From Pseudobacteriovorax antillogorgiicola (GTDB lineage Bacteria; Bdellovibrionota_B; Oligoflexia; Oligoflexales; Oligoflexaceae): a stretch of 64,000 nucleotides of DNA. The DNA is taken from contig NZ_FWZT01000004.1 of NCBI RefSeq assembly GCF_900177345.1, forward strand, positions 124,001 to 188,000. The letters are read 5' to 3'. The first letter of the stretch is position 1. The number at the start of each line of letters is the position of its first letter. Position numbers and translations under genes: made by a program. The notes beneath the pieces were generated by a model. The model saw only the letters and a program-made list of their open reading frames with translations, had not been told where the DNA came from and made no database searches. Shown piece after piece: positions 1 through 64,000 of this stretch.

Positions 1-565
1 GAGCGCAACAGAAGTCGCAGACTTTCGCTGGGTTGATGGTTTCAAGATACCAATTCTCAAGGCTTAGTAGGCTTTGATAGCGATCTAGTTGATCTTTACC
101 TTCACGCTTTAGGTTTTTCAAACGTTCCTCAGCCGGAGTATTCATGTAGATCTTGAAATCAAAGTACTGGCTGAATTCTTGCTTCGAAATAAAGCTGCCT
201 TCCAGAATGATATCCTTACTTGGAAGGCATAGTTGGAGTAATTTTTCGCTATTTTCTGTATTGCTGTCCCGTGGGGTGTAGGCTATGGGTCGGCCACTGG
301 TTGTGGGACGTAGGATCTTTTCCTCAATCTCGTCCCAGTGATATAGCTTGGCGAATTGTTCCTCAGGACTGGAATCCTCAGCGATCGTACCAAGGAAATG
401 GCTGGCTTTGACGACTTGAGCTCCACAAGCACGGGCCAGTGCCTGGGCTAATGCCGTTTTGCCGGAACCCGGGCAACCATCAATACTTATTAGCTTTGGT
501 CTGGCTTTTTCAATGCTTTCTAACTGACCCACTATGCGGCAGAGAACCGAATCGAATGTCGGCAC
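1..565 (-). CDS. P-loop nucleoside/uridine kinase-like protein (3' end cut by window edge)
   Basis: This reading frame runs off the left edge, so the C-terminus is missing. Translation from a GTG start at 565 gives about 188 residues. A Walker A motif GCPGSGKT lies at residues 30-37, and the C-terminal half seen here has a conserved-looking stretch reading ILEGSFISKQEF followed by YMNTPAEERL. This order (N-terminal P-loop, later 'ILEG' strand, then a lid-like region) is typical of uridine kinase/AAA-type small-molecule kinases that phosphorylate nucleosides or related substrates in the cytoplasm. The GTG start is supported by a GGAG located eight bases upstream. The exact substrate cannot be read from the sequence. 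The next gene downstream in the same direction lies outside the window. Confidence 0.75.
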   Translation of the reverse strand, partial: MPTFDSVLCRIVGQLESIEKARPKLISIDGCPGSGKTALAQALARACGAQVVKASHFLGTIAEDSSPEEQFAKLYHWDEIEEKILRPTTSGRPIAYTPRDSNTENSEKLLQLCLPSKDIILEGSFISKQEFSQYFDFKIYMNTPAEERLKNLKREGKDQLDRYQSLLSLENWYLETINPAKVCDFCCA

Positions 566-700
566 GTTGAAGTCTCCTTGAAGGGGTTCTTTGATATTAT
601 CGCAGATGTGGCAGCAATGAACAAACAGGGCTACCGTCTCGATGATTGAGACGGGAGTGGTTGGGGATATAGTGAGCTTAAAGTCTCTCAGGCTAGAGCA

Positions 701-1000
701 CTAAGAACTTTTCTTAAATTGGTTGAGAATACGAATACTCTCTTGAACGAGTTCTTGACTCAAACCAGGTACCTTATTGATGTGGCACTGACCAAAGTCA
801 CCATGGGGATAGCCAAAGCCCAGGTCTGTGAGAATGGTTTGGAGGATTTCAAAATCTTCGTTCTCTAATGTCTTTCCCTGTTCCTTAAACTTGCTTTCAA
901 TCAACTTCCGCGCTGCCATGATGTTTCCACAATGGAGAGAATCGTGACAAAGTGAGCAATCGTGGATGATTGATTTCTTATCCTTGGTCTTGTCGGTCAT
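701..1000 (-). CDS. Small cysteine/histidine-containing hypothetical protein
   Basis: This 99-residue protein is not recognised. It has a cluster reading HDCSLCHDSLHC near residues 14-25, with a further Cys-x-His (QCHINK) near residue 71. This could bind a metal or a haem-like group, although no complete CxxCH motif is present (the pair is CSLCH, that is C-x-x-C-H, so a haem site is not excluded). There is no signal peptide, which argues against a c-type cytochrome. The gene begins 11 bases after the stop of the NtrC-type regulator and is almost certainly cotranscribed with it. A role linked to that two-component system is inferred from position only. Confidence 0.65.
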   Translation of the reverse strand: MTDKTKDKKSIIHDCSLCHDSLHCGNIMAARKLIESKFKEQGKTLENEDFEILQTILTDLGFGYPHGDFGQCHINKVPGLSQELVQESIRILNQFKKSS

Positions 1001-1011
1001 GGCCCATCCTC

Positions 1012-2529
1012 CTAGTGATTGAGAATCCCGTATTTTTCTAGGCGATAGCGAAAGGTATGCCTTGAGATACCTAGCAGCGCTGCCGCCTTGGTCTGATTAT
1101 TTCGAGCTTTATCTAAAGCTTGGATGAGCAAACTTTTCTCTAATCCTTCCAGGTTGAGTCCAGACTCTGGTAAATGGAAGGTTTCATCGCTAAGGCTCAT
1201 AGCGACGCTTTGATTGCTATCACCATAGTAAGATCCACCATTGCTATGGGTACTGTGTAAACCATGTCCATTGTGAGAGGTGGGAGGCACCTGGCTGACT
1301 TGTGGTTCTGGTTTCGGCTTCTGAGATCTTGGAGTGTCGAGTGTGATGTGATCCACCTCAAGATGATCGGGGCTATGAAACACCAAAGCTCTTTCCAGAA
1401 CATTTTTTAGCTCCCGAATATTGCCAGGCCAGCTATGATTTTTTAGCATTGATTTTACTGCATGACCGACTTCGGGAGACTTTATCTCCAGGTCTTTGGA
1501 GATTTTATCAACAAAGAAGTCGACAAGATCATCGACATCTTCCAGTCGATCCCGAAGAGGGGGTATTTCTACAGGTAGCGCACTGAGTCGATAATATAAA
1601 TCGGCGCGAAACTGCTTTTCGTGAATTTCGTCGAGGAGGTCTCGGTTGGTAGCACAAACGATTCTTGCATTGAACACAATGTCTTTGGTGCCGCCGAGAC
1701 GTTTGAAGCGACGGTATTCCAAGGCTCTGAGCAATTTAGTTTGCAGCTTCATAGGCATCTCCCCAATCTCATCAAGGAAGATAGTTCCGTTTTGAGCCAT
1801 TTCGAAAAGCCCTAGCTTGCGGTCGCGGGCATCGGTAAAGGCACCTTTTTCGTAGCCAAATAACTCACTTTCTAAGAGATTCTCTGGAATACTTGCGCAG
1901 TTTATTTCAACGAAGGGTGCGGCGGCGCGATCAGACCAATCGTGCACAGCGCGAGCAGCTAGCTCCTTACCACTACCGCTTTCTCCAGTGATCAAAACGG
2001 TATTCGCTTTTGAGTTTGCAATACGCCTCAGCTGCTCTTTTACTTTCATCATAGCTGGCGATTTACCAATGATCTTAAATGGGTCTCGGGGACGCTCAAA
2101 TCCCGTGAGGCGATTCACCTTTTGGCGTAACATGGAAAGTTCCGACGCTCGTTTCACTGATGCAATCAGGCTCTTCATATCAAAAGGTTTTTGCAGATAG
2201 TCGAAGGCACCGAGACGCAAGGCATCGATGGCTGACTCCACAGCGCCATGTGCGGTAATAAGGATCACTGGCATATCAGGCTTCTCATGACGCCACTTTT
2301 TGAGTAGCTCCATGCCGTTACCATCAGGTAGGCGCAGGTCGCAGATGGCAACATCAGGATTGACACGATTGAAGGCTTCGATAGCCGTTCGAAGTGAGTT
2401 TGCGGCATGAACATCAGCGCCATGAGCCTTTAACTCTGTTTCAATGGACCACGCGAGAATCTCTTCATCGTCAACAATCAAAACCTTGCTATCTTGAAAG
2501 ATTTCTTGCTCTGGATTTTTAGGCATCAT
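1012..2529 (-). CDS. NtrC-family sigma-54-dependent response regulator
   Basis: The protein has 505 residues and the classic three-part layout. The receiver domain covers roughly residues 14-130 with acidic D20/D21, phosphoacceptor D64 and K114. The AAA+ domain has Walker A GESGSGKE at 182-189 and a Walker B region FLDEIGEM near 251-258. A Fis-type helix-turn-helix lies at about 463-500. The sigma-54 contact loop reads GAFTDA at 229-234 rather than the canonical GAFTGA, which is a known variant but worth noting. An AGGAG precedes two adjacent ATG codons (2529 and 2526); the second has better spacing. It is transcribed divergently from a PAS-histidine kinase 245 bases away, which is its likely partner. 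Its target genes cannot be told from the sequence. Confidence 0.93.
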   Translation of the reverse strand: MMPKNPEQEIFQDSKVLIVDDEEILAWSIETELKAHGADVHAANSLRTAIEAFNRVNPDVAICDLRLPDGNGMELLKKWRHEKPDMPVILITAHGAVESAIDALRLGAFDYLQKPFDMKSLIASVKRASELSMLRQKVNRLTGFERPRDPFKIIGKSPAMMKVKEQLRRIANSKANTVLITGESGSGKELAARAVHDWSDRAAAPFVEINCASIPENLLESELFGYEKGAFTDARDRKLGLFEMAQNGTIFLDEIGEMPMKLQTKLLRALEYRRFKRLGGTKDIVFNARIVCATNRDLLDEIHEKQFRADLYYRLSALPVEIPPLRDRLEDVDDLVDFFVDKISKDLEIKSPEVGHAVKSMLKNHSWPGNIRELKNVLERALVFHSPDHLEVDHITLDTPRSQKPKPEPQVSQVPPTSHNGHGLHSTHSNGGSYYGDSNQSVAMSLSDETFHLPESGLNLEGLEKSLLIQALDKARNNQTKAAALLGISRHTFRYRLEKYGILNH

Positions 2530-2774
2530 TTGCTCCTGCGGTTTACCTTCTAAATCTGTTAATCAAGTTCCATACCATGGGCTAAGATCTAGTAATTATA
2601 GTAGCTTACTTTGTAAATGTAGGATGAATAGAGTCAAATGCCACGACAATGTTTAATATAACACAGAATACAGAGTCATATGGTCCTGTGAAAAGGAGCA
2701 GATTAAAAGCTGTTAAATTAGTATGATGCGCTCCCAAGACGATTGCCGTGCCAAACTCCAAAACAGGAGATTCC

Positions 2775-4193
2775 ATGACTATTGAGGTCGCAGCTTTAAA
2801 AAAATTGGTTAGTTTTATCCATTTGCCTGTGGTGGTGTTGAGCCAAAACCAAACTATCGTCATGATGAGTGATTCCGCGCGAGACAAGCTGGGTTTGAAG
2901 GGTAAACTTGAAGGCAAAAGCTTTTCCACCTTGAGCGGCAAGGGAAGCTCATTTGAGGAGCTACAGAACATGGTCGTTGCTGCTGTTGGTGGTGCTACGT
3001 TTCAAGGCGATCTTTGGCGCATGATCCCACAAGATGATGGCCAAACCATCTATGTTGGTGGCATTGATAATGGATACTGGCAAGAGCAACTGAATATTTC
3101 CGCGCGAACGATTCGAGATCATAAGCGAGCACTAGACTTAAGCTCTATTGTGGCAATCACGGATGCCCGTGGGGTCATCTCCTATGTGAATGATACCTTC
3201 TGCCGAATCTCCGAATACGATCGATCGGAGCTGATTGGTAAAACCCATGCTGTTGTGAATTCCGGATACCATTCTCCAGAGTTTTTTAAAGATCTATGGA
3301 AAACCATTGCTACGGGTCAGGTATGGAAAGGCGAAGTTAAAAATCGAGCGAAGTCCGGTAGGGAGTATTGGGTCAACACTACTATCGTGCCTTTTCTGGA
3401 TCAGAAGGGGCGACCTTATCAATATATCGCCATTCGTCAGGATATCACCGAACAGGTTGCTTTCAAGGAGGCGATCGAGCGCCAGAGAACCAATAACATG
3501 CATGCTGAAAAAATGGTTTCTTTGGGCGAGATGGCAGCGGGAATCGCTCATGAACTTGGTAACCCAGCTGCGTCTATTCAAGCTTGGCTCGATGTGATGG
3601 AATCTCATCTGCTTCGGGGTGAAGTTGATCTCGATCGTTTTTTAAAAACCCTGCCTAAGGTTCGTGCAGATGCAGTAAGAATCAAGGATATCATCCGCGG
3701 TATGCTAACCTATGCTCGCGACGGCTCGAAAGACCCGTATATGTCCGAAAGTTTGGCTAAGTTAGTGAAATTGGTACAGGACTATTGCTCGTTTAAGTTT
3801 AAGAAGATGCAAATAGATTTCACTTTCGAGATGGAGAACCCCTATCTGGAGCTGGAGTGTCGACTTTCTGAAATGACACAAGTCTTTGTAAACCTTATCA
3901 TCAATGCCTGCGATGCGATCAAGGATTTGGATGAGCGGTGGATTCGAATCAAGGTTGCAGAGCTTGATGACCAACTTGAAATTCATGTGATCGACAGCGG
4001 CTTCGGGATTGAAGCGGAGGTGGCAGATAAAATTTTTAATCCGTTCTACACAACGAAACCTGTGGGACAAGGCACAGGGTTGGGGCTCAGTATCGTGACA
4101 TCCATTGTGGAAGGGCATCAGGGGAGCCTTAGGCTAGACTCAGGTCAAGCTCACACTTGCTTTATAATCCGACTGCCGAAGAAACAAAAGTAG
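2775..4193 (+). CDS. PAS-domain sensor histidine kinase
   Basis: The start at ATG 2775 is preferred because AGGAGA sits five bases upstream; an in-frame GTG at 2748 lacks this. The 472-residue product has no obvious membrane segment and is probably cytoplasmic. A weakly PAS-like N-terminal region is followed by a clear PAS domain at about 122-225, with the usual block ending YIAIRQDITEQ. The dimerisation/phosphoacceptor helix has His259 in the motif GIAHELGNP, and the ATPase domain follows (N box LIINACDAI, G boxes SGFGIEAEV and GTGLGLSIV). This is the ATP-dependent kinase that probably phosphorylates the divergently encoded NtrC-type regulator. The shared 245-base spacer would hold both promoters. 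Confidence 0.92.
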   Translation: MTIEVAALKKLVSFIHLPVVVLSQNQTIVMMSDSARDKLGLKGKLEGKSFSTLSGKGSSFEELQNMVVAAVGGATFQGDLWRMIPQDDGQTIYVGGIDNGYWQEQLNISARTIRDHKRALDLSSIVAITDARGVISYVNDTFCRISEYDRSELIGKTHAVVNSGYHSPEFFKDLWKTIATGQVWKGEVKNRAKSGREYWVNTTIVPFLDQKGRPYQYIAIRQDITEQVAFKEAIERQRTNNMHAEKMVSLGEMAAGIAHELGNPAASIQAWLDVMESHLLRGEVDLDRFLKTLPKVRADAVRIKDIIRGMLTYARDGSKDPYMSESLAKLVKLVQDYCSFKFKKMQIDFTFEMENPYLELECRLSEMTQVFVNLIINACDAIKDLDERWIRIKVAELDDQLEIHVIDSGFGIEAEVADKIFNPFYTTKPVGQGTGLGLSIVTSIVEGHQGSLRLDSGQAHTCFIIRLPKKQK

Positions 4194-4201
4194 GATTCCC
4201 T

Positions 4202-4218
4202 TGTTTAAGACTTAAACA
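4202..4218. promoter_or_regulatory. Perfect 8+1+8 palindrome, operator-like
   Basis: Just after the kinase stop codon, TGTTTAAG and CTTAAACA are perfectly complementary around a single A. No T-run follows, so a terminator is unlikely. The size and the one-base centre are typical of a dimeric DNA-binding protein site. The site lies about 175 bases upstream of the small lipoprotein gene. Its function is inference. Confidence 0.45.
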
Positions 4219-4391
4219 TCCGTTGAGCTTATTCGTATATCGATTCGGTTACCTTTTAAGCTTGGCGGAACGGATTTTAATAAAAATAGCAACTTAAGAT
4301 AAGCCCGCACCAGATCGACTTTGGCCCGGTCCTTGAATTCTTACTAGTGACCGTTAGGTTTTTACACGAATTTTTGGACGGAGTTGTAATC

Positions 4392-4553
4392 GTGAAAAAC
4401 ACAAAATTGTTCTTAGCTGTTGTTGTTCTATCTCTCGCTGGTGTTGCTTGTAGTCACAATCAAGAAAAATCTTGGGACGACTTCGTCAAGCAGCCTGGCG
4501 CTAAAAAGGTTGAAAAGAAATTAGACGACAAGAAGCAAGCTCCTGAAGCTTAA
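4392..4553 (+). CDS. Small predicted lipoprotein
   Basis: The GTG start at 4392 is chosen because GGAG lies eight bases upstream and because it puts a Lys-containing n-region directly before a hydrophobic stretch. The 53-residue precursor has a signal peptide ending LAGVAC, with Cys as the probable lipidated residue; the residue at -3 (Gly) is not ideal for a lipobox. The mature part is about 34 residues, very polar and lysine/aspartate-rich (for example KKVEKKLDDKK). No family is recognised. A rho-independent terminator lies directly downstream, so this is probably a monocistronic unit. Confidence 0.7.
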   Translation: MKNTKLFLAVVVLSLAGVACSHNQEKSWDDFVKQPGAKKVEKKLDDKKQAPEA

Positions 4554-4573
4554 CTTTTGGTTTTTGAAAAATA

Positions 4574-4607
4574 CTTCGCTTGTGGCAACTTAGCTACGCA
4601 AGCGAAG
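4574..4607. terminator. Rho-independent terminator, probably bidirectional
   Basis: A perfect 9-bp stem (CTTCGCTTG and CAAGCGAAG) with a 16-base loop is followed by ATTTTT on the plus strand. It lies between the small lipoprotein gene and the convergent dual-receiver kinase and could serve both. Confidence 0.65.
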
Positions 4608-4628
4608 ATTTTTCGCTTTTCCATTCTT

Positions 4629-6170
4629 CTAAGCCGCCAGATCATCTTTCTTAGCAACATCCTTAGCTTTCGGAAGAAAAACTGTAAATATAGAACCCTT
4701 GCCGATTTCGGACTCAACCGATATGGAGCCACCGTGGACATCTGTGATTTGCTTGCAAATAGAGAGTCCAAGCCCAGTTGATGTTTCCCCTTGAGTTCCG
4801 GGGCGAGAGGCCTCAGAAAATGGCTGGAAGATCGTTTCGATTTTATCTTCAGGGATTCCAATCCCTGAGTCTTCGACACTTAGTTGTAGGAACCCCCCAT
4901 CAGCTTCAACTAATGAAATGGAGATGTTGCCGTCCTGAGGGGTAAACTTGATGGCGTTACTGCTTAGATTATGGAATAAGCGGATCAGAGCTGACTCATT
5001 GCCGTTGACCCGAGCATTCGGATGGAAAGTAGCAGTAAGTTTGATATTCTTAATCGTTGCGAGCTTGGTCATTGGCTCAAGGACGCTATTAAAAAGCTTG
5101 TCTAGTTGTAGTACCTTGGTATCCATATCATTTTTGGTGTGCTCTAGCTTCGTAAGTGCTGCTATGTCTTGAATCAAGTGAGTTTGAACATCAACACATT
5201 TGAGAATCGATCCGAGATCCTTTACCAAAGACGGAGGCAGATCGTCATTGTCCTCCATAATGAGCTGGGTATAGCCAGTAATCGCTGCGAGAGGAGCCTT
5301 CAGATCATGGGAGCAGGCAGCCAAGAGCTGATTTTTACTCTCATGAATGGCTTCCAGTTCGCCTACTGCCTTCTTCAACTTCTTACGCTGATTCAAAAAG
5401 TTTATATGAGAGCTGATGCGAGCGAGTAGCTCTTCTTTCAGGTAGGGCTTATTCAGATAGTCAGAAGCTCCAGCCTCGAAAGCTTGTTTCAATGTGGTTC
5501 GACAATCTTCAGATGTGAGAACGATGATCGGCATATCTTTCTTACCGAGTTTCACTCTCACGTTTTGGCAAAGCTCGATACCATCCATCTCTGGCATGAC
5601 TAGATCTGTCAGGAGGATGTCGTAGGGTTCGGGATTTCTTTGCAACTCTTCAAATGCTTCGCTGCCATTAGGAAATGCTTTGGAAGCAATCCCAACGGAA
5701 GAGATATGGTGAATTAAGAGATCTCTCGCAGTCTTGGAATCCTCTGCTATAAGAGCAGTCATCCCTGAAAAAACAACTTGAGGCTGGAGGATGCGATTCA
5801 CTGTGGGGACTAGGTGATCTCTAAGGTCTGCCTTAACGATGTAATCTGTTGCCCCAGCCAGGAATCCCTTATTGCGGCTTTCCATATTATCTTTCGCTGA
5901 AACCAAAATAATCGGAACCAAAGTGAATTCGTCGCCCTTATGAAGGGTTTCTTCGATGATTCGGATGGCTCGACAGGTTTCGAAGCCATCAAAGTGAGGC
6001 ATGGTTACATCCAAGACAATGAGATCTAGATCAAGACTAAAGTTCTCGGCTGCGACTCGACCGCTTTCGCATTCAATCACGTCATAACCAGCTTGGGAAA
6101 GTTCCGCGTGCAAAAACGATCGCGAAACCTTACTGTCATCAATGACTTGAATCTTGAACGAATTCGTCAT
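4629..6170 (-). CDS. Dual-receiver histidine kinase (REC-REC-HisKA-HATPase)
   Basis: The 513-residue protein has two receiver domains first and the kinase last, the reverse of the common hybrid order. Receiver 1 (about 5-125) has phosphoacceptor D54 in VLDVTMPHF. Receiver 2 (about 135-255) has LTDLVMPEMDG. A short coiled linker leads to the HisKA helix with the H box CSHDLKAPL, then a HATPase domain with N box LSSNAIKF and G boxes DSGIGIPED and TGLGLSICK. No membrane segment is visible, so the kinase is probably cytoplasmic and controlled by phosphotransfer onto its own receivers from another kinase. A GGAGG-like sequence precedes the ATG at 6170. No partner gene is adjacent. Confidence 0.92.
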   Translation of the reverse strand: MTNSFKIQVIDDSKVSRSFLHAELSQAGYDVIECESGRVAAENFSLDLDLIVLDVTMPHFDGFETCRAIRIIEETLHKGDEFTLVPIILVSAKDNMESRNKGFLAGATDYIVKADLRDHLVPTVNRILQPQVVFSGMTALIAEDSKTARDLLIHHISSVGIASKAFPNGSEAFEELQRNPEPYDILLTDLVMPEMDGIELCQNVRVKLGKKDMPIIVLTSEDCRTTLKQAFEAGASDYLNKPYLKEELLARISSHINFLNQRKKLKKAVGELEAIHESKNQLLAACSHDLKAPLAAITGYTQLIMEDNDDLPPSLVKDLGSILKCVDVQTHLIQDIAALTKLEHTKNDMDTKVLQLDKLFNSVLEPMTKLATIKNIKLTATFHPNARVNGNESALIRLFHNLSSNAIKFTPQDGNISISLVEADGGFLQLSVEDSGIGIPEDKIETIFQPFSEASRPGTQGETSTGLGLSICKQITDVHGGSISVESEIGKGSIFTVFLPKAKDVAKKDDLAA

Positions 6171-6555
6171 TCTAACCTCCTGGACCGACTATCGGAGCTT
6201 CCTGAGGGATGTTAAGTCTAGGCTTGAAAAAAATCAGCCTCTTTAACCAAAGCCACCGGGTGTTTGCGAGAATGCTGGGAGTTATTGTTAAGGTACAGAT
6301 ATAATGGAACATATCGAGCCTTTTGAGCTGATTCGATACGGCGAGAATCGACCTTTTTTCGGCAGAACTTTGGCTGTGAGCTAGCTAAACATCATAAACG
6401 AAAAGACAAATCCCAAGGTCAAGGTCTGGCTATCAGATCTGTGAACGAAGCGTCGAATACTAACATACTGTAAATAAATATACTTTTGCTGGTACAGCTC
6501 ATGCATTTCTTCGCCAGATTCACAATAAATTGATATTAGTTATTTGAGGGACGTG
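6171..6555. other. Divergent intergenic region, 385 bases
   Basis: This spacer separates the minus-strand dual-receiver kinase from the plus-strand DM9 lipoprotein and must hold promoters for both. It is A/T-rich. I see no gene, no convincing terminator and no well-spaced -35/-10 pair that I would defend. Confidence 0.5.
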
Positions 6556-7617
6556 ATGTGGACATTGGCGGGATGGTTGATACGGTTATTTTCAGTTTCA
6601 GTCTTGGGTATTTTGGGATGCAACAATAGTAGCCTTGTCGATGCAGTGCAGACAGGAAAGACTAGCGAAGCTCAGGACGATGACGTTCGCGAGCGAGAGG
6701 ATGAGGCTGTCTCGACTCCGGTCAATGTTAGTGGTGCCTATCTATATTGCCAAGTGAACCAGCCAGCAATAGCCGACGACCCAGGAATCATAGGGTGTGC
6801 GATTCAAGATATCGAAAGCAATGAAAAACTCGATCTTGGCGAATGGAATGACGATATCGTCTGGCAACCTCAGGTAAACGACTCTCAGATTCGCATTGAA
6901 ACGCAGACTCAGAAACAGAGTTCTGCGTGGCATGCCCTGCACCTGATTCAAGGTGAAAGTGCAGACCAAGTCAATGAGGCGATGGCAAAGATTTGGTTTA
7001 AGGCAGCTGTCCCTGGAAGAATTCCCTTAGAATCCAATCAGGCTGGCCCCCAGGAAGCGGTGGAGTTTGTCGAAGAAGCCGCGACAATGGTCGATCAAGT
7101 TTTAGAATGGCAAGCTTTAACTGGTGAAGCTGTTCCCACTAATGCTGTTCCCGGCGGCTCAGAGCATCGTGGTTTAGTGCCTTTTACGGTTTGTCGCAAC
7201 TACCATAGTGGAGGCGTGATTCCAGGGAAACTGGCCCCTCATCATCTTGATTCTTCACGATCCATTTGCCGGACAGCTTTGGATGGTGCTACCTTTCTAT
7301 CTGTAAATTCCCAGTTCGAACTGCTCTATCATTACGATGTTTTAGTCGAAAAACCCGAGGATGAGTATCAATGGATCTCCTCAAGTGATGGCAACGTGCC
7401 CGAGAAAGCAGTGATAACGGGACGGCTTGCAGATGGAACAGCTCTGTACTCTTGCCGAAACCTTGAAGCCGGCCCCCCACCCGTAGCAGAGGATCGAACG
7501 AATGATCCAGCAGGGGAGCAAACCCCCGGCTACCTTGCTGATGGCGCTACAGACTGTGTTCATGAGTACTATGGTGAAAAGCGCTCGACCAGTTATGAGG
7601 TGCTCGTCAAGCAATAA
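6556..7617 (+). CDS. DM9-repeat (DUF3421) lipoprotein, paralogue 1
   Basis: ATG 6556 is preferred because GAGGG lies five bases upstream. The 353-residue precursor begins with a hydrophobic signal sequence ending ILGCN, a likely lipobox. An acidic linker (about 25-45) leads to a beta-rich region, and the C-terminal 170 residues hold two DM9-type repeats. The first runs from WQALTGEAVP through TVCRN and GGVIPGKLAP. The second has the fuller pattern GNVPEKAVITG, DGTALYSCR, PGYLADG and a final YYGEKRSTSYEVLV. DM9 repeats are known mainly from insects and molluscs, where some members bind mannose-type sugars. Binding of surface or extracellular glycans is therefore a plausible inference, not a demonstrated role. 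A paralogue lies at 35991-37103. Confidence 0.8.
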   Translation: MWTLAGWLIRLFSVSVLGILGCNNSSLVDAVQTGKTSEAQDDDVREREDEAVSTPVNVSGAYLYCQVNQPAIADDPGIIGCAIQDIESNEKLDLGEWNDDIVWQPQVNDSQIRIETQTQKQSSAWHALHLIQGESADQVNEAMAKIWFKAAVPGRIPLESNQAGPQEAVEFVEEAATMVDQVLEWQALTGEAVPTNAVPGGSEHRGLVPFTVCRNYHSGGVIPGKLAPHHLDSSRSICRTALDGATFLSVNSQFELLYHYDVLVEKPEDEYQWISSSDGNVPEKAVITGRLADGTALYSCRNLEAGPPPVAEDRTNDPAGEQTPGYLADGATDCVHEYYGEKRSTSYEVLVKQ

Positions 7618-7628
7618 GGCGCTTTATA

Positions 7629-8021
7629 CTATAGCAGGCCAAAGCCCGCCATGGCGAGGGGAACTAGGCTAGCAAGCCAAGCGAGACCCCAAATGACGCT
7701 ACGCTGCCACGATAGGTTCAAATTGTAGGCGGCGACGTAGGCAAGCCTTGCGATAATGAAGGCAAGTCCACAGCTGTGTAGAAGAGATTCAGGCTGATTA
7801 GTGACATGCCCTACGATCATGGAAGTGGCGAAAACGGGAAACGCTTCCATCGTGTTCAAGTGAGCGTTGTAAGCTCGTTGGATATCCTCAGTTTCTTCGT
7901 ACTGTTTTCTAGGATTGTAGTTATTGTATCGCTTTTTATGCTGGATGACTTTGACGACGGCTGGAGCTTTGGAAAAAACGTTAAGCAACGCTGCTAGAAA
8001 TATATAAGCAAAAACTGTCAT
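7629..8021 (-). CDS. MAPEG-family membrane protein, copy 1
   Basis: The 130-residue protein has about four hydrophobic helices and the family signature region RAYNAHLNTMEAFPVFA near residues 49-65, including the Arg, Asn and Glu used for glutathione contact in MAPEG proteins. The length is normal for bacterial members. MAPEG proteins are small trimeric membrane enzymes related to microsomal glutathione transferases. The substrate here is unknown. A GGAGG lies before the ATG at 8021. It is convergent with the DM9 gene, leaving only 11 bases between the stops. A second, more divergent MAPEG-like gene lies at 10651. Confidence 0.85.
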   Translation of the reverse strand: MTVFAYIFLAALLNVFSKAPAVVKVIQHKKRYNNYNPRKQYEETEDIQRAYNAHLNTMEAFPVFATSMIVGHVTNQPESLLHSCGLAFIIARLAYVAAYNLNLSWQRSVIWGLAWLASLVPLAMAGFGLL

Positions 8022-8182
8022 GATTGACCTCCTTATGCCTAAAGGACACGCCCTCGATCACCCAAACCAATTGCGAAGTGGATATGCCATAGCTTGTCGG
8101 AGCGTATAGGCCAGTTTATGGAAAGTCAAGGATTTCAAAACGAACTGCTGGAATTGGCAGCAGTTCCTCATCATCGTCTGAG

Positions 8183-9148
8183 TCAGCGCTTGCCATTCCA
8201 AGTGCCACGGCGGTTACTGCCTACAGTGCGACCAACGCCCCATTCACCTTGAAAGACTTGAGCAGAACGATCGCTCGTTCTAAAACGAAACCAACCTTCT
8301 TGACCATTATCGAAGCGCCAGCGCCCAACGACTTTTTTGTTGGCATTGCTATATCGAACGTCTTGTAGAGTTCCCTTACCACCGGAAAATGTTTCGTAGC
8401 GGCCACCGAACTTGTCAAAACTCATAGACCCATATTGGATATTACCATCGGCTGCAACATAGCTAAACTGGTATGCCCCTTCCATCCATGGATTGTCTCC
8501 ATGTCCTGGTTCGCCGCCACAATCTTGGTAGTCTAGAAAGTAGCGAAACGCTCCACCATCAATTGCCATGTAGGTTTCTTTGGTCTCAGCATTGGCTCTA
8601 TGAGCAGCAATTATGATATCGGCTTGCATTAAAATTTGAATATTGCCCTCGCTATCGCCACATTCGCTGTATCCTTCGCCGATGTTGGTGGTTTCAACGA
8701 TATCTTGGACCTTGGGCTGATGGAAGTATCGATTGACAGTTAGTCGTCGTTCACTGTTTTCATAGCCTGGTCTTACAATGAGAAATGACTGCCCGTTTAA
8801 ACTAACCTCAGTTTCACCTTCCAAACCCAATTGACTGAAGCGAACTTTTTTTCCTTCTGGAACCTTAATGGGAATCACGACGCCACAGGATGCATGGACC
8901 TGTCGGTAATCGGGACTCGTTTCGATATTGAATTCATCGAATGAGATATCAAAGGTGCCATCGTTATTGGGACGAATATTTACGTTATCTTCAAAGCAAA
9001 AGGACCCGATATCTTGGGACTGCTCACCACTTGGTACATCGCTATTATTTACATCAGTTGTGTAAAAATTATCGTAGTCGATGTTTGGGGTAATGGCATC
9101 AGCAGTCCATGATATTCCTAGTGCGATCAATGGCAATAATGCTTTCAT
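8183..9148 (-). CDS. Exported DUF4360-like protein with extra C-terminal beta domain
   Basis: The 321-residue precursor has a signal peptide (MKALLPLIALGISWTADA, cleavage predicted after ADA). The first 200 or so residues resemble its two neighbours and the DUF4360 pattern: an early Cys (GSFCFED), a block with Cys followed by IPIKVPEGKKV, then a glycine-rich strand (LEGETEVSLNG), a late Cys (YSECGDSEG) and a closing IDGG. Unlike the neighbours it continues for about 105 residues of glycine- and aromatic-rich sequence with repeated W/F-x-F/W strands and ends TWNGKR. It is the last gene of a three-gene minus-strand cluster and starts only five bases after the preceding stop. DUF4360 has no established function; a secreted or surface role is inferred. 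Confidence 0.75.
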   Translation of the reverse strand: MKALLPLIALGISWTADAITPNIDYDNFYTTDVNNSDVPSGEQSQDIGSFCFEDNVNIRPNNDGTFDISFDEFNIETSPDYRQVHASCGVVIPIKVPEGKKVRFSQLGLEGETEVSLNGQSFLIVRPGYENSERRLTVNRYFHQPKVQDIVETTNIGEGYSECGDSEGNIQILMQADIIIAAHRANAETKETYMAIDGGAFRYFLDYQDCGGEPGHGDNPWMEGAYQFSYVAADGNIQYGSMSFDKFGGRYETFSGGKGTLQDVRYSNANKKVVGRWRFDNGQEGWFRFRTSDRSAQVFQGEWGVGRTVGSNRRGTWNGKR

Positions 9149-9153
9149 AATTC

Positions 9154-9801
9154 TTACTCCTTAGTAGTATCAGTTTTAGGGCTTCCATCGTTGCTGAGGC
9201 AATCAGCAAGGACAGCGTCAATGATCATAGAGTTTATCGCAAGGGTTCCCAAGAGTGGTTCAGAGTCTGGTTCTTGATCAAGGTCCCCGGTGTTTTTTAG
9301 ATTTGTCTTGATGAGAGTTTTATATAGACCATCCTGGCCACAGGCTTGTGAACCTGATTTTGCAGACATAGAAAAAAGGAACTCTTGCTCACCAGCAAAA
9401 TTGCTTACTACTGCTGGACGTATCTCGCCACGATCTCTTTGCCGGATAGATATGCTGGCTTCGTCATTAGCCTGAATGGCCCCGCTACCAGATAGAGATA
9501 TATCGATTTTGATCAATCGCTGATTGTCACCAATTTCCAGGTCCCAGAACAACTCACAGCTGCGTCTAGCTGAGGCCTCTAAACTCCGTTCAAGTCTAAA
9601 ATCAAAGAAGTCTATTTTGAATCGCTGGCTTCCTTGTTTTTGAACCTTAAACAATTTGGGGCAGCTCTTGCCATTTAAACTTATATTTTCAAGTTCGGCT
9701 TGGTCGGTGATAGCTTCATCAGATTCAACCATCTCTCCGTTGGCCATGGTAGCACTTGCGATGAAGCTAGTGAACAACAGAGCTTTATGTAATAATCTCA
9801 T
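9154..9801 (-). CDS. Exported DUF4360-like protein, middle gene of tandem trio
   Basis: The 215-residue precursor has a signal peptide ending near ATMANG. The mature part carries the same ordered features as its neighbours: NGKSCPKLF, then a strand IDFFDFRLE, a Cys in the block RRSCELFWDLEIGDN, a GSGAIQAN strand, and a late Cys in GSQACGQDG. The usual proline-rich 'PxGY' turn is replaced by EIGDNQ, so this is the most diverged of the three. It lacks the long C-terminal extension of the gene downstream and ends in a polar tail. It lies between the other two copies with gaps of 45 and five bases, so the three genes are probably one transcript made by tandem duplication. Function is unknown. Confidence 0.7.
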   Translation of the reverse strand: MRLLHKALLFTSFIASATMANGEMVESDEAITDQAELENISLNGKSCPKLFKVQKQGSQRFKIDFFDFRLERSLEASARRSCELFWDLEIGDNQRLIKIDISLSGSGAIQANDEASISIRQRDRGEIRPAVVSNFAGEQEFLFSMSAKSGSQACGQDGLYKTLIKTNLKNTGDLDQEPDSEPLLGTLAINSMIIDAVLADCLSNDGSPKTDTTKE

Positions 9802-9846
9802 AAGAAAACCTCTTTTGTGAGCCTCCCGAGGGAGGCCTCATGTTTT

Positions 9847-10443
9847 TTAGCAGTGATCGTACTCAAATTTGTAGCTTAGAGCAGGTTGCTTCAGAGCACC
9901 GCCATCGATAGAAATATAGCCGTTCCGGCTGCGGATCTTTATAGTTGTTTTCAGTGAGAAGTCTTCACCACAGCCACGATAGTCCCAGCCTTCCGCGACA
10001 TTGAATGATTGCTCGACTTCAAAGGTCTCAGAAAGATCGAATGATTCACTATAGGCGGCTCCGACAGTCCCTGCCAAGCGATGACGAACGCTAATATTAG
10101 CGTTGCCTTCAGCCATAAGATCAGTCTCTCCTTCAAATGCCACACTTTTTACTTTTACCCTGTAACCGGGGGGAACTTTGATAGGTGTGAATATCGTACA
10201 TGAACGAGATAGGGTTTTAGCCTCAAAATTATCCACTTCGAAGCCGTCGAAGATAAAGTCTAGATTACCACCAGACTCGTTGTTCGTTAGCTGGGGAACG
10301 GAAATCAGGGGCAAATTATCTTCCATGCAGCCTCGACCAGAGAACTCAACCCCGCCACGATCTATTACGACTTCAGGGACTTGGCCTGCGAATGCAGAGC
10401 TAGCCATAGATAAACCAAGAACAAATGATGCGATAGATTTCAT
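9847..10443 (-). CDS. Exported DUF4360-like protein, first gene of tandem trio
   Basis: The 198-residue precursor has a clear signal peptide (MKSIASFVLGLSMASSAFA, cleavage after AFA). The mature domain follows the DUF4360 pattern: FSGRGCMEDN near the start, the strand DFIFDGFEVDNFEA, a Cys followed by PIKVPPGYRVKV, the strand AFEGETDLMAEGNA, a late YRGCGEDF, and ISIDGG close to the end. It stops there, so it probably represents the minimal domain. The four cysteines in the mature part could form two disulfides in the periplasm or outside. A weak GG-containing ribosome-binding region precedes the ATG at 10443. It is the promoter-proximal gene of the trio; function is unknown. Confidence 0.75.
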   Translation of the reverse strand: MKSIASFVLGLSMASSAFAGQVPEVVIDRGGVEFSGRGCMEDNLPLISVPQLTNNESGGNLDFIFDGFEVDNFEAKTLSRSCTIFTPIKVPPGYRVKVKSVAFEGETDLMAEGNANISVRHRLAGTVGAAYSESFDLSETFEVEQSFNVAEGWDYRGCGEDFSLKTTIKIRSRNGYISIDGGALKQPALSYKFEYDHC

Positions 10444-10650
10444 GATAGTGCCTTTCAGTTTATAATCTTTGTTTTATTGCAGATGTCTTCTGCGATGTGA
10501 AAAAGCTACTCAATTCAAAGGTGGAAAAAAAGGTTTACCAAGGGACATGAGGGGACATGGAACGTATTGATAACACTGGTAATATTGTGTATAAAGTCTT
10601 ATCTCTAGTTAGCTTTTTTACAGTTATTGATAGAATTTGAGAGGTTAATA

Positions 10651-11040
10651 ATGGTTTACCCAATATTTGCAATGGTATCTTTATTCTTTGTAGTTTTATT
10701 ATATGGGCTTGTAATTCGTATTAAAGCGGTCAAGCAGGGAACGGTGCATGGGCATTACTTTAAGACTTTTGAAGCACGAGCGGCGATCCCCGAAAAAATT
10801 GTTCAGCACAAAAACCACATCGAGAATCTTTCCCAAGCACCTATCTTGTTTTATGTGGCTTGCGTAGTTGCTATGATTCAAACCTATGATGACACCATGA
10901 TAATATTAGCCTGGCTATATGTAGCCTTACGGATAGTCCACAGTATCATTCATCTCAGCTACAACAATGTGATTCACAGGTTATCTGCGTTCTTGGCAAG
11001 TAACGTTGTGCTTGTCGTTCTTTGGTTGAGACTGCTTTAG
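10651..11040 (+). CDS. MAPEG-family membrane protein, copy 2
   Basis: ATG 10651 is chosen over a TTG at 10627 because GAGAGG sits six bases upstream. The 129-residue product has four hydrophobic helices. The region between helices 1 and 2 reads HKNHIENLSQAPILFY, which keeps the Asn-Glu-x-Pro arrangement of MAPEG proteins, and a later ALRIVHSIIHLSYNN matches the usual Arg/His-containing helix 3 end. It is more diverged than copy 1 at 7629, and the pairing with it is probably ancient. A glutathione-dependent or related membrane activity is inferred from family only. It is monocistronic as far as can be seen. Confidence 0.75.
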   Translation: MVYPIFAMVSLFFVVLLYGLVIRIKAVKQGTVHGHYFKTFEARAAIPEKIVQHKNHIENLSQAPILFYVACVVAMIQTYDDTMIILAWLYVALRIVHSIIHLSYNNVIHRLSAFLASNVVLVVLWLRLL

Positions 11041-11107
11041 AGCTTAAGTTTGGCTGGTAGGAGCTTCAATTCCGGGTGTTCAAGCCCTCATGGGTAACTC
11101 GATTGAA

Positions 11108-11226
11108 CTAGTGCCTAGTCGATTTGAAGCCTTGGCGTTGTTGACTTTGTCACTCGTTCGTCACCGTACCCAGCACGTGCTGTCTCCTCGTTGCCTAGCC
11201 GATAATTCAACTTGAGTAGGCACTAG
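11108..11226. repeat. Inverted-repeat-bounded element, 119 bp
   Basis: The two 21-base ends (11108-11128 and 11206-11226) are inverted repeats matching at about 18 of 21 positions, beginning CTAGTGCCTA. Near the centre is the perfect palindrome CAGCACGTGCTG at 11171-11182. Between them is a T/C/G-rich segment with repeated TCGT and CTCG words. The layout is like a miniature mobile element or a REP/BIME-like sequence. No target-site duplication was identified. Confidence 0.5.
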
Positions 11227-11279
11227 GCTGGTGACGTTTCGAATATAAGTATCTGAGATAACGTGATAAATACAATGTG

Positions 11280-11320
11280 TTGTCGCTCGTCGTCACCATA
11301 TTCCCGATATGGCATTGTCT
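11280..11320. repeat. Segment related to the 11108 element core, with its own palindrome
   Basis: TTGTCGCTCGTCGTCACC at 11280-11297 resembles TTGTCACTCGTTCGTCACC at 11147-11165 (one substitution, one gap). Each copy is then followed by a palindrome: CCATAT-TCCCG-ATATGG here, and CAGCACGTGCTG in the first copy. After the palindrome both continue with a TCTC-rich stretch. The palindromes differ in sequence while the flanks are kept, as in structured repeats under compensatory change. Confidence 0.4.
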
Positions 11321-11561
11321 CGCTTCTAGGCTCGTCTTCATCCAGTCAGACCAGCTAAGTGTCTTGGGAACGTCAACAGCCCTTAGTAAAACTTCTGATC
11401 AGATGTCGCTCCCTACCACATCTTTCTGAATTTTAGCTAAATAGATTCCGACATTTAAGCTAGGCCTGGACCTTGCACAAGTCCACCTAGGAAATGCTTT
11501 TTATAATCATTAACACTGCGATGAAGCTGGAAGATCGGAAGCTGTGGAGTTGGAGGCAGAT

Positions 11562-11780
11562 ATGAACTTTTCTAAGTTATCACTCTCAATGATTGCGTTG
11601 CTAATGCTTGGATGTGGTCCTGAGGGTTACAACCAAAAAATTAGTAGTGTTGATTGCGAGTCGGTTAAAGATGATGGAAGTACTACTTTGAAGACAGATC
11701 AATCAGCAAATCAATTAGAAAATGTAGATATTGCTACCAATACGCTATTGATCTCTGAAATCTGCGTGAACCAGAAGTAA
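11562..11780 (+). CDS. Small predicted lipoprotein
   Basis: ATG 11562 has GGAGG five bases upstream and opens a signal peptide (MNFSKLSLSMIALLMLGCG) with a Cys in a lipobox-like context LMLGC. The mature part is about 55 residues, polar, with two further cysteines (VDCESV and SEICVN). No family is recognised. It follows a 500-base non-coding region and precedes a convergent gene. A surface or periplasmic lipoprotein is the only safe statement. Confidence 0.65.
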   Translation: MNFSKLSLSMIALLMLGCGPEGYNQKISSVDCESVKDDGSTTLKTDQSANQLENVDIATNTLLISEICVNQK

Positions 11781-11847
11781 AAATCAAATGGGTAAAGCTG
11801 ATTTCAGTTCCACATGAATCATTGATAAACGCCAAACTGAATACTCA

Positions 11848-12720
11848 TTATCCGAGCTGCTGGTGCTTGTCTTGAATAAAAAGGCTGTCTCGGTCTTCTT
11901 GGGAAACGAATGTGCCTGCGATGCCTTGTCGGGATAAAACCAGCTTTAAGCGTTCCGCCTCCAAGTGAAAAAAGCGCTTCAAAATTTTTAGGCTAGCTTG
12001 AATCTCTGTTGCTTGGTGACGGGCTTGGGGCTTTTCAAGGAGCGCCTCAGCCAATTGACCCAGCAAACCTATTGATTCCCCTGCTAGAAAATTATTTACT
12101 GATTGCTGCCAATATGGATCGATTTGGCGAAAGCTGGCCGCCATTGTATAAGTGCCCTGGCGATGAGCTTGACTCAACTTGGGGTCGAGGTGTCCTAAAA
12201 AGCCCATCAGGTGGCTCAATGCCTGAAATGCTTCCTTACTTAAGTGTCTTGAGCGAAAGCAGCCAAAAAATTTCGTCTCCTCAGAGAATTCCTCATGGGG
12301 TTGGCTGGTGTAGATAAGGCTAAACTCTCTGGCAGGTTCGTTGTAGTGGAATGCCAGGTAAGGGTACATAAAGTAAAAGGCACCGGCTACGTTATAAGGT
12401 GGTTGGTGGTAACGAATAAGCTGGTTTTCTAGCAAGAGTGCAGCCGCTTCATTGGGGCACAAGCTTAGGCATATTTTAAAGAACTTGCGCCTGATAAGCC
12501 TCATTTTGCGATGTTTCTTACGCCTGCCTGCAGACTGGTACTGATTGAGCCTTTGCCTAAGGTTTACGGCTTTGCCAACATACATCAGCTTGTCATCTTG
12601 ATCATGAAAGCAGTAGACTCCCGTGACTTGGGGAATATGTTGCAACCAGTCCTTTCGATTGCATGTGATCTGTTCGCTCTCAATTTGGATCACAATCGAG
12701 TCAGATTTTCGAGTCTGCAA
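11848..12720 (-). CDS. GIY-YIG endonuclease-domain protein (UvrC/Cho-like)
   Basis: The 290-residue protein opens with a GIY-YIG nuclease domain resembling the N-terminus of UvrC and the Cho endonuclease. The motif elements are GVY at residues 34-36, YVG at 47-49, Arg57, and the catalytic Glu98 in LLLENQLIRYHQPPYN. In UvrC/Cho this domain cuts DNA 3' of a lesion. The remaining 180 residues are not the UvrBC-binding or RNase H-like parts of full UvrC (about 600 residues), which makes a Cho-type or independent nuclease more likely than a UvrC orthologue. It starts 18 bases after the stop of the ParB-like gene, so the two form an operon. A DNA-repair role is inferred from family. Confidence 0.82.
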   Translation of the reverse strand: MQTRKSDSIVIQIESEQITCNRKDWLQHIPQVTGVYCFHDQDDKLMYVGKAVNLRQRLNQYQSAGRRKKHRKMRLIRRKFFKICLSLCPNEAAALLLENQLIRYHQPPYNVAGAFYFMYPYLAFHYNEPAREFSLIYTSQPHEEFSEETKFFGCFRSRHLSKEAFQALSHLMGFLGHLDPKLSQAHRQGTYTMAASFRQIDPYWQQSVNNFLAGESIGLLGQLAEALLEKPQARHQATEIQASLKILKRFFHLEAERLKLVLSRQGIAGTFVSQEDRDSLFIQDKHQQLG

Positions 12721-12738
12721 AAATACCTTCCTCTGCCG

Positions 12739-13473
12739 TTAGCTTTTTAAATCGAGCTCACGGGATAAACACGTTAGAACAGTTTTTATCTGATCATGGG
12801 AAAACTGCCCAGTAGCGGCCAGTCGCTCACCGATGCGATTCTTATTCACACGGGGACCACTTCGCTTCTGTGCACCTCGCCGGACATTTTTCTGATTTAA
12901 GACATCCTGCAAGGCCGCGACCATATCAAAAGAAGGATCTTTTTGAAAGCGGGCTGCGAACTTAAAAACAACGGAATCTCGCAGTTTGGGGTTCTCGCGG
13001 ATAAATTCAATCACTTCCCTGGGCAGTTCATTTATCCCTAAGGTTTTCTTAACAGAGGCAGGGCTTTCATCAACCATGAGTCCGATCGTTTCTAAATCTA
13101 GGCCTGAATCAAGGAGCTTAGCATAAGCTGTAGCCCTGTCCAAAAGGGCCATATCCTTGCGCATGGCGTTGGCCATAACTGATTTAATGGCGGTGCATTG
13201 GGACTGATATTCTTCTATGGATCCGCGGACTACCTCAGCCTGAAACACCAGATGTGCATGGCGTGGATCTGATTTGATGCGGCGGATCGCTTCTAAGCGA
13301 TGATGGCCTGAGATTACAAACAGCTCCCCAGTTTCGTTCACATGAAAAAGGTGGATGGGCTCCTGCAAGCCGATCGCTAAGATAGACCGAACCAGCTTAT
13401 CCACCGTATCTTCGTCTAAGCTCCGGTAGTTGTCTGATTTGATAGTATCAAGATCGTAAAGATTTTTGAGCAT
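12739..13473 (-). CDS. ParB/Srx-fold domain protein
   Basis: ATG 13473 is chosen over the upstream GTG at 13515 because GGAG precedes it at good spacing. The 244-residue product has a ParB/sulfiredoxin-like N-terminal domain with SGHHRLEAIRR at 55-65, the nucleotide-binding box of this fold, and VVRG further on. A helical region follows that resembles the ParB DNA-binding segment (the stretch MVDESPASVKKTLGINELP looks like a helix-turn-helix). No parA lies nearby, so a chromosome-partition role is unlikely. Pairing with a GIY-YIG nuclease in one transcript hints at DNA binding plus cleavage, which is inference. The C-terminus is basic (RRGAQKRSGPRVNKNR). Confidence 0.8.
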   Translation of the reverse strand: MLKNLYDLDTIKSDNYRSLDEDTVDKLVRSILAIGLQEPIHLFHVNETGELFVISGHHRLEAIRRIKSDPRHAHLVFQAEVVRGSIEEYQSQCTAIKSVMANAMRKDMALLDRATAYAKLLDSGLDLETIGLMVDESPASVKKTLGINELPREVIEFIRENPKLRDSVVFKFAARFQKDPSFDMVAALQDVLNQKNVRRGAQKRSGPRVNKNRIGERLAATGQFSHDQIKTVLTCLSRELDLKS

Positions 13474-13827
13474 CGGGGTCTCCTTTTTCAATGACAAGGT
13501 GCCGGTTGGCGACACGTCTCGGAGGACTCTAGGTAATTATCCAGATTTAACCACAAAAATGCAATTTGTTTAGGAGGAGGAATATGAGGCATCCCGTGAG
13601 ATAGCATCCTACAGCTCTTGACCGAGAAGAGTTTCCAGGTTTTTGACAAGTGACAACGGAAGAGCCGAGCTTGGCGAACTACAGGACCCATTTTCATACG
13701 TAAAAATAGCGTGCTAAAGGGTGTTCCCTCAAGGCTCCTACATAAATGTAATGAAAACTTTGAGTTAGAGCCTTCAACTCCGAAGAGAAGGTTGCTAGTC
13801 TTCTCTTTTAAACAATAAAGGGTGGTC

Positions 13828-14904
13828 ATGATTAGGTCGGAATCGGGTGGTGGACCCTACCAATCCACGCTTTGGATGGCGACACAAGAGCCGGAATTGA
13901 ATGAATTCCTGGGTTATCTTTCGCGGAAAAAGGATGAGCTTCTCGAAAAGCCGAACGCAGACCATGTATTCTTCTTCAATGAAGACCACGTGCAACGGGT
14001 ACGCAAAGAGTTTTCCCGTATGATCCTAAAAGGCGAGGAGCGGCTGCATCGACTTTGTGGGCTTTTTGCTGATCACTTTATGGCAAGCGACTACTTTCTA
14101 AAATCGGTGGTGATTGGGCGTAATGCTGAGGAAGAGTCGTTCTATTTGAGTCAGGGCATCACCGAAGATGAAATCTATAAAACCACAGACCTCGACTTGG
14201 GACGTCGGCTTCTTGGAAGGATGAAGTTTCAAAAAGGTGATACCTGGGTTCTGCCATCACTCGTGGCCAATTTTGTCGAGTACCAATCAGCATCTACCAA
14301 TGAATTTCAAATTCATAAAATGGTAAGTCGGATCAAAGCTGAAGAGGAAATCTGGGCTAAGGCTGTGGATGAGATCTTTCAGCTTGATCAAATCGTATCG
14401 CGTGATAAGAAACTACGCAAGCTGTCCTTCTATATTAAAGATATATTTGGAGTTAAGTTTGTTGTCTCAAAAAGTCATCATGTCCCACGGCTTCTCTCGG
14501 CTCTTGAAAACTTTCGAGGAGATAACCGCAATGATGAAATTCGTATCATCGAAGTGAAAAACCACCTTGGATTACAAAAACAAAAGAAATCGGGGTGGCA
14601 AGCCTTGAAAGTTGTGGTTGCGTGGCAGGGGAAGGTCTTCGAAATCCAAATCCAGCCTCTCGAAGTCTATCTGCGAGAGCAAGAGTATTTAACTGGTGAG
14701 AGCCATGCTGGGTTCAAAGAGCGAAGGGAGCGAATTCGTAATGAGGTTGCTCAAAAGTTGCCTCTGTTTGGGTTTTATGTGGAGCTTTTAAAGTGGTTGT
14801 TCATCAATCCCCACCAAAAACCCCCGCAAATGTCAGGGATTCGAGTCGAGTTGGACAACAGCAAGAATCAACTTACTTCACCTGAGCCGGACCTCTCTTC
14901 TTGA
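13828..14904 (+). CDS. Divergent RelA/SpoT-like nucleotidyltransferase-fold protein
   Basis: ATG 13828 has AAGGG upstream and is preferred to the GTG at 13822. The 358-residue protein is not a standard RelA or SpoT. In its second half, however, the order of elements is that of the RelA/SpoT synthetase fold: KDIFGVKFVV (cf. D-x-x-G-x-R/K), a helix, IIEVKNHLGLQKQKKSGWQALKVVV (cf. the K-x-G-Y-x-S/A-x-H region), then VFEIQIQPLEVYLREQE (cf. E-x-Q-[IV]-R-T). The G-loop Tyr is replaced by Trp and the RT pair by QP, so (p)ppGpp synthesis is doubtful. There is no HD hydrolase, TGS or ACT domain. The gene overlaps the convergent solute-binding gene by 32 bases. Confidence 0.6.
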   Translation: MIRSESGGGPYQSTLWMATQEPELNEFLGYLSRKKDELLEKPNADHVFFFNEDHVQRVRKEFSRMILKGEERLHRLCGLFADHFMASDYFLKSVVIGRNAEEESFYLSQGITEDEIYKTTDLDLGRRLLGRMKFQKGDTWVLPSLVANFVEYQSASTNEFQIHKMVSRIKAEEEIWAKAVDEIFQLDQIVSRDKKLRKLSFYIKDIFGVKFVVSKSHHVPRLLSALENFRGDNRNDEIRIIEVKNHLGLQKQKKSGWQALKVVVAWQGKVFEIQIQPLEVYLREQEYLTGESHAGFKERRERIRNEVAQKLPLFGFYVELLKWLFINPHQKPPQMSGIRVELDNSKNQLTSPEPDLSS

Positions 14905-15544
14905 GAACGGCATTGAGCCGAGGCATGATGAGCTTATGCCGCTTGTGAAGGAATGTATAGCCTTTTAGGTGAGTGATCGGCGGTTCAAGTCTCCTGACCG
15001 AAGCATATCTTTCATGGGACTCTAAAATTTTCTCAGCGAAAGCTGTCGGCAAGACAACATAATCGATGCGCTTTTTCATGAGCATTCTAAACAGGTGATC
15101 AATCTTACTACCCTCTGTGAGGGTCATGGGAGACTTTGATAAAAATGTTCTAATAGCATTGAGTTCACGGAGTATTCCTACTTCCTTTTGAGACAGAAGT
15201 TCAAGGGATGCTTTTCTTTCTGATTTACTGATAGAGTAAACCGAGACCGAACCCAATGCTGTAGGGTAATCAAGCTGTACTAAGTTTTCTTGGCTTGGAT
15301 AAGAGGGCAGTGCTTCAGGGACTAGGAGTAAAATCCCGTCTGTCTTTCCTGAGTTGGCTTCAATAACGGATCGGGCCGGTGGAATTTCAAAAAATTCCAC
15401 TTTTACCTGGGCTTCGTCAAAAACGTCTGCCATATGACTGACAATCGGCTCTAGGCCTTTTTGGTTGAGGTAACCAATTTGAAGTGTTTGAGACAATCCG
15501 AGATTGGCTAGGCTCAATAGGATAAAAATAAGTGAATATCTCAT
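14873..15544 (-). CDS. Periplasmic solute-binding-like protein (SBP_bac_3 type)
   Basis: The 223-residue precursor has a signal peptide (MRYSLIFILLSLANLGLSQ). The mature domain is short for the amino-acid-binding family (usually about 230-250) but follows its pattern: an opening strand TLQIGYLNQKG, a PPARSVIEANSGKTDG segment typical of proteins that read a ligand-binding cleft, and LFRMLMKKRIDYVVLPTAF near the end. No permease or ATPase gene is adjacent. It lies 89 bases downstream of a 7TMR-DISM/PP2C gene in the same direction, so it may be a ligand-sensing protein for that receptor rather than a transporter part. This is inference. Its 3' end overlaps the convergent gene by 32 bases. Confidence 0.7.
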   Translation of the reverse strand: MRYSLIFILLSLANLGLSQTLQIGYLNQKGLEPIVSHMADVFDEAQVKVEFFEIPPARSVIEANSGKTDGILLLVPEALPSYPSQENLVQLDYPTALGSVSVYSISKSERKASLELLSQKEVGILRELNAIRTFLSKSPMTLTEGSKIDHLFRMLMKKRIDYVVLPTAFAEKILESHERYASVRRLEPPITHLKGYTFLHKRHKLIMPRLNAVLKKRGPAQVK

Positions 15545-15633
15545 GGCTTGCTCGCATCGGTAATGTCAATCATAGTCATTGTAATGTCTCTGCTCTCGAT
15601 GGTCCACAGGAGAGTGATCATCTAGTGCTCAAG

Positions 15634-17646
15634 TCAGCCGATCTGTGTCAGCTGGCGATCAAATGGCTTCACGACCTCTACTGCAATGAGAGTCATATCG
15701 TCTTCCATAGGAAGTTTATCAAGCCGGTGTTGATCCCAGACTTCATTCAGTAGTGACTCTACGGTATGAGCATTCTTTATGGCTCTGAAGAGATCTCGCT
15801 CCTTCAGAAATGCTTTGTCACCTATTTGATTCTCAAGGAGCCCATCAGTAAACAGCAGGAGCATATCCCCGGCCTGCAACTGGAGGGTGCGGCTTTGCCA
15901 TTGGCTATCCTCGAACATTCCCATCACGCTACCTCGACCGAGTAATGGCTGACATTTCGAATGACTCTTATGAATCAAGGCTCGATGGCCTGCATTGATA
16001 TAGCAAGTACTACCACTCAACGAATCAATACCGACCATTGCCATTGATGCAAAGTGGTTGGTTTGTTGGTAGTATCGACTCATGACCCGATTAACCGTTT
16101 TAGTTACAGATTGACAAGAATCCTCAAGACTAAGATCCGAGCTTCGTAGTTGATCGATGGCGCTGTCTAAAGCGCCAAGAAAGGCGGACGCTATGATAGA
16201 GGCTGGAATCCCATGACCGCTGACATCTGCGATCACGATATAAATGAACTTACCTCTGGGATCGATCAGGCAATTATATAGGTCGCCACCGCTGATCTCG
16301 CAGGGTTTATGGCGAAAATGGAGTTCGATTTGATCTTGTGGGATGGCTTCTTTCATCAACGAGGTGTGGACGATGGCTGTCGTTTCCATGATGACCTTTG
16401 CATTTGAGGCTTCCTTGGTTGCAGTCCTCAAGTGATAGGCTAGTGTCAGTGAAAGTAGGATGACCTCACCAAAGACTCCGATGTGGAGGTAGAATTGTGT
16501 CAGCTCATTGGATGGAATCAAGCCCAAAAGACTTGAGTTGAATAGCACTATGCTGATGGCCGGGCTACCCCAGGAAACTAAGAAAAATTTCCCCACCATA
16601 GAGCCTGCCTTAACGGCAACGATACCGTTGATTAGTATGACAACAGGAAAAGCTAAACCGAGAGCGGCTGTAAACTCCATAAGAGGGGCATAGGGTGCTA
16701 AGGTACACGTAAATCCCGTGATCGCAACCATCACCATCCACCCAATAGAAATCCGGTAGACAAGCCGCGAGCGTTGTTGGGTTTCTAATATTAAAATTGC
16801 AAACTGAGTTCCAAAAAACATAGCAAAACAGACAACCAAAACATTCAAGTACTTATTCAGCCACAGGTTATCCTTCCAGAAAATCTCAGTCGCATAACCA
16901 TCTAGGTGAAAAAACATAAAAAACCAGACAAAAACATTGATCGCATAGGCAAGATATGCCTTATTCAAGGTGAAGCTGAAAAATATTAAGCCATAGACTG
17001 CTGCTAGGATCATTAGCCCCGAAAATGCTCCGTACAGGTGCTCTTTGAATCTAAGATATGACTGAAACTGCGCCTCTGTCCTAAGGTAAATCGGTAGAAT
17101 CAAGGCATCACTGCTTGCAATTCGAAGGTAGATATCTGTTTGACTTGTCGCTGGAAGGGTCAGGGCTAGAGCTGGCTGGCTCTCTGGAATGGGGCGCTTC
17201 GCAATTGGGTAGTAGATGCCTGTAGTTTGAGAATGCCATGCTTGCTCACCACTGCGTGAGTAAAGGGTAATATGATCAATCCATGCAGTGCCTATATTTA
17301 AAACAAGGTTTTTGGGTTCTGAACTATCGTTTATTAACAATCCCTTGAACCAAAAAGCAGACTCGCTATATCCATAGACTGGAGCAGCGAAGCTTACTGC
17401 AGAAAAATCACGTTCTACGACTTCGGCAAGAGTGAGGTTTGCGCTTGGATCTTCTAAAACTTCGAGCTTATTACCTATCAACCCTCCACCAAAGCTATCA
17501 TCGATAGCGATTGCTCCCCAGCCATTGCTGGATAGCATGTAAAAGAGGAAGACTACTATGTAATATTTTGCTGACAAAAATTCCTCGAATATATTGGTCC
17601 TGTCAGTGTCGATCTGGGCGAACAGTTTTTTGCCACAGTTTGGCAC
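15634..17646 (-). CDS. 7TMR-DISM receptor with PP2C-type (SpoIIE) phosphatase
   Basis: The 670-residue protein has a 7TMR-DISM extracellular domain (about 40-200, ending YLRIASSDALILPIYLRTE), seven hydrophobic helices (about 205-400), and a cytoplasmic SpoIIE-like PP2C domain. The phosphatase motifs are SGGDLYNCL and FIYIVIADVSGHGIPAS, then INAGHRALI and DMLLLFTDGLLEN, which supply the metal-binding aspartates. These receptors sense an external ligand or surface cue and would dephosphorylate a serine/threonine partner, often an anti-sigma-factor antagonist; no such partner is next door. Start choice: the longest frame begins at 17646 with a hydrophilic lead of about 30 residues; a shorter start at a later Met is possible. 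Two other DISM receptors are in this window. Confidence 0.88.
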   Translation of the reverse strand: MPNCGKKLFAQIDTDRTNIFEEFLSAKYYIVVFLFYMLSSNGWGAIAIDDSFGGGLIGNKLEVLEDPSANLTLAEVVERDFSAVSFAAPVYGYSESAFWFKGLLINDSSEPKNLVLNIGTAWIDHITLYSRSGEQAWHSQTTGIYYPIAKRPIPESQPALALTLPATSQTDIYLRIASSDALILPIYLRTEAQFQSYLRFKEHLYGAFSGLMILAAVYGLIFFSFTLNKAYLAYAINVFVWFFMFFHLDGYATEIFWKDNLWLNKYLNVLVVCFAMFFGTQFAILILETQQRSRLVYRISIGWMVMVAITGFTCTLAPYAPLMEFTAALGLAFPVVILINGIVAVKAGSMVGKFFLVSWGSPAISIVLFNSSLLGLIPSNELTQFYLHIGVFGEVILLSLTLAYHLRTATKEASNAKVIMETTAIVHTSLMKEAIPQDQIELHFRHKPCEISGGDLYNCLIDPRGKFIYIVIADVSGHGIPASIIASAFLGALDSAIDQLRSSDLSLEDSCQSVTKTVNRVMSRYYQQTNHFASMAMVGIDSLSGSTCYINAGHRALIHKSHSKCQPLLGRGSVMGMFEDSQWQSRTLQLQAGDMLLLFTDGLLENQIGDKAFLKERDLFRAIKNAHTVESLLNEVWDQHRLDKLPMEDDMTLIAVEVVKPFDRQLTQIG

Positions 17647-17870
17647 CTAACTTCTCGGCTGCCTCTGATGCTATCTGAGCAATCGCAGAGGTAAATAATT
17701 CCTTTTAGTAGTCTTGCTTATATAGCCTTTAGTCATCATTCACAGATCGTTTTTGCTAAGTATTTTGAAATTTACCAAGTTTGAATCGGAGCATGATTGT
17801 AAAGGCTTGCCGGAAGATCCCGATGAATCCATCAGATAAATCTATGTTGTGATATGTTAGCGAGGCAATC

Positions 17871-18956
17871 GTGGTCCTAGGCCGATCAGATGATAGTGGC
17901 GAAATCTTCGTAAAAGATGAACTTGACCTTTCGAAGGCAAGTTATGCAGAAGGCTTATCCTCAACTGATTTTAATCAGGAAACAGAGGCCTTTCATGTCA
18001 CCTATGATAGGATATTATTCAAGTCTCCTATGGAAATCATCGCCACAGTGCTCGACGCAAATGGCTACCTAGTGAATCTAGAGAATATAATTGCTTGCGT
18101 TGACGACCTAAGCTTTGGAGTTCGGGCTCAGCTGAAGAAGTCTGGTGCTCAGTATCCCGTTGCGAAGAGTTTTATACCTTGTTTACAGTTTCGGCTTCCC
18201 AAGAAATCGAAGATTGGGCCGATCCTACAACGGTTCTACGGAGAAATCGAAGCATATGAATCGCGCTTGGCGGAGCTTCAGGGGCATCCGAATAAAAAAG
18301 GTCCGAAGCTAAAAGACCCCAAAGAGCTAGATACTCAGCTAAAAAAACTGGAAAAAGAAAATAAGGATCTCCGCGACGAGGTCAACGAGCTGAAATCCCA
18401 GCTGGGTAGAATCGTGAAGGCTGAAGCCAGTGCTAATCGTGCCTTGGTAAACCAAAATTTAATGCCACCCAATATTCGGCTCGCGAAAGTTCGTGATGTT
18501 GACCTGGCAGAAAGGGTGATCGGCCTCCGAGCAGGACGTACCAATATCAATTTTCCGATGGTCCTCAGTCCTGTAGTCCCAGAACTTGACGATAAGTGCC
18601 TTGTCCATATCGAACAGGGACAAGTGCTTGGCGGTTTCTTCTATGAATCGAAGGGGAAGGATATCGATCCTGGGCTGGGAGAAATCCTTTGGGTTGATGG
18701 TGACACCTGTAAGATACGAGATCCTGAACGGCGTATCTGGCTGATCAATGCGAAGCATGATGCTGAACGAGAGATGTTTAGTCAAATGAAGCGAGGCGAC
18801 GAGGTTCTGCTCTATATGCTTGAAGGCAAGGTGGTTCGTATTCAAACCATGAAGCAGGCGCAAAGTTTATACTACATCAGCAAAGTGATGGATGCAGTCA
18901 CCAAGCAACAACTTAATCGCCGTGATCCTGTGACCCGTAAACAGGGAGAGTCTTAA
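17871..18956 (+). CDS. Coiled-coil protein of unknown function, first gene of the MotAB-helicase operon
   Basis: The GTG start at 17871 has GAGG five bases upstream. The 361-residue protein has no signal peptide or membrane segment. Residues about 130-190 form a charged coiled coil (for example LEKENKDLRDEVNELKSQL). The part before it (1-130) contains two cysteines and a proline-rich run (FRLPKKSKIGP); the part after it is beta-rich, with MVLSPVVPELDDKCLVHIEQG and a final RIWLINAKH region. I do not recognise a family. The stop is followed after one base by the TTG start of the MotA-like gene, so the link is tight. A scaffold or regulator of the channel or helicase is inference only. Confidence 0.75.
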   Translation: MVLGRSDDSGEIFVKDELDLSKASYAEGLSSTDFNQETEAFHVTYDRILFKSPMEIIATVLDANGYLVNLENIIACVDDLSFGVRAQLKKSGAQYPVAKSFIPCLQFRLPKKSKIGPILQRFYGEIEAYESRLAELQGHPNKKGPKLKDPKELDTQLKKLEKENKDLRDEVNELKSQLGRIVKAEASANRALVNQNLMPPNIRLAKVRDVDLAERVIGLRAGRTNINFPMVLSPVVPELDDKCLVHIEQGQVLGGFFYESKGKDIDPGLGEILWVDGDTCKIRDPERRIWLINAKHDAEREMFSQMKRGDEVLLYMLEGKVVRIQTMKQAQSLYYISKVMDAVTKQQLNRRDPVTRKQGES

Positions 18957-18957
18957 C

Positions 18958-19737
18958 TTGGACGGTCTGAATCTTAAAAAGTATTTGATGACCAGCCGCA
19001 AGCGTTTCGACCCAATCGCACTTGTGATTAGTATCATTGGATTGGTTGCCGTAGTGTTTTCAATTGCAGCAAAAGAGAGTCTGCAAAGTTATTTCGATCT
19101 GCGATCAATTCTCGTTGTAGTAGTAGGTACTTTTGCGAGCCTCCTATTCCAATTTGACTTTGGGACATCAATTTATAGCCTTAGACTAGTTATAATGTCG
19201 TTTCTGGGTACACCAGAGAAAAAGATTATCGACACTATCCATCAGATTGATGAGGCTATCCTTGAAGATATGAAGCTCCAGGACCTGCGGGAGGGCGATA
19301 ACATCAATGGTGAGTTACTCAACGATATTGTCTATATGTTCAAACAAGGGCTTTTGTTCGAAGAGATCGACGAATTTGTAACTTCCCGGGTTTCTGATGA
19401 GTTTCTGGGGCGCAAAGTTGCGGTCGATCTTCTCCGTCGAGCGGCTATCATTGCCCCAGCACTCGGCTTGTTTGGAACCGTTATCGGATTGATCGGTGTC
19501 CTGAAGTCATTGAGCGACCCTAGCCAAATAGGCCCATCCATGTCCCTAGCTTTGATGACAACGGCCTATGGCGCAGGTATTGGTTCTCTAATTTTTACTC
19601 CCTTAGCGGGGCGACTTGAGCATCATAATACAATCTACTTGGAAGTCCATCAGCAGATTCTCTCGAAAATTGCTATCCTTCTCAAGCGGGATGAAAGGAA
19701 CCCCAAGTCAGAATTTAAACCTGAGGGGGTTTCATGA
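18958..19737 (+). CDS. MotA/TolQ-family channel subunit
   Basis: The start is a TTG one base after the preceding stop, with GGGAG about eight bases upstream; an in-frame ATG at 18988 is the alternative. The 259-residue protein has four membrane segments in the MotA order: two N-terminal (about 20-70), a cytoplasmic loop, then two C-terminal ones beginning RAAIIAPALGLFGTVIGLIG. This carries the conserved channel Pro and the GTVIGLIG motif. The cytoplasmic loop is shorter than in typical MotA and lacks the clear 'RREGLLALE' segment. The length is near the usual 255-290 and there is no long coiled tail as in ZorA. It pairs with the MotB-like gene that overlaps it by four bases; together they would form a proton-driven stator unit. 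Confidence 0.9.
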   Translation: MDGLNLKKYLMTSRKRFDPIALVISIIGLVAVVFSIAAKESLQSYFDLRSILVVVVGTFASLLFQFDFGTSIYSLRLVIMSFLGTPEKKIIDTIHQIDEAILEDMKLQDLREGDNINGELLNDIVYMFKQGLLFEEIDEFVTSRVSDEFLGRKVAVDLLRRAAIIAPALGLFGTVIGLIGVLKSLSDPSQIGPSMSLALMTTAYGAGIGSLIFTPLAGRLEHHNTIYLEVHQQILSKIAILLKRDERNPKSEFKPEGVS

Positions 19738-20390
19738 AGCTTCAGGATCTTGCGTCTCAGGCAGAAGATGATAGCCTTACATCGTTCTATATCAGCTTTA
19801 GCGATCTAATGGTTTTGCTAGGAGTGTTTTTTGTGATGCTTCTATCGATGAGTAAAGTTGATATTGGGTCCTTTGAAAAGGTAAAGACTAGTTTTAGCGG
19901 CAGCACCAAAGGAACTCTGATTGAGCTTGCCTCTCAACTTCGAGAGGTGGTGGAAGGGGTGCCTGGAGTCCCAGGAGTGAGTGTCCATATGGCAGAAGAT
20001 GGGGTGCGACTGGATTTGGATACCGGAGCACTCTTTGATACCGGATCGGCCAGCGTAAAAGAAGGAGCCTTAGAGCCTCTGACACCACTTCTCGAAACGG
20101 TCAAAGGCACTAGTTATACCATTGATGTTGAGGGTCATACCGATGATCTTCCTCTTTATCGTTTCTATAAGGTCGACGATGAAAAGGTTCTTGAGACCAA
20201 TTGGTCTTTGAGTGGTAGGCGGGCCGCAAGTGTGGTTCATTTTTTACTGCAATCAGGTTTCAAACAAGATCGTTTGAGACTAGTTGGATACGCAAGTACC
20301 AGGCCATTGAAGTCAATCAAGGATAAGCGTGGAGATGAACTACAGGCGATTCGTGCAGAAAATCGACGGGTTTCTCTTCTAATAAAGTAG
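19734..20390 (+). CDS. MotB-like stator protein with OmpA peptidoglycan-binding domain
   Basis: The ATG overlaps the MotA-like stop (ATGA). The 218-residue protein has a single N-terminal membrane segment reading SFSDLMVLLGVFFVMLLSMS, with Asp24 in the position of the proton-carrying Asp of MotB. A short linker leads to an OmpA-type domain with DVEGHTDDLP, NWSLSGRRAASV and a final AENRRVSLLI, which are the peptidoglycan-contact motifs. It is shorter than E. coli MotB (308), as many bacterial stators are. It could power flagella, gliding or a defence machine; no flagellar gene is near. It is separated from the helicase gene by only 11 bases. Confidence 0.92.
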   Translation: MKLQDLASQAEDDSLTSFYISFSDLMVLLGVFFVMLLSMSKVDIGSFEKVKTSFSGSTKGTLIELASQLREVVEGVPGVPGVSVHMAEDGVRLDLDTGALFDTGSASVKEGALEPLTPLLETVKGTSYTIDVEGHTDDLPLYRFYKVDDEKVLETNWSLSGRRAASVVHFLLQSGFKQDRLRLVGYASTRPLKSIKDKRGDELQAIRAENRRVSLLIK

Positions 20391-20401
20391 TTTGGATTGG
20401 A

Positions 20402-23400
20402 ATGAGCTTTTTATCGAAACAATCTCCTGAAGTCGGCTTTACAGCGAAGTTTGATCGCCAGAATCGATATGTTTTGCGTCGTCGCCGCACCCCTGTCGGG
20501 CTATTTGAGTATATCCTAGAAAATAGTATGTCTCAAGAGAAGCTCACCATACCAAGGTACCTTTTCGATCGATTTCGAGCTACCATGCAGTTGATGGCTG
20601 ATCAACTTGACGAGGAGCGCCTACCTAGCAAAGAAATCGATCATAAGATGTACTTCAAAGATCGCGAGTGCTACCGGTTTCGTTATTCCACCCAAACCAT
20701 CGATCATCTTGTTATTAACAGTCTGATCCACAATAGTTCACTCAAGGCTCCCAAGGATGCAATACCAGTTCTAATCAAATTGATGTTTCATGAAGGGTTG
20801 GAGCATCCCAGTGATACTTTTGATGCAATTATTGATTATCATCGACTTTTTCAGTTCAGCTTTGTGGAAGGCAGCGAAAGTATCACCAGTGGCTTGATTC
20901 TAAGGAAGAACGTACTGTCGGAAAATGACAACTATACCCCTTCGTTGGAACCACAGGCTCAAGAAAACAAGGTCTTCTATCCAGGGGAGCAATTTCAAGA
21001 AGGTGAGCTTAAAGGTATTGCCCCTATTGCGAGTTCTGGCAGCCCGAAAGAAGGGAGTTTTAAATCAAAGCTCGGACATAGGAATCAGAGTGATAAGAAT
21101 TATAGCGTGGACTATGACTCGCTGTTTAGCCAGAAAGCGGCTTCAGAGACTAGTGGAACACCGGACCCAAAGCCAAAACCAGCAAGCTTTAAACGAAGCG
21201 GCAATACCTTTCCTCTGCCGCTGCTAGCTAGTGATATAAAAGCTGCGAAGTCGAAGGTGTTCAAAGTTGAGCTGTCTATGGAGGATGCAGCGGCGTTTCG
21301 GGATGATTTCCTGACGGATCGCAGCTGCGATCTCTTTCTAGGATTTGAAATTATGGATACCATTCATAAGGTGAATGGTAAGCTTAAGACTTATCGGTTT
21401 CCTTTGTACTATATGAAAGTGAAGGTTGAAGAGTCGGGGCGCTTTCTTCATATGACTCCACCTAAAGAGCAGGATATCTATCTGAACCATATTGCGCTTA
21501 TCACCCTGGTAGAGACCCATAGTGGCAAGAAGGGTGATGAACCACTACAAAGATTCTTAGATCACCTCTTGGCTCAAAAGATCGAGGTTAGTAAAGATCT
21601 CTATCCCATGAAGATAGTTCGGCAATTGCCTTTTTCTGATGAGGTATTTCAACAAGCTCGCGATATTCTTATTGGTCAGCCCGGAGATCAGGGTAAGGGT
21701 GGAATCCTAGAAAACCTAAAAGTCATTGGTATTGAGTGTGATCTAGAGTCTGTGATTGTATACAAAGTCGGTCGGGTTGCAACTCCTACTTCGACTGCTT
21801 TGAACAAAGATTTAAGTCAGATTCAGCAGCTGGCTCATGAGCAGCCAGAACGATTCTATCAATCTTTGCTTGGTCGATTTTTGGTTCCTGAGCGCCGTGT
21901 GGATCGGGAACGAAGCGATCTTGGAATCCTGGCTATGAATCCGGGCTATCGTCCACGCTCAACCCAGCAACTTATGAGTCATTTAAACGAACACGACTTG
22001 ATTTTATTGGAAGGCCCACCAGGAACGGGAAAAACATTCACTATTATGAATCTATTTATTCATTGTGTGAATCACGGTAAGCGCTTATTGATCGTCAGTG
22101 ATCAAAAGGCCGCCTTGCATGCGCTCACCGAGAAGATGGAAGAGTACCTTGTAGGTGCAGACTATAATACTCCATTTGGCAAGAAAACGCTCTCCCTTTG
22201 GAAAAGTGCCATTCGAGTTGTGGACGAGGTCGCCGATGAAACCGATGATCTCAAAACTTGGACTGCTAAGCTGATCAAGATGCTTGAACTAGATTACTGC
22301 CGGGAGCAAGACTGGCCTGATCGAGACGATCGTTTGGTAGATAAGCTGAACAAACTTGATCAGAGCCAAGAAGTCTTGAGGAAGCAGTTATCAGACATAC
22401 TCGAACGGAGGTTCGGAGGTCGAAAAGGAGAAACAAAGGTTGCGCCGAAATCCTTTCATCCTACGACAGAGGGTGATATTCGGAATCTTGTGGATTTCTT
22501 GCACTTTATCGGGGCGGGTGAACATAGCAAAATTAGGCAGACAGAAGACTATGTCAACAATCAGGAGCTTGCTAAGCGATTCATTGTGAATCGCGAGCAA
22601 ATGTCAGACGGCGTGCTAGCACCATGTTATGCTTGCTTTGCGATTGATGTCGATGATCTCGGAGTGTGCGTCGATTTTACAATGAAACATGGGGTGATTC
22701 TAGACAAACTAGTTGCCACTAAGCCTAGAACCTTAGCAGATTTCCGAGAAGCATTTCCCGATGATGATCGATCTGAATTTAGCAACTTTCTCTTAGAACA
22801 TTGGCAAAAGGCTTTCACTGATGAGAACACTGGACTGATTAAAAAAATATCTTCCCTTATTAGCCACCCATGTTTGCCCCTGTGGAAGCAATTGGCTGGA
22901 TTTCTTCAAGATCAGAAGACTCTCCTTGAAGAAGTGAGCAAGATGGAGAGGTCTTATGGCATCATGAGCCAACTTCAAGAGATCCATAAGTCTCTCGATC
23001 CCGATCAACAATCTGAAAAAACATCTGCAGCTCTTGAAATCTGTCGATTGACTCAGGATGACTCAGCCGTGGCCAAAGAATCAGTTCATCGCATCTTGCG
23101 TCAGATGGCTGACCTTCAAGCTGACCGAGATAGGCTGATTTACCAGCAGTTCCTAACTCGGCTGGGAGATATTTGCTTAGAGGTGATTAAGCCAAGAAAA
23201 AATGGAACGAATCTCGTTACGTCTATCAACAACTTGCTAGAATCTCTGAAGGATAGCAAAACCATTGATCATGGTAGTGGTGTTCCGGTGTTGAAGGAGC
23301 TCCAAGAAAGACTTGTGGAGGCTTTTCCAGTTTGGCTCTGCCGTAAGCAAAGCGCGTCCTTCCTATTTCCTAGCCAGGCCGATCAGTTTGATTTGGTCAT

Positions 23401-24700
23401 CGTTGATGAGGCTGGTCAATGCCGGGTAGATGATGCGATTCCTTTGCTATACCGCGCGAAAAAACTGATGGTAGTAGGAGACGAGAAGCAAACTGTGCTC
23501 GATAAGAACTCTGTGGTTGATGACTACCTTTTTAGCGAGTTTGAGTTAGAAGAGCAACTTCGCACAAGCCAAGCCCGTGGTGTTAAAGGAGGCGGCTCCA
23601 ATCTCTTCGCTCTAGTTAAATCGATCAAGCAAGGTGGAGTGATGCTGGATGAGCACTATCGCTGCCCACCAGATATAATCGCTTACTCGAATCGCTATGT
23701 TTACAACTCCGAATTGAAGATCATGCAGTGGCAGCACCCAACAGCATCATCTTCGGTAGTGGTTGATTATCGCGAGAAGAATCAAGAGCCAAGCAAGAAA
23801 CCCACATCTGGTCGTTTCAAAGGAATAGAAGTGGATATGATTGATCGCTTCTTTGATTTTGTTGCTGAAACCGTTAAGGCCCTCGAAAGCGAAACTGGCG
23901 AACGCATCAATATGGAAACCGATGTTGCGCTCTGTTATTTTCTCCTAAAAAACGAACCATATGTAAAAGAACAAAAGTCGAAGTTCTTACAGAAGCTAAG
24001 GCGTGGTAATGATGTGCTTGATGGAGCTGGAGCAGCGCTACAGGGTAAGGAAAGAAAATATATCTTCTACTTATGGGATATCAATCGTAGTAATCTGACT
24101 TTCTTTAGGCAAGGTGATGATCCCGACAAGCGAAAAGGTGAATTAAACGTCTTGATGAGTCGACCTAAGGTACGGGCCTATCACTATCTTCACCATAGTT
24201 TTGATAGCTTAAAGCATGAAACTGCAAGCATCACCGACTACCTGTGGAAGACACTCCAAAGTCAGGATCTATCAGAAGCAGAACAGGGCTTTAAAAACAA
24301 AAGGACCAAGCGTCCTGCGCGAGACTTTAGCCCCTGGCAACGCTCCAGTGGTCAAACGATACTCGCTATTTTATCGTTTATCTGGAAAACAAGAGGCCTG
24401 GAATTCCACGATCCAGGTGAACAAACCCACTGTAGTGTCGTGGTCGGGGATCCTCGACGCAAGGTTGATCTGATGGTTCTTGCACCTCCCGGTGGGAAAC
24501 AGAAATGTGTAGGGGTGGTCGATTTGAGCGCTTTTGAAGATGCTCAGAATCCTTGCGAGGAGCTAATTAACTATTATTTTCAGCTTCAAAGGGTGAAGCC
24601 TGCTATGGAGCCAGTGTTTGCATTTTTACACGAGATTGCTGATGAGCGATCAGAGACTTATCGTGATCTTGAGAATTTGGTTCGCTCCTTAATCTCCTAG
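20402..24700 (+). CDS. Giant UPF1-like SF1 helicase with possible C-terminal nuclease domain
   Basis: The 1432-residue protein carries a split SF1B helicase core. Walker A GPPGTGKT lies at 538-545; motif II is IVDEAGQ near 1000-1006, followed by VVGDEKQT (motif III). DEHYRCPP follows, then LQGKERKYIFY (motif V) and LNVLMSRPK in the place of motif VI (normally NVALTRA). A helical insertion of about 400 residues lies between motifs Ia and II. The first 520 residues are unassigned. The last 120 or so (beginning SGQTILAILSFIWKTRG) contain KVDLMVL and VGVVDLSAF, reminiscent of the restriction-endonuclease-like tail on MTES_1575/DUF4011 helicases but with the metal-binding residues not clearly kept. 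It is the last gene of the operon, 11 bases after the MotB-like gene; the upstream signal is a weak TTGGA. Confidence 0.88.
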   Translation: MSFLSKQSPEVGFTAKFDRQNRYVLRRRRTPVGLFEYILENSMSQEKLTIPRYLFDRFRATMQLMADQLDEERLPSKEIDHKMYFKDRECYRFRYSTQTIDHLVINSLIHNSSLKAPKDAIPVLIKLMFHEGLEHPSDTFDAIIDYHRLFQFSFVEGSESITSGLILRKNVLSENDNYTPSLEPQAQENKVFYPGEQFQEGELKGIAPIASSGSPKEGSFKSKLGHRNQSDKNYSVDYDSLFSQKAASETSGTPDPKPKPASFKRSGNTFPLPLLASDIKAAKSKVFKVELSMEDAAAFRDDFLTDRSCDLFLGFEIMDTIHKVNGKLKTYRFPLYYMKVKVEESGRFLHMTPPKEQDIYLNHIALITLVETHSGKKGDEPLQRFLDHLLAQKIEVSKDLYPMKIVRQLPFSDEVFQQARDILIGQPGDQGKGGILENLKVIGIECDLESVIVYKVGRVATPTSTALNKDLSQIQQLAHEQPERFYQSLLGRFLVPERRVDRERSDLGILAMNPGYRPRSTQQLMSHLNEHDLILLEGPPGTGKTFTIMNLFIHCVNHGKRLLIVSDQKAALHALTEKMEEYLVGADYNTPFGKKTLSLWKSAIRVVDEVADETDDLKTWTAKLIKMLELDYCREQDWPDRDDRLVDKLNKLDQSQEVLRKQLSDILERRFGGRKGETKVAPKSFHPTTEGDIRNLVDFLHFIGAGEHSKIRQTEDYVNNQELAKRFIVNREQMSDGVLAPCYACFAIDVDDLGVCVDFTMKHGVILDKLVATKPRTLADFREAFPDDDRSEFSNFLLEHWQKAFTDENTGLIKKISSLISHPCLPLWKQLAGFLQDQKTLLEEVSKMERSYGIMSQLQEIHKSLDPDQQSEKTSAALEICRLTQDDSAVAKESVHRILRQMADLQADRDRLIYQQFLTRLGDICLEVIKPRKNGTNLVTSINNLLESLKDSKTIDHGSGVPVLKELQERLVEAFPVWLCRKQSASFLFPSQADQFDLVIVDEAGQCRVDDAIPLLYRAKKLMVVGDEKQTVLDKNSVVDDYLFSEFELEEQLRTSQARGVKGGGSNLFALVKSIKQGGVMLDEHYRCPPDIIAYSNRYVYNSELKIMQWQHPTASSSVVVDYREKNQEPSKKPTSGRFKGIEVDMIDRFFDFVAETVKALESETGERINMETDVALCYFLLKNEPYVKEQKSKFLQKLRRGNDVLDGAGAALQGKERKYIFYLWDINRSNLTFFRQGDDPDKRKGELNVLMSRPKVRAYHYLHHSFDSLKHETASITDYLWKTLQSQDLSEAEQGFKNKRTKRPARDFSPWQRSSGQTILAILSFIWKTRGLEFHDPGEQTHCSVVVGDPRRKVDLMVLAPPGGKQKCVGVVDLSAFEDAQNPCEELINYYFQLQRVKPAMEPVFAFLHEIADERSETYRDLENLVRSLIS

Positions 24701-24835
24701 GGGAAGTGGGTTTACCCATTACACATATCATATTCCCTGTTTTCCAAAAAATTCTCACCTCTAGTGTTGCGTCATATGGCTGCGGAGGACTTTATTGCTG
24801 GTGACCAATGCTTACAATTTTTGCTTCAATAGAGA

Positions 24836-24858
24836 CTGGAGGATACTTTTTCCTCCAG
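24836..24858. terminator. Perfect 8-bp hairpin, probable terminator between convergent genes
   Basis: CTGGAGGA and TCCTCCAG pair around a seven-base loop, between the helicase stop (24700) and the end of the NAMPT gene (24873). The T-runs are inside the loop or weak, so termination is probable but not certain, and it may work in both directions. Confidence 0.5.
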
Positions 24859-24872
24859 ACATTATTTAGTTC

Positions 24873-26267
24873 TCAAAGAGCATCCATACTCCGTCTTCTT
24901 ATCTTAGCAATGCAATCGTCGACTAGAAGTTCGCCATCTTTAAACACCGTTCGAAGTACATCATCTCTCTGATCATTAGAGTCCACGGTCTCCAAATTGC
25001 CATCAACTCCATAAACTAGTTTGAATCGCCCTCGCTTGGACTTTTTGAATGTAGCAGTTACAGGTTCCTTATATACATCGATCTCAGAACCATCAATGGT
25101 TACAGAAGAGCATTTAAATGCAAACTTTAGGGTGTCCCGATTGAGCTTCTGAAGTAAGGCTCCACCGCTTCCAAAGGCAATATTATCGGCTGCATATCCA
25201 CACTCAGTCATTCGCTTCAGAATCTGCTTGCAAGTCTCAAGATCAACACCATCACCTTGGATTAGCCTAAGCTGAGGTGGAAGCAGCTTGTATCCTTTGG
25301 CAGTTGTCTGGTAGCCAAACTTATTAGTCAAGATATCAAGGCACTTAATGACCACATCTACCGGGTCGCCTGAGTCAGGCCTAATGACAAGGGTTCCATC
25401 TCGTGATAGAACTTTTTCTTTAAGTGCATCCCCCCAATATTCAGAGCATGCTTTAAAAATATCGAAACTATCTGAAACACAGGCTACAAGTCCTGTTGGA
25501 TATTGGTCCAACATGTTCTCCATTGCCTTTAGCTCACCTTTGCGACCCCAACTAGTGATTGTTGAATGCTCACTAGCAGGTATTGAAAAGGCAGGCATTT
25601 CATCCGCGCCGTAGTAGTCTGAAAGCAAGCTAATTGCCGCCATGGTGTCGCTACCTAGAAAATTAAAAAGGTGAGCAGCACCGAGGATTGCAGCAGATTC
25701 ATCAGAAGATACGCCCCGATAGCCAAAATCATGGAGTTTAAATTCTAGGCCCGCAACTGCTAGAGGATCGCTGGTTTCTTGGAGGTAGTAGGCGATAACC
25801 CTTTTGAACGCTAGAGACTGAGTCGCAACAGTTGTTGGCGCCCAAACATGGGTTAGGATTGTTTCTACAAAATTCGTGAGCCAAGGCACTTCTGGATCGG
25901 TATTGACGACAGTCATCAAAACGTTTTTTCCATCGATAATAAGACCTTCTGGAACGGCTTTGATTTCTAGGGGAAGTCGTCCATCATAGGTCTCTAGGAT
26001 GTACTCCCAACCCTTCCTATTGAAGTTTTCCTCACCCATGTGAGCAGCAATAACTTTTTCAGCTTGGTCGATTTTTTCTTTTGTTACAACTTTTCCTAAG
26101 AGGTAACGCTTTAAAATATACTGAAGTCCAGCAAACATCGTGTGATTAAACGCTCCTCCGCGAGACTCGAAGTAGCTATAAACATATTGGGTTCCTTTTG
26201 GGTATTGCTTGAAGTGAGAAAATTTGTAGCTATCGGATTTTAGGATGAGGTTGTCTAGTAGGTTCAT
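24873..26267 (-). CDS. nadV: Nicotinamide phosphoribosyltransferase
   Basis: The 464-residue protein matches the NAMPT/NadV family in length and sequence, opening LILKSDSYKFSHFKQYP and ESRGG and continuing to SIPASEHSTITSWG, where His234 corresponds to the catalytic histidine of human NAMPT. Other conserved blocks are KLHDFGYRGVSS, VSDSFDI, LVIRPDSGDP, RLIQGDGV and AFGSGGALLQK. It joins nicotinamide to PRPP to give NMN, the first step of the nicotinamide salvage route that skips nicotinamidase. The next step is made by the enzyme encoded immediately upstream. The 135-base spacer carries several hairpins. The set may be transferable: this gene pair is often seen in phages and plasmids. Confidence 0.95.
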   Translation of the reverse strand: MNLLDNLILKSDSYKFSHFKQYPKGTQYVYSYFESRGGAFNHTMFAGLQYILKRYLLGKVVTKEKIDQAEKVIAAHMGEENFNRKGWEYILETYDGRLPLEIKAVPEGLIIDGKNVLMTVVNTDPEVPWLTNFVETILTHVWAPTTVATQSLAFKRVIAYYLQETSDPLAVAGLEFKLHDFGYRGVSSDESAAILGAAHLFNFLGSDTMAAISLLSDYYGADEMPAFSIPASEHSTITSWGRKGELKAMENMLDQYPTGLVACVSDSFDIFKACSEYWGDALKEKVLSRDGTLVIRPDSGDPVDVVIKCLDILTNKFGYQTTAKGYKLLPPQLRLIQGDGVDLETCKQILKRMTECGYAADNIAFGSGGALLQKLNRDTLKFAFKCSSVTIDGSEIDVYKEPVTATFKKSKRGRFKLVYGVDGNLETVDSNDQRDDVLRTVFKDGELLVDDCIAKIRRRSMDAL

Positions 26268-26297
26268 ATATTTATTCCCTTTTTAAATTTGATCTGC

Positions 26298-26316
26298 TTT
26301 AGCCACCATGGCTAAA
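26298..26316. promoter_or_regulatory. Palindrome TTTAGCCA-N3-TGGCTAAA before nadV
   Basis: The two 8-base arms are perfect inverted repeats with a three-base centre, lying about 30 bases upstream of the NAMPT start on the minus strand. The inner word TAGCCA...TGGCTA is also found upstream of the NMN adenylyltransferase gene at 27494. Next to it are two shorter stem-loops, GCTCC/GGAGC (26332-26347) and GCTGAG/CTCAGC (26360-26381). The site could be an operator or part of an RNA element; no known NAD riboswitch was recognised. Confidence 0.5.
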
Positions 26317-26402
26317 ACCTTTTACTCTGAGGCTCCATCACCGGAGCTTCTAGGGCACTGCTGAGAAATCACCTCCTCAGCTTATCTCAACGGACACTCT
26401 TG

Positions 26403-27434
26403 CTAATATCTTCGCGTGAAATAGCGAATGATGTGAATATGATCTTCAAAAAACTCTGCAGACCGCTCATAGGCCTCTTCAATGGGCATCCACCAAGCCT
26501 TTGCTGCATCGTCTCCGCCTTTCACCTCGGGAAGCCTTCCCCCATCGGAAAGCTTAAAACAGAATCCGTGTGTTACTGTCCTGCCACGGAGACTTCTATC
26601 TGGGTGGTCAAACACTTTTGATTCCGGATTCAGATTTTTTAGATAGTCAGCATTAATGTTGATCGAGGTTTCTTCTTTGAGCTCCTTGATAGCATTATCG
26701 AGGAGACCTTTTCTGACGTTAAGGTGGCCCCCCGGAAGAGCTAGCATGCCCACCCCCGGATTCTGTCCGCGCTCTACCACGAGCACGCAGCCATTTTTTA
26801 TAACCACAGCATCGGTTGTGATGAAAACAGGTGGATAGGGCAGGCTTTGGAATTGCTCCTTGTAGCCTTCATAAAATTGATACTCTTTCTGAAGCGCAAC
26901 AAAGTCATCTTCCATAACCCATTCTATGAGAAACGCCTTCACCCCCCTTGGGACATCTTTGATGTTCTTAGGGTTTTTCCCTTCAAATAGCTTTCTCCTG
27001 ATATCGGTTGCAGAAAGGTTCTTATTAGGCACGTGTATGATCTCTCGCTTCCAGCTATCTGGAAGGGAAGCTATGTAGTAGCTACTTTCGTCTTTATTGC
27101 AGCCTGTAAGGCAGACTTTTCCAGAAATATTAAGCTCAGACATTTTCTGCTCAACCAACCTTGCAATCTCAGAAAACCATTGAGTGTCATTGTAGAGGTA
27201 GTCACGAGCAAATACTAAGTGCACACGCTGCAAGTCGTCATCGTTGAGAGATCTTTCAATCATCTCTCGACGTTGGTCGCCCGAAAAGGGGTTTTTAGGT
27301 GTCCTTGATGTCCTATCGGAACCAATAACGAGTATGAGTGTCTCTGCAATTTCGAGGGATCGTTTGATTTCTGATAGATGGGAGTTGTGTAGTGGTTGGA
27401 ATCTTCCAATAAATACAGCGACTTTATAAGTCAT
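26403..27434 (-). CDS. Bifunctional NMN adenylyltransferase / Nudix hydrolase (NadM-Nudix)
   Basis: The 343-residue protein joins two domains. Residues 1-180 form a cytidylyltransferase-fold NMN adenylyltransferase with GRFQPLHNSH (10-19, HxxH in place of the usual HxGH) and LSATDIRRKLFEG (140-152). Residues 205-343 are a Nudix domain with the box starting GGHLNV at 235; the ELKEE core glutamates are kept, but the first box glutamate is Lys and the following Arg is Lys. It would turn NMN plus ATP into NAD, with the Nudix half cleaving ADP-ribose or related nucleotides. It lies upstream of NAMPT in the same transcript direction, forming a two-step nicotinamide-to-NAD route. The sequence does not allow certainty that the Nudix half is active. 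Confidence 0.9.
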   Translation of the reverse strand: MTYKVAVFIGRFQPLHNSHLSEIKRSLEIAETLILVIGSDRTSRTPKNPFSGDQRREMIERSLNDDDLQRVHLVFARDYLYNDTQWFSEIARLVEQKMSELNISGKVCLTGCNKDESSYYIASLPDSWKREIIHVPNKNLSATDIRRKLFEGKNPKNIKDVPRGVKAFLIEWVMEDDFVALQKEYQFYEGYKEQFQSLPYPPVFITTDAVVIKNGCVLVVERGQNPGVGMLALPGGHLNVRKGLLDNAIKELKEETSININADYLKNLNPESKVFDHPDRSLRGRTVTHGFCFKLSDGGRLPEVKGGDDAAKAWWMPIEEAYERSAEFFEDHIHIIRYFTRRY

Positions 27435-27493
27435 CGGGCAAGCTCCTTGCGCTCTTCACCATGTTCTGATCACTAACCTTAAGTGATCCTTTT

Positions 27494-27514
27494 GCTAGCC
27501 AAACACTGGCTAGC
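27494..27514. promoter_or_regulatory. Palindrome GCTAGCCA-N5-TGGCTAGC before the NMN adenylyltransferase gene
   Basis: Perfect 8-base arms with a five-base centre lie about 60 bases upstream of the start of the minus-strand NMN adenylyltransferase gene. The core TAGCCA...TGGCTA repeats that at 26298, with a spacing that differs by two bases. The same word before both genes of one pathway suggests common control. Confidence 0.5.
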
Positions 27515-27665
27515 ATGCTAACTATCGGCCATTTATTACCAAAAGTAAAGCAAAGAATTAGAGTATTTTGGGCCATGGGACACCTTGTGGTAAACTTACA
27601 GATTCCCCCGGCCGCCTGTTTTCTATAACTCTTAGCTATATTTCAATTTAAGGTCTTTCGATAGC

Positions 27666-29474
27666 CTAAGCAATTTGGCCGTCGTCTTCATTCGGTAGTG
27701 GAGGAAGCTCATTTCGAGTCTCCTCTTGCTTCAGCTGTACTGAATCATTCTCAATACTCTTCAGCTCCGAAGCACTCGGATCTATATTTTTAGCCTTAAA
27801 TGCATTGGTTAGACCGTTGATATCGCTGCCTTTTAGCCCAAGTTCTCCTAGTAAGGAGTCTAGAAGAGGAGCTTGCGCCCGATATTTGAGCGCGCTGTTT
27901 ACAACTTGATCAGCAAGATTGCTGCTAGAAGAAGGGCCTGTGCTGTGCTGAGAGCCACTCGCGTTACTTAGACCATCGAGCTGGAAGATTTTAATACCTT
28001 CGATGCTTTCCATTGGTTTAACGCTTTCCCGAATAATACTTTCAAGGTTCTTAATCAAGTCTAGTTTAACTTTCATGTCGACTTGATCGCTAGAGAGTAG
28101 ATTGGCTGCTTCATTCAATGCTTTTTGGCCTTCAGCCTCAACTGTATATCGAACTTTTGCCGCCTCCGCTCGCGCTGTTTCAGCTTGAGCTTCACCTTCT
28201 GCAACGATTCTAGTCTTTAAGGCTTCAGCCTCAGCTTCAATTTTCATTGCTTCAGCCTTATCGTCAGCAGCCTGTTTTTCCGCTTCAGCTGAAACCTTGA
28301 TAGCAATAGCGGCTCGTTCGGCTTCTTTAGTTGCTTCAATCAATTCGATCTGCTTAGCTCGCTCGGCAATCTCAGTCTCTCTTGCAGATTTCACTGATTC
28401 CTCGGCTTGAACTGCCAAAGCGCGAGCTTTATCGGCAACTGCTTTTGCCTCAGACTGAGCCTTAGACTTTTCTGCGATTGCGATCTCTCGCTCCTGATTG
28501 GCGATTTCTATCATCTTCTGTTTTTCAATCTGCTGGGTTTCAACTTCTTTTTGCTTTTTGATTCGCTCTTCTTCAATGGCTCGCTCCGCGAGGATTTGGC
28601 TTTGGTCAATTTCCTGCTTGGCGGCGATTTCTGCTTGTTGAGCTTCCTTTTGCTTTGCAAACTGCTCTTTCGCAATTGTAGATTCCTGACTTGCTCGTTC
28701 TAAGGACACTTCTTGTTCCTGTTTTAATTTGGCATACTCTGATTCCCTATCGATCTCCAATTTAAGCCTCTGACTCTCCAGGTTTTTATTAGATATCTGA
28801 ATTTCAGTATCCTGCTCGATGTCGTTTCGAATCTTTCTACGTCGTTCAATTTCTTCTGTAAGTCGAGTCAAACCTTCAGCATCGAACGCATTATTAGGGT
28901 TGAAAAACTCTTTTGAAGTTTGGTCTAGGCCTGTGAGAGACACAGACTCTAGCTCTAAGCCGTTCTTTAAAAGGTCTTCCATGACAGCTTGCTGGACTTT
29001 CTGGACAAAATCGATCCGTTTTTCGTGAAGCTCTGTCATACTCATTTCTGCTGCAACAGCTCTTAGAGCATCGACAAACTTGCCTTCTACCAAGTCCTTT
29101 AGCTCTTCTCGTTGCATAGTTCTTTGACCGAGTGTTTGAGCAGCATTGGCTATGGAGTCTACTGTTGGCTGAACCCGGACGTAGAACTCAGCTACTACAT
29201 CCACTCGCATGCGATCGCGGGTAATAAGAGCCTGGTTTTTATCCCGGCGTACCTCTAGTCTGAGTGTATTCATATTTACAGGAATGACTTCGTGGAGTAC
29301 AGGAAATACTAAAGCACCCCCATTCATGACTACCTTTTGACCTCCAAATCCAGTACGAACGTAGGAGATCTCCTTCGAAGCCCGCTTGTACAGTCGAGCA
29401 AAGATGATACCAAAAGTAATCAATCCACCAAAAATTATCCCAGCGATAGTCAAGATTGAAGTAGATGCTTCCAT
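27666..29474 (-). CDS. Flotillin-like (YqiK/SPFH) membrane-scaffold protein
   Basis: ATG 29474 is chosen over a TTG at 29480 because AGGA lies seven bases upstream. The 602-residue protein has an N-terminal hydrophobic anchor (about 8-28), an SPFH/band-7 domain (about 35-210, with KVVMNGGALVFPVLHEVIPVN and SLTGLDQTS), and a very long alanine/glutamate-rich coiled coil (about 220-470) of the flotillin type. The C-terminus includes a SSDQVDMKVKLDLIKNLE region and a low-complexity serine-rich patch. Flotillins form oligomeric assemblies in the inner membrane and organise membrane microdomains. It starts directly downstream of the YqiJ-like gene, with 13 bases between, which matches the known YqiJ-YqiK pairing. 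Confidence 0.92.
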   Translation of the reverse strand: MEASTSILTIAGIIFGGLITFGIIFARLYKRASKEISYVRTGFGGQKVVMNGGALVFPVLHEVIPVNMNTLRLEVRRDKNQALITRDRMRVDVVAEFYVRVQPTVDSIANAAQTLGQRTMQREELKDLVEGKFVDALRAVAAEMSMTELHEKRIDFVQKVQQAVMEDLLKNGLELESVSLTGLDQTSKEFFNPNNAFDAEGLTRLTEEIERRRKIRNDIEQDTEIQISNKNLESQRLKLEIDRESEYAKLKQEQEVSLERASQESTIAKEQFAKQKEAQQAEIAAKQEIDQSQILAERAIEEERIKKQKEVETQQIEKQKMIEIANQEREIAIAEKSKAQSEAKAVADKARALAVQAEESVKSARETEIAERAKQIELIEATKEAERAAIAIKVSAEAEKQAADDKAEAMKIEAEAEALKTRIVAEGEAQAETARAEAAKVRYTVEAEGQKALNEAANLLSSDQVDMKVKLDLIKNLESIIRESVKPMESIEGIKIFQLDGLSNASGSQHSTGPSSSSNLADQVVNSALKYRAQAPLLDSLLGELGLKGSDINGLTNAFKAKNIDPSASELKSIENDSVQLKQEETRNELPPLPNEDDGQIA

Positions 29475-29487
29475 AAACAATTCCTAA

Positions 29488-30123
29488 TTAGTGAATTTTC
29501 CAGTCGATACTATTGTCTTTAAAACCAATATATGAAGAGCCCTTTTGACTCAAAACGATAACATGTTCTCCTTGACTCCAGCATTCGTCTTGCTGTTCGG
29601 GCTCTATCATAATGTAGTGGGTTTGCCCGTGTTCGTCCTTTAGTTTTGCTTGAGCTGGGTTATTGGCTTTAGCCGTTCCTAAAGTTATGGTTGCAATCTT
29701 CCCCACAAAGCTTGATCTTTCTACGGCAGAGGATTCATCTTGAGGCATGATTTTAGCAATTAAGGCTGAACCAATTGTCATCATAGGCACAGCAAGAATG
29801 AGAGCCGGTAGCCAGCTAACCCAAACAGGAAGGTCGAACCCAAACAAGCCTATAGTGATTCCGTGAAGGAGATAACCTGATAACCCGAAACATAGGAAAA
29901 ACAGGACAATCAAAAAAGAAGAGGGAATTTTTCTTATATGGAAAAGAGACAGACCATTCTCTATGACTGGAGTGCTGCCAAGATCAATTTCGATCATTGC
30001 TTCGAAACTAGAGAGAAACCCCGTTCCTAAAATAAGACCCAAGAGTTCTAGGGTAAATATGAGGCAAACAACTGTCAGGCTTGCGGTAAAAAGGACATTA
30101 CTATCGTGCAGTAAAAATTCCAT
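29488..30123 (-). CDS. YqiJ/NfeD-type membrane protein with OB-fold domain
   Basis: ATG 30123 gives 211 residues and is favoured over the longer frame because the extra N-terminal 27 residues are unlike a membrane protein; the upstream GGAG is about 12 bases away, so the start is not settled. There are three or four membrane segments (about 13-37, 75-95, 108-130), then a C-terminal OB-fold-like domain starting near SSFVGKIATITLG and ending SSYIGFKD. YqiJ proteins associate with the flotillin YqiK, whose gene follows here 13 bases later. A role in organising the membrane is inferred from family. Confidence 0.82.
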   Translation of the reverse strand: MEFLLHDSNVLFTASLTVVCLIFTLELLGLILGTGFLSSFEAMIEIDLGSTPVIENGLSLFHIRKIPSSFLIVLFFLCFGLSGYLLHGITIGLFGFDLPVWVSWLPALILAVPMMTIGSALIAKIMPQDESSAVERSSFVGKIATITLGTAKANNPAQAKLKDEHGQTHYIMIEPEQQDECWSQGEHVIVLSQKGSSYIGFKDNSIDWKIH

Positions 30124-30581
30124 GATGATCGATTGGCTCCAGCCATTGGTAAGTGGGCAGATCGAGTGGATGAACTGGCAGTTTATTCGGCTTCGCCGTT
30201 GCAAGACTGTACTTGAGCCGAAAAAATTGTTTTAAAGAGCCAAGACTCCAATGCTTTTATTCGTTCCGACTTGAGATTTACAATTCTTTTTTGGAGTAAA
30301 TATGAGCGAATATATTCACGTATTTATCCATTCGACTTAATCTCAGACATCTCTACACCTATTGATAGACTCTTACTTCCTAGAAATATTGCGATAAAAA
30401 TCTGGGTGAAAATAGATCATCGAACGCCCTAGCCTGACGAGTTCTACCCATGGCATCAGGGTCATTGGGAAGCAAGCCGCAGGAGAGTGGCTTTCGAGTA
30501 TGTCATTTGGGATTGTTTCAGGTAGAGTCCGCTATGCTTTAGCGAACCCCATGCGCAAATTAATGTTTTTTTGAAAAGCGG
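30124..30581. other. Intergenic region, 458 bases
   Basis: It lies upstream of the YqiJ-like gene and downstream of the phytase gene. A small stem CGCTA/TAGCG around 30530-30544 is the only structure noticed. The upstream promoter of the YqiJ-YqiK pair should be here; no gene seen. Confidence 0.5.
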
Positions 30582-31916
30582 CTAGCGCGGGTTCCAGTAC
30601 CGATTAGCTTTCAGTGCTCCGTCAAAAGACTGAATCACGTCTCTCATATCTATGTATTTATAGTTCGCATTCACGGTACTGCCATCCGATGAGGTGTTCT
30701 GATCATCGTGCACGACCATCATCCCATTTGGAAAATGGGGAAGAGGCGCACTCATAATTGCCAAGCCATCTGAATCTGTGACTTTATCAAAGAGTCGACT
30801 ATCATCGATTTTTAAGCTACCAAGGTAGCCACTGTCCTCATTGCCATCAGATTCAGACATCTTCTCTAGATCAAAGAAAGCAAATTGACTAATGCCTTGC
30901 ATGGAGGCTATGAGGTAACCCTTGCCCTTACCCCTATGGTAGAGGGATAAGCCCTCGACATCATCAGTAAATGGAAACTCACCAGCCGGGACTCCATCAA
31001 CTTTACTGCCCGTGACTCTCACAGCAAGACTAGGCTCGTTGTCGAGTTCGTCTAGGTCGACACGCCAGATGCCGAGCCTCTCCATACCGATATATACGAC
31101 CTCGTTTTCCTGATCTACAACACATCCCTCAAGTTGATGGCCACTTTCCTCGAATTCCGCAGCGACTACGGCTTCAATTCCACCTTCTTGATCAATCTCT
31201 TCACGTTCGTCAGGGTCTGAATTGTAGTCATGTGTGACATCTTTCAGGATGAGTTCTTTAATAAATGCTTGTTCCGTAGCAGATGTGTACTTCGTCAGAT
31301 CTATCGATGGTAGAGCCTTAGAAACAAACTTGTTTCGATAGCCTTTGAGGTGGTAAATGAGTACCTTTCCGCTTTTTAGAGGCAAGAAGACAAGGGCATC
31401 TCGTTTGTTCTCTGGATGCTTACTGGTACAAATTCCGTAAGGCTCATCGGTCAATGGTATCTCCGGGAGGCTTTTAATTCTGGTGATACCTCGGCGATCA
31501 GAAATGCTGAAAAGCGAGATAGAATCATTTTTCCGGTTACTTGCCACGGCGAGGTCTATGCTTTGCTTATCAAGTCCGACATCATAGGCAATATCCACAT
31601 TGTTTAGTCGCCCGACTTTGAATGATTCTATTTCCTTGCCATTCAAATCATAAACGTAGAGGCCCCCATCGCCCGAACTGCCATCATCATTATCTTTGTT
31701 TTTGCTAACGCCAAGAACGAGCGAGCGCTTAGCATCAGTGGGATGAAGCCAGATCTCGGCATCGTCTGTTGAATCAAGCCCCTGCGGAATCGGGGTTGTC
31801 TCTGCTACGGGGCTAACCACGACGGTGTCTTTGAAATGGGAGCCATAGCCTAGCGATGCTAAAGAGCCTAAGCAAAGTCCTAAAATACCTACTTTTGACA
31901 TGGAAAATGCTGTCAT
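30582..31916 (-). CDS. Beta-propeller phytase (3-phytase)
   Basis: The 444-residue precursor has a signal peptide (MSKVGILGLCLGSLASLGYG after a few leader residues, with cleavage near YGS). The mature part has the hallmarks of BPP phytases: the opening TDDAEIWLHPTDAKRS, GDGGLYVYDLNGKEIES, NNVDIAYDV, DEPYGICTS, and a later VDGVPAGEFPFTDDVEGLS block, which carry the acidic residues that bind calcium. Beta-propeller phytases are six-bladed, calcium-dependent enzymes that release phosphate from phytate outside the cell or in the periplasm. AAAGGA lies before the ATG at 31916. A phosphate-scavenging role in the environment is inferred. It is monocistronic. Confidence 0.92.
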   Translation of the reverse strand: MTAFSMSKVGILGLCLGSLASLGYGSHFKDTVVVSPVAETTPIPQGLDSTDDAEIWLHPTDAKRSLVLGVSKNKDNDDGSSGDGGLYVYDLNGKEIESFKVGRLNNVDIAYDVGLDKQSIDLAVASNRKNDSISLFSISDRRGITRIKSLPEIPLTDEPYGICTSKHPENKRDALVFLPLKSGKVLIYHLKGYRNKFVSKALPSIDLTKYTSATEQAFIKELILKDVTHDYNSDPDEREEIDQEGGIEAVVAAEFEESGHQLEGCVVDQENEVVYIGMERLGIWRVDLDELDNEPSLAVRVTGSKVDGVPAGEFPFTDDVEGLSLYHRGKGKGYLIASMQGISQFAFFDLEKMSESDGNEDSGYLGSLKIDDSRLFDKVTDSDGLAIMSAPLPHFPNGMMVVHDDQNTSSDGSTVNANYKYIDMRDVIQSFDGALKANRYWNPR

Positions 31917-32367
31917 AAATAATCCTTTTCTAAAATTTTTCTGTAGCTAGCAGATTTGATTTGCCTAGCAATAAATTCAAGGATAATTTTCAGCAAAGAT
32001 TTTAACCATGCCACTTCACCAGTCTCTATTGGGTCTTGAGCTACTCAACCTCATGGCAGCACTTGACACCTCTCGGACCTTCACAATTTTCACGCGTGTT
32101 CCAGGGGTAAATAGCGATGCGTTGGCCAGTGTAGTGCGGTTTGTTCTACTCAAAATAACTGTGAGGGCAATAGAAAAGTACTAGAACCTGTCTTAAGGAT
32201 AAGAAGTTTTTTCGGTCATTCAAATCAAAAAGGATAATTCAGGAGGCATGTAAGAGGGAAAAGTAGCATTCTCATCTCTCTATGCCTACTTTCGATGACG
32301 CCCTCCCATGTTCAAGGAATTATTATCTGGATCATAAGAGGCTTATGCGTGTTTAGCTTATTGGCTA
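31917..32367. other. Intergenic region, 451 bases
   Basis: This is upstream of phytase and downstream of the cyclase receptor on the minus strand. A small stem CATAAG/CTTATG lies at 32333-32347, close to the cyclase stop, and may aid termination. Nothing else recognised. Confidence 0.5.
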
Positions 32368-34377
32368 CTACGCTCCTTTAAGTTCAATTTGATTCTTCTC
32401 TTTACTGTGGTCAACTCCAATTCGCACCTGCCTGATATTGAAGTATTTGTAGTAGAGCCACCGAGCTTCCTCATCATCTCGAATTCTTAAGCCATGAAGA
32501 TCAAGCTTGGTATAGTCGTCTTGCAGATCGGCAGATAGGTTTTTATACACTTCATCAGAAATAATTGTAATGCTGCCTTTTTTTAGCCTCTGCTTTTGAA
32601 TCAGAACCCGGCGCATGCTTTCATAGCGATTGGCCTTGATGATGGCATCACCGAAAACATCGTATTGCTTCATCCCAATTTTAGGAAAAGAACCCTTGAT
32701 TTCACCCGCAGCGATTCCAATAGAGCTAAGAATCTCACGATCTTGAAAGTGGGTTCGAGCTAGCTGATATAGAATTTGATTGAATTGGTCTGCAAGCAGT
32801 ACGGCATTATCATAGATAGATCCTGGAGACTTAAAGGGAAACCCAATGGAGCAAAGAAAACCATCGCCCACTTCCTTGATCATAAATGCATTTGCTACCA
32901 GCTCATGGGGATCGTAATAGGATATCATAAGTCGGTGACACCGCTTCATTACCGCTTCGAAAAACTCATAATTGATATTATAGCCGAGTCGGCTGCTATC
33001 TTGGATGTCAAAAAATATGACGCAAGCAGATGATGAGTTTACAGGCATAGTTTCTTCCAATTGAAGGCCACCTTCCATCTGACTGAGTTGATGAGGGTAG
33101 AACACTTTATCGAGCTGCTTATGATAGTGATACTTTTGATTCATCTCTGTTCTGGTTTTTTTTCTTTCTAAATTCAAGCGGTATCCAAGAGCGATAGATA
33201 GGATCAAGCCTTCGAGTGCCACCCCTATGTTTTGAAGGTTCATTGTCAGATCATTGATAGGTATAAGTCCTTGTGTGGTGCCCATAAATGATAGATTGCC
33301 AATGACGAGCAATAGCCAAGCCGCTGTGAAGTACTGAGCCAACCGATATTTGCGAATGGAGGCGGAAATGCTCGCCACGATGATGGTGATGCTTGCTAAG
33401 GAACCACTGACAATCGTAAACTCGACGGCCTCTGGGGAAAGGTCAGTGGCAAGACAAGCGATAATTGCAAGGATAGCCAGTGCGGAACAAAATTGCATAG
33501 CTCGCATCCAGAACCGCATAGACTCTGCCATGTTTAAGAAGGAAATTGCAAAGATGCTGGCAAAAACTACGGTCACTTGACCACCGATCACCACACCGTA
33601 GTTTGTGAACCAATTGATTGACTCTCGGGTCGGGTCGATAAACACCAGCAAACCTGAGAACCCTACCAAACTCCATGTAGCTGAAATATAATACAGAAAG
33701 TAGTAGAAGAAATAGCGATCTCTGGCACTGAGGAAGATGAAAAAGTTAAAGACTGCCATGGTTACCATTCCTCCAAAACATAGTCCTAGACTCAATGTGA
33801 GCATACGAACCCGACTAAGGAATGGCTCTGGGTACCACATATCAAGATGGGTGATGATGGGGCTGTTAGTCTCAAATCGAAGGAGTAAGTGGCTTGTCAC
33901 GAGGCTTGGATCAGGCTGGAAAGTGAAAAGATGATGTTTGATTTCACGGTTTGAGAAGGGTCTTAAATCACCGACGGCACTTTTTTTAACCACCTTCCCC
34001 TGGTCGTTGAGCTGATAGAAGTCGAGTTTATCAACCAATGGAAACGGATATTCGATTATGAATTCGTGGCCGTTGGGATTCAAAATAGTGACATATAGCC
34101 AAATTTGTTTCTGCTGCACCCCTACAGCGCTAACCTTAAGATCTTTGAATAAGTGCCTCAACTGAAACGCAGATTTAGGAGTAATCAAGGAATCCTGACT
34201 CATCATTTTAAGATGTTGATTGATTTGTGGGCCTTGAGCGTCGCTATGGATCACGAAAAGTCGATCAGCTTCACTCCCTAAGCATAGATTGCTTAGGAGA
34301 GTAAGCATGAAGACCAGGACAAATGGAATCACTTGACCTATTATTGAGTGAGTGTTTTTTCTAGTGGTTGTCTTCAA
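32368..34377 (-). CDS. 7TMR-DISM receptor with class III adenylate/guanylate cyclase
   Basis: The 669-residue protein has a signal sequence (about 1-35), a DISM extracellular domain (about 40-190), seven membrane helices (about 200-400) and a class III cyclase domain (about 455-640). Cyclase motifs include VIFFDIQDSS (metal-binding Asp residues), FMIKEVGDGFLCSIG, GIAAGEIKG, and QYDVFGDAIIKANR. These are the usual Mg-ATP-binding elements; the substrate-specifying residues would decide between cAMP and cGMP. It would make a cyclic nucleotide second messenger in response to an outside signal. The next gene upstream is divergent, so it is monocistronic. It is the second of three DISM receptors with different outputs in the window. 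Confidence 0.9.
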   Translation of the reverse strand: MKTTTRKNTHSIIGQVIPFVLVFMLTLLSNLCLGSEADRLFVIHSDAQGPQINQHLKMMSQDSLITPKSAFQLRHLFKDLKVSAVGVQQKQIWLYVTILNPNGHEFIIEYPFPLVDKLDFYQLNDQGKVVKKSAVGDLRPFSNREIKHHLFTFQPDPSLVTSHLLLRFETNSPIITHLDMWYPEPFLSRVRMLTLSLGLCFGGMVTMAVFNFFIFLSARDRYFFYYFLYYISATWSLVGFSGLLVFIDPTRESINWFTNYGVVIGGQVTVVFASIFAISFLNMAESMRFWMRAMQFCSALAILAIIACLATDLSPEAVEFTIVSGSLASITIIVASISASIRKYRLAQYFTAAWLLLVIGNLSFMGTTQGLIPINDLTMNLQNIGVALEGLILSIALGYRLNLERKKTRTEMNQKYHYHKQLDKVFYPHQLSQMEGGLQLEETMPVNSSSACVIFFDIQDSSRLGYNINYEFFEAVMKRCHRLMISYYDPHELVANAFMIKEVGDGFLCSIGFPFKSPGSIYDNAVLLADQFNQILYQLARTHFQDREILSSIGIAAGEIKGSFPKIGMKQYDVFGDAIIKANRYESMRRVLIQKQRLKKGSITIISDEVYKNLSADLQDDYTKLDLHGLRIRDDEEARWLYYKYFNIRQVRIGVDHSKEKNQIELKGA

Positions 34378-34661
34378 AAGTATCCTCCAGAATACCTTTC
34401 GGCTTTGTAATATCCTTGTGGATAGGCATTTCTTGCCGGAAAATTTCTCTAGGAAAGTAGTTTTTATGGGGCTATCTACGATCGAGACAACAAGGACTTT
34501 AGTAGTTTAAAGGGATGGATTTGATTTCAGCTAAACGTTCATTCTTACCTGGGCGATACCGCTGGAGACGTGGGTTCGGAAGGGGCTTGGGCTCATGAAC
34601 TTGTACTGATTCGTAATACGCTAAGGTAGGCGACCACAAGACTTGTGTAAGGATGAATGGC

Positions 34662-35981
34662 ATGACTAAGAATAGATTTAGTTTACTTATCGTTACTTTT
34701 CTCGCTTGGGGATTAAGTATTTCCTGTGACGATCCTGGCGAAGACGGAGAAGGGCAGGGAGGAAGTGATGGCGGTAGCTCATCAGACCTTACTTTTGGTC
34801 AAGCTTCGATCCAGTCAAGTACCCTAGCGATCTCTTCACTACAGTCAGATGAAACGGACTTAGATGACTGCTCCTTTTCCCTTGATATTTATCGAGGTGA
34901 GGGAGCCTGCATGACGCCAACTTCAGTTATTGGCATGTCAACTCTTGTGGTGGGTGCCAGTGTGGATTCTTCGGGAAGCAATTCTGCAGAGGCCCGATTA
35001 GCGGCAACTGTGAACTTCCATTCTGATGAGCAGGACGGGAAGATCATCGAAGGCAAGGAGTTCTCGTTTAGCGATACATCCAGCTTCAAGGCTTACAACG
35101 AGCTGTGGGCTGAGTATGATGTGCAAGCGAGCTATACCCACTTAACCATGGAGCTTGCCTATGAGAAGATTCAATTTGAAGTGAATAGCAAATTTGTGAC
35201 TATGTTTCTCGCTAACTATCAGCAGCCATTCAGCGAATGGGACATTCTAGATGATTGTGGTTTGAGCGAAGAAGAAAAGACCTATAGTAATATTACGGAG
35301 GCCGATGTGTTGGAAGGGATGACCTTTCAACGAGGTGACTATCTATTCTGTGTCAAAGACACAGCAGACGCTGAGTGCGCAGCCACAGATTTTCAGTGGT
35401 ACGATCTCGATAGCGATACCCTGGTATCGACCCGACCAAGTAATCCGCGAACCCACGCCTTCTTGGTGTTCGATGAAGCCACCTGTACCGATGATAATGG
35501 GCGACCGAGCTTTAACATGAGTGCGATTCGCATTGGCGCTACCTTAAACGAGCAGTTTAAGCTCTATGCTGACTTTTCCAACGGTGTGGACAGCGTTCAA
35601 TGGAAGGATTCTGCCGTAGCGTTTGAAGACGCTGCGGACAACTCTCAGGATGAACAGGATAATTTCCAAGAGCCCTTTCTTTACTACTACTACGAAGATG
35701 CTGCTGGCAACACTAGCGCGGGAACGGGTCTAGATATGAGCTTCGACTTCAACAGTGAGGATATGATCTACTTCGATGGCTTACGAGCCAGTGATGTGGA
35801 AGCAGCGTCCATTGAAGAGGTTCTGAAGGTAGCCTATGCTCGCCATGACTGGCTGTTTCACAAGAAGGGGCAAGATCAGGTTGTTGGCTTTGATGTTGAT
35901 GAATACGCGTCCATGACCGTGTCGGCGACGATTACAGTGTCAGGTGGCCAAGAGGCCCCCGAAGACACTGAAGATGAATGA
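34662..35981 (+). CDS. Large predicted lipoprotein of unknown function
   Basis: The ATG at 34662 is favoured because AAGGA lies eight bases upstream; an ATG at 34653 would sit directly on that site. The 439-residue precursor has a signal peptide ending GLSISCDDP, with the Cys probably lipidated, then a glycine/serine-rich acidic linker (about 25-45). The mature part is acidic, with several cysteines (for example DDCSFSLD, GEGACMTP, DDCGLSEEE, YLFCVKD, AECAATDF and EATCTDDNG) that could form disulfides. The C-terminus ends GGQEAPEDTEDE. I do not recognise a family. It ends nine bases before the convergent DM9 gene. A surface role is likely. Confidence 0.7.
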   Translation: MTKNRFSLLIVTFLAWGLSISCDDPGEDGEGQGGSDGGSSSDLTFGQASIQSSTLAISSLQSDETDLDDCSFSLDIYRGEGACMTPTSVIGMSTLVVGASVDSSGSNSAEARLAATVNFHSDEQDGKIIEGKEFSFSDTSSFKAYNELWAEYDVQASYTHLTMELAYEKIQFEVNSKFVTMFLANYQQPFSEWDILDDCGLSEEEKTYSNITEADVLEGMTFQRGDYLFCVKDTADAECAATDFQWYDLDSDTLVSTRPSNPRTHAFLVFDEATCTDDNGRPSFNMSAIRIGATLNEQFKLYADFSNGVDSVQWKDSAVAFEDAADNSQDEQDNFQEPFLYYYYEDAAGNTSAGTGLDMSFDFNSEDMIYFDGLRASDVEAASIEEVLKVAYARHDWLFHKKGQDQVVGFDVDEYASMTVSATITVSGGQEAPEDTEDE

Positions 35982-35990
35982 AAATCGATT

Positions 35991-37103
35991 CTACCTTTCC
36001 GTGAAGCTAGAAACCGTAGGATTAGAACTGCGGTTTCTAACTAAAACCTCGTAGCTTTCCGCGGTTCGCTCTCCAAAGTATTCGTAGGTGCAGCCAGTGT
36101 CTCCAGCTTTAATGTAACCTGGAGTTGGCTCACCATCATTGCTATTGGGGTCTTGGATATTGTCGGGTGCTGGACCCGCCTGCAAAGCGCGACAGCTATA
36201 CAAAGGTGTGCCATCCACAAGGTAGCCAGTGCTTACGGCTCCCTCCGGGATCGCCCCAGCCTCCTGGGCTTGCCAGCTTAGTTGCTCGGCATCTGTGATG
36301 TTCTGATAGCCTAGGATATCGAAAGGAATCCCTGTTTGGGTGGAAGCAGTCAGAATCTGACCATCCAGGAGGCTGTAGCAGACTCCCCCTTGATTATCCA
36401 AACCGGTGGTATCCACTGCCTTTCCTGGAATGACGGCACCATTCACGTATGCCCGACAGATATAGAGTAGACTCGTAGCCATAATCTGACTGCCAGCAAT
36501 GTAGGCATTGGCCGGTGGAAGGTTGCCATTGAGAGACTGCCAAAGGACCCTAGAGGAGCTGATTCTTGTCTTTGCTGAACCTAATTCTACAGTTTCGGCG
36601 AAAAATCGAATGCCTATGACTCCGTCGCTGCGAATCGTCTCCATGTCTTCTAAGCTAGGAGCCAAAACCTTAAACCCAGCATGCCAGGATTTGTGTTGCT
36701 TTAGAGATGTGATAGTCACCCGATTCGCCAGGTCGGCAGCAAGGTTGTTTAACGACCAAGCCACCTCGATACCCTCTTGGTAAGGTGAGATGGGCAGCTT
36801 CGTGCCCTGGTGAAGCAAGGCACAGTGAAACTCGTATTGGCTCAAGCCACTTTGGGCCGAAGGGCTTTCAAAATCATCGCAGTACAGGAAACTAGTGCTA
36901 TAAGTAAGTGGTAGTTCCGGCAGTAGCCGCTCTGGTGCCGCAATTGCGTCTTCCCCTTGCCGATCAGGGCCAAGGTCTTCTTGGATAACCATGTTGCCGG
37001 TATAGTCTTGACTTTCTTGTATTGGGCTAGGCCCTTTTCGTTCGCAGGCCAGGCTGAGTCCCATGGCCAAGGTAGCCAAGCAGAATACTTGTAATGTCCT
37101 CAT
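35991..37103 (-). CDS. DM9-repeat (DUF3421) lipoprotein, paralogue 2
   Basis: ATG 37103 has GGGGA just upstream; the longer frame to 37226 lacks a signal-peptide start. The 370-residue precursor has a signal peptide ending LSLACERK, a probable lipidated Cys. Overall arrangement matches the paralogue at 6556: acidic linker, beta-rich region with LPLTYSTSFLYCDD, and two DM9-type repeats at the C-terminus. Key elements are NAYIAGSQ, LLYICRAY, GAVIPGKAVD, IPEGAVSTGYLVDGTPLYSC, PGYIKAGD, and EYFGERTAESYEVLVRN. The two copies are about 29 kb apart and diverged, so duplication is not recent. The role may be binding glycans, inferred from metazoan DM9 proteins. Confidence 0.8.
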   Translation of the reverse strand: MRTLQVFCLATLAMGLSLACERKGPSPIQESQDYTGNMVIQEDLGPDRQGEDAIAAPERLLPELPLTYSTSFLYCDDFESPSAQSGLSQYEFHCALLHQGTKLPISPYQEGIEVAWSLNNLAADLANRVTITSLKQHKSWHAGFKVLAPSLEDMETIRSDGVIGIRFFAETVELGSAKTRISSSRVLWQSLNGNLPPANAYIAGSQIMATSLLYICRAYVNGAVIPGKAVDTTGLDNQGGVCYSLLDGQILTASTQTGIPFDILGYQNITDAEQLSWQAQEAGAIPEGAVSTGYLVDGTPLYSCRALQAGPAPDNIQDPNSNDGEPTPGYIKAGDTGCTYEYFGERTAESYEVLVRNRSSNPTVSSFTER

Positions 37104-37377
37104 AATGTCCCCACTCTTATTCGGAATAGACGCCCCTATGATCGATTCGGCTTGCACACTTGAAGTCTTAAACCTGATTTCTAAACCGCTGATATCCTGC
37201 ATCAAGTTCTTGCCAATTGGACTCACCTACGACGGCTAATAGATCGAAACGACTGGATTCTTTCTTGGCGTACAGCTCGTTTTTTTGTGAACGTTCGTCA
37301 TACTTAATCCTTGTGGACTAGGACGTGATCTGTTAGTGTCTGCGCCTTACAAAATTTCCCTAAAATTGGAGGAGTCG

Positions 37378-38736
37378 ATGAATCGATTATCGATGGGATT
37401 ATGGGCCACCGTTTTTGCCTTTAGTGGACAGGCTATCGCGGAGCAGGAGATTGAGATTGGCAACAAGACGATCAAGTTGCAAGACAAGCCAGAAGATGGC
37501 TACCTGAACCTGGATGAGCCAAGTTCGTTTCTTTGGATGACAGACGCCTTACCAGAAGTTGACTTAAGCCAGTGGCAAACCCCAGTGAAGGATCAGGCCA
37601 ATCGCGGTTCTTGCGCTTATTTCACAAGTATCGCATTGGTTGAGCATGCGTTGAAGGTGTACTATCCAGACAACCGCGATGTTAATCTATCAGAAGAGTA
37701 TCTGATCTACGCCAATAAAAAGCTTGATGGTATCTCAAGCAACGGCGATGGCTCGTTCTTATATTACAACCTGAATAGTTTGAAGCGTCATGGGTTTATG
37801 CTTGAAGAGTCCATGCCCTATACGCACTCGTGGTTTTCTCCAGGGATGCCTTGTGAAGACTATGAGGATAACGGCCAAGCACCTCAGTTCTGCCGCAGTC
37901 ACTACGCCCCGTCTCAGGTCGCGTTGGATAACCGGGTTGCCAGTCAGGACTTTAATCTAAATATTTCTCAAGTACGATCCATGGATGAAGTGATTGAACG
38001 CTTGAGTGAAGGCCAAGGGGTAACAATTTCAGTTCCTGTGAACCAGAACGGTTGGCGGTCAGCTAGAGTTGAACACAATCAAGCTTTAGAGGATGAATGC
38101 CAAGACAAGCCTGATCTTTGTGGTGGTCATACAGTGCTTCTCACGGGCTATAACTTAGATAAGCGTGAGTTCTATTTTAAGAACTCTTGGGGGCAAGAAT
38201 GGGGTGAGCAAGGCTATGGCATCATGCCCTTTGAGTTTGTTCAGAACTGGTCCTATGGAAGCTTTTTCTACGCCCGTTTCCAAAGGCTCAACTCCGACCT
38301 AAGAAATCAGCTGACACCCATTAGCTTGGAAAATGCTGAGGCGTCTTTAGTGCAGAATGTTTTGAACAAGGGGCAAGCTGGTATTCGCGTTGATTTTAGC
38401 TTCCGCTTTTTAGCGCCTGTAGGAACGTTCTATTATGCAAGCGTATTCGCTCAACGCAAGGGTGAGGCTGATTCCTACCAAGCGATTGAGATTATCGGAG
38501 AGGATGGAGCGTCTTCATACCTATCAGATCGGGAATACCGCATCGCGTTCACAGCAGATGACCTGAGTTTTAGCAACGACAAGCCTCTATCCCTATTCAT
38601 CTCATATGACGAACTGTCAAAGGCTGGTATCGACCTTAACGATCCAAGCATCTTCTTGCGACCGTCTGTTTATAGTATGACTGATATAGAATCATATGGC
38701 GTGCTTTACCGTGATTATCTACCTATTGCTAATTAG
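37378..38736 (+). CDS. Exported papain-like (C1A) cysteine protease
   Basis: ATG 37378 is preceded by GGAGG at good spacing. The 452-residue precursor has a signal peptide (cleavage after QAIA). The catalytic domain (about 65-310) contains PVKDQANRGSCAYF with Cys79, CGGHTVLLTGY with His251, and FKNSWGQEWGEQGYG with Asn269, the full papain triad; the GWG surrounding is normal. There is no classical long inhibitory propeptide. A C-terminal domain of about 140 residues (after FQRLNSDL) is beta-rich and may attach to substrate or cell surface. It would degrade proteins outside or in the periplasm. It precedes the metallo-hydrolase gene in the same direction, with a structured spacer. Confidence 0.92.
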   Translation: MNRLSMGLWATVFAFSGQAIAEQEIEIGNKTIKLQDKPEDGYLNLDEPSSFLWMTDALPEVDLSQWQTPVKDQANRGSCAYFTSIALVEHALKVYYPDNRDVNLSEEYLIYANKKLDGISSNGDGSFLYYNLNSLKRHGFMLEESMPYTHSWFSPGMPCEDYEDNGQAPQFCRSHYAPSQVALDNRVASQDFNLNISQVRSMDEVIERLSEGQGVTISVPVNQNGWRSARVEHNQALEDECQDKPDLCGGHTVLLTGYNLDKREFYFKNSWGQEWGEQGYGIMPFEFVQNWSYGSFFYARFQRLNSDLRNQLTPISLENAEASLVQNVLNKGQAGIRVDFSFRFLAPVGTFYYASVFAQRKGEADSYQAIEIIGEDGASSYLSDREYRIAFTADDLSFSNDKPLSLFISYDELSKAGIDLNDPSIFLRPSVYSMTDIESYGVLYRDYLPIAN

Positions 38737-38774
38737 TTGACCGGCTCTAGCATAGTTGGAATCTAGTTGAATCT

Positions 38775-38815
38775 CCCTGTGTCTAATGAGACTCTGTCCC
38801 TTGCACGACACAGGG
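38775..38815 (+). promoter_or_regulatory. Hairpin that could hide the ribosome-binding site of the metallo-hydrolase
   Basis: CCCTGTGTC at 38775-38783 and GACACAGGG at 38807-38815 are perfect complements, with a 23-base loop. The downstream arm contains the start of the GGGGG ribosome-binding region used by the ATG at 38822. Folding would block translation, so control by structure or a partial terminator is possible. Confidence 0.45.
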
Positions 38816-38821
38816 GGACTC

Positions 38822-39580
38822 ATGAAGATTCACGAACTTGAAGGTCACATTCAAACCATTTATCTAGTTGAATATCCCGACAAACTCCTGCTCCTCGATG
38901 GTGGCTGCCGCTGTGATGTAGCTGTCGTTCGCTCTTATATTGAAAAAGACTTGCAACGGACCATGGCGGATTTGAAACTCGTTGTCGTAACCCACATGCA
39001 TCCAGATCACGCTGGCGGTGCACGGCTTTACCAAAAGCGCTACAGGATCCCAGTGGCTTCGGCCAAGCTTGACAGCCAGTGGTATGCAGGGGTAAAAGGC
39101 AGCGTTCAGCACAACGTTGATACACTTCTGGCATACTGGGTGGCTCACCGCAAGAAAAAGAGTTTTCGCTGGCTTTGGTACTCAAAAAATCTGCACCCTG
39201 ATGTGGTCTTAGAAGATCAGCAGACTTTGCCAGGGTTTGATGACTGGCAGGTTTGGTCTACGCCAGGGCATACGGATCGGGACTTGTCACTGCTTCATCC
39301 GGAGAGTCGACTGGTTTACGTGGCCGACATCATGCTCAAGGTAAAGGGCAAGTTTATAACCCCAGTTCCGATTAAATTTCCAGATCGCTATCGAAAAACT
39401 GTAAAGCGCCTTTCCCAATTATCTTATGGCGAAGTATTGATGGCACATGGAGGCCGTTGTGCGGTTCGGGGAGAAGACTTCTTAAAGCTGGGACATAACG
39501 TAGAGGAGACACCACAAGAGTATGAAGTCTTAATAGATATCATGAAGAGTTTTATTAAGAAGACTCTTACCAGTCGTTGA
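38822..39580 (+). CDS. Metallo-beta-lactamase-fold hydrolase
   Basis: ATG 38822 with GGGGG five bases upstream gives 252 residues. The MBL signature VVVTHMHPDHAGGA (HxHxDH) is at about 62-75, with further metal ligands in STPGHTDRDLS and VADIMLK and a late MAHGG. These arrange two metal ions, usually zinc. No signal peptide is present, so it is cytoplasmic. Members hydrolyse esters, thioesters, lactones or phosphodiesters, and the exact substrate here is not known. It lies between the papain-like protease and the RNA methylase gene, with a spacing of 41 bases to the latter, so cotranscription is possible. Confidence 0.88.
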   Translation: MKIHELEGHIQTIYLVEYPDKLLLLDGGCRCDVAVVRSYIEKDLQRTMADLKLVVVTHMHPDHAGGARLYQKRYRIPVASAKLDSQWYAGVKGSVQHNVDTLLAYWVAHRKKKSFRWLWYSKNLHPDVVLEDQQTLPGFDDWQVWSTPGHTDRDLSLLHPESRLVYVADIMLKVKGKFITPVPIKFPDRYRKTVKRLSQLSYGEVLMAHGGRCAVRGEDFLKLGHNVEETPQEYEVLIDIMKSFIKKTLTSR

Positions 39581-39621
39581 TGGGGTCTAATGATTGCTTT
39601 CACCCTAGAGCTTGAGGATTT

Positions 39622-40395
39622 ATGCCGGCCGAAAAGATTTCCAGTTTAGACGATCCCCGCGTCTACAAATTCACCCTGCAAAAAGACAAAGAACTAGCTC
39701 GCGATCAAGAGATTATTGTCGACAGCCCCAAGGTGGTATTAAGGATGATGGATGCTGGCAGAACGCCAAAAGCGATTCTAGCCAATCAAAAGTTTTTAGA
39801 TGACCATGGCCAGCGATTTGAAGGCATGGATTGCCAAGTATATTGGGCTGACGTTCCATTACTGGAGAAAATTGTTGGTCATCGTCTTCATCATGGGGTG
39901 ATCGCCCTGGCTGAGCGACCCGAGTCTCTTAAGCTTTCTGCGCTAGGGCACCGCCTCTTAGTGTTAAATGGAGTTAACAAGGCAGAAAATGTAGGTACCA
40001 TCGTTCGCACCTGCGATGCTTTGGGAGTAGACTCTCTCCTGGTGGATGAAAGAACACTTTCTCCCTTCATCAGGAGAGCGATTCGAGTGTCTATGGGGTC
40101 CATATTCCGCATCAAAGTAAGAACGAGCGCAGATCTCTTTTCTGATCTTCAAACACTTCGGACTAGTGGATATCAGGTCTTAGGCACTGGAATTGCTCCT
40201 GATACCCACAGGTTTGATAAGATCGACTTTGCCAAGAAATGCGCCTTGATCATCGGTAGCGAAGGCTTCGGGATGGACTCAGCTCTCGTCGGTCTTTGCG
40301 ATGCTGTGATCAAGATCCCGATGAGAGACCATGTAGACAGCTTGAATGCGTCTGTTGCAGCGGGAATCCTATTGCAGCGTTTGGGGGCGATCTGA
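39622..40395 (+). CDS. SpoU/TrmH-family RNA 2'-O-ribose methyltransferase
   Basis: ATG 39622 with GAGG five bases upstream gives 257 residues. Residues about 120-250 are the SPOUT catalytic domain with motif 1 NGVNKAENVGTIVRTCDA (Asn/Arg of the family), motif 2 LIIGSEGFGMD, and motif 3 IPMRDHVDSLNASVAAG. These make the SAM-binding trefoil knot. The N-terminal part (FTLQKDKELARDQEIIVDSPKVV) is a substrate-binding-like region common in TrmH proteins. It would methylate a ribose in tRNA or rRNA. It is usual for such genes to stand alone, and the exact target cannot be inferred. Confidence 0.92.
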   Translation: MPAEKISSLDDPRVYKFTLQKDKELARDQEIIVDSPKVVLRMMDAGRTPKAILANQKFLDDHGQRFEGMDCQVYWADVPLLEKIVGHRLHHGVIALAERPESLKLSALGHRLLVLNGVNKAENVGTIVRTCDALGVDSLLVDERTLSPFIRRAIRVSMGSIFRIKVRTSADLFSDLQTLRTSGYQVLGTGIAPDTHRFDKIDFAKKCALIIGSEGFGMDSALVGLCDAVIKIPMRDHVDSLNASVAAGILLQRLGAI

Positions 40396-40494
40396 GGGTC
40401 TAGTTAGCCTATCGCCATTCACTGAAATAGATGCCAAAGTTTTGTGATGAGGTGCCAAATCCAAGGTCGCTCTACTTCGACCGACCTGGTTCCA

Positions 40495-40917
40495 CTACGT
40501 ACACTGAATCCGGTCGCAGATGTATTTGCTGCGTCTCATAATAACGTCCTCGGCTTCACTCGGAGATAGCTCCATCTCTACGCAGGTTGGGATTTCGAGA
40601 AGCTTAGGTTGAGCAATCACGTCCTGATTCCTGGTAACCTTCACTGAGTCAAATTTGAAATGTACTTTCAAGCTAGAGTCGTTGATATCTGTGCTGAAGC
40701 AGCCCTGAGTCGTATAGCCATCCACTGACTTTTCTTTGTATTTTGACTGACAGTGCATGAAATCTGGCCCGGATGTGAACCGATATAGCTTGATGTCGTA
40801 GTGTCCATTCTCGCTCGATTCAGCACATTGCCTCGCTCCCAGCAGTTTGGTCTCTTCTTGGGTCTCACTCCCACATGATATAAGCAGGATCAAAATTAAA
40901 TATTTAACTTTTTTCAT
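40495..40917 (-). CDS. Small predicted lipoprotein with cysteines
   Basis: ATG 40917 is chosen because TGGAGA lies six bases upstream; the longer frame gives an unlikely N-terminus. The 140-residue precursor has a standard lipobox (ILLISCGSE, LISC). The mature domain is about 125 residues with several cysteines (ARQCAES, MHCQSKY, TQGCFST, PTCVEME, YICDRIQC), of which the last two are at the C-terminus (RIQCT). This suggests a disulfide-stabilised fold. No family is recognised. It is convergent with the methylase gene. Confidence 0.7.
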   Translation of the reverse strand: MKKVKYLILILLISCGSETQEETKLLGARQCAESSENGHYDIKLYRFTSGPDFMHCQSKYKEKSVDGYTTQGCFSTDINDSSLKVHFKFDSVKVTRNQDVIAQPKLLEIPTCVEMELSPSEAEDVIMRRSKYICDRIQCT

Positions 40918-41217
40918 CAAAATCTCCAGGAAGCTCGGTCTCTTTAGGGTTGACTTATAGGGAGAAGTGAGCCCTTTTGGGCCGGGTAATTGACAGAAAG
41001 TTTCCGTCACTGAATTTCGCAAGCGTAATCTACCTTAAAGCCATAGATAAGTCAATATAACATCTGTCGCGCTTAGCGAGACCGTGGATCTTTTATTGCG
41101 ATCTCTCGTGAGCTTAGCTTGGCCAGATTCTGGCACTATTGGTCAGTACTTCACATGCCTCGGGCCAGAGTTCAGGACATAAATTATTAATAATATTGAC
41201 ATCTATTGATAGCATAA

Positions 41218-41535
41218 GCTCCCGCGTCCTTCCTTCTAAGTGCTCCAGATCCTCAAAAGGTTTATGGAAGGCTATTGAGAGATAAGGCTCTGGGAACAAT
41301 CTCGCCCTATGCTGACACCAGAAGTGTCAAACGAATCCGACTGATTTACTGCGATGCCCTTCCTGGTGGATGGCTTTCCCAAGAATGGTCCCGTTCTCAT
41401 TATCACCGACGGCTTTATTGATCATCTTACTCCCAAACGGGAGCTTGCTTAGCTGATGCCAAAAGGCTCAAAGCTACCCTACACACCTAGGTCTGTATTC
41501 TTCTTAAAAGAGCAATTCGATTGGTGGCCAACATT
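41218..41535 (+). pseudogene. Remnant of a VWA-domain gene, broken by a frame change and a stop
   Basis: Two consecutive frames together resemble the end of a VWA-like domain family. The first (about 41218-41360) gives KALGTISPYADTRSVKRIRL then IYCDALPGG, matching the 'ALGxIAxYAxxRxVxRxRLIYCDAxP' pattern. After a frame change near 41360-41390, the second gives GFPKNGPVLIITDGFIDHLT and, past an in-frame TAG at 41450, LMPKGSKLPYTPRSVFF. This order and wording match the C-terminus of VWA proteins whose last strands read 'GPVLIITDG...LPxGAxLPFxPRG'. The middle (metal-site) part and the N-terminus are missing. Recognition is from memory of the family pattern. Confidence 0.6.
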
Positions 41536-41652
41536 GGTGAATTCAGGGCCCTCGAACTCCTTCCGGCTGCACAGGTTCTAGAGGGAGAATTTTGGTGAGT
41601 AATGTTAGAATATCTTGAGGCCCAATCCTATGAATTAAGCCTGAGGAAAGTG

Positions 41653-44424
41653 ATGTCATACAAGCTGATGCTCACCCTACTAATCATGACGAGCAAAGCT
41701 TTCTCGTCTGAATACGACCTAGCACAAATGCAGCAAGGAGATCTCCTTGGGCGCTATCTTTCAATCTATCAGAACAGCGAGGATCCCTTAAGCTCTACAA
41801 AAGCCTTTGAGATTTATAGACAGGGAGGCTTTACCCGCAATCATAGTGATCGACCAAATTTCGGTGCGAGTACTGATGAGTATTGGGCAGCGATTGAACT
41901 TGTAAATGGCGATGAACAAAGATCTATTATTATCGAGAATGATCACGGTATTATAGACTACTATGATGTGTATCTGATCGATGCAAGCGGGATTCGGTCA
42001 ATCCTCGAAGCCGGAGACCAACAGGCATTTAGCAATCGCTACCTTAAGATCCGAACTATGAATGCTCAGGTGATCTTGCCCCCAGGTAAATCAACGGTCT
42101 TGTTTCGCAGTCAGGGAGAGAGCACTAACTATCTGTCTCTTAAAGTCTGGGACGAGGCACCCTATGAAGAAGCAATGCGTTGGGACTTCTTGCTGATTGG
42201 ATTGTTGATTGGCGCACATATTGTGATGATTGTCTACAATGCAATCCTAGCAATCAGTATGAGAGATGCCGTCTATTGGTCCTATGTGGTTTGTGTTTCA
42301 TTGAACCTTCTACTTCATATTAGTGCGATCAACTTTGGTCAGTTCCTGGGTTTTCACCTATTTGGATTTGAAACCTATAGTAACCATATCCAATTGGTTT
42401 TGATCGATCTTATCATCATAAGTTCCATCATCTTTTCTTGGCTTTTTCTCGATATGAAGCACTCAAAGTTCCGCTCGTTCACTCTGCTGGCCAAGATGAT
42501 CTGTACGGTCAGTCTCATCAATATTTTTGTGAACAACCTATGGTCCGTGCCGCTAACTTCGATCATGGTTATGCTCTCGTCAGCGGCACTGATTCCCCTT
42601 GTAGTCTCTCTCGGATTGCTACGTTATTTTAAGGAAGGCTATCAGCCAGCTCTTGTGTTTCTTTGCGCTTGGGGAACTTACTTGCTGGGCAGTGCGGGAT
42701 ACTTGTTTGTCAGTCTTGGTGTAGTAGAAAGCAATGCTTTCTTCTATTGGGGACAATTCGTTGGTGGCGCTGCCGAGGTCAGCCTCTTCTCGATCGCGCT
42801 GGGTATACGTTTTAGCTACACCAAAAAGAAGAATGCCAGCAAGATCGCAGCATTAAATGAGGAGCTTAATCAAATCAATCGTGGCCTAGAGGAAAAGGTG
42901 CAGGTTCGAACCCAAGAGGTTCAAGATATCCTGACTCACATTCACCAAGGTATATTCACGACCAGCGATGGCCTCACCATTGATCAGAAATACTCTGCGT
43001 ATCTCGAAACTCTTCTAGGCTGTAAAGCCTTAGGCGGCAGAGCTCTTACGGACGTTTTGCTCAATGATAGCAACCTTTCTAGTGATCAAGTTGATCAATT
43101 GAAAACGGCCTTGTCGATGGCTTTGGGCGAAGAGTCGCTGGCCTTTGATATCAATAATCACCTTCTTCCTGATAAGCTGGACTTTAAAAACCCAGAAGGG
43201 CGGCAGCTTATGATGGAGCTAGATTGGAACCCTCTGATCAAGGATGATGTTGTGGATAGGATTTTGGTTGCCATTCGTGATATGACTGAAAAGCACGAGA
43301 TGCAAAAGCAAATTGATCAGAAGGGGCGAGAGATTGAATTAATTCGCCAACTAATCGATGTCAAGCCAGAAAGATTCTCTCAATTTCGAAAGGTCTTTAG
43401 TGATATGATGTCAGCCATTGATCCTATTGTGGAGCACCAGATTATCACACATGATGATATTCGCTCGACATTTATTAGCTACCACACTCTTAAAGGTGTC
43501 TCTCGAAGCTTGGATCTAAGGCAACTGAGTACTGTGATCCATGACGCAGAAACTCTCTTGGTAAGATGGAGAGATGAAGGCAAAGCTCAAGACCCTGAGG
43601 AGCTACGACTCGCCCATCAAAGAATTCATGACATGTTCCAAGAGTATATCGAAATCAACGACCATCGCCTTGGAAGGGTGGTCGATCATCGGTTCATCCA
43701 GGTCTCCAGGGAGTTAGTGCTGAGGGTCATTGAAGGTGTGGAAGCTCTTGGTAGGCTTCCAGACGTTTTAGATGATGACATGTTAAGCCTTAAGAAATAC
43801 TACTACAAAACCCCTGAAGATATTGTCTATGAACAGCTTGACTCGATTCGAGATATCGCCGAGCAGCTTGGGAAGCCCTTACCCAAGATCCATTACGTTA
43901 ATCATAATTTTGGTCTATCCCCCCAGGCGGCGGAGATTTTTGAGAAGGTCCTCGTCCACCTAATTAGAAACTCCCTGGCACATGGTCTGGAAACTGGCAA
44001 TGAACGCATATCTCGGGGCAAGGCCGAGCGGGGTGAAATCACGATTTCCCTTTCGGAGACGTCGAAGGTCTTAACCATTCACTACTGTGATGATGGTCGC
44101 GGCATTAGTCTTAAAGAGATTCAAGAGCGAGCTCAGAAATTAGGGGTTGCTCTCCCCAGTCACGCTAGCCATCAAGAAGTGGTGGAGCTGCTCTTTACAT
44201 CCGGTTTCTCAACTCAGAAGGAAGCTAACAATGTAGCGGGCCGCGGGGTTGGGTTGGATGCAGTACGCAGTTTTCTAAATGATATTTCATCCGCGATTGG
44301 GGTGGAACTGAGGAGCCTTCCCCATTACCCAGATCGCTTTGGCTTAGATTTTGTGATGTCTTTTCAATCCGAGTGCTATCACCGGCTCGCCAGTGAGGGG
44401 ATAAGTCAGGTCGGGGCTGCTTAG
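41653..44424 (+). CDS. 7TMR-DISM receptor with Hpt and CheA-like kinase domains
   Basis: ATG 41653 has GAGGAAAG six bases upstream and opens a signal peptide (MSYKLMLTLLIMTSKAFS). The 923-residue protein has a DISM extracellular domain (about 20-180), seven membrane helices (about 190-395) and a coiled helix. It then has a PAS-like region (about 430-560), an Hpt-like domain with the box SYHTLKGVSRSLDL (His-Thr-Leu-Lys-Gly), and a CheA-type ATPase with N box LIRNSLAHGLE and G boxes DDGRGISL, AGRGVGLD. The C-terminus lacks a CheW-like domain. It would phosphorylate its own Hpt His and pass phosphate on to a receiver, which is not adjacent. It is the third DISM receptor in the window. Confidence 0.87.
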   Translation: MSYKLMLTLLIMTSKAFSSEYDLAQMQQGDLLGRYLSIYQNSEDPLSSTKAFEIYRQGGFTRNHSDRPNFGASTDEYWAAIELVNGDEQRSIIIENDHGIIDYYDVYLIDASGIRSILEAGDQQAFSNRYLKIRTMNAQVILPPGKSTVLFRSQGESTNYLSLKVWDEAPYEEAMRWDFLLIGLLIGAHIVMIVYNAILAISMRDAVYWSYVVCVSLNLLLHISAINFGQFLGFHLFGFETYSNHIQLVLIDLIIISSIIFSWLFLDMKHSKFRSFTLLAKMICTVSLINIFVNNLWSVPLTSIMVMLSSAALIPLVVSLGLLRYFKEGYQPALVFLCAWGTYLLGSAGYLFVSLGVVESNAFFYWGQFVGGAAEVSLFSIALGIRFSYTKKKNASKIAALNEELNQINRGLEEKVQVRTQEVQDILTHIHQGIFTTSDGLTIDQKYSAYLETLLGCKALGGRALTDVLLNDSNLSSDQVDQLKTALSMALGEESLAFDINNHLLPDKLDFKNPEGRQLMMELDWNPLIKDDVVDRILVAIRDMTEKHEMQKQIDQKGREIELIRQLIDVKPERFSQFRKVFSDMMSAIDPIVEHQIITHDDIRSTFISYHTLKGVSRSLDLRQLSTVIHDAETLLVRWRDEGKAQDPEELRLAHQRIHDMFQEYIEINDHRLGRVVDHRFIQVSRELVLRVIEGVEALGRLPDVLDDDMLSLKKYYYKTPEDIVYEQLDSIRDIAEQLGKPLPKIHYVNHNFGLSPQAAEIFEKVLVHLIRNSLAHGLETGNERISRGKAERGEITISLSETSKVLTIHYCDDGRGISLKEIQERAQKLGVALPSHASHQEVVELLFTSGFSTQKEANNVAGRGVGLDAVRSFLNDISSAIGVELRSLPHYPDRFGLDFVMSFQSECYHRLASEGISQVGAA

Positions 44425-44728
44425 GGATTGGAACACACTGCTCAAAAAAAGGAAGCTGGCCTGTAGCATCTTGCGACAGGCAGTGACGGGAAACCAATCT
44501 TTTTTCTTGTTGCCAACGGTGGGATGCACTCGAACTTGTTCCAAACAGTACCGATCCAGAGATCATCCAAGCCAAATCGATTGCAAAATCAATTCCCATC
44601 AGAGTCTAAGGGTTACAATCCAGCCTAAAACGTAAGTTTACATAAAATTAAGTCTTGTGGTCCGGAACTTGAATAGTGTAGCACGCGAATTCAAGGCTTT
44701 TCGCAAAAACCCTTTTACTGGAAGAATC
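44425..44728. other. Intergenic region, 304 bases, with a possible gene remnant
   Basis: The last part (about 44495-44609) has an open stretch ending in TAA that reads LVPNSTDPEIIQAKSIAKSI PIRV at its end (split here). It has no start codon or ribosome-binding site, so it could be a decayed gene end or chance. No terminator or promoter was identified. Confidence 0.35.
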
Positions 44729-46177
44729 ATGATAAAGTCTCTTTTTGTTGTCGATGATGAGTTTGTAACCCGCTTTCCCTCGCTGAAAGCCATCAGCTTC
44801 ACCAACTATCTGCAAGACTATCCTAAGCTAAACGAACCGAAAACTCGGGTGATTAACCTTTGTCATATTGACCGCCACCTGAGCCAGGGATACTATTGCT
44901 CCCTATTGGCTGAGGCGCGTCATCACGAGGCCCTCCCTAACGTGAAGGTGATAAACGCGCTTCGCAATCAGGAGACAGCTAGCATTTGGCTCGGTCACTC
45001 ACCGATCGCAAGAAGCTTTGCGGCGAAGCAGCGGCAAGAAGAGCAGCTGGTTTGCATGGGTGAGGTAGCGGACGATAGGTTTAGTCGCATCGCTAGCAAG
45101 GTCTTTCAGCAATTTTCTGCACCCCTGCTTCAGATCAGTGTGATCAAAGAAGATGCTGGACTAAGGGTTGTGGTTCGTGGCACCGCTCTTGGCAAGCTTT
45201 CCGAGGACGATCTAGCTTTTTGTCTTAAAACACTGGAAAGCTACCAGCATCGCACCTGGCGCAAGCCGGAAAGCGAAAAAAAATTCCGCTGGGATATTGC
45301 CATGCTGGTGAACCCTGATGAAGAGGTGCCTCCGAGTAATCGAGGGGCGATTTCTAGATTTACGAAAGCTGGTGAGAAGCTAGGCATCCGTGTTCGAACA
45401 GTAACTGTCGCAGATCTACAGTTGCTTGAGCAATTTGATGGTCTCTTTATTCGCGAAACAACGGCCATTGATCACCACACCTATCAGTTGGCCCAAAAGG
45501 CTGAGTCTCAGGGCCTTGTGGTTATTGATGACCCTAATTCTATTCTTCGCTGCTGGAACAAGGTGTTTCTTCATGATGCCTTTAACTATAAGAAAATCCC
45601 CAGCCTGAAGACTCAGTTTATTATGGATGTGAAAGAGGAGACTCTAGCTCAGCTTGAAAAAAGCTTCTCCTATCCGATCGTTTTAAAGATGCCTGAGGGA
45701 TCATGTTCCAGAGGTGTCTTTAAAGTTGAGGATCGAAAGGAGCTTCAAGAAACCATTCAGAAGCTTCTCAAGGAATCAGCCCTTGTGCTAGCTCAAGAGT
45801 ATATGTTTACCGATTTTGATTGGCGAATCGGAGTGCTCGGTGGTCGGGCTCTCTACGCTTGTCGCTACTATATGGCTCGCAACCATTGGCAGATCTATAA
45901 TCATGGGACGAAGAGCGACTTTTCAGGTGGTTTTGATGCTCTACCGACCTTTGAAGTGCCTCGCCTGGTTCTCGATGCTGCTTTAAAAGCAGCTGCGGTT
46001 GTCGGTGACGGCCTTTATGGAATCGATATCAAAGAGCGTGATGGCAAGGCGTTTGTTCTGGAGGTCAATGACAACCCTAGCATTGAGCATGGGGTCGAAG
46101 ATCACTATCTTGGTGAAGAGTTATATATGCAGATTATGTCAGAATTTTTGCGCCGTCTTGAAGCAAGGGGGCGATAG
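44729..46177 (+). CDS. RimK-type ATP-grasp ligase with RLAN N-terminal domain
   Basis: ATG 44729 (GGAAGA upstream) is preferred to the GTG at 44657. The 482-residue protein joins a RimK-like ATP-grasp N-terminal (RLAN) domain (about 1-200, opening SLFVVDDEFVTRFPS and TNYLQDYPKL) to an ATP-grasp domain (about 230-480). Motifs include VIDDPNSILRCWNKVFLHDAF, YPIVLKMPEGSCSRGVFKV, VLAQEYM, and GIDIKERDGKAFVLEVNDNPS, which provide nucleotide and metal contacts. ATP-grasp ligases activate a carboxylate as acyl phosphate and join it to an amine, often adding amino acids to a protein or peptide. It is followed at two bases by the DUF2817 peptidase and then the GNAT-C39 fusion. Confidence 0.88.
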   Translation: MIKSLFVVDDEFVTRFPSLKAISFTNYLQDYPKLNEPKTRVINLCHIDRHLSQGYYCSLLAEARHHEALPNVKVINALRNQETASIWLGHSPIARSFAAKQRQEEQLVCMGEVADDRFSRIASKVFQQFSAPLLQISVIKEDAGLRVVVRGTALGKLSEDDLAFCLKTLESYQHRTWRKPESEKKFRWDIAMLVNPDEEVPPSNRGAISRFTKAGEKLGIRVRTVTVADLQLLEQFDGLFIRETTAIDHHTYQLAQKAESQGLVVIDDPNSILRCWNKVFLHDAFNYKKIPSLKTQFIMDVKEETLAQLEKSFSYPIVLKMPEGSCSRGVFKVEDRKELQETIQKLLKESALVLAQEYMFTDFDWRIGVLGGRALYACRYYMARNHWQIYNHGTKSDFSGGFDALPTFEVPRLVLDAALKAAAVVGDGLYGIDIKERDGKAFVLEVNDNPSIEHGVEDHYLGEELYMQIMSEFLRRLEARGR

Positions 46178-46179
46178 GA

Positions 46180-47289
46180 ATGGATATTCTTAAACACATA
46201 TTTGGTGGGCAAGTAGCCTCTCACTGGTTCAAGAATACCTACGAAGGCAGTGTTTCGCAGTATCTAGCGGGTATAGATAGATTGAATTGCCAGCCGGTAG
46301 AAACCAAGGATTGGCCAATTCTAGAAACTCCAGAGCTGGTCACTCACACTGCCTGGATTGGGCGCCGGGATGCGGTGCGGGTTTTGGTGCTTATCAGCGG
46401 GACCCACGGAGTGGAAGGCTACTGCGGTAGTGCAGTACAAAGCTGTATTTTGGAAGAATTTAGTCAGGATCGTATCAAACTGGAGCTACAGCAGGCAGTT
46501 CTTATGATCCATGCTCTAAATCCATGGGGTATGAAGTGGGCGAGGCGATGTGATCAGGAAGGCATCGACCTGAACCGAAATTTTATCGACTTTGGCAAGA
46601 AGCCGGAAAGTCATCCCTTGTTTCAAGAATTCGCGGCAGCATTGGCTTGTGAGAATAAGACTGAACGTGATCAACGACTCCATGCCTTGCTTGCAACTAT
46701 GGGACAAACAGAATTCGATATTATGGTGAGCGGCGGTCAGTATTTGATCGATTGGGCCCCTTTCTACGGTGGCCAGGGACCAGCATTCGCTAATCCGGTG
46801 ATGGATGAGATCATCCAAGATTGGGGTTTAGAGGGGCGGCAGACGGTTGTGGTTGATCTTCATTCGGGGCTGGGGCCTTGGGCTTATGGAGAAGTGATAT
46901 CAGATCACCCCATTGAAAGCTCAGGAAGTGAATTCGCGAGCCGTTTGTTTGGCCAAGCCCTAGCAGAAACCGCTCGTGGCGAATCATTTTCTGTACCCAA
47001 GGAGGGGCTTCTCGATTATCGTTGGCATCAGTTAATGAATGACTCGGGGTGCTTTGTCACCCTGGAATTTGGCACTTATAGCAAAGAACGACTCTTTCAA
47101 GTTCTTTGTGACGAGCACGGCTTCTGGAAAGATTTTAAGGAGGTGGATGCCAATGATTCATCTTACCTAAAGCGCCGCTCAGCCATGCTTCATCATTTTT
47201 GCCCTGATGATTTACTTTGGCAGCAGGCCGTCCTCTTCAAGGGATGGCAGGTGGTATCCCAAGTTCTGGAGTATCATCGTGAATCGTAA
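46180..47289 (+). CDS. M14-like DUF2817 zinc peptidase
   Basis: The ATG at 46180 starts two bases after the ligase stop. The 369-residue protein matches DUF2817, an M14 carboxypeptidase-like group. Zinc ligands are apparent at His76 and Glu79 in GTHGVEGYCGS and at His228 in VVDLHSGLGPWA. NRNF near 132-135 would contact the substrate terminus, and Glu296 in FVTLEFGTYS is in the position of the catalytic base. There is no signal peptide, so it acts inside the cell. In this operon it may remove residues that the ATP-grasp ligase adds, or trim a peptide. It overlaps the GNAT-C39 gene by 11 bases. Confidence 0.87.
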   Translation: MDILKHIFGGQVASHWFKNTYEGSVSQYLAGIDRLNCQPVETKDWPILETPELVTHTAWIGRRDAVRVLVLISGTHGVEGYCGSAVQSCILEEFSQDRIKLELQQAVLMIHALNPWGMKWARRCDQEGIDLNRNFIDFGKKPESHPLFQEFAAALACENKTERDQRLHALLATMGQTEFDIMVSGGQYLIDWAPFYGGQGPAFANPVMDEIIQDWGLEGRQTVVVDLHSGLGPWAYGEVISDHPIESSGSEFASRLFGQALAETARGESFSVPKEGLLDYRWHQLMNDSGCFVTLEFGTYSKERLFQVLCDEHGFWKDFKEVDANDSSYLKRRSAMLHHFCPDDLLWQQAVLFKGWQVVSQVLEYHRES

Positions 47290-48409
47290 TTCTATGGTTA
47301 TTAGGATCGCTGAAGAAAAGGATCTTGCTGGCCTTCTTGAGATTGAAGAAACGGCATTTATTGGTGATAGAATGAGTCGTCGTAGTTTTCGTCATCACAT
47401 TCGATCTGAGCATAGTGATCTTGTACTTGTAGAAAATGTATCAAAAGAAGAGATGCCGAAGGTTTTAGCCTATGGTTTAACCTTTCGTCACCGAGGTACG
47501 CGCCTCGCTAGGCTATACTCGATTGCTGTACATCCCCAAGCAAGGGGCCTAGGTTTAGCAACTGATCTTCTTGATCACCTTGAAAACCTAGCCGCCGCAG
47601 CTGGTTGGTTGTATATGCGCCTAGAAGTTGCAAAGAACAACCCTAAGGCGATACAACTATACGAAAAATCGGGCTATCGAGTTTTCGGCGAGTACTCGGA
47701 TTACTATGAGGATCATAGTGATGCTTTGAGGATGCAGAAAAGGATTCGTCAGCAAGACATGGATGGGTTTAGCCGACTTACCCCATGGTATCAGCAAACA
47801 ACTTTGTTTACCTGTGGGCCGTCGTCCTTGATGATGGCCATGTCGAGTCATGACGATACTATTGAAATGTGTCAAGGTACAGAAATCGATCTTTGGCGGG
47901 AGGCTACAACAGTTTTTATGACTTCAGGTCATGGGGGCTGTCATCCGTTCGGTTTAGCACTCGCTGCGAAACGTCGTGGTTTTGAGGCATTAGCCATGGT
48001 TAACTCCGAGCAGGTCCTATTTCTCGATGGAGTTCGCTCAGAAACCAAAAAAGAGGTTCTCGCTCTGGTTCATAATCAGTTTCTCTCATCATGTCACAGG
48101 GCTGGAGTGAGCATAGCTTATCAGGATGTTACCCAGCATCAGGTAGAATCCTGGCTCAGATCAGGATACTCGGTTTTAATCTTAATCAGTACTTATCGTC
48201 TTGACGGTAAGAAAGCTCCCCATTGGGTGGTAGTAACCGGCGTTGATCAGCAGTGTTTCTATGTTCATGATCCTTATGTAGAGCCTGAAGAGCAAGTTGC
48301 GATTGATTGCCAGCATATTCCAATCGCAAGAAACGACTTCGATAAGATGTCTGCTTTTGGATCAAGTCGTCTCCGAGCCGCTGTAGCTTTAAAGAAATCT
48401 GTTGCTTAA
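47279..48409 (+). CDS. GNAT acetyltransferase fused to C39-like peptidase (DUF3335 type)
   Basis: The start is a GTG at 47279 with GGAG seven bases upstream, inside the preceding gene's end; an ATG at 47294 is the alternative. The 376-residue protein has a GNAT domain (about 5-155) with the CoA-binding block RLYSIAVHPQARGLGLATDL, then a papain-fold C39-like domain (about 165-370). The putative catalytic Cys179 is in LFTCGPSSLMMA, His315 in APHWVVVTG and Asp331 in FYVHDPYV. This fusion is known next to RLAN/RimK ligases. Together with the ligase and M14-like peptidase it suggests synthesis, acylation and processing of a peptide or peptide tag, a role inferred from comparative studies of amidoligase operons. 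Confidence 0.87.
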   Translation: MNRNSMVIRIAEEKDLAGLLEIEETAFIGDRMSRRSFRHHIRSEHSDLVLVENVSKEEMPKVLAYGLTFRHRGTRLARLYSIAVHPQARGLGLATDLLDHLENLAAAAGWLYMRLEVAKNNPKAIQLYEKSGYRVFGEYSDYYEDHSDALRMQKRIRQQDMDGFSRLTPWYQQTTLFTCGPSSLMMAMSSHDDTIEMCQGTEIDLWREATTVFMTSGHGGCHPFGLALAAKRRGFEALAMVNSEQVLFLDGVRSETKKEVLALVHNQFLSSCHRAGVSIAYQDVTQHQVESWLRSGYSVLILISTYRLDGKKAPHWVVVTGVDQQCFYVHDPYVEPEEQVAIDCQHIPIARNDFDKMSAFGSSRLRAAVALKKSVA

Positions 48410-48657
48410 GAACTGTTCCTCGCTTTTTTAACATTGTCCGCTTTTGCCATCACCTCAGCTGTCTCCGAGAAGAATCAATTTCATCGGAGAAGCAACAGTA
48501 TTAATAGAGAATATGATTTGAATCGCATAGTTGAGAACTATGGCACGAATTTTTATTCAATTTTACAGAAAATATGCTTGAAAGGAATCGATGGGATTCG
48601 CTAAGAGTTGCCTCGACGCAGCGTTTAGCTGCAAGGTTTAATGAATTTGAGGTTACT

Positions 48658-49911
48658 ATGAAGTTACGAGTTGTATCTGTTGTATCTGTTTTGTTGTTTA
48701 CGGCCTGTGGTAAGAGATCTGAGGATAGTGAAGCAGCTTCTGTTTCTATCAAACCACTGCAAGATCTCGACTACGATAAGATGAAGTTAAAAGTAAGTCA
48801 CGAAGATGGAAACCTTGTTACTGATCAAGAGTTTTCGAAAGATAAGAATCGGATCGAAGAAAGTTACCAGGTTGGAACTTACCATTTTGAGATGGAGTAT
48901 TTCAAGGCCGAGGATGTGATCGCAGCTAGTCATTTCTGCGAGGGAAGTGACCTGAAGTCCAGAGTGCATACTTTGAAACCAGGTTCTAATGAGATCAAAG
49001 TTATTATTTGCAAGGCTACAGGAGAGCCTATTTCTGCTGATGTTGTGATCGAACCTGTTTTAAAGGATGGTAGCGAAACAACTGATGGCAATGCCTTAGC
49101 AACCGTAGGCGGCTATGTGTTTGGTGATCGAGGTGAGGGCCTTGAACCAAATCGTGGGCCTTGGCCTGATGGTAAGGGAAGCGCGTGTTTTGTTGGTATC
49201 GATGATAAGCCTGAATTTGCTAAAGGGGAAACGGCTGATCATATCAAGCGACTGAAAAGTGGCGGGCATAGAATCTTGGAAGATATCTCCCTCCAATATA
49301 ACTGGGATGAGGAGCAAGAAGTTCGTCAGAAAATTAAGAGCATCGTTGAAGCTGAGATCAACCAAAAGCTGCCAATTAAATTCGAAGGCTGGCAAGAATG
49401 TGGTGAGCGTCGTAAAGGTGAGCTTCGGATCTTGATCTCATTCTCTTACATCAATAATGCTAGCTCCACCGTTGGATACGACACAGTGCGGGGTGATCAG
49501 CAAGATTTGACGATCTGGACTCCAAATGTTGTTCGGAAATGGCGTGCAAAAGATTATGACACAGCTTGGAAAACAACCTTGCTCCATGAATTCGGTCACA
49601 CCATGGGCTTGCGCCATACCTACGATAGACCTGATGCTCCCTGGGACCATTACAAAGATGGTGATGAAGATCTAACGAGCCCCTACAATAATGGAGCTAG
49701 TCGAGTTGCTCATGGCGCCTTTACTATTGGTGACTACGATAGTGAATCGATCATGGGTCGACACAATCGAAGCAACTCGTTTAGCCAAGGCGATCGGCAT
49801 ACCCTGTTTTGTATCTATGACGACAGCTATGCTCAGAACTTCGAAGTAGCTTGTAAGAAAACACTTGATGGTAAAAATCCTAGCTGGAAGCATCCCGGAG
49901 CTGATCGCTAA
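48658..49911 (+). CDS. Lipoprotein zinc metalloprotease (metzincin)
   Basis: ATG 48658 has GAGG five bases upstream. The 417-residue precursor has a lipoprotein signal peptide (LLFTACGK, Cys17). The catalytic motif HEFGHTMGLRH at 310-320 is the metzincin HExxHxxGxxH, and ESIMGRHN with Met366 gives the Met-turn. The N-terminal 150 residues are beta-rich with an internal disulfide-like pair (SHFCEGSD, VIICKATG); the 150 before the catalytic motif contain a WPDGKGSACFVG segment and an ECGERR site. It is attached to a membrane and would cut proteins at the cell surface. The exact subfamily is unclear. A terminator-like hairpin follows it. Confidence 0.9.
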   Translation: MKLRVVSVVSVLLFTACGKRSEDSEAASVSIKPLQDLDYDKMKLKVSHEDGNLVTDQEFSKDKNRIEESYQVGTYHFEMEYFKAEDVIAASHFCEGSDLKSRVHTLKPGSNEIKVIICKATGEPISADVVIEPVLKDGSETTDGNALATVGGYVFGDRGEGLEPNRGPWPDGKGSACFVGIDDKPEFAKGETADHIKRLKSGGHRILEDISLQYNWDEEQEVRQKIKSIVEAEINQKLPIKFEGWQECGERRKGELRILISFSYINNASSTVGYDTVRGDQQDLTIWTPNVVRKWRAKDYDTAWKTTLLHEFGHTMGLRHTYDRPDAPWDHYKDGDEDLTSPYNNGASRVAHGAFTIGDYDSESIMGRHNRSNSFSQGDRHTLFCIYDDSYAQNFEVACKKTLDGKNPSWKHPGADR

Positions 49912-50252
49912 GTACTGAACTCAAATCAAGACGGGCAATGAGGGCTTAAGCCCTCGTTGCTTCGCTTAGAAAACCGTAAAACCAAGTAATTTTAATATTA
50001 TGTCTCCGTTGTTAGATGTCTTATAGCAGCTGACGATAGGAAGTTCTGGACCACCTCAAAACAATCCAGGCACCTAATAACACCTCTTGTTTCTTACCTG
50101 CAGACACTTTTCTTAGTCCACATGAGTAGTTTCCAGAAATTAATTAGTTCCCAGAGCCTTTTATAATGATTGGCAAAGAAGAGGTCTATAAAGGCGAATC
50201 AGCCAGGAGACGATCTTACCTAAACGTATTCCACACCATAAAAGGTTACACC
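49912..50252. other. Intergenic region, 341 bases
   Basis: A hairpin at 49935-49960 lies just after the metzincin stop (listed separately). The remaining part up to the delta-60 lipoprotein shows no gene. The promoter for that gene should be here; no clear -35/-10 pair noticed. Confidence 0.5.
49935..49960 (+). terminator. Strong hairpin after the metzincin gene
   Basis: GCAATGAGGGC and GCCCTCGTTGC form an 11-bp stem with one G:T pair around a TTAA loop. The following sequence has only TT pairs, so it is a weaker intrinsic terminator than usual. Confidence 0.6.
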
Positions 50253-52418
50253 ATGAATTACTTCTCTAGCATAGCCGCTAGAATACTTATTTTGAGTACA
50301 ATGCTCGCATCTTGCAGCCCCGAATCCTCGGTTGTTATCGATAAGACTGCAAATCTAGACGATGTAACCTTCAGTCAAGGGAACCAAGTGGTCTTAAACT
50401 CCGATTCTGGGGTCGTCACTGTTGAAACCCTGGTTCCCGATGGAGTTGTGGGCCAGATTCAAGTTGAAATTGGAGATTCATTCGAGACCAATGAGGCGGT
50501 GCAAGAGTTAGATTTAGACGGCTTCGACAACGCTGGTGAGTCGATTACGTTTGGCTCTGATAGCGATATGGACCAGACCTCGATTGGCCAGATCCAAGTC
50601 TCTATTCCTCTCACGCAGACGTCTCTATGGCTCCAAGGTGAACGAAGCCTTGTGATTCTTTATCATATTGAGACCATAGATGGAAATAAGGTTGGTTTCA
50701 TTACATCACGTAATTACTCCCGCACATCCGGAAAGCTAAAGTTCTACCTTCGGGGTTTTGGTCAGTATCAACCCGTTTGGCTCAATCAAACGTACACTGA
50801 AGAGAAAGAAGTCATAACAGCAGCTCCAGTACGCCTGCCGAAACGAAGCGAGGAGACGGCCCAAACAACTAAAGATCCAGGTGATATCACTGCACCGGGA
50901 CTTCCCTTGGTTGCGAGCTACACGAAGCTTTATTCGAGCTCACCAAGTCAAACTGTATCTTGGCAGGCCCCTGGGGACAAGGATGTTGTCAAGTATCACG
51001 TTAAGGTCTGTACCGATACATCGTGTAGTAGTAATTGCTCGGTGAGTACCATGACAACAGATACGTCGATCACTGTGAATAATCTGAGCGCTGGTTCTTC
51101 CTATTATACTTGTGTTGCAGCCGAGGACAGCTCGGGCAATCTATCGCCGTTTTCTCGCCCCCAGAATCCAGTAACTATTGCTGAACCAGGTAGCCTAGAT
51201 TTGGATTTTAACTCTTCAGGTTTAGTAACGCAGAACGGGGCTGCTAGTGGCTTTGATTCGATCTATGACCTTGTGGGCCTCCCCGACGGTTCCTCCATCG
51301 CTGTTGGGGCGATTTTCAATGGCAACGATAATGATGTTAGCATTTGGAAATTTAAACCCAATGGAAGTCTTGATAGCAATTTTGCCAGCTCTGGTGTGCT
51401 TATCGTTGATGACATTACTGGCAATGGTCCTGATCAAGAGATCGCTCACGCGGTTGCACTTGATCCCAGTGGCAAAATCCTGATTGCTGGCTATGGGAGC
51501 AATGGCAGCGATGATGATGGCTTCATTCTAAGGATCGATGGTAACGGTAATTTCGATACGACGTTCAATAGCACGGGCGTTGCTCTGCTAGATAATATCA
51601 TCACGACGTCGCAATCTGAGCGGATTCAGGATATCGCAATTGATGCCGATGGTAACATTCTCGTCACTGGTTATGCTGGTAATGGCATCGACAACGATCT
51701 ATTTCTTGGCAAAGTCGATAGCACTGGTGCTATTGACACCAGCTTTGGCAGCCTTGGATATTCCTCAAAGGATGGCGGCGCGGCAGATCGAGCTAATGGC
51801 ATTGCTATTGATGGCAACGGGCAAATTCTAGTTGGTGGTTTTTTCACAGGAACAGATCGTAAGGCTGCTGTCTGTCGATATAATACGGATGGTAGTTTAG
51901 ATACAGGCTTTGCAGTCAGTGGCTGTCTGGAGCTGGATGATACTGCTGGTGGCCCTGGTGACGATGAGATCCTTGATATTAGAATCGACTCTCAAAACAA
52001 CACAATTGCAACTGGCTTCTCAAGCAACGGTTCAAACAAAGATATGGCTATCTGGAAGATTGATACGGGCGGAAACCTCGATACGTCGTTTAATGGCACA
52101 GGTTATGTGATCCATGACAGCGCCGCGGGCGGAGCTGATGATGACTTAGGAGGTAGTATTGCTTTGAGTCCTGGCCGGATTTATATATCTGGCTCTAGCC
52201 AGGACGGGCAAATGAATCACGTTCTTTGGTGTTATAAAGCTGATGGTAGCATCTGTAGCAATTTCTCTGATTCTGGCTACATGCTTTACGAGCTTTCTGG
52301 TCAAGGCAGTGCCAGTGAAGCAGTGATTACAACGCCAAGCGGGAGCCTACTCAGCGCTGGCCGTCTATTTGATCCTGCTGAGCAGTACAATGCAGCTCTT
52401 TGGATGATTCTCCCCTGA
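50253..52418 (+). CDS. Lipoprotein with fibronectin-type and delta-60 repeats
   Basis: ATG 50253 has AAAGG seven bases upstream and starts a lipoprotein signal peptide (LSTMLASCSPES). The 721-residue protein has an N-terminal beta-rich domain (about 25-200), a fibronectin type III-like domain (about 210-305, with VSWQAPGDKDVVKYHV and SSYYTCVAAEDSSGN), then about six delta-60 repeats (about 310-700). Each repeat has the pattern G-x-G-x-LD-x-x-F, then a hydrophobic strand, then D-x-x-G-K/N-I-L-I/V-x-G. These repeats fold as a beta-propeller in a family first noted in delta-proteobacteria and Bdellovibrio relatives. A surface adhesion or binding role is inferred. It has no obvious catalytic residues. 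Confidence 0.85.
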   Translation: MNYFSSIAARILILSTMLASCSPESSVVIDKTANLDDVTFSQGNQVVLNSDSGVVTVETLVPDGVVGQIQVEIGDSFETNEAVQELDLDGFDNAGESITFGSDSDMDQTSIGQIQVSIPLTQTSLWLQGERSLVILYHIETIDGNKVGFITSRNYSRTSGKLKFYLRGFGQYQPVWLNQTYTEEKEVITAAPVRLPKRSEETAQTTKDPGDITAPGLPLVASYTKLYSSSPSQTVSWQAPGDKDVVKYHVKVCTDTSCSSNCSVSTMTTDTSITVNNLSAGSSYYTCVAAEDSSGNLSPFSRPQNPVTIAEPGSLDLDFNSSGLVTQNGAASGFDSIYDLVGLPDGSSIAVGAIFNGNDNDVSIWKFKPNGSLDSNFASSGVLIVDDITGNGPDQEIAHAVALDPSGKILIAGYGSNGSDDDGFILRIDGNGNFDTTFNSTGVALLDNIITTSQSERIQDIAIDADGNILVTGYAGNGIDNDLFLGKVDSTGAIDTSFGSLGYSSKDGGAADRANGIAIDGNGQILVGGFFTGTDRKAAVCRYNTDGSLDTGFAVSGCLELDDTAGGPGDDEILDIRIDSQNNTIATGFSSNGSNKDMAIWKIDTGGNLDTSFNGTGYVIHDSAAGGADDDLGGSIALSPGRIYISGSSQDGQMNHVLWCYKADGSICSNFSDSGYMLYELSGQGSASEAVITTPSGSLLSAGRLFDPAEQYNAALWMILP

Positions 52419-52591
52419 TTTCTTAGGTAAAAGCATCGACGGTGTGATCACCCATTGTTTCTGCAAAATATAGGGTCGTCAGCGCCTCCATTCATAGTGT
52501 AAGGGAAGTAAGGTTAGGTCTTGCTTTCCTCAATCCAGCTTTACCTAGCCATAAGCCAACACCGTAAACATTATGACTGAGTGTAAACCCT

Positions 52592-53374
52592 ATGAAAAAG
52601 TTTGAACCTGACTCTATTGCTGAATATCTAGATGAGCTCGATCGCGATTATATGTACGAGCTTTGCTGCCTGCAAGTCGAGCTGCTACAGTTACAAAAGT
52701 ATGTCACCGAACAAGGTATCCGCCTGGCCATCGTTTTTGAAGGGCGCGACACAGCCGGTAAAGGTGGGGCGATCTTACGCTTTCGCCAGCATCTGATCCC
52801 CCGTTATTGCAAGGTTGTAGCATTGCATAAGCCCACTGATGAGGAGCGTGGTCAATGGTATTTCCAGCGCTATATCCAGCACCTGCCGAAGGCTGGCGCC
52901 ATCGTACTCTTCGATCGGAGCTGGTATAACCGGGCTGTGGTGGAGCCTGTGATGGGATTTTGTAGCTCTGAAGAGCACGAACGCTTTATGGAGCAAGTCA
53001 ATATAGTCGAGAAATTATGGGTTGATGACGGAATCAAGCTGATCAAATTGTGGTTTTCCATTGACCAAGAGGAGCAAGGATCACGGCTTCAAGACCGGCA
53101 ATTGAACCCCTTAAAAACTTGGAAGCTCAGCCCTGTTGATCTAGCAGCACGAGAGAAGTGGGATGAGTTTACCAGCTATAAGGAGAAGATGTTTGCCAAG
53201 ACATCACCTTCTCATAGTCCTTGGGTGCGAATCGATGGCAATGAAAAGAAAGTCGCACGGCTTGAATCGATTCGTTACGTGCTTTCTCAATTTGACTATC
53301 CTAACAAGGGGTTTACCGGCGTTTCTTTGGAGCCTTCATCGAAGGCTATTAGTTGCCTGGTGTCACCTCATTAG
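52592..53374 (+). CDS. ppk2: Polyphosphate kinase 2 (PPK2)
   Basis: The 260-residue protein has the PPK2 P-loop fold: Walker A FEGRDTAGKGG (49-59), the lid region with DEERGQWYFQRYIQHLPK, and Walker B VLFDRSWYNRAVVEPV (105-120), followed by KLWFSIDQEEQGSRL. Length fits single-domain class I enzymes. PPK2 uses polyphosphate to phosphorylate GDP or ADP (or the reverse), linking phosphate stores to nucleotide pools. It is monocistronic and convergent with the acetyltransferase gene downstream, which lies 30 bases away. With phytase in the same region, phosphate handling is a sub-theme. Confidence 0.93.
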   Translation: MKKFEPDSIAEYLDELDRDYMYELCCLQVELLQLQKYVTEQGIRLAIVFEGRDTAGKGGAILRFRQHLIPRYCKVVALHKPTDEERGQWYFQRYIQHLPKAGAIVLFDRSWYNRAVVEPVMGFCSSEEHERFMEQVNIVEKLWVDDGIKLIKLWFSIDQEEQGSRLQDRQLNPLKTWKLSPVDLAAREKWDEFTSYKEKMFAKTSPSHSPWVRIDGNEKKVARLESIRYVLSQFDYPNKGFTGVSLEPSSKAISCLVSPH

Positions 53375-53404
53375 CCTCCTTTAAGCTATCAAACTAGCAT
53401 CTGC

Positions 53405-53869
53405 CTAAGGTGCGCAGGGCTTGAAGATCATTCGGATATGTAAGATGCCCTCTTCCCAGTAGGGCTCCGAGACTGTCTCAAAACCGAAGGGTCTATAAAA
53501 CTCTTCAAGATGAGACTGCGCCGACATCGATAATGGAATCGCTCCCCAACGCTCCTGAACCTGCTGCATAAATTCCGCCATCAGCTGCTTACCCAGGCCC
53601 TGCCCTCGATGGGACCGGCTCGTCAATACTCTGCCAACGGAGTGAGTTGCCATCTTTCCGGGGGGGAGGAGCCTGAGGTAGGCGTAGACCTCTCGCTTAT
53701 CCTCATCCCAGGCAAAGAGGTGCCAGGCGTCTTGGTCTCGATCATCAGTGTCCACATAATAGATTTCTTGCTCAATAATAAAAACCTCCTGGCGAACCTT
53801 GAGGATCTGGTAAACCTGCTCTGGACTAAGTTCAGAGAATGGTGAAAAAACCCATTTAAATTGGCTCAT
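53405..53869 (-). CDS. ElaA-like GNAT N-acetyltransferase
   Basis: ATG 53869 (MSQFKWVF) is favoured since AGG(A) lies about six bases upstream; ATG 53875 is two codons earlier. The 154-residue protein matches the ElaA subgroup with VYQILKVRQEVFIIEQEI near the N-terminus, YAYLRLLPP, VGRVLTSRSHRGQGLGKQLM (acetyl-CoA-binding P loop) and FYRPFGFETV. These transfer an acetyl group to an amine of unknown identity. It is convergent with PPK2 and divergent from the subtilisin gene. Confidence 0.9.
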   Translation of the reverse strand: MSQFKWVFSPFSELSPEQVYQILKVRQEVFIIEQEIYYVDTDDRDQDAWHLFAWDEDKREVYAYLRLLPPGKMATHSVGRVLTSRSHRGQGLGKQLMAEFMQQVQERWGAIPLSMSAQSHLEEFYRPFGFETVSEPYWEEGILHIRMIFKPCAP

Positions 53870-54053
53870 TGTCATCCTGCCTTGTATAAACACATCATTC
53901 CATTTGCTGTATTGCCAAAAGAGTCAAATTAAGGAACACTCGCCCTTAATTGTCGCTTTCGAGAAACTGACTAAGGTGCAAATTCATTTTGCTCCATTCC
54001 TAAGGCTATCAGCCACAGGTTATACCCCTTACATCCCTTCATAAGGAGTCTTT

Positions 54054-56978
54054 ATGCGTCTTGCCTTGCTAACTTTTATGACAAGCGTCCTCTATTCCTG
54101 TCACGATTCGCCATCTCGTCCGGTGGCCCAAGCCCTAGACTTGCGTCCGGGGGAATCAAGTCGCGTTATCATTGTCGGTGATCAAGGGGATGTCAAGGAT
54201 CAGGCAGATGACCTTGGGCTAGATCACGATGGCGATGAAGTTGTGATTATCGAAGGACCAAACGAAGACATCGGCCAAATCGATCTCCCGCCAGGAGCTT
54301 CTGTCATCAAGGATGAGCCAGTCGAGGCTGTTGAGCGTGAGGCCTTTACTGTTGATGAACAGGCCATGTTTATCGCTAAAAAAGACTTTGGCCTCCTTCC
54401 ATTTTGGCAGCAGCATCCACACTCTGATGGTCGCGGGGTTGTTGTTGGGGTCATTGATGATGGCATCTCACCATTTCATGGTGGGTTTCGGGAAACTAGT
54501 GATGGGAAACGAAAGTACATCAAACATGGCAGTCGCAGTTCTGCCTTTACCCTCACTCTGAAGCCGTCAGATGATGACGATGATGATGACATTAAGGTCA
54601 AAGGCCCGGCGACGCTTAAGGAAGAGCAAGACACGGATAGTGGTCTCCGATGGATCGATGTCAATGGGAATGGGGCACGGGATGAGTATGTCGTGGAGGT
54701 CCTAGCGGATCGCGAGAACATGGTTTGTATCGATATCAGCTTAAACGGAGCCATCGAAGAACCAAACGAATGCCTACGGGATTTTGCTAGCTCTGGAGAT
54801 TTCCTATACTGGGATACAGACAAGAAGATCAACTTGATGGTCGACTACGATCCAGGTACTGGTCGCGTTCAGTTCCATCAAGGTGAGTCTGCGGGGGACT
54901 CTCATGGGGAAGGGGTGGCTTCCGTGATGGCAGGCCATCGAATCGGTAGCCAATTCTCTGGAGTGGCACCGGGAGCACAAATTCTCGACTACGATATTAG
55001 CGCTCAAGTTTTTAAAGCCGAGGAGGGCATTTACTCCATCGGAACTTTTTTAAAAGCCTTGGAATGGATGGGGAAGAATGGGGCTGATGTTGCCAACATC
55101 TCTTACAGTCTCTATTTCCTCTCACCTGAAAGTCAGCTTTTTATGTCTGAAGCTATTGACCGTATTGTAACGCGCTACAATATGGTAGTGAGTTTCTCTG
55201 CAGGAAACAACGGGCCTGGTCTTGGATCGATGAATCGTGCTCTTATCTATCCTCGCTCGGTGTTGGCAACAGGTGCATTTTCTAGCAAAGAGCTAGCAGA
55301 AAATGTTCATGGAATTACAGGTCTTCCGGAGCAAGGACGCGTGATTCGTTATTCTAGCCGTGGGCCAGCCGTAGATGGCGGCAGTGGGCCTCATGTGATT
55401 GCCCCTCTTAGCTCCATCACGCATAGTACCAAAGGTAGTGGTTTTCGTGGCTTCTCGGGCACCAGCTCTGCCTCGCCCGCAGCAGCAGGATTTGCTGCTG
55501 TCCTGATCTCTCATGTAAAAAAACTAGGTTTAGAGTTCGATGCATCGAGTATCGTGGCAGCCGTTCGGCAAAGTGCCAGACCAATTGCTGACTCACCTTT
55601 TGTGGAACAAGGCTATGGCTTGCCGCAAATCGATGAGGCCGTTGAAATCTATAAGGGCATGATTCAAGGCCGGCGGTTCAAGAATATTCAAGTAAGACTT
55701 TCAGGGGCAGAGACCCTCTCCATTGCTCAAACGGGAAGTCTTTCGTTTCGGAGTCGCCAACCGGGAATGGAAGAGTTTCGCATCCGCCTCCGTGGTGAGG
55801 CGTCATCTTTGGTAAGTGACGATCAGCAAGCCGAGATGCTCATGCCACTCACGGTGGAATACTCAGAACCATGGATCACGGGCCCAGGGAGAGCTCTAGT
55901 CAGCCTTGGCAGCTCCTATCAATATATCTTGGTTGATCCCAGCCAAATTCCAAGCCCGCAGCCGGGGCATGAGTACTTCGGAGAGGTTATCTATCGTGCC
56001 GCTGATGGGCGGGTTGTTACTAAGGTTCCAGTCACATATATCTGGGATCACGATCTGAGGGAGTCGTATCAGAGTGATGTGATGACCATCGGTTCCGAGG
56101 AAGGAGTGCGGCGTCACCTTTATATTCCCAGTGGAGTTCAAGGATTAGTGGTGCGAACTGATCTTTTGGAAGGTGATCGCGATCGCCTTGGGCTGACTGT
56201 TTATAATCCTGAAGGGCTTAGGGCTGGTAGTGTGGCAATGGGTGGTGATACCAGCTTTATTTCGGTCGATCAAGCTGGTTGGTATCAGCTGGCTGTTAGC
56301 AGATATGGTGGCACAATACGTCCCTATAAGCTTCAAATAGAAGTAGAAACGGTAGATTTAGTCCTGGTAAACCCGGCTCTTACCAATGGGGATAAGAGTA
56401 TCTGGCTTAAAAACCAAGGTCACGACCTCCGTGGCAGGTTGGAAGTCCGGCCACTACCAAAAGTTGTCGAGAGCTTCTATAACAGAGCGCCGATTCACGA
56501 TAAGGTACACTTTCATTTGCCTTTGGACGAATCTGGCCAGTTCAGGCTGAGGGTTGCGACTTTGGAAACCAGTTTAAGCAGCTATGTGCGCAGGCACTGC
56601 AATGCCTATATCTACGATAAGTTCGGTCAATTCCTAGACTTCAAGTACTTCTCTTCATCTAGAGTTATAGACGTCGACGAAACGAGCCAGGGCGGTGTTG
56701 CTGAGGTGTATTGCTCTAGCTTTGAGTATACGGATGGAATGGAGGAAGCTCAGGACTCCTTGCTTTGGTGGTTGCGTCGCGAAACAGTTCCTGCCACCGA
56801 TAAGGTTTTGGCCAGCGGAAACTTCCAGGTTGACGAATTAGAGCGAAGTCAGGTGAGCCTTCTATGGGAGGAGGGCCAATCTGAAGAAATATTTGATGAA
56901 GTTGGCATCTATATCACCCCTCATCAGGGGCGGCCAGAATCAATACAGATCGGTACACTGCCCTATCTTTTCTACTAA
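54054..56978 (+). CDS. Large subtilisin-like (S8) serine protease, probable lipoprotein
   Basis: AAGGAG precedes the ATG at 54054. The 974-residue precursor has a lipoprotein-type signal peptide (SVLYSCHDS, Cys16). The catalytic domain spans about 120-530: Asp135 in VIDDGIS, His284 in GDSHGEGVAS, Asn385 region in FSAGNNGPG, and Ser471 in GTSSASPAAAG. A large insertion (about 150-275) between Asp and His has a run of seven Asp residues (173-179) and a VNGNGARDEY segment; these may bind calcium. Three to four hundred residues of beta-rich C-terminal sequence follow. It would be a cell-surface protease. It ends just before a strong shared terminator. Confidence 0.93.
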   Translation: MRLALLTFMTSVLYSCHDSPSRPVAQALDLRPGESSRVIIVGDQGDVKDQADDLGLDHDGDEVVIIEGPNEDIGQIDLPPGASVIKDEPVEAVEREAFTVDEQAMFIAKKDFGLLPFWQQHPHSDGRGVVVGVIDDGISPFHGGFRETSDGKRKYIKHGSRSSAFTLTLKPSDDDDDDDIKVKGPATLKEEQDTDSGLRWIDVNGNGARDEYVVEVLADRENMVCIDISLNGAIEEPNECLRDFASSGDFLYWDTDKKINLMVDYDPGTGRVQFHQGESAGDSHGEGVASVMAGHRIGSQFSGVAPGAQILDYDISAQVFKAEEGIYSIGTFLKALEWMGKNGADVANISYSLYFLSPESQLFMSEAIDRIVTRYNMVVSFSAGNNGPGLGSMNRALIYPRSVLATGAFSSKELAENVHGITGLPEQGRVIRYSSRGPAVDGGSGPHVIAPLSSITHSTKGSGFRGFSGTSSASPAAAGFAAVLISHVKKLGLEFDASSIVAAVRQSARPIADSPFVEQGYGLPQIDEAVEIYKGMIQGRRFKNIQVRLSGAETLSIAQTGSLSFRSRQPGMEEFRIRLRGEASSLVSDDQQAEMLMPLTVEYSEPWITGPGRALVSLGSSYQYILVDPSQIPSPQPGHEYFGEVIYRAADGRVVTKVPVTYIWDHDLRESYQSDVMTIGSEEGVRRHLYIPSGVQGLVVRTDLLEGDRDRLGLTVYNPEGLRAGSVAMGGDTSFISVDQAGWYQLAVSRYGGTIRPYKLQIEVETVDLVLVNPALTNGDKSIWLKNQGHDLRGRLEVRPLPKVVESFYNRAPIHDKVHFHLPLDESGQFRLRVATLETSLSSYVRRHCNAYIYDKFGQFLDFKYFSSSRVIDVDETSQGGVAEVYCSSFEYTDGMEEAQDSLLWWLRRETVPATDKVLASGNFQVDELERSQVSLLWEEGQSEEIFDEVGIYITPHQGRPESIQIGTLPYLFY

Positions 56979-56984
56979 GAAGAA

Positions 56985-57008
56985 AGCCGAGAGCGTCTGC
57001 TCTCGGCT
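56985..57008. terminator. Bidirectional terminator between subtilisin and phospholipase D
   Basis: A perfect 10-bp stem (AGCCGAGAGC and GCTCTCGGCT) with a GTCT loop lies between two convergent genes. On the minus strand a T-rich run (TTTCTTCTT) follows the stem, so it is a clear intrinsic terminator for the phospholipase D gene and probably works for both. Confidence 0.85.
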
Positions 57009-57021
57009 ACACGAAACGAAA

Positions 57022-58374
57022 TTATTCGCAAGCGTCCTTAAGTTCTTTATCGTACCACCACCCCATACGAAGTAGGATGTCAATTTCTGTAAAAGTAAGT
57101 GCCATTGGCTCGAACTTACAGTCAGTTTTCTTATCGTTCTTAAGAGCATCGATCATGCGGCCTTTGAACTCTTGGTATTGACTACGGTTAAGATCCCATA
57201 GTTGGGCGAAGTCTCTGTTGAAGCCCGCAACCGCTTCGACGTGAGTTCCACCTTGGATCTTGACCAAGTTCTCAATATGGCTGTACTCACCAGAGTATGA
57301 CCAGTTGAACGAGCCAGTCCAAACTGTTTGGTCGTCAACGATCAGATACTTAGAGTGCATCTGGCGGCTGAGGTAAGCAGTTGGGTCAAGGTTGAAAAAC
57401 TTGATACGAACTTCAACGTTTTCGTGGCCATCGAATTCAAGCTTGTCAAGGAAGTGTGAGAAGTTCATAGAAGCTGAGCATGACTCTAAGTACGGATCTT
57501 GGCACTCAGGAAGAGTCCACTTCTTACGATCTTGGTATGGATCGTACTGGTCCATATTTACCAATAGTTGAACCTTAATTCCACGGGCAGCAGCGCGAAG
57601 GACTGCATCATATACTGGGCGTAACTTAAAGCGTGTTGTAGCAATTTCAAGCTTTTCTTTGGCAGAGTCAATAGCTCTTACAAGCTCTCTTGTTAAAACA
57701 TAGCCTTCATCGTAGGACTTGCGTGTGACCCGTAAGCCAGAAAAACGAAAGTTGTCTGAGTTCATTGTAACTTGCAAAGAAGGATCTTCTCCAGCTTCCG
57801 GTACGAATAGGTTAACATTTCCAACGAGCTCTTCACCAACTTCTTCGCTTGCAGACCAAAGTAAGTTAAATTCACTTTGAAAACGGCTGGCCATAGACTG
57901 CTCGTCATCCATGAAAAGGATGTTTTCATTGTAGTTCGACCGAGATCCTAAAGACCAGTTGGCAGAACCACTGATAACTCGCGGTTGATCTGTGTTGTAG
58001 TCAAGAACAGCAAACTTGTGATGTACCTTACGCCCAGACTTCAAGAAACGAAGGTCGATGCCTAGCTCCTCAAGACCCAGAGCGAGCTTGGTGGCATGGC
58101 TCTTCCCTTTGTAACCTTCGAAAATCATGCGGACTTTAAGCTCGCCAGAAGAGATCTTCGATTGGATTGCATCTGACTTCAGCATCCGGATGACAGGACT
58201 CGCGTCAGTGACATCGAGGTTATACATAGCTAGATCAATAGAGCTTTGCGCTTCGGATATCCATAGAGCGGCTTTTTCTAAGGTGGGGTCAAAGGGGTGA
58301 AAAAGAACCTCAACCTCACTATAGGCAGGGGTAGATAGGAATGCAGTTAAACATAGTACTCGTAATAGTTTCAT
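57022..58374 (-). CDS. Exported phospholipase D-family protein
   Basis: The 450-residue precursor has a signal peptide (LTAFLSTPAYSE). Two HKD motifs are present: HHKFAVLD at 118-125 followed by ISGSANWS, and MHSKYLIVD with His340, Lys342 and Asp347 followed by TGSFNWS. These form one active site in a single chain, as in phospholipase D and related nucleases. The export signal points to a periplasmic or secreted enzyme, most likely hydrolysing phospholipids, but nucleases with this fold exist. A 20-residue cysteine-containing insert (LPECQDPYLESCSAS, 287-301) and a Cys-Glu end may form disulfides. It is monocistronic. Confidence 0.9.
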   Translation of the reverse strand: MKLLRVLCLTAFLSTPAYSEVEVLFHPFDPTLEKAALWISEAQSSIDLAMYNLDVTDASPVIRMLKSDAIQSKISSGELKVRMIFEGYKGKSHATKLALGLEELGIDLRFLKSGRKVHHKFAVLDYNTDQPRVISGSANWSLGSRSNYNENILFMDDEQSMASRFQSEFNLLWSASEEVGEELVGNVNLFVPEAGEDPSLQVTMNSDNFRFSGLRVTRKSYDEGYVLTRELVRAIDSAKEKLEIATTRFKLRPVYDAVLRAAARGIKVQLLVNMDQYDPYQDRKKWTLPECQDPYLESCSASMNFSHFLDKLEFDGHENVEVRIKFFNLDPTAYLSRQMHSKYLIVDDQTVWTGSFNWSYSGEYSHIENLVKIQGGTHVEAVAGFNRDFAQLWDLNRSQYQEFKGRMIDALKNDKKTDCKFEPMALTFTEIDILLRMGWWYDKELKDACE

Positions 58375-58561
58375 TTAGAAATCTCCTTTATTGAAGGGCC
58401 CTTATCTTAAGGGGATTTAGCCTTATTGGTACATCATAATGATTGGATCGAAGCTATCAGAATTCTGGGGTTCATCGTGAGCTACAGTAAGTGCCCAGCT
58501 TGACAAGATCTTGCTGTCCCGATTAAATGTTGGCATGCATTTTTTTCAAAAGGAGCCGAGA

Positions 58562-59302
58562 TTGCGGCAGCTAGTCCTTGTCTTGATCGTGTTTGGGGTC
58601 ACCGCAGGCGTCCAAGGGCATCACAGAGTTTTTCCTCCGTCTTCGATTGACAGTAGATACTATAAGGTTCTTGCCAAGCATCATCCGCAGAGTACTGGCA
58701 AGTGGTACATGGGCAGGCAGATTGCTGAAGTTATGGGACCCGCTGGTATCCCTTGGCTGGAGCGCCCAGAACGACAGAAAGAAGAGGATATTCGGAACTT
58801 GATTAAGCTATTGAAGCTCAAGCCAGGGATGACTGTAGCGGATGTGGGCGCGGGCAGTGGCCGATTATCATTCCTAATGGCACAAGAGCTAGCACCCAAG
58901 GGACGTGTCTATGCTTTAGAAATCCAAGAGAAGATGCTTAACACCATTCGCACCAAGGCTAAGAAACTGAAAGTTAGGAATGTCTTGGCTCGCCAAAGCT
59001 CAGTGAACTCCCTAGGCTTGAAAGCAGGTGTTTTGGATCTGGTTCTTATGGTTGATGTCTACCACGAGTTTTCTCATCCGCACGAGATGGTTCTGAGTAT
59101 GGTGAAGAGCCTCAAGAAAGGTGGCCGGATAGCATTGGTTGAGTATCGTGGTGAGGACCCCAAGGTGCCGATTAAGATCCTGCATAAAATGACTATGAAG
59201 CAGATCAAATACGAGTTTTCCCGGCCTGAATTCGGGCTTACCTTCAAGGAATTGGAATCTCGATTACCGAGACAGCATTTAGTTTTTTTTGAAAAGTCAT
59301 AA
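58562..59302 (+). CDS. Exported SAM-dependent methyltransferase-like protein
   Basis: The TTG start at 58562 is supported by AAAAGGAG six bases upstream and by the signal peptide it opens (MRQLVLVLIVFGVTAGVQG). The 246-residue protein has a class I methyltransferase fold: motif I VADVGAGSG at 92-100, then YALEIQEKM, LMVDVYHEFSH and GGRIALVEYRGE. The domain is otherwise complete. SAM is cytoplasmic, so an exported enzyme would be odd; the segment could be a membrane anchor with the domain in the cytoplasm. Methyltransferase-like proteins with signal peptides are seen in several marine bacteria. A terminator overlaps its stop codon. Confidence 0.8.
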   Translation: MRQLVLVLIVFGVTAGVQGHHRVFPPSSIDSRYYKVLAKHHPQSTGKWYMGRQIAEVMGPAGIPWLERPERQKEEDIRNLIKLLKLKPGMTVADVGAGSGRLSFLMAQELAPKGRVYALEIQEKMLNTIRTKAKKLKVRNVLARQSSVNSLGLKAGVLDLVLMVDVYHEFSHPHEMVLSMVKSLKKGGRIALVEYRGEDPKVPIKILHKMTMKQIKYEFSRPEFGLTFKELESRLPRQHLVFFEKS

Positions 59303-59343
59303 AGCCTCAACCAGGGCCAAAAGTTGCCTAAGCTTGGGGCTTT
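59301..59343 (+). terminator. Probable rho-independent terminator after the methyltransferase gene
   Basis: AAAGCCTCAA, starting in the stop codon, pairs with TTGGGGCTTT (one G:T pair) across a 23-base loop, with a T-run at the end of the second arm. Confidence 0.55.
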
Positions 59344-59401
59344 TCGATGATCGAGACTTCATGATAAACTTGAGGAGATGGTTCCAAGGGAGGTTCAAGT
59401 C

Positions 59402-59872
59402 TTGTCGCGACGCCGTTACAAAAGAAAATTTAGTAATTACTTACTGCAACCCCTTCTCCAGGTGAAGCTTGGACTCTATGCGATCGTGTTAGCCTTGATT
59501 TTCTGCTTGGTCATGGTTTGGCTATTTTATGCCAACTTCTATCGATTTTATGACCTTGTTCTGGAACTCACAGACCTTAGAGAAGAAGTGACGTCCATTC
59601 TTGATGCCTACATCAATGAGATGGTTGTTTGGACGCTTGTGGCTACGGGGATCTACTTTTTTGTGACAGTGGCCATGTCTATCTTCTACACGCACCGACT
59701 CATCGGGCCGACTTATGCTTTCAGGCGCCATATCCAGGAACTGAGCAAGGGCAACTACAAATCCCGAGTCCTTCTGCGGAAAGCAGATGCGTTTGCAGAG
59801 GTTGCTGAAGACCTCAATCAACTGGCAACCCAACTGGAAACAAATAGTCAGAGGCGAGGTAACGGCGATTGA
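59402..59872 (+). CDS. Two-helix membrane protein with HAMP-like domain
   Basis: The TTG at 59402 with GGGAGG eight bases upstream is the best-supported start; an ATG at 59378 sits too close to a GAGGAG. The 156-residue protein has a basic N-terminus (RRRYKRK) and two membrane helices (about 20-45 and 75-100) separated by a periplasmic loop that starts with FYRFYDLVLE. A HAMP-like segment, RLIGPTYAFRRHIQELSKG, follows and is typical of signal-transfer regions. No output domain follows. The stop overlaps the likely start of the J-domain gene, so the two may act together. The role is inferred from layout only. Confidence 0.75.
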   Translation: MSRRRYKRKFSNYLLQPLLQVKLGLYAIVLALIFCLVMVWLFYANFYRFYDLVLELTDLREEVTSILDAYINEMVVWTLVATGIYFFVTVAMSIFYTHRLIGPTYAFRRHIQELSKGNYKSRVLLRKADAFAEVAEDLNQLATQLETNSQRRGNGD

Positions 59873-59894
59873 TAAGCATCCCCCAAGTCTGGGT

Positions 59895-60800
59895 ATGATC
59901 GCTCGGGATGACTGGTTTCTACCAGCGATACTTAGCGAGGGAAATGTTGCCACCTGCTTGAGTGTTGTCATGGAGCAAGAGGAGGCAAGACTATTCCTAG
60001 TAAAATCACTCCGCCAAGCATTGTGCACCCACCGTGGTGATTCAAGTGACTCGATCTCTCATCTTAGAAAAAAAGTTGAGGGCCTTAGACGCACCTTTGA
60101 GCTTCGGCTCGGGATACTATCACAGGCGCGTCACCAAGCTTGGTTTCGCCAATCTCATGCGACGGAGTGGGGGCCCTTTCCTGGTAATGTTAGAAAGGAC
60201 GCTGTGTTTGTTTATTTCTCCCCTGAAAAAGCTCGAAAGCTTCGAAATGAAGTCGTTCGAGCTTGGCAAGAGGGTGAGACTGAGCTTGAAAGTCTGCCTC
60301 CTGGGCCTTGCCTTTGGCGCTACTTACTGGATCTCAACCATCAGTGGTATTCGATCTGCCAGCTAGCAAGTCCTTATCAAGATTTGCGCTTAAACGAATT
60401 ACCGGAAGGGCTACCTGATGATCTAGCCTGCCGCTCCATACATGCTTTTCTACTTAAGGTGCGGGGGGCTGTTGACGGTGCGCGAACAGACTTAGATCAT
60501 TGCTTTCAAGTTCTCTTCAAAGCTAGCGAGACTTTTCTTAATGCTTACTATCAAAAGCCTCGGTCAAGCGGACCTGGGAGACAAGGGGCGGGACGAGATC
60601 GCGGTATCAAATCAGAACTAGAGGAAAGCTTGCGGTTTTTTGAATTTGATCGAACCCCCAATGCACGGGATCTTCGCAAGCGCTACCTTGAACTTGCTAA
60701 ACGTTGCCACCCCGATGTTGCAGGGGGCGATGATGATCGCTTTAAAAAGCTCACCCATCACTATCATCAGATATTGAAGCGCCTGCCCTCACGAGCTTAA
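59895..60800 (+). CDS. J-domain (DnaJ-like) protein
   Basis: ATG 59895 gives 301 residues, but the reading frame is open upstream and GAGGT lies seven bases before an ATT codon at 59868 that overlaps the previous stop, so a non-standard start is possible. The first 220 residues are unassigned. The last 65 (about 240-300) form a J domain: FDRTPNARDLRKRYLELAKR, then the signature His-Pro-Asp in CHPDVAGGDDDRFKKL. J domains stimulate the ATPase of Hsp70/DnaK. The neighbouring HAMP-like membrane protein points to a membrane-linked chaperone function, which is inference. Confidence 0.75.
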   Translation: MIARDDWFLPAILSEGNVATCLSVVMEQEEARLFLVKSLRQALCTHRGDSSDSISHLRKKVEGLRRTFELRLGILSQARHQAWFRQSHATEWGPFPGNVRKDAVFVYFSPEKARKLRNEVVRAWQEGETELESLPPGPCLWRYLLDLNHQWYSICQLASPYQDLRLNELPEGLPDDLACRSIHAFLLKVRGAVDGARTDLDHCFQVLFKASETFLNAYYQKPRSSGPGRQGAGRDRGIKSELEESLRFFEFDRTPNARDLRKRYLELAKRCHPDVAGGDDDRFKKLTHHYHQILKRLPSRA

Positions 60801-60829
60801 AGAATCGGACAAAAGTTCTAGCGGCTTGC

Positions 60830-62779
60830 TCAAGCGCTGGCGCGATATCCGATATTGGGGGCAAATATTTCCAGAATCTGTTTGATATCACGCTTGCGAA
60901 AGGGTTTGGCAAGGTATTCGTCCATACCGCTCTCTAAGCAATTCTCGCGGTCACCTGGCAGGGCATTTGCGGTGACCGCTACGATGATGGGTTGGTGCTC
61001 CTTAGGGATAGTGTCGCGGATAATCTTCGTAGTCTCAAGGCCACTGAGGCCAGGCATTTGACAATCCATAAAGATCAAGTTGTACTCTTGAGATTGGAGG
61101 CGATCCAAGCAATGTGTCCCCGATGGTTCACACTCCACTTTCATTCCAAGACTTTCAAGCAGGGATGTGATTACCTTTTGATTGTTGATATCATCTTCGA
61201 CCACCAAAACTCGATTCCAACTAGATAGTTCTTGATTGGCCTCCCTGGGGTTACCCAGCTTTGGCGTTTGTGGGCGTTTTTCTCGAATGGGAATCACGAA
61301 GCTAAATATCGATCCTCCAGATTGGGAGGGTCGATAGCTGATGCTACCCTCCAAGTTAAGCGCAATCTGTCGACAAATTGCGAGGCCGAGACCAGCGCCA
61401 CCGTGATTTCGAGTGCTCGACTCATCAGCCTGACGATAGCTTTCAAAAATTAGGTCTGCTTTATCTTGAGGAACTCCTATGCCAGAGTCACGAACCTCGA
61501 TCACGATTTGAGGACGTTCGTCGCTTGGATGCATAACATCACAATACACTTCGATAGTGCCACGGTGTGTAAATTTCACGGCATTGCTTATCAACTGCCG
61601 CACCACTTGCTTGACTAGGGTCGGATCTGTTGGAATGGAGGGGCGCATAAGAGGAAGGTTCTCTTCAATATGGATGCCTTTCTTCCTACAGCTTTCCCGA
61701 TACTTTTCGATTTCCTGCCGAATGATGTTCTTAATATTGACATCGGCGACGCGAAGCTGGTTTTTGCTGTCGCGCAAACTGGAAAGATTGAGAACGTCCT
61801 CGACGATATCTTTTAGTGTCTGAGAACAGTTTTCGATGATATCAAGGTATTTCAGAGCTTCGGGGTCCTCGATGATTTCGGCAAGAATTTCTGATGCACC
61901 CATCACGCCATTCAGCGGCGTGCGAATCTCGTGAGACATGGTTTCCATAAACGACGCTTTGGCTCGTGCTTCCTGTTCAGCGCTCTCTTTAGCGAGCCTC
62001 AAGATATGTTCAGTCTGCTTAGCCTTAGTGATGTCGGTGTGAGTTCCTATCATGCGAAGTGGCTGACCCGCATCGTCCCACTCAACGACTTTTCCGCGGC
62101 AAAGAACCCAAATGGTAGAGCCATCTTTCGCTCGATAACGTACTTCAAGGCTGTAAGGGTCCGCTCCGTGGGAGGCCACATGACGATCGAAACTCTTGAG
62201 AGCCCGTTTTAAATCTTCGGGAAAAATTAGTTCCTGCCACTCTTTGGGATCGTGTTTTTTTTCGTGAGCCTGAAACCCGAGGATCTCCCAGAATCGGGGC
62301 GACATGTATTCGTAGTTTTCTTGAATTTTCCAATCCCAATAGCCATCATAGGTAGCTTCTATAAGGCTTTGGTGGACGCGCTGCTGAGTTTCTAGGTCTT
62401 GGTGATCGCGTTTTTGCTGAGTGATATCTTGGGCCTGAGAAATAAAGTACTTAGGGCTTCCATCCTTGCGTCGAACTAGAGATACCGTAAGGAGAATCCA
62501 CACTAGGCTTCCGTCTTTACGAAAGAATCGTTTCTCAATCGAGTAGCTGTCTCGCAGCCCTGCAAGCACCTCTTTCACAAGGGACAGGTCCTCTTCGAGG
62601 TCGTCCGGGTGCGAAATCGTTTGAAAATCCATCTGCTGCAGCTCAGACTGAGTGTAGTCCATGATTTTGCACATCGAAGGGTTGACTCGAATGAAGCGTC
62701 CCTCAGGGCTTACCAAGGCCATTCCAATCGCCGCATATTTAAAGGCACTTTCGAATTCGTCAATGTCCAGAAGAGTCAT
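60830..62779 (-). CDS. Hybrid histidine kinase (PAS-PAS-HisKA-HATPase-REC)
   Basis: The 649-residue protein has two PAS/PAC domains (about 5-130 with FISQAQDITQQK and 135-260 with MIGTHTDITKAK), a HisKA helix with MSHEIRTPLNGVMGASEIL, an ATPase with N box LISNAVKFT and G boxes DSGIGVPQDKAD and GAGLGLAICRQ, and a C-terminal receiver (about 530-640) with LVVEDDINNQK, FMDCQMPGLSG and YLAKPF. The order is the classical hybrid. There is no membrane segment, so it is cytoplasmic. AGGAG lies before the ATG at 62779. It could pass phosphate to a separate Hpt, for example that of the 41653 protein; this is inference. The divergent neighbour is the ethylene-type sensor. Confidence 0.93.
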   Translation of the reverse strand: MTLLDIDEFESAFKYAAIGMALVSPEGRFIRVNPSMCKIMDYTQSELQQMDFQTISHPDDLEEDLSLVKEVLAGLRDSYSIEKRFFRKDGSLVWILLTVSLVRRKDGSPKYFISQAQDITQQKRDHQDLETQQRVHQSLIEATYDGYWDWKIQENYEYMSPRFWEILGFQAHEKKHDPKEWQELIFPEDLKRALKSFDRHVASHGADPYSLEVRYRAKDGSTIWVLCRGKVVEWDDAGQPLRMIGTHTDITKAKQTEHILRLAKESAEQEARAKASFMETMSHEIRTPLNGVMGASEILAEIIEDPEALKYLDIIENCSQTLKDIVEDVLNLSSLRDSKNQLRVADVNIKNIIRQEIEKYRESCRKKGIHIEENLPLMRPSIPTDPTLVKQVVRQLISNAVKFTHRGTIEVYCDVMHPSDERPQIVIEVRDSGIGVPQDKADLIFESYRQADESSTRNHGGAGLGLAICRQIALNLEGSISYRPSQSGGSIFSFVIPIREKRPQTPKLGNPREANQELSSWNRVLVVEDDINNQKVITSLLESLGMKVECEPSGTHCLDRLQSQEYNLIFMDCQMPGLSGLETTKIIRDTIPKEHQPIIVAVTANALPGDRENCLESGMDEYLAKPFRKRDIKQILEIFAPNIGYRASA

Positions 62780-62935
62780 CTAATTCTCCTATATTCCCAC
62801 ATAAGTCGTATCGTACGGGGAGCCAGCGACCTTCTCTTACAATTATGAAAAATATGGTTATCATAGTAGGAAAGGAATTTTGCAAACTATGGCTGCCAAG
62901 AATTTAGCTATGTAAAATTATGGGAAAAATTACTT

Positions 62936-64000
62936 ATGACCTCGATGTCTAGCCCCTACATGCCTCACGGTCACTGCTACTTATGGCAGACAGATTTGAT
63001 GAGTTTGCATGGTATTTCCGATAGTCTCATTTTCCTATCTTACATGGTGATTCCTGCTTGTCTACTGCATCTCCTACGGTCTCGCCAAGATCTTCCCACA
63101 CGCTCCATTTTTTATCTCTTCATAGCTTTTATATTTTTCTGTGGAGTCACCCACCTCATCGAAGTCTATTCGATTTGGGTTCCTGACTACTGGCTTACTG
63201 GTTTTTTTAAGGCTGTTACTGCAGGAGTATCGATAGTAACAGCATTTATTTGTGTTCGTGCGGTTCCGCATATCGAAGCATTGCCCAATATTCCTGAGTC
63301 CTTAGCTGAAGCCCGCAAGGAATTGAATCGGATTGTTAACAATGTTTCCATGGGAATTCTTGCTCTCGATGAAGAGTTGAGGATTGAATTTGCTAACGCT
63401 GCTGCGTTGAATTTAACGGGTTTAGAAGAAGCGCAGTTGTATTTTGCGAATATAGATACCTTATTTGAATTCAAAAGCCGAGAGCTACTGATTACAAAGT
63501 TAGGACAAATTTCAGAAGAGGAAGGTGAGCAACAGCTTGAACTCCACCTACTCCAGTCAGACGGCAGTCTCCTGCCTGTGCTAGTCAATCTTTCTCAGGC
63601 GCAGACTAATCGTGGCTTACGTCACATCCTATGCATTGAAGATCGAACAACGATTAAGAAGCAGCAGCAAACCATTCTAAAGCTTCATGAGAAGCTTAAT
63701 GAAGCTATTGAAGGGGCGAATCATGGTGTCTGGAGTTGGAGTGCTAATTCATCGCAAAACACCTGGTGGTCGGATAAATTATATGAGCTCATTGGCTATC
63801 AGCGATCTGAACTGTCGGCAACGTTTAGAAGTTTTCTAAAGACCGTCTATCCTCAGGATCGGGAGTCCGTCATCAAGCAATTGCGCGATGCGGTTAAGTC
63901 CCAGGTCTTCAAGGATATTGAGTGCCGGATCAAGACAGGAAGTGGACCATTTAGATGGTTTCTCATAAGGGGGCAAGTGAATCGTAATGCCGATGGCTAT
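62936..64000 (+). CDS. Ethylene-receptor-like sensor with PAS domains (3' end cut by window edge)
   Basis: The frame runs off the right edge; 355 residues are seen from ATG 62936 (an in-frame ATG at 62945 is the alternative). Residues about 25-105 form three membrane helices that match the ethylene-binding domain of plant ETR1 and cyanobacterial SynEtr1. Asp29, Tyr36, Ile39, Pro40, Ile66, Cys69 and His73 line up with ETR1 Asp25, Tyr32, Ile35, Pro36, Ile62, Cys65 and His69 at a fixed offset of four, and Cys69 and His73 would hold copper. A PAS domain follows (about 125-240), then a second, PAS-type region with ANHGVWSWSAN. A kinase domain is expected beyond the edge. Ligand and function here are inferred from family. 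Confidence 0.88.
   Translation, partial: MTSMSSPYMPHGHCYLWQTDLMSLHGISDSLIFLSYMVIPACLLHLLRSRQDLPTRSIFYLFIAFIFFCGVTHLIEVYSIWVPDYWLTGFFKAVTAGVSIVTAFICVRAVPHIEALPNIPESLAEARKELNRIVNNVSMGILALDEELRIEFANAAALNLTGLEEAQLYFANIDTLFEFKSRELLITKLGQISEEEGEQQLELHLLQSDGSLLPVLVNLSQAQTNRGLRHILCIEDRTTIKKQQQTILKLHEKLNEAIEGANHGVWSWSANSSQNTWWSDKLYELIGYQRSELSATFRSFLKTVYPQDRESVIKQLRDAVKSQVFKDIECRIKTGSGPFRWFLIRGQVNRNADGY

What the first reader, a model, noticed from the sequence alone, without database searches (positions are those of the whole stretch)
17871..24700. MotA-MotB pair in one operon with a 1432-residue SF1 helicase: a possible Zorya-like or new defence/motor system
The four genes abut: one base between genes 1 and 2, a four-base overlap between MotA-like and MotB-like, and 11 bases to the helicase. 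Zorya anti-phage systems combine MotA/MotB-like ZorA/ZorB with a helicase-nuclease (ZorD) and another protein (ZorC). The parallel is the architecture: proton-driven peptidoglycan-anchored stator plus a DNA-processing helicase. It differs in important ways: the MotA-like protein is short with no long coiled tail (ZorA has one), the helicase is UPF1-like SF1 rather than Snf2-like SF2, and a coiled-coil protein comes first. The MotB-like TM Asp and OmpA motifs are intact, so the stator looks functional. It could be a new subtype, or a chance link in a lineage with several stators. It is not a flagellar locus here.
Basis: partly seen in the sequence, partly recalled or inferred. Interest (0 to 1): 0.82.

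Follow-up and report, generated by a model that had tools for sequence, protein, structure and literature searches.

The report
Non-flagellar stator operon with UPF1-like helicase
A conserved four-gene unit joins a cell-wall-anchored, apparently sodium-driven rotary motor of the flagellar type to an unfamiliar adaptor protein and a large UPF1-like helicase; it is not part of the flagellum and is not a Zorya defence system, but may work in a similar way, by linking a membrane motor to a nucleic-acid enzyme.

Summary
g1 (coiled coil plus tandem OB folds), MotA-like, MotB-like and a 1432-aa UPF1-like SF1B helicase form one transcription-unit-like cluster. It is a real conserved system: 19 complete loci in Oligoflexia, Gammaproteobacteria and Myxococcota MAGs, plus several truncated at contig ends, keep the same order and strand with near-zero gaps. 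The four proteins' tree distances correlate (r 0.81-0.91). g1 and helicase co-occur in 15 of 58 genomes of the phylum; the 16th helicase genome has contig-broken pieces. The stator is dedicated and non-flagellar. Four carriers (four genera, two families) lack FliF and any convincing FliG. The FliG-facing residues of PomA (R88, E96) are replaced by hydrophobic residues in the system's MotA. Formal Zorya membership fails: no ZorA tail or ZorA match, no ZorC/D/E/F/G, and a helicase of another superfamily. Anti-phage function is plausible (nearest library relatives of the helicase are defence helicases) but unproven: neighbours are mostly housekeeping, G+C is native, and there is no plasmid or phage carriage. 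Best reading: an independently assembled, Zorya-analogous ion motor-adaptor-helicase machine.

The parts
17739..17766 (+). weak promoter-like site (TTCACA-16-TATTTT) upstream of gene 1; the only + strand hit in 17.5-25 kb
   Evidence: 9 of 12 consensus matches, number of hits near chance, so suggestive only
17871..18956 (+). gene 1 (g1): cytoplasmic adaptor candidate; N-terminal alpha/beta domain, coiled coil, tandem OB-like C-terminal domain
   Evidence: no Pfam family beyond generic coiled coils
18318..18452 (+). coiled coil of g1 (residues 150-194)
   Evidence: AF2 model; coiled-coil profile matches
18474..18848 (+). tandem OB-like domain of g1 (residues 202-326)
   Evidence: AF2 pLDDT mostly 82-94; Foldseek best matches are the Mpa/ARC proteasomal-ATPase tandem OB, E 5e-4
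18958..19737 (+). MotA-like stator subunit (259 aa)
   Evidence: PF01618 5.5e-19; best solved relative is Na+ PomA, 6e-28
19237..19335 (+). MotA segment matching the FliG-facing interface (residues 94-126): PomA R88 becomes L102, E96 becomes L110
   Evidence: R88 position is I/L/V in 18 of 19, E96 position is I/L/M in 19 of 19
19477..19479 (+). MotA T174 (= PomA T158), Na+-filter threonine
   Evidence: invariant
19558..19563 (+). MotA T201-T202 (= PomA T185-T186), Na+-filter threonines
   Evidence: invariant
19734..20390 (+). MotB-like stator subunit with one TM helix and an OmpA-type peptidoglycan-binding domain
   Evidence: ZorB profile 2e-14 in PADLOC but also MotD/MotS/MotB in NCBIfam
19803..19805 (+). 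MotB TM aspartate D24 (ion-carrying residue)
   Evidence: invariant
20402..24700 (+). UPF1-like SF1B helicase (1432 aa)
22013..22036 (+). helicase Walker A GPPGTGKT (residues 538-545)
   Evidence: invariant in 13 and 19 sequences
22169..23311 (+). large, mainly helical insertion between Walker A and Walker B (about residues 590-970)
   Evidence: AF2 secondary structure; recalls the insertion described for CoCoNuT CnuH (PMC11090510)
23405..23419 (+). helicase Walker B DEA(G/T)Q (residues 1002-1006)
   Evidence: D, E, A and Q invariant
24146..24166 (+). helicase motif VI NVLMSRP (residues 1249-1255)
   Evidence: invariant
24329..24697 (+). C-terminal domain (residues 1310-1432) with PD-(D/E)xK-like topology; D1356 and D1374 conserved, no catalytic lysine
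   Evidence: no sequence match to known nucleases, so the fold assignment is tentative
24836..24858 (.). hairpin with terminator-like tails on both strands, between the convergent helicase and NAMPT genes

Best explanation
A single operon encodes a dedicated, non-flagellar ion motor that works with a nucleic-acid helicase. SHOWN: the four genes form a conserved, co-inherited unit, independent of flagella. INFERRED: MotA and MotB assemble as a 5:2 motor in the inner membrane, anchored to peptidoglycan by the OmpA domain of MotB and driven by Na+ influx through D24 and the three threonines. INFERRED: because the FliG interface has been rebuilt, the MotA ring turns or pulls on g1, whose coiled coil and OB domains act as the shaft or adaptor, instead of FliG. 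INFERRED: g1 holds or switches the UPF1-like helicase at the membrane, so that an envelope event (most likely phage DNA entry) starts ATP-driven 5'-3' translocation on the incoming nucleic acid and strips, unwinds or blocks it. It would thus do by a separate route what ZorAB plus ZorC/D do. The defence role is the least certain step.
For: Unit: 19 complete loci with the same order and strand, gaps of only a few bases, tree distances r = 0.81-0.91; g1 and helicase found in the same 15 genomes. Not flagellar: G023-G026 lack FliF and have no or only weak FliG_C matches; R88 and E96 lost in the system's MotA but kept in the genome's own flagellar-type stators; MotA forms its own clade. Motor intact: D24, T174, T201, T202 invariant. 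Helicase motifs invariant. Defence hint: the PADLOC and NCBIfam families nearest to the helicase are MkoC 1e-26, PDC-S37 1e-24, ProA 1e-22, Hhe 3e-21. Patchy distribution, with rare presence as a whole unit in Gammaproteobacteria and Myxococcota MAGs. Adaptor: coiled coil plus tandem OB model.
Against: No defence-island context: of 87 neighbours only a few match PADLOC, and those looked at are a generic SNF2, DNA polymerase I and a DnaG-like protein; most neighbours are housekeeping. No comparable match on 72,556 plasmids or 50,697 phages. Native G+C, 6 of 6 genomes in one genus, single copy: this looks vertically kept. No proven nuclease: the C-terminal domain lacks the catalytic lysine. Physical contact between stator, g1 and helicase is inferred only. 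Resemblance to defence helicases is confined to the SF1 core.
Confidence: 0.4

Rival explanations
1. A lineage-specific cellular machine, not a defence system: the motor and helicase handle the cell's own nucleic acid or nucleic acid taken up at the envelope (for example chromosome, RNA or DNA-uptake work tied to the cell wall).
For: Mostly housekeeping neighbours, native G+C, vertical inheritance within families (6 of 6 in genus g23), single copy, no mobile-element carriage.
Against: Absent from most genomes of the same order (15 of 43 carry it) and from all four genomes of a sister genus; scattered presence in distant MAGs; helicase closest to defence helicases in the libraries.
Confidence: 0.3
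2. Reversed signal flow: the helicase and g1 sense foreign or damaged nucleic acid and open the stator, whose Na+ influx depolarises and stops the cell (abortive defence); no torque is passed on.
For: Ion-channel residues are strictly conserved and no active nuclease was found. An abortive ion-flux role was once proposed for ZorAB (PMC8565338).
Against: A peptidoglycan-anchored rotary stator is an elaborate leak. Zorya work now favours a motor-to-effector direction (PMC11890865).
Confidence: 0.15
3. A flagellar or gliding stator whose gene happens to sit next to a helicase gene.
For: MotA is closest to PomA by sequence; the genome has FliG and FliF and many other stators.
Against: Conserved linkage across distant lineages, presence in genomes without FliF or FliG, lost FliG-facing residues, separate MotA clade.
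Confidence: 0.04
4. A fourth Zorya type (true homologue with a replaced effector).
For: MotB matches ZorB profiles at 2e-14; same concept of stator plus helicase.
Against: MotB matches flagellar MotD/MotS profiles better (8e-33); no ZorA match in 16 MotA proteins; MotA has no tail; no ZorC-G match; helicase of a different superfamily.
Confidence: 0.06

Closest known systems
Zorya types I-III (ZorAB with ZorCD, ZorE or ZorFG)
   Same: MotA/MotB-type ion motor encoded with cytoplasmic nucleic-acid proteins; conserved TM Asp; OmpA-like peptidoglycan-binding domain.
   Different: No ZorA tail or ZorA match; no ZorC/D/E/F/G; SF1B UPF1-like instead of SF2 Snf2-like helicase; flagellar (PomA)-type MotA with a rebuilt interface; extra coiled-coil/OB protein.
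PomAB Na+ flagellar stator
   Same: Closest solved relative of MotA; T158, T185, T186 and D24 kept; similar length and topology.
   Different: R88 and E96, which face FliG, replaced by hydrophobic residues; encoded with g1 and a helicase; present in genomes without FliF or FliG.
CoCoNuT CnuH helicases
   Same: UPF1-like SF1 helicases with a large helical insertion after Walker A, encoded with coiled-coil and OB-fold proteins in predicted defence operons (PMC11090510).
   Different: No McrB GTPase, McrC, TerY-P or CnuE effector among the four genes; linked to MotAB instead.
Defence helicases Mokosh (MkoA/MkoC), Hhe, ProA, PLuB
   Same: Nearest profile matches of the SF1 core (1e-20 to 1e-26; PLuB 8e-11).
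   Different: Only the helicase core matches, far below the curated cut-offs; none of these is known to be linked to a stator.
Mpa/ARC proteasomal ATPase inter-domain
   Same: Coiled coil followed by tandem OB folds; top Foldseek matches of g1.
   Different: No AAA domain, about 10% identity, modest E-value (5e-4); a resemblance of fold only.

Membership tests
Zorya | ZorA: MotA domain with long C-terminal coiled tail | tested here: not met
   MotA is 257-307 aa in 22 loci; no ZorA profile match in 16 members at E 0.01
Zorya | ZorB: TM Asp and OmpA-like peptidoglycan-binding domain | tested here: met
   D24 and OmpA residues invariant; ZorB profile 2e-14; shared with flagellar MotB, so not specific
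Zorya | Effector ZorC/ZorD, ZorE, or ZorF/ZorG | tested here: not met
   PADLOC scan of all four proteins gives no such match at E up to 1
Zorya | Anti-phage activity dependent on ion flow | not testable with these tools
   needs a phage challenge experiment
Flagellar stator (Na+ type) | PomA T158, T185, T186 and PomB D24 | tested here: met
   19 of 19 MotA, 14 of 14 MotB
Flagellar stator (Na+ type) | FliG-facing charges R88/K89/E96 | tested here: not met
   R88 to I/L/V in 18 of 19 and E96 to I/L/M in 19 of 19; K89 position variable
Flagellar stator (Na+ type) | Occurs only with FliG/FliF | tested here: not met
   G023-G026 carry the operon without FliF and without convincing FliG
UPF1-like SF1B helicase | SF1 motifs and UPF1/SETX-like fold | tested here: met
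   invariant motifs; Foldseek Senataxin 4e-7, IGHMBP2 6e-5, UPF1 7e-5
PD-(D/E)xK nuclease (helicase C-terminus) | D...(D/E)xK active site | tested here: not met
   two acidic positions conserved, lysine absent in all 19
PD-(D/E)xK nuclease (helicase C-terminus) | alpha-beta-beta-beta-alpha-beta core fold | tested here: inconclusive
   AF2 secondary structure fits, local pLDDT about 62-91; no profile match
Defence-island gene | Enriched next to known defence genes | tested here: not met
   87 neighbours of relatives and 37 window neighbours, few PADLOC matches, those examined mostly generic

The most novel reading that the evidence does not exclude
A class of ion-motor machine distinct from Zorya, in which a flagellar-type Na+ stator lost its FliG interface and was re-coupled, through a coiled-coil/OB adaptor, to a UPF1-like helicase, so that ion flux at the cell wall controls or powers nucleic-acid translocation.
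Probability: 0.5. Interest if true: 0.88.

Novelty: new variant of a known kind. Interest (0 to 1): 0.72.

Why it matters
As far as I know Zorya is the only described case of a MotAB-type motor working with DNA enzymes. A second, independently assembled stator-helicase system would show that coupling envelope ion motors to nucleic-acid enzymes arose more than once, would offer a compact model (short MotA, no long tail) for how such a motor signals to an enzyme, and would give a clear case of a flagellar-type stator recruited away from the flagellum.

Tried and rejected
Zorya membership and a flagellar function were tested and rejected. FliG_C and other Pfam domains in g1: only generic coiled coils. 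A PilZ reading of g1 (it has an RxxxR stretch) was dropped: the second PilZ motif is not seen and Foldseek did not return PilZ. An active C-terminal nuclease: no lysine, no profile match. Phage and plasmid carriage: none of full length. Defence island: not seen. Other SF1 helicases from the genome-contig scan (28-116 bits) have no adjacent stator pair. Only two structure jobs were available, so no complex and no helicase N-terminus (residues 1-232) were modelled.

Full report
OBSERVATION. Four + strand ORFs lie at 17871-18956 (g1), 18958-19737 (MotA-like), 19734-20390 (MotB-like) and 20402-24700 (helicase), with the stated spacing. The genes on either side lie on the - strand. The only + strand promoter-like match between 17.5 and 25 kb is upstream of g1, and a hairpin with terminator-like tails lies at 24836-24858 (simple consensus scans, weak evidence). 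G+C matches the surroundings.

A REAL SYSTEM. In 58 genomes of the phylum, the helicase (full family, E below 1e-100) is found in 16 and g1 in 15 of those same 16. The sixteenth (G046) has MotA, MotB and the first half of the helicase on one contig, which begins at the MotA gene, and the rest of the helicase on another. Within the order, 15 of 43 genomes carry it. A genome-contig scan added relatives in Gammaproteobacteria, Myxococcales and Cellvibrionaceae MAGs and one MAG titled Bacteroides sp., and two further genomes came from group searches. All whose contigs reach far enough have the four genes in the same order. It is rare there: 2 of 195 in the Myxococcales MAG's phylum, 2 of 40, 1 of 198 and 1 of 369 in the other groups sampled. 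Nineteen loci hold the complete operon on one contig. Gaps are mostly -14 to +23 bases; the one outlier, 894, is the split helicase of L055. Pairwise tree distances of the four proteins correlate at r = 0.81-0.91. The other SF1 helicases from the scan have no stator pair next to them.

NOT FLAGELLAR. FliG_C and FliF searches over the same 58 genomes show four carriers (G023-G026; four genera, two families; three of them at least 92% complete) with no FliF and either no FliG_C match or only weak ones (E 1e-4 to 1e-9, against about 1e-40 for true FliG). Aligned with PomA, the system's MotA keeps T158, T185 and T186, the Na+-filter threonines, in 19 of 19, while R88 is I/L/V in 18 of 19 and E96 is I/L/M in 19 of 19. 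Three flagellar-type stators of the same genome keep R, K and E there. The roles of these residues are from PMC10374538 and PMC6677748. In a MotA tree the system forms its own clade beside the PomA-like stators (quick method, support 91). So the motor is probably Na+-driven and faces a different partner. Ion use is inferred from residues, not measured.

THE PARTNERS. g1 has no known family. Its AF2 model (mean pLDDT 82) has an N-terminal alpha/beta domain, a 45-residue coiled coil and two OB-like barrels. The best Foldseek matches are the tandem OB domains of Mpa/ARC proteasomal ATPases (E 5e-4, about 10% identity), with EF-P and IF-1 behind. The helicase has all SF1 motifs invariant and its fold matches Senataxin, IGHMBP2, UPF1, Aquarius and Dna2. 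It has a large, mainly helical insertion after Walker A, as described for CoCoNuT CnuH (PMC11090510). Its last about 120 residues have a PD-(D/E)xK-like topology with two conserved acidic positions but no lysine, so an active nuclease is unlikely. In defence libraries its nearest families are MkoC, PDC-S37, ProA and Hhe, but only through the helicase core.

ZORYA? What it works like and what it is are separate questions. As a member of Zorya it fails: no ZorA match or tail and no ZorC-G. MotB matches ZorB profiles, but matches flagellar MotD better. As an analogue it fits: a wall-anchored ion motor encoded with a DNA/RNA enzyme. The literature searched showed no description of such an operon; subscription papers and preprints are largely not covered.

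DEFENCE OR NOT. For: patchy distribution, scattered presence as a unit in distant lineages, kinship of the helicase core to defence helicases. Against: 87 neighbours of relatives are mostly housekeeping, with isolated PADLOC matches of which those examined were a generic SNF2, PolA and a DnaG-like protein; 37 window neighbours show an RtcR-like regulator and little else; no full-length plasmid or phage match; vertical inheritance within genera; native composition. I put defence ahead of a cellular role only narrowly.

VERDICT. A real, apparently undescribed four-gene machine, non-flagellar, probably Na+-driven and Zorya-analogous but not Zorya. That it couples ion flux to helicase action is the most economical reading; direct contact, direction of signalling and biological role remain to be shown.

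Noticed in passing
L173 (own genome G000:C22:27000-40000), 4128-8327: Another MotAB operon of the same genome whose downstream 565-aa gene carries a C-terminal FliG_C domain (8e-6) and whose upstream 228-aa gene has TPR repeats: a possible non-flagellar stator with its own FliG-like partner.
   Followed up: partly
L171 and L172 (G000:C3 and G000:C26): Two further MotAB pairs in operons with TPR proteins and 547-664 aa proteins with no or only weak Pfam matches; the genome has 18 MotA/ExbB matches in all.
   Followed up: partly
L055:4400-8658 (G033): The helicase is split into two overlapping ORFs in its linker region (about residues 297-318): a frameshift, an assembly error or a two-subunit form.
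   Followed up: no
L148:6825-8417: g1 of this genome (same phylum as the Myxococcales MAG) has a long acidic C-terminal extension (530 aa in all).
   Followed up: no
L056:13065-15809: An SNF2-type helicase matching DpdE and ZorD profiles lies 134 bases upstream of g1 on the same strand in G025; probably a generic SNF2.
   Followed up: partly
window 24873-27434: A nicotinamide salvage pair (NAMPT-like, and a nucleotidyltransferase-Nudix fusion) converges on the operon.
   Followed up: no
window, one of 37 neighbour ORFs (A9): An RtcR-like CARF/AAA/HTH regulator (1.5e-102 in PADLOC) lies in the window; such regulators occur near CoCoNuTs.
   Followed up: no
L066: The MAG titled Bacteroides sp. 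(SpSt-1230) carries a copy that groups tightly with the gammaproteobacterial ones; the title is probably wrong, or it is a recent transfer.
   Followed up: partly

Follow-up and report, generated by a model that had tools for sequence, protein, structure and literature searches.

A conserved RLAN ligase, DUF2817 and GNAT-C39 gene module in Pseudobacteriovorax antillogorgiicola, possibly for making and editing an N-capped short peptide

Three adjacent genes of Pseudobacteriovorax antillogorgiicola, which encode an RLAN/RimK-like ATP-grasp ligase, a DUF2817 protein and a fusion of a GNAT to a papain-like C39 (DUF3335) domain, constitute a single module that is more than a chance neighbourhood. 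The genes lie within a stretch of 64,000 nucleotides (contig NZ_FWZT01000004.1, positions 124,001 to 188,000), referred to here as the window. An earlier, sequence-only reading had put the three genes forward as one candidate operon for peptide synthesis or tagging, and their standing as a module is borne out by the co-occurrence of the ligase and DUF2817 genes among genomes, by the existence of a dedicated DUF2817 clade and by the counts of GNAT-C39 adjacency. With regard to function, we tentatively favour, at rather less than even confidence, the cytoplasmic synthesis and editing of a short peptide with an N-terminal cap.

Organisation of the locus

The tight packing of the genes that had been proposed is confirmed by the ORF coordinates (Table 1): two bases separate the ligase and DUF2817 genes, and the GNAT-C39 gene, if read from the GTG codon, which has a GGAG motif a few bases upstream, overlaps the end of the DUF2817 gene by 11 bases. 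Translation from the alternative ATG, where the homologue at locus L007 starts, would leave a gap of 4 bases. RLAN, DUF2817 (over cut-off) and DUF3335 are each present once in the genome of the organism, in every case at the trio locus. No precursor peptide gene is seen beside the trio, as had also been suggested; a scan for small ORFs of 20–80 aa between 43.9 and 49.2 kb, filtered with one Shine-Dalgarno rule, returned only ORFs contained in the ligase gene or straddling the point where it ends. Scans for promoters and terminators gave results near or under chance level.

Table 1. Features of the trio locus, in window coordinates.
Feature	Coordinates	Strand	Remarks
RLAN/RimK-like ATP-grasp amide ligase	44729..46177	+	482 aa; ORF plus Pfam RLAN and RimK over cut-off
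RLAN domain	44801..45205	+	ligase residues 25-159; PF14401, 107.1 bits
Trio-type DUF2817 (putative M14-like zinc carboxypeptidase/amidohydrolase)	46180..47289	+	369 aa; PF10994, 232.5 bits
DUF2817 trio fingerprint 1	46885..46908	+	residues 236-243, YGEVISDH; 59/59 loci
DUF2817 trio fingerprint 2	46999..47025	+	residues 274-282, K.GL.DY.W; 59/59 loci
GNAT-DUF3335 (C39) fusion	47279..48409	+	376 aa; GTG start, alternative start ATG 47294; ORF plus Pfam
GNAT domain, RimI/N-alpha-acetyltransferase type	47279..47743	+	TIGR01575 E 3e-19, below cut-off
DUF3335 papain-like (C39) domain	47780..48391	+	C179-H315-D331; PF11814, 302 bits

Properties of the encoded proteins

The ligase belongs to the PF14401 RLAN family, combining an RLAN match well over the cut-off of 25 bits with an ATP-grasp domain (RimK, 37.6 bits against a cut-off of 21), and residues N277, K278, K320, D364, R366, D433, E445 and N447 are identical in 140 of 140 ligases. 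A partial AlphaFold model (pLDDT 66.8) has RimK, LysX and ArgX among its best Foldseek matches, which are at the superfamily level (rmsd ∼8–11) and serve only to describe the protein as RimK/LysX-like; its best solved relatives include RimK, together with ArgX bound to the protein carrier LysW. Narrower assignments were rejected, since the score of 80.5 bits as a RimK family alpha-L-glutamate ligase (TIGR00768) is under the cut-off of 143.4, and LysX_arch (TIGR02144), the top NCBIfam match, reaches 81 bits against 275.6. RLAN ligases are encoded in 81 of the 369 gammaproteobacterial genomes sampled, and 201 of the 203 genomes with RLAN (G318, common to two samples, being counted once) have a single RLAN gene, two being present in G549 and G579; one RLAN gene was matched in two pieces in each of G562, G563 and G620. 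Searches of the literature found no product assigned to RLAN ligases.

The second protein is a member of the DUF2817 family (PF10994, cut-off 23 bits), and has the residues of an M14-type enzyme, namely HxxE...H zinc ligands, an Arg and an NR pair as carboxylate clamp, and a catalytic Glu. Residues H76, E79, R123, N132, R133, H228 and E296, to which we presumptively map these M14 roles, are identical in 45 of 45 sequences. Comparison with the PDB gave a weak match to MpaA, although assignment as murein tripeptide amidase MpaA itself (NF007897) was rejected at 22.2 bits (cut-off 157), and a single-sequence structure model (P0002) with a pLDDT of 35 was set aside. The DUF2817 proteins of trio loci form one clade in each of two trees (support 98/97 and 96/99) and share a two-part fingerprint close to the catalytic residues, both parts of which occur in all 59 trio DUF2817 loci read, a set in which L231 and L261 come from the same genomes as training rows. 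The second part is presumed to be the specificity-pocket loop. In a search for viral relatives, DUF2817 gave one weak stretch and GNAT-C39 gave no match.

For fusions of GNAT with DUF3335, PMC10318531 cites Iyer et al. (2009). In the protein studied here the DUF3335 score is far over the cut-off of 25 bits and accompanied by the Cys-His-Asp triad, placing it in PF11814, and GNAT families are likewise over cut-off. Q173, C179 and H315 of the DUF3335 domain are present in 104 of 104 sequences and D331 in 102 of 104, while R114, E116, Y143 and D145 of the GNAT domain are present in 104 of 104. The best PDB matches of the GNAT domain are mostly N-terminal acetyltransferases; at 69.5 bits against a TIGR01575 cut-off of 86.4 it is RimI-like rather than RimI. 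The NAGGN synthetase model TIGR03103 was also rejected (GNAT-C39, P0003, 26.4 bits against 569; the ligase, P0001, unlisted).

Co-occurrence and gene neighbourhood

Among 251 genomes of one gammaproteobacterial order, trio-type DUF2817 was present in 90 (matches of more than 350 bits with profile A5, built from five trio proteins, weaker matches being excluded) and RLAN in 103, with both in 86, RLAN without DUF2817 in 17 and neither in 144. The Fisher value for the association is 3e-44, which overstates independence given that the genomes are related, and RLAN lies within 3 kb of 64 of the 90 DUF2817 genes. The four remaining genomes, with a DUF2817 match and no RLAN match, count against a peptide reading. 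GNAT-C39 adjoins trio-type DUF2817 in 83 of 85 loci, comprising 58 of 59 in the set described above, 20 of 20 in which the ligase is not adjacent, the window, L131 and L132, and L328 and L329, the same comparison failing at L330.

The RLAN loci themselves, 109 in total (80 from the gammaproteobacterial sample, 13 from another set, the window, and 15 from phylum relatives, 19 of which have RLAN, four with loci unread), fall into 74 of GNAT type and 28 of GCS2 type, with none having both, two having C39 only and five having none of these, some clusters being clipped by locus ends. C39 is also missing from L006, L010 and L012, which have GNAT alone. Of the 81 genomes with RLAN in the gammaproteobacterial class sample, no more than 4 have DUF2817 next to it; since many GNAT-type loci are without it, DUF2817 is not essential to the core.

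Distribution and origin

Recurrence of the trio in related genomes, on which the sequence-only reading had staked its case, held in Gammaproteobacteria, two orders of which commonly have the trio, and failed in the organism's own phylum, where none of 57 relatives has a DUF2817 match beside an RLAN match. The window trio is an exception within its phylum. One phylum relative, G022, has the ligase and GNAT-C39 pair without DUF2817, and 14 of the 15 phylum loci read have another RLAN cluster, with GCS2 and, in most, C39 and FGase. GCS2 and FGase genes are absent from the window locus, which is therefore not of this sister type; the C39 proteins of the GNAT and GCS2 types are nonetheless related (hhalign 97.9%, E 4e-13). 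In trees, the window's ligase and GNAT-C39 fall among Gammaproteobacteria, the nearest ligases being those of Amphritea, Thalassotalea and Porticoccaceae, which occur in pairs without DUF2817. In codon use the three genes rank 28, 9 and 27 among 34 genes and do not stand out as foreign, so that the case for transfer is taken from the trees. As to contamination, the check on the window's contig covered its length, which is at least 188 kb.

Proposed function and alternative explanations

We infer all of the reactions, the order of steps, the cap and a small peptide rather than a protein as substrate. The RLAN ligase would use ATP to activate a carboxylate, which it would then couple to an amino acid; acetylation of the free alpha-amine would fall to the RimI-like GNAT; the trio-type DUF2817, as a zinc hydrolase, would hold the C-terminal carboxylate and take off the last residue, undoing the work of the ligase; and the fused papain-like C39 domain would cut or transfer an internal amide. 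All three proteins have intact catalytic residues, and the earlier view of the enzymes as suited to forming peptide bonds, acetylating N-termini and cleaving peptide bonds is supported. In the sister cluster the GNAT is replaced by a GCS2-type ligase, which may add a gamma-glutamyl cap, and an FGase hydrolase stands in place of DUF2817. The two hydrolases could occupy the same slot, a parallel of function only, since hhalign gave a probability of 3.4% for their homology. Because the sister cluster has a GCS2 ligase, a glutathione-like small peptide, the kind of alternative that the sequence-only reading had set against its own proposal, is quite plausible as the product, and the GNAT/GCS2 swap predicts a capped peptide. 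The dedicated carboxypeptidase-like partner, with its conserved motif, provides a direct biochemical handle on the ligase, in that the two could be mixed and the residue read. With greater reserve, RLAN, trio-type DUF2817 and GNAT-C39 might represent a widespread, uncharacterised pathway for making and recycling N-acetylated peptides, present with one RLAN per genome and exchanged between phyla, of which the GCS2/FGase sister, with its gamma-glutamyl-type cap, would be an alternative form of one metabolic device.

The main rival, which we judge somewhat unlikely, is reversible protein tailing, in which the ligase would extend a cellular protein with amino acids, at its C-terminus or on a side chain, DUF2817 would trim them and GNAT-C39 would acetylate or cleave the target. 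The GNAT is of the N-terminal acetyltransferase kind, and RimI-like GNATs usually act on proteins, which favours this explanation, as do the recurrence among the neighbours of DUF155/RMND1, a translation-linked family, and the presence of RimK and LysW-bound ArgX among the ligase's solved relatives. A writer and eraser precedent exists in RimK-RimB, as described in PMC12239564, and tailing would make a precursor gene unnecessary. However, neighbour clustering across the 109 loci (ORFs of at least 90 aa) revealed no conserved gene for a target protein, and the ligase that takes the place of GNAT in the sister type, GCS2, is of a family known for small molecules.

Biosynthesis or scavenging of an amino acid, arginine-linked and conducted on an acyl or carrier-protein scaffold in the manner of LysX or ArgX, is improbable. 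It would accord with LysX_arch being the ligase's top match and with the 15 ligase loci in which the neighbour of the GNAT-C39 pair is an argE-type gene, followed by argA in L166, and with argD upstream in Amphritea loci; yet the score is far under the LysX cut-off, no LysW gene was seen at the locus, and the arg neighbours may reflect gene order inherited in a few clades. Slightly more improbable still is a RiPP pathway, with a ribosomal precursor encoded elsewhere, modified by the ligase and processed by C39, DUF2817 and GNAT. ATP-grasp and C39 enzymes are found in RiPP systems; the window locus gave no candidate precursor ORF under the Shine-Dalgarno rule used, and the neighbour clustering of the 109 loci covered ORFs of at least 90 aa. 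That DUF2817 is a bystander inserted into a ligase and GNAT-C39 pair, as the DUF2817-free pairs of the window's nearest ligases might suggest, is very improbable, being contradicted by the dedicated clade, the fingerprint, co-occurrence and the coupling to GNAT-C39.

Comparison with known systems

Literature searches returned nothing on the function of RLAN or DUF2817, or on the trio, and DUF2817 as a partner of RLAN and GNAT-C39 was not found in print. The pair itself was known before, RLAN together with a GNAT-C39 (DUF3335) gene having reportedly been noted by Iyer and colleagues in 2009; that pair involves the same families, ligase and fusion, whereas the dedicated DUF2817 partner with its fingerprint would be particular to the trio. 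The cluster for the osmolyte NAGGN (N-acetylglutaminylglutamine amide), comprising TIGR03103 and partners, similarly unites an ATP-grasp enzyme, a GNAT and a metallohydrolase, but from families other than those of the trio. Tubulin TTLL ligases and CCP M14 carboxypeptidases likewise pair an ATP-grasp writer with an M14 eraser, but are eukaryotic and without a GNAT-C39 fusion. The RimK-RimB/Rlo systems of Pseudomonas pair an ATP-grasp ligase with a protease whose action reverses or balances that of the ligase, although the protease is aspartic, and the available part of that account (PMC12239564) makes no mention of RLAN or GNAT. Finally, the sister RLAN cluster (C39, RLAN, GCS2 and FGase) shares with the trio a ligase of the same family and a related C39 protein, and differs in having GCS2 as opposed to GNAT, and FGase as opposed to DUF2817.

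Organization, conservation and distribution of the trio

The ligase, DUF2817 and GNAT-C39 genes nearly touch or overlap, as the sequence-only reading had described, with the last overlap being dependent upon the choice of start codon (GTG at 47279 vs ATG at 47294). Codon use in the trio is ordinary, and the host genome has a single RLAN gene, a single DUF2817 gene over the cut-off and a single DUF3335 gene, all at this locus. Eight ligase ATP-grasp residues (N277, K278, K320, D364, R366, D433, E445 and N447) are invariant across 140 ligases. GNAT residues R114, E116, Y143 and D145 are likewise invariant in 104 GNAT-C39 proteins, as are papain-type Q173, C179 and H315, with D331 retained in 102; conservation is weaker in the acetyl-CoA motif (R89 in 83/104, with Q there in 14; G92 in 91/104). 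In 45 trio-type DUF2817 proteins, residues H76, E79, R123, N132, R133, H228 and E296 are invariant, and presumably fulfil the zinc, carboxylate clamp and general base roles familiar from M14 enzymes.

An initial homologue search returned 13 loci, all gammaproteobacterial by name, in which the ligase adjoins GNAT or GNAT-C39 and DUF2817 is absent. Among 369 gammaproteobacterial genomes, RLAN is present in 81, strong DUF3335 in 57 (56 of which, compared by eye, also have RLAN) and strong DUF2817 in 13, four of the latter adjoining RLAN and GNAT-C39. One of these four trios lies on a single strand, like that in the window, and three have a divergent ligase. Two trees recover the five trio DUF2817 proteins as one clade, separate from 10 others in the first (support 98/97) and from 15 others in the second, five of these 15 being from the window's phylum (96/99). 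The trio proteins share the motifs YGE.I.DH, following the zinc histidine, and K.GL.DY.W, ahead of the catalytic glutamate.

A profile built from these five proteins was used to search, out of sample, 251 genomes of one order and 63 of another, yielding 90 and 29 strong matches respectively. Both motifs were present in all 59 further loci read from the matches, with the ligase in 57 and GNAT-C39 in 58 within the flanks read. In the 251 genomes, DUF2817 and RLAN occur together in 86, DUF2817 alone in 4 and RLAN alone in 17; 64 of the 90 DUF2817 genes are ≤3 kb from RLAN (50 divergent, 14 codirectional). Where the ligase is not adjacent, DUF2817 directly precedes GNAT-C39 on the same strand (20/20 further loci read). 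These locus and co-occurrence counts indicate that the closest association within the trio is that of DUF2817 with GNAT-C39, and that most genomes retain the ligase even if it is separated from them. At two loci (G511 and G515) neither ligase nor GNAT-C39 is next to DUF2817.

Locus types and origin of the window's copy

RLAN is present in 20 of 58 genomes of the window's phylum. Fourteen of 15 other loci read there pair RLAN with GCS2, most also with C39 and FGase, and one (G022) has RLAN with GNAT-C39. The trio was seen in none of the phylum's other 57 genomes and is common in two gammaproteobacterial orders. Across 109 RLAN loci, 74 have GNAT, 28 GCS2, none both, two C39 alone and five none of these. 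Of 203 genomes with RLAN, 201 carry one copy of the gene. The C39 proteins of both types are related. We infer that GNAT and GCS2 are alternative means of capping an amine. GNAT occurs without C39 at L006, L010 and L012 (Pfam on L006 and L010), so C39 is dispensable at the locus.

In trees, the window's ligase and GNAT-C39 cluster with Amphritea, Thalassotalea, Porticoccaceae and Colwellia proteins and not with the phylum's own type, which suggests transfer from Gammaproteobacteria. The nearest gammaproteobacterial loci lack DUF2817, which was therefore either lost there or joined separately; the window's DUF2817 has a long branch of its own.

Neighbouring genes

Features of the window and of homologous loci
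Feature	Locus	Coordinates	Strand	Basis
RLAN/RimK-type ATP-grasp ligase, DUF2817, GNAT-DUF3335 (C39, papain-like) fusion	window	44729-48409	+	ORFs, Pfam
7TMR-DISM sensor, HATPase and Hpt domains (sensor kinase-like), just 5' of trio	window	41602-44424
Large protein, fn3 and DUF5122 beta-propeller repeats	window	50166-52418
DUF155 (examples among others)	L130	5739-6533
DUF155	L132	10302-10778
DUF155	L145	7849-8640
DUF155	L203	4463-5266
PF00246 carboxypeptidase	L148	3933-5702		profile
PF00246 carboxypeptidase	L149	8796-10490		Pfam
PF00246 carboxypeptidase	L151, L152, L163, L175			profile
argE-type	L147	3516-4673		NCBIfam
argA adjoining argE-type	L166	9267-10592
RLAN-like ligase, annotated RimK family	L290	4881-6470

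DUF155 (RMND1/Sif2-Sif3) genes recur in the vicinity of both kinds of RLAN locus (9/109), and 3' of GNAT-C39 in 8 of the 59 further loci; DUF155 is possibly a fourth module member. A different M14 zinc carboxypeptidase is divergent from GNAT-C39 at six GNAT-type loci, all without DUF2817, and could be another case in which an M14 enzyme serves as partner. At 15 ligase loci the neighbour of the GNAT-C39/RLAN pair is of argE type (acetylornithine deacetylase; NCBIfam match from L147 only), and argD lies 5' of the pair in Amphritea. The L290 ligase, on Pseudomonas aeruginosa plasmid pZYPA1927, has no annotated GNAT-C39 among its neighbours.

Proposed function and known systems

In the most likely scheme, the ligase would spend ATP to couple a carboxylate with an amino acid, GNAT would cap the amine, DUF2817 would strip the last residue off again and C39 would cleave or transfer an amide. 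The favoured product, put forward tentatively, is a small N-capped peptide; a reversible tail on a protein is somewhat less likely. The case for one functional module is far stronger in evidence than that for either product.

No published account of a DUF2817 partner for RLAN/GNAT-C39 was found in the literature searched. The portion of PMC9756463 consulted describes a RimK family protein adjoining a GNAT on a Pseudomonas fosmid, and that of PMC2675058 reports no attenuation upon deletion of Francisella rimK (FTT0178, 490 aa), the length of which suggests an RLAN ligase. GNAT domains are frequent fusion partners of DUF3335, according to an extract of PMC10318531 that gives Iyer 2009 as source, and RimK is paired with a counter-protease, RimB, in the section consulted of PMC12239564.
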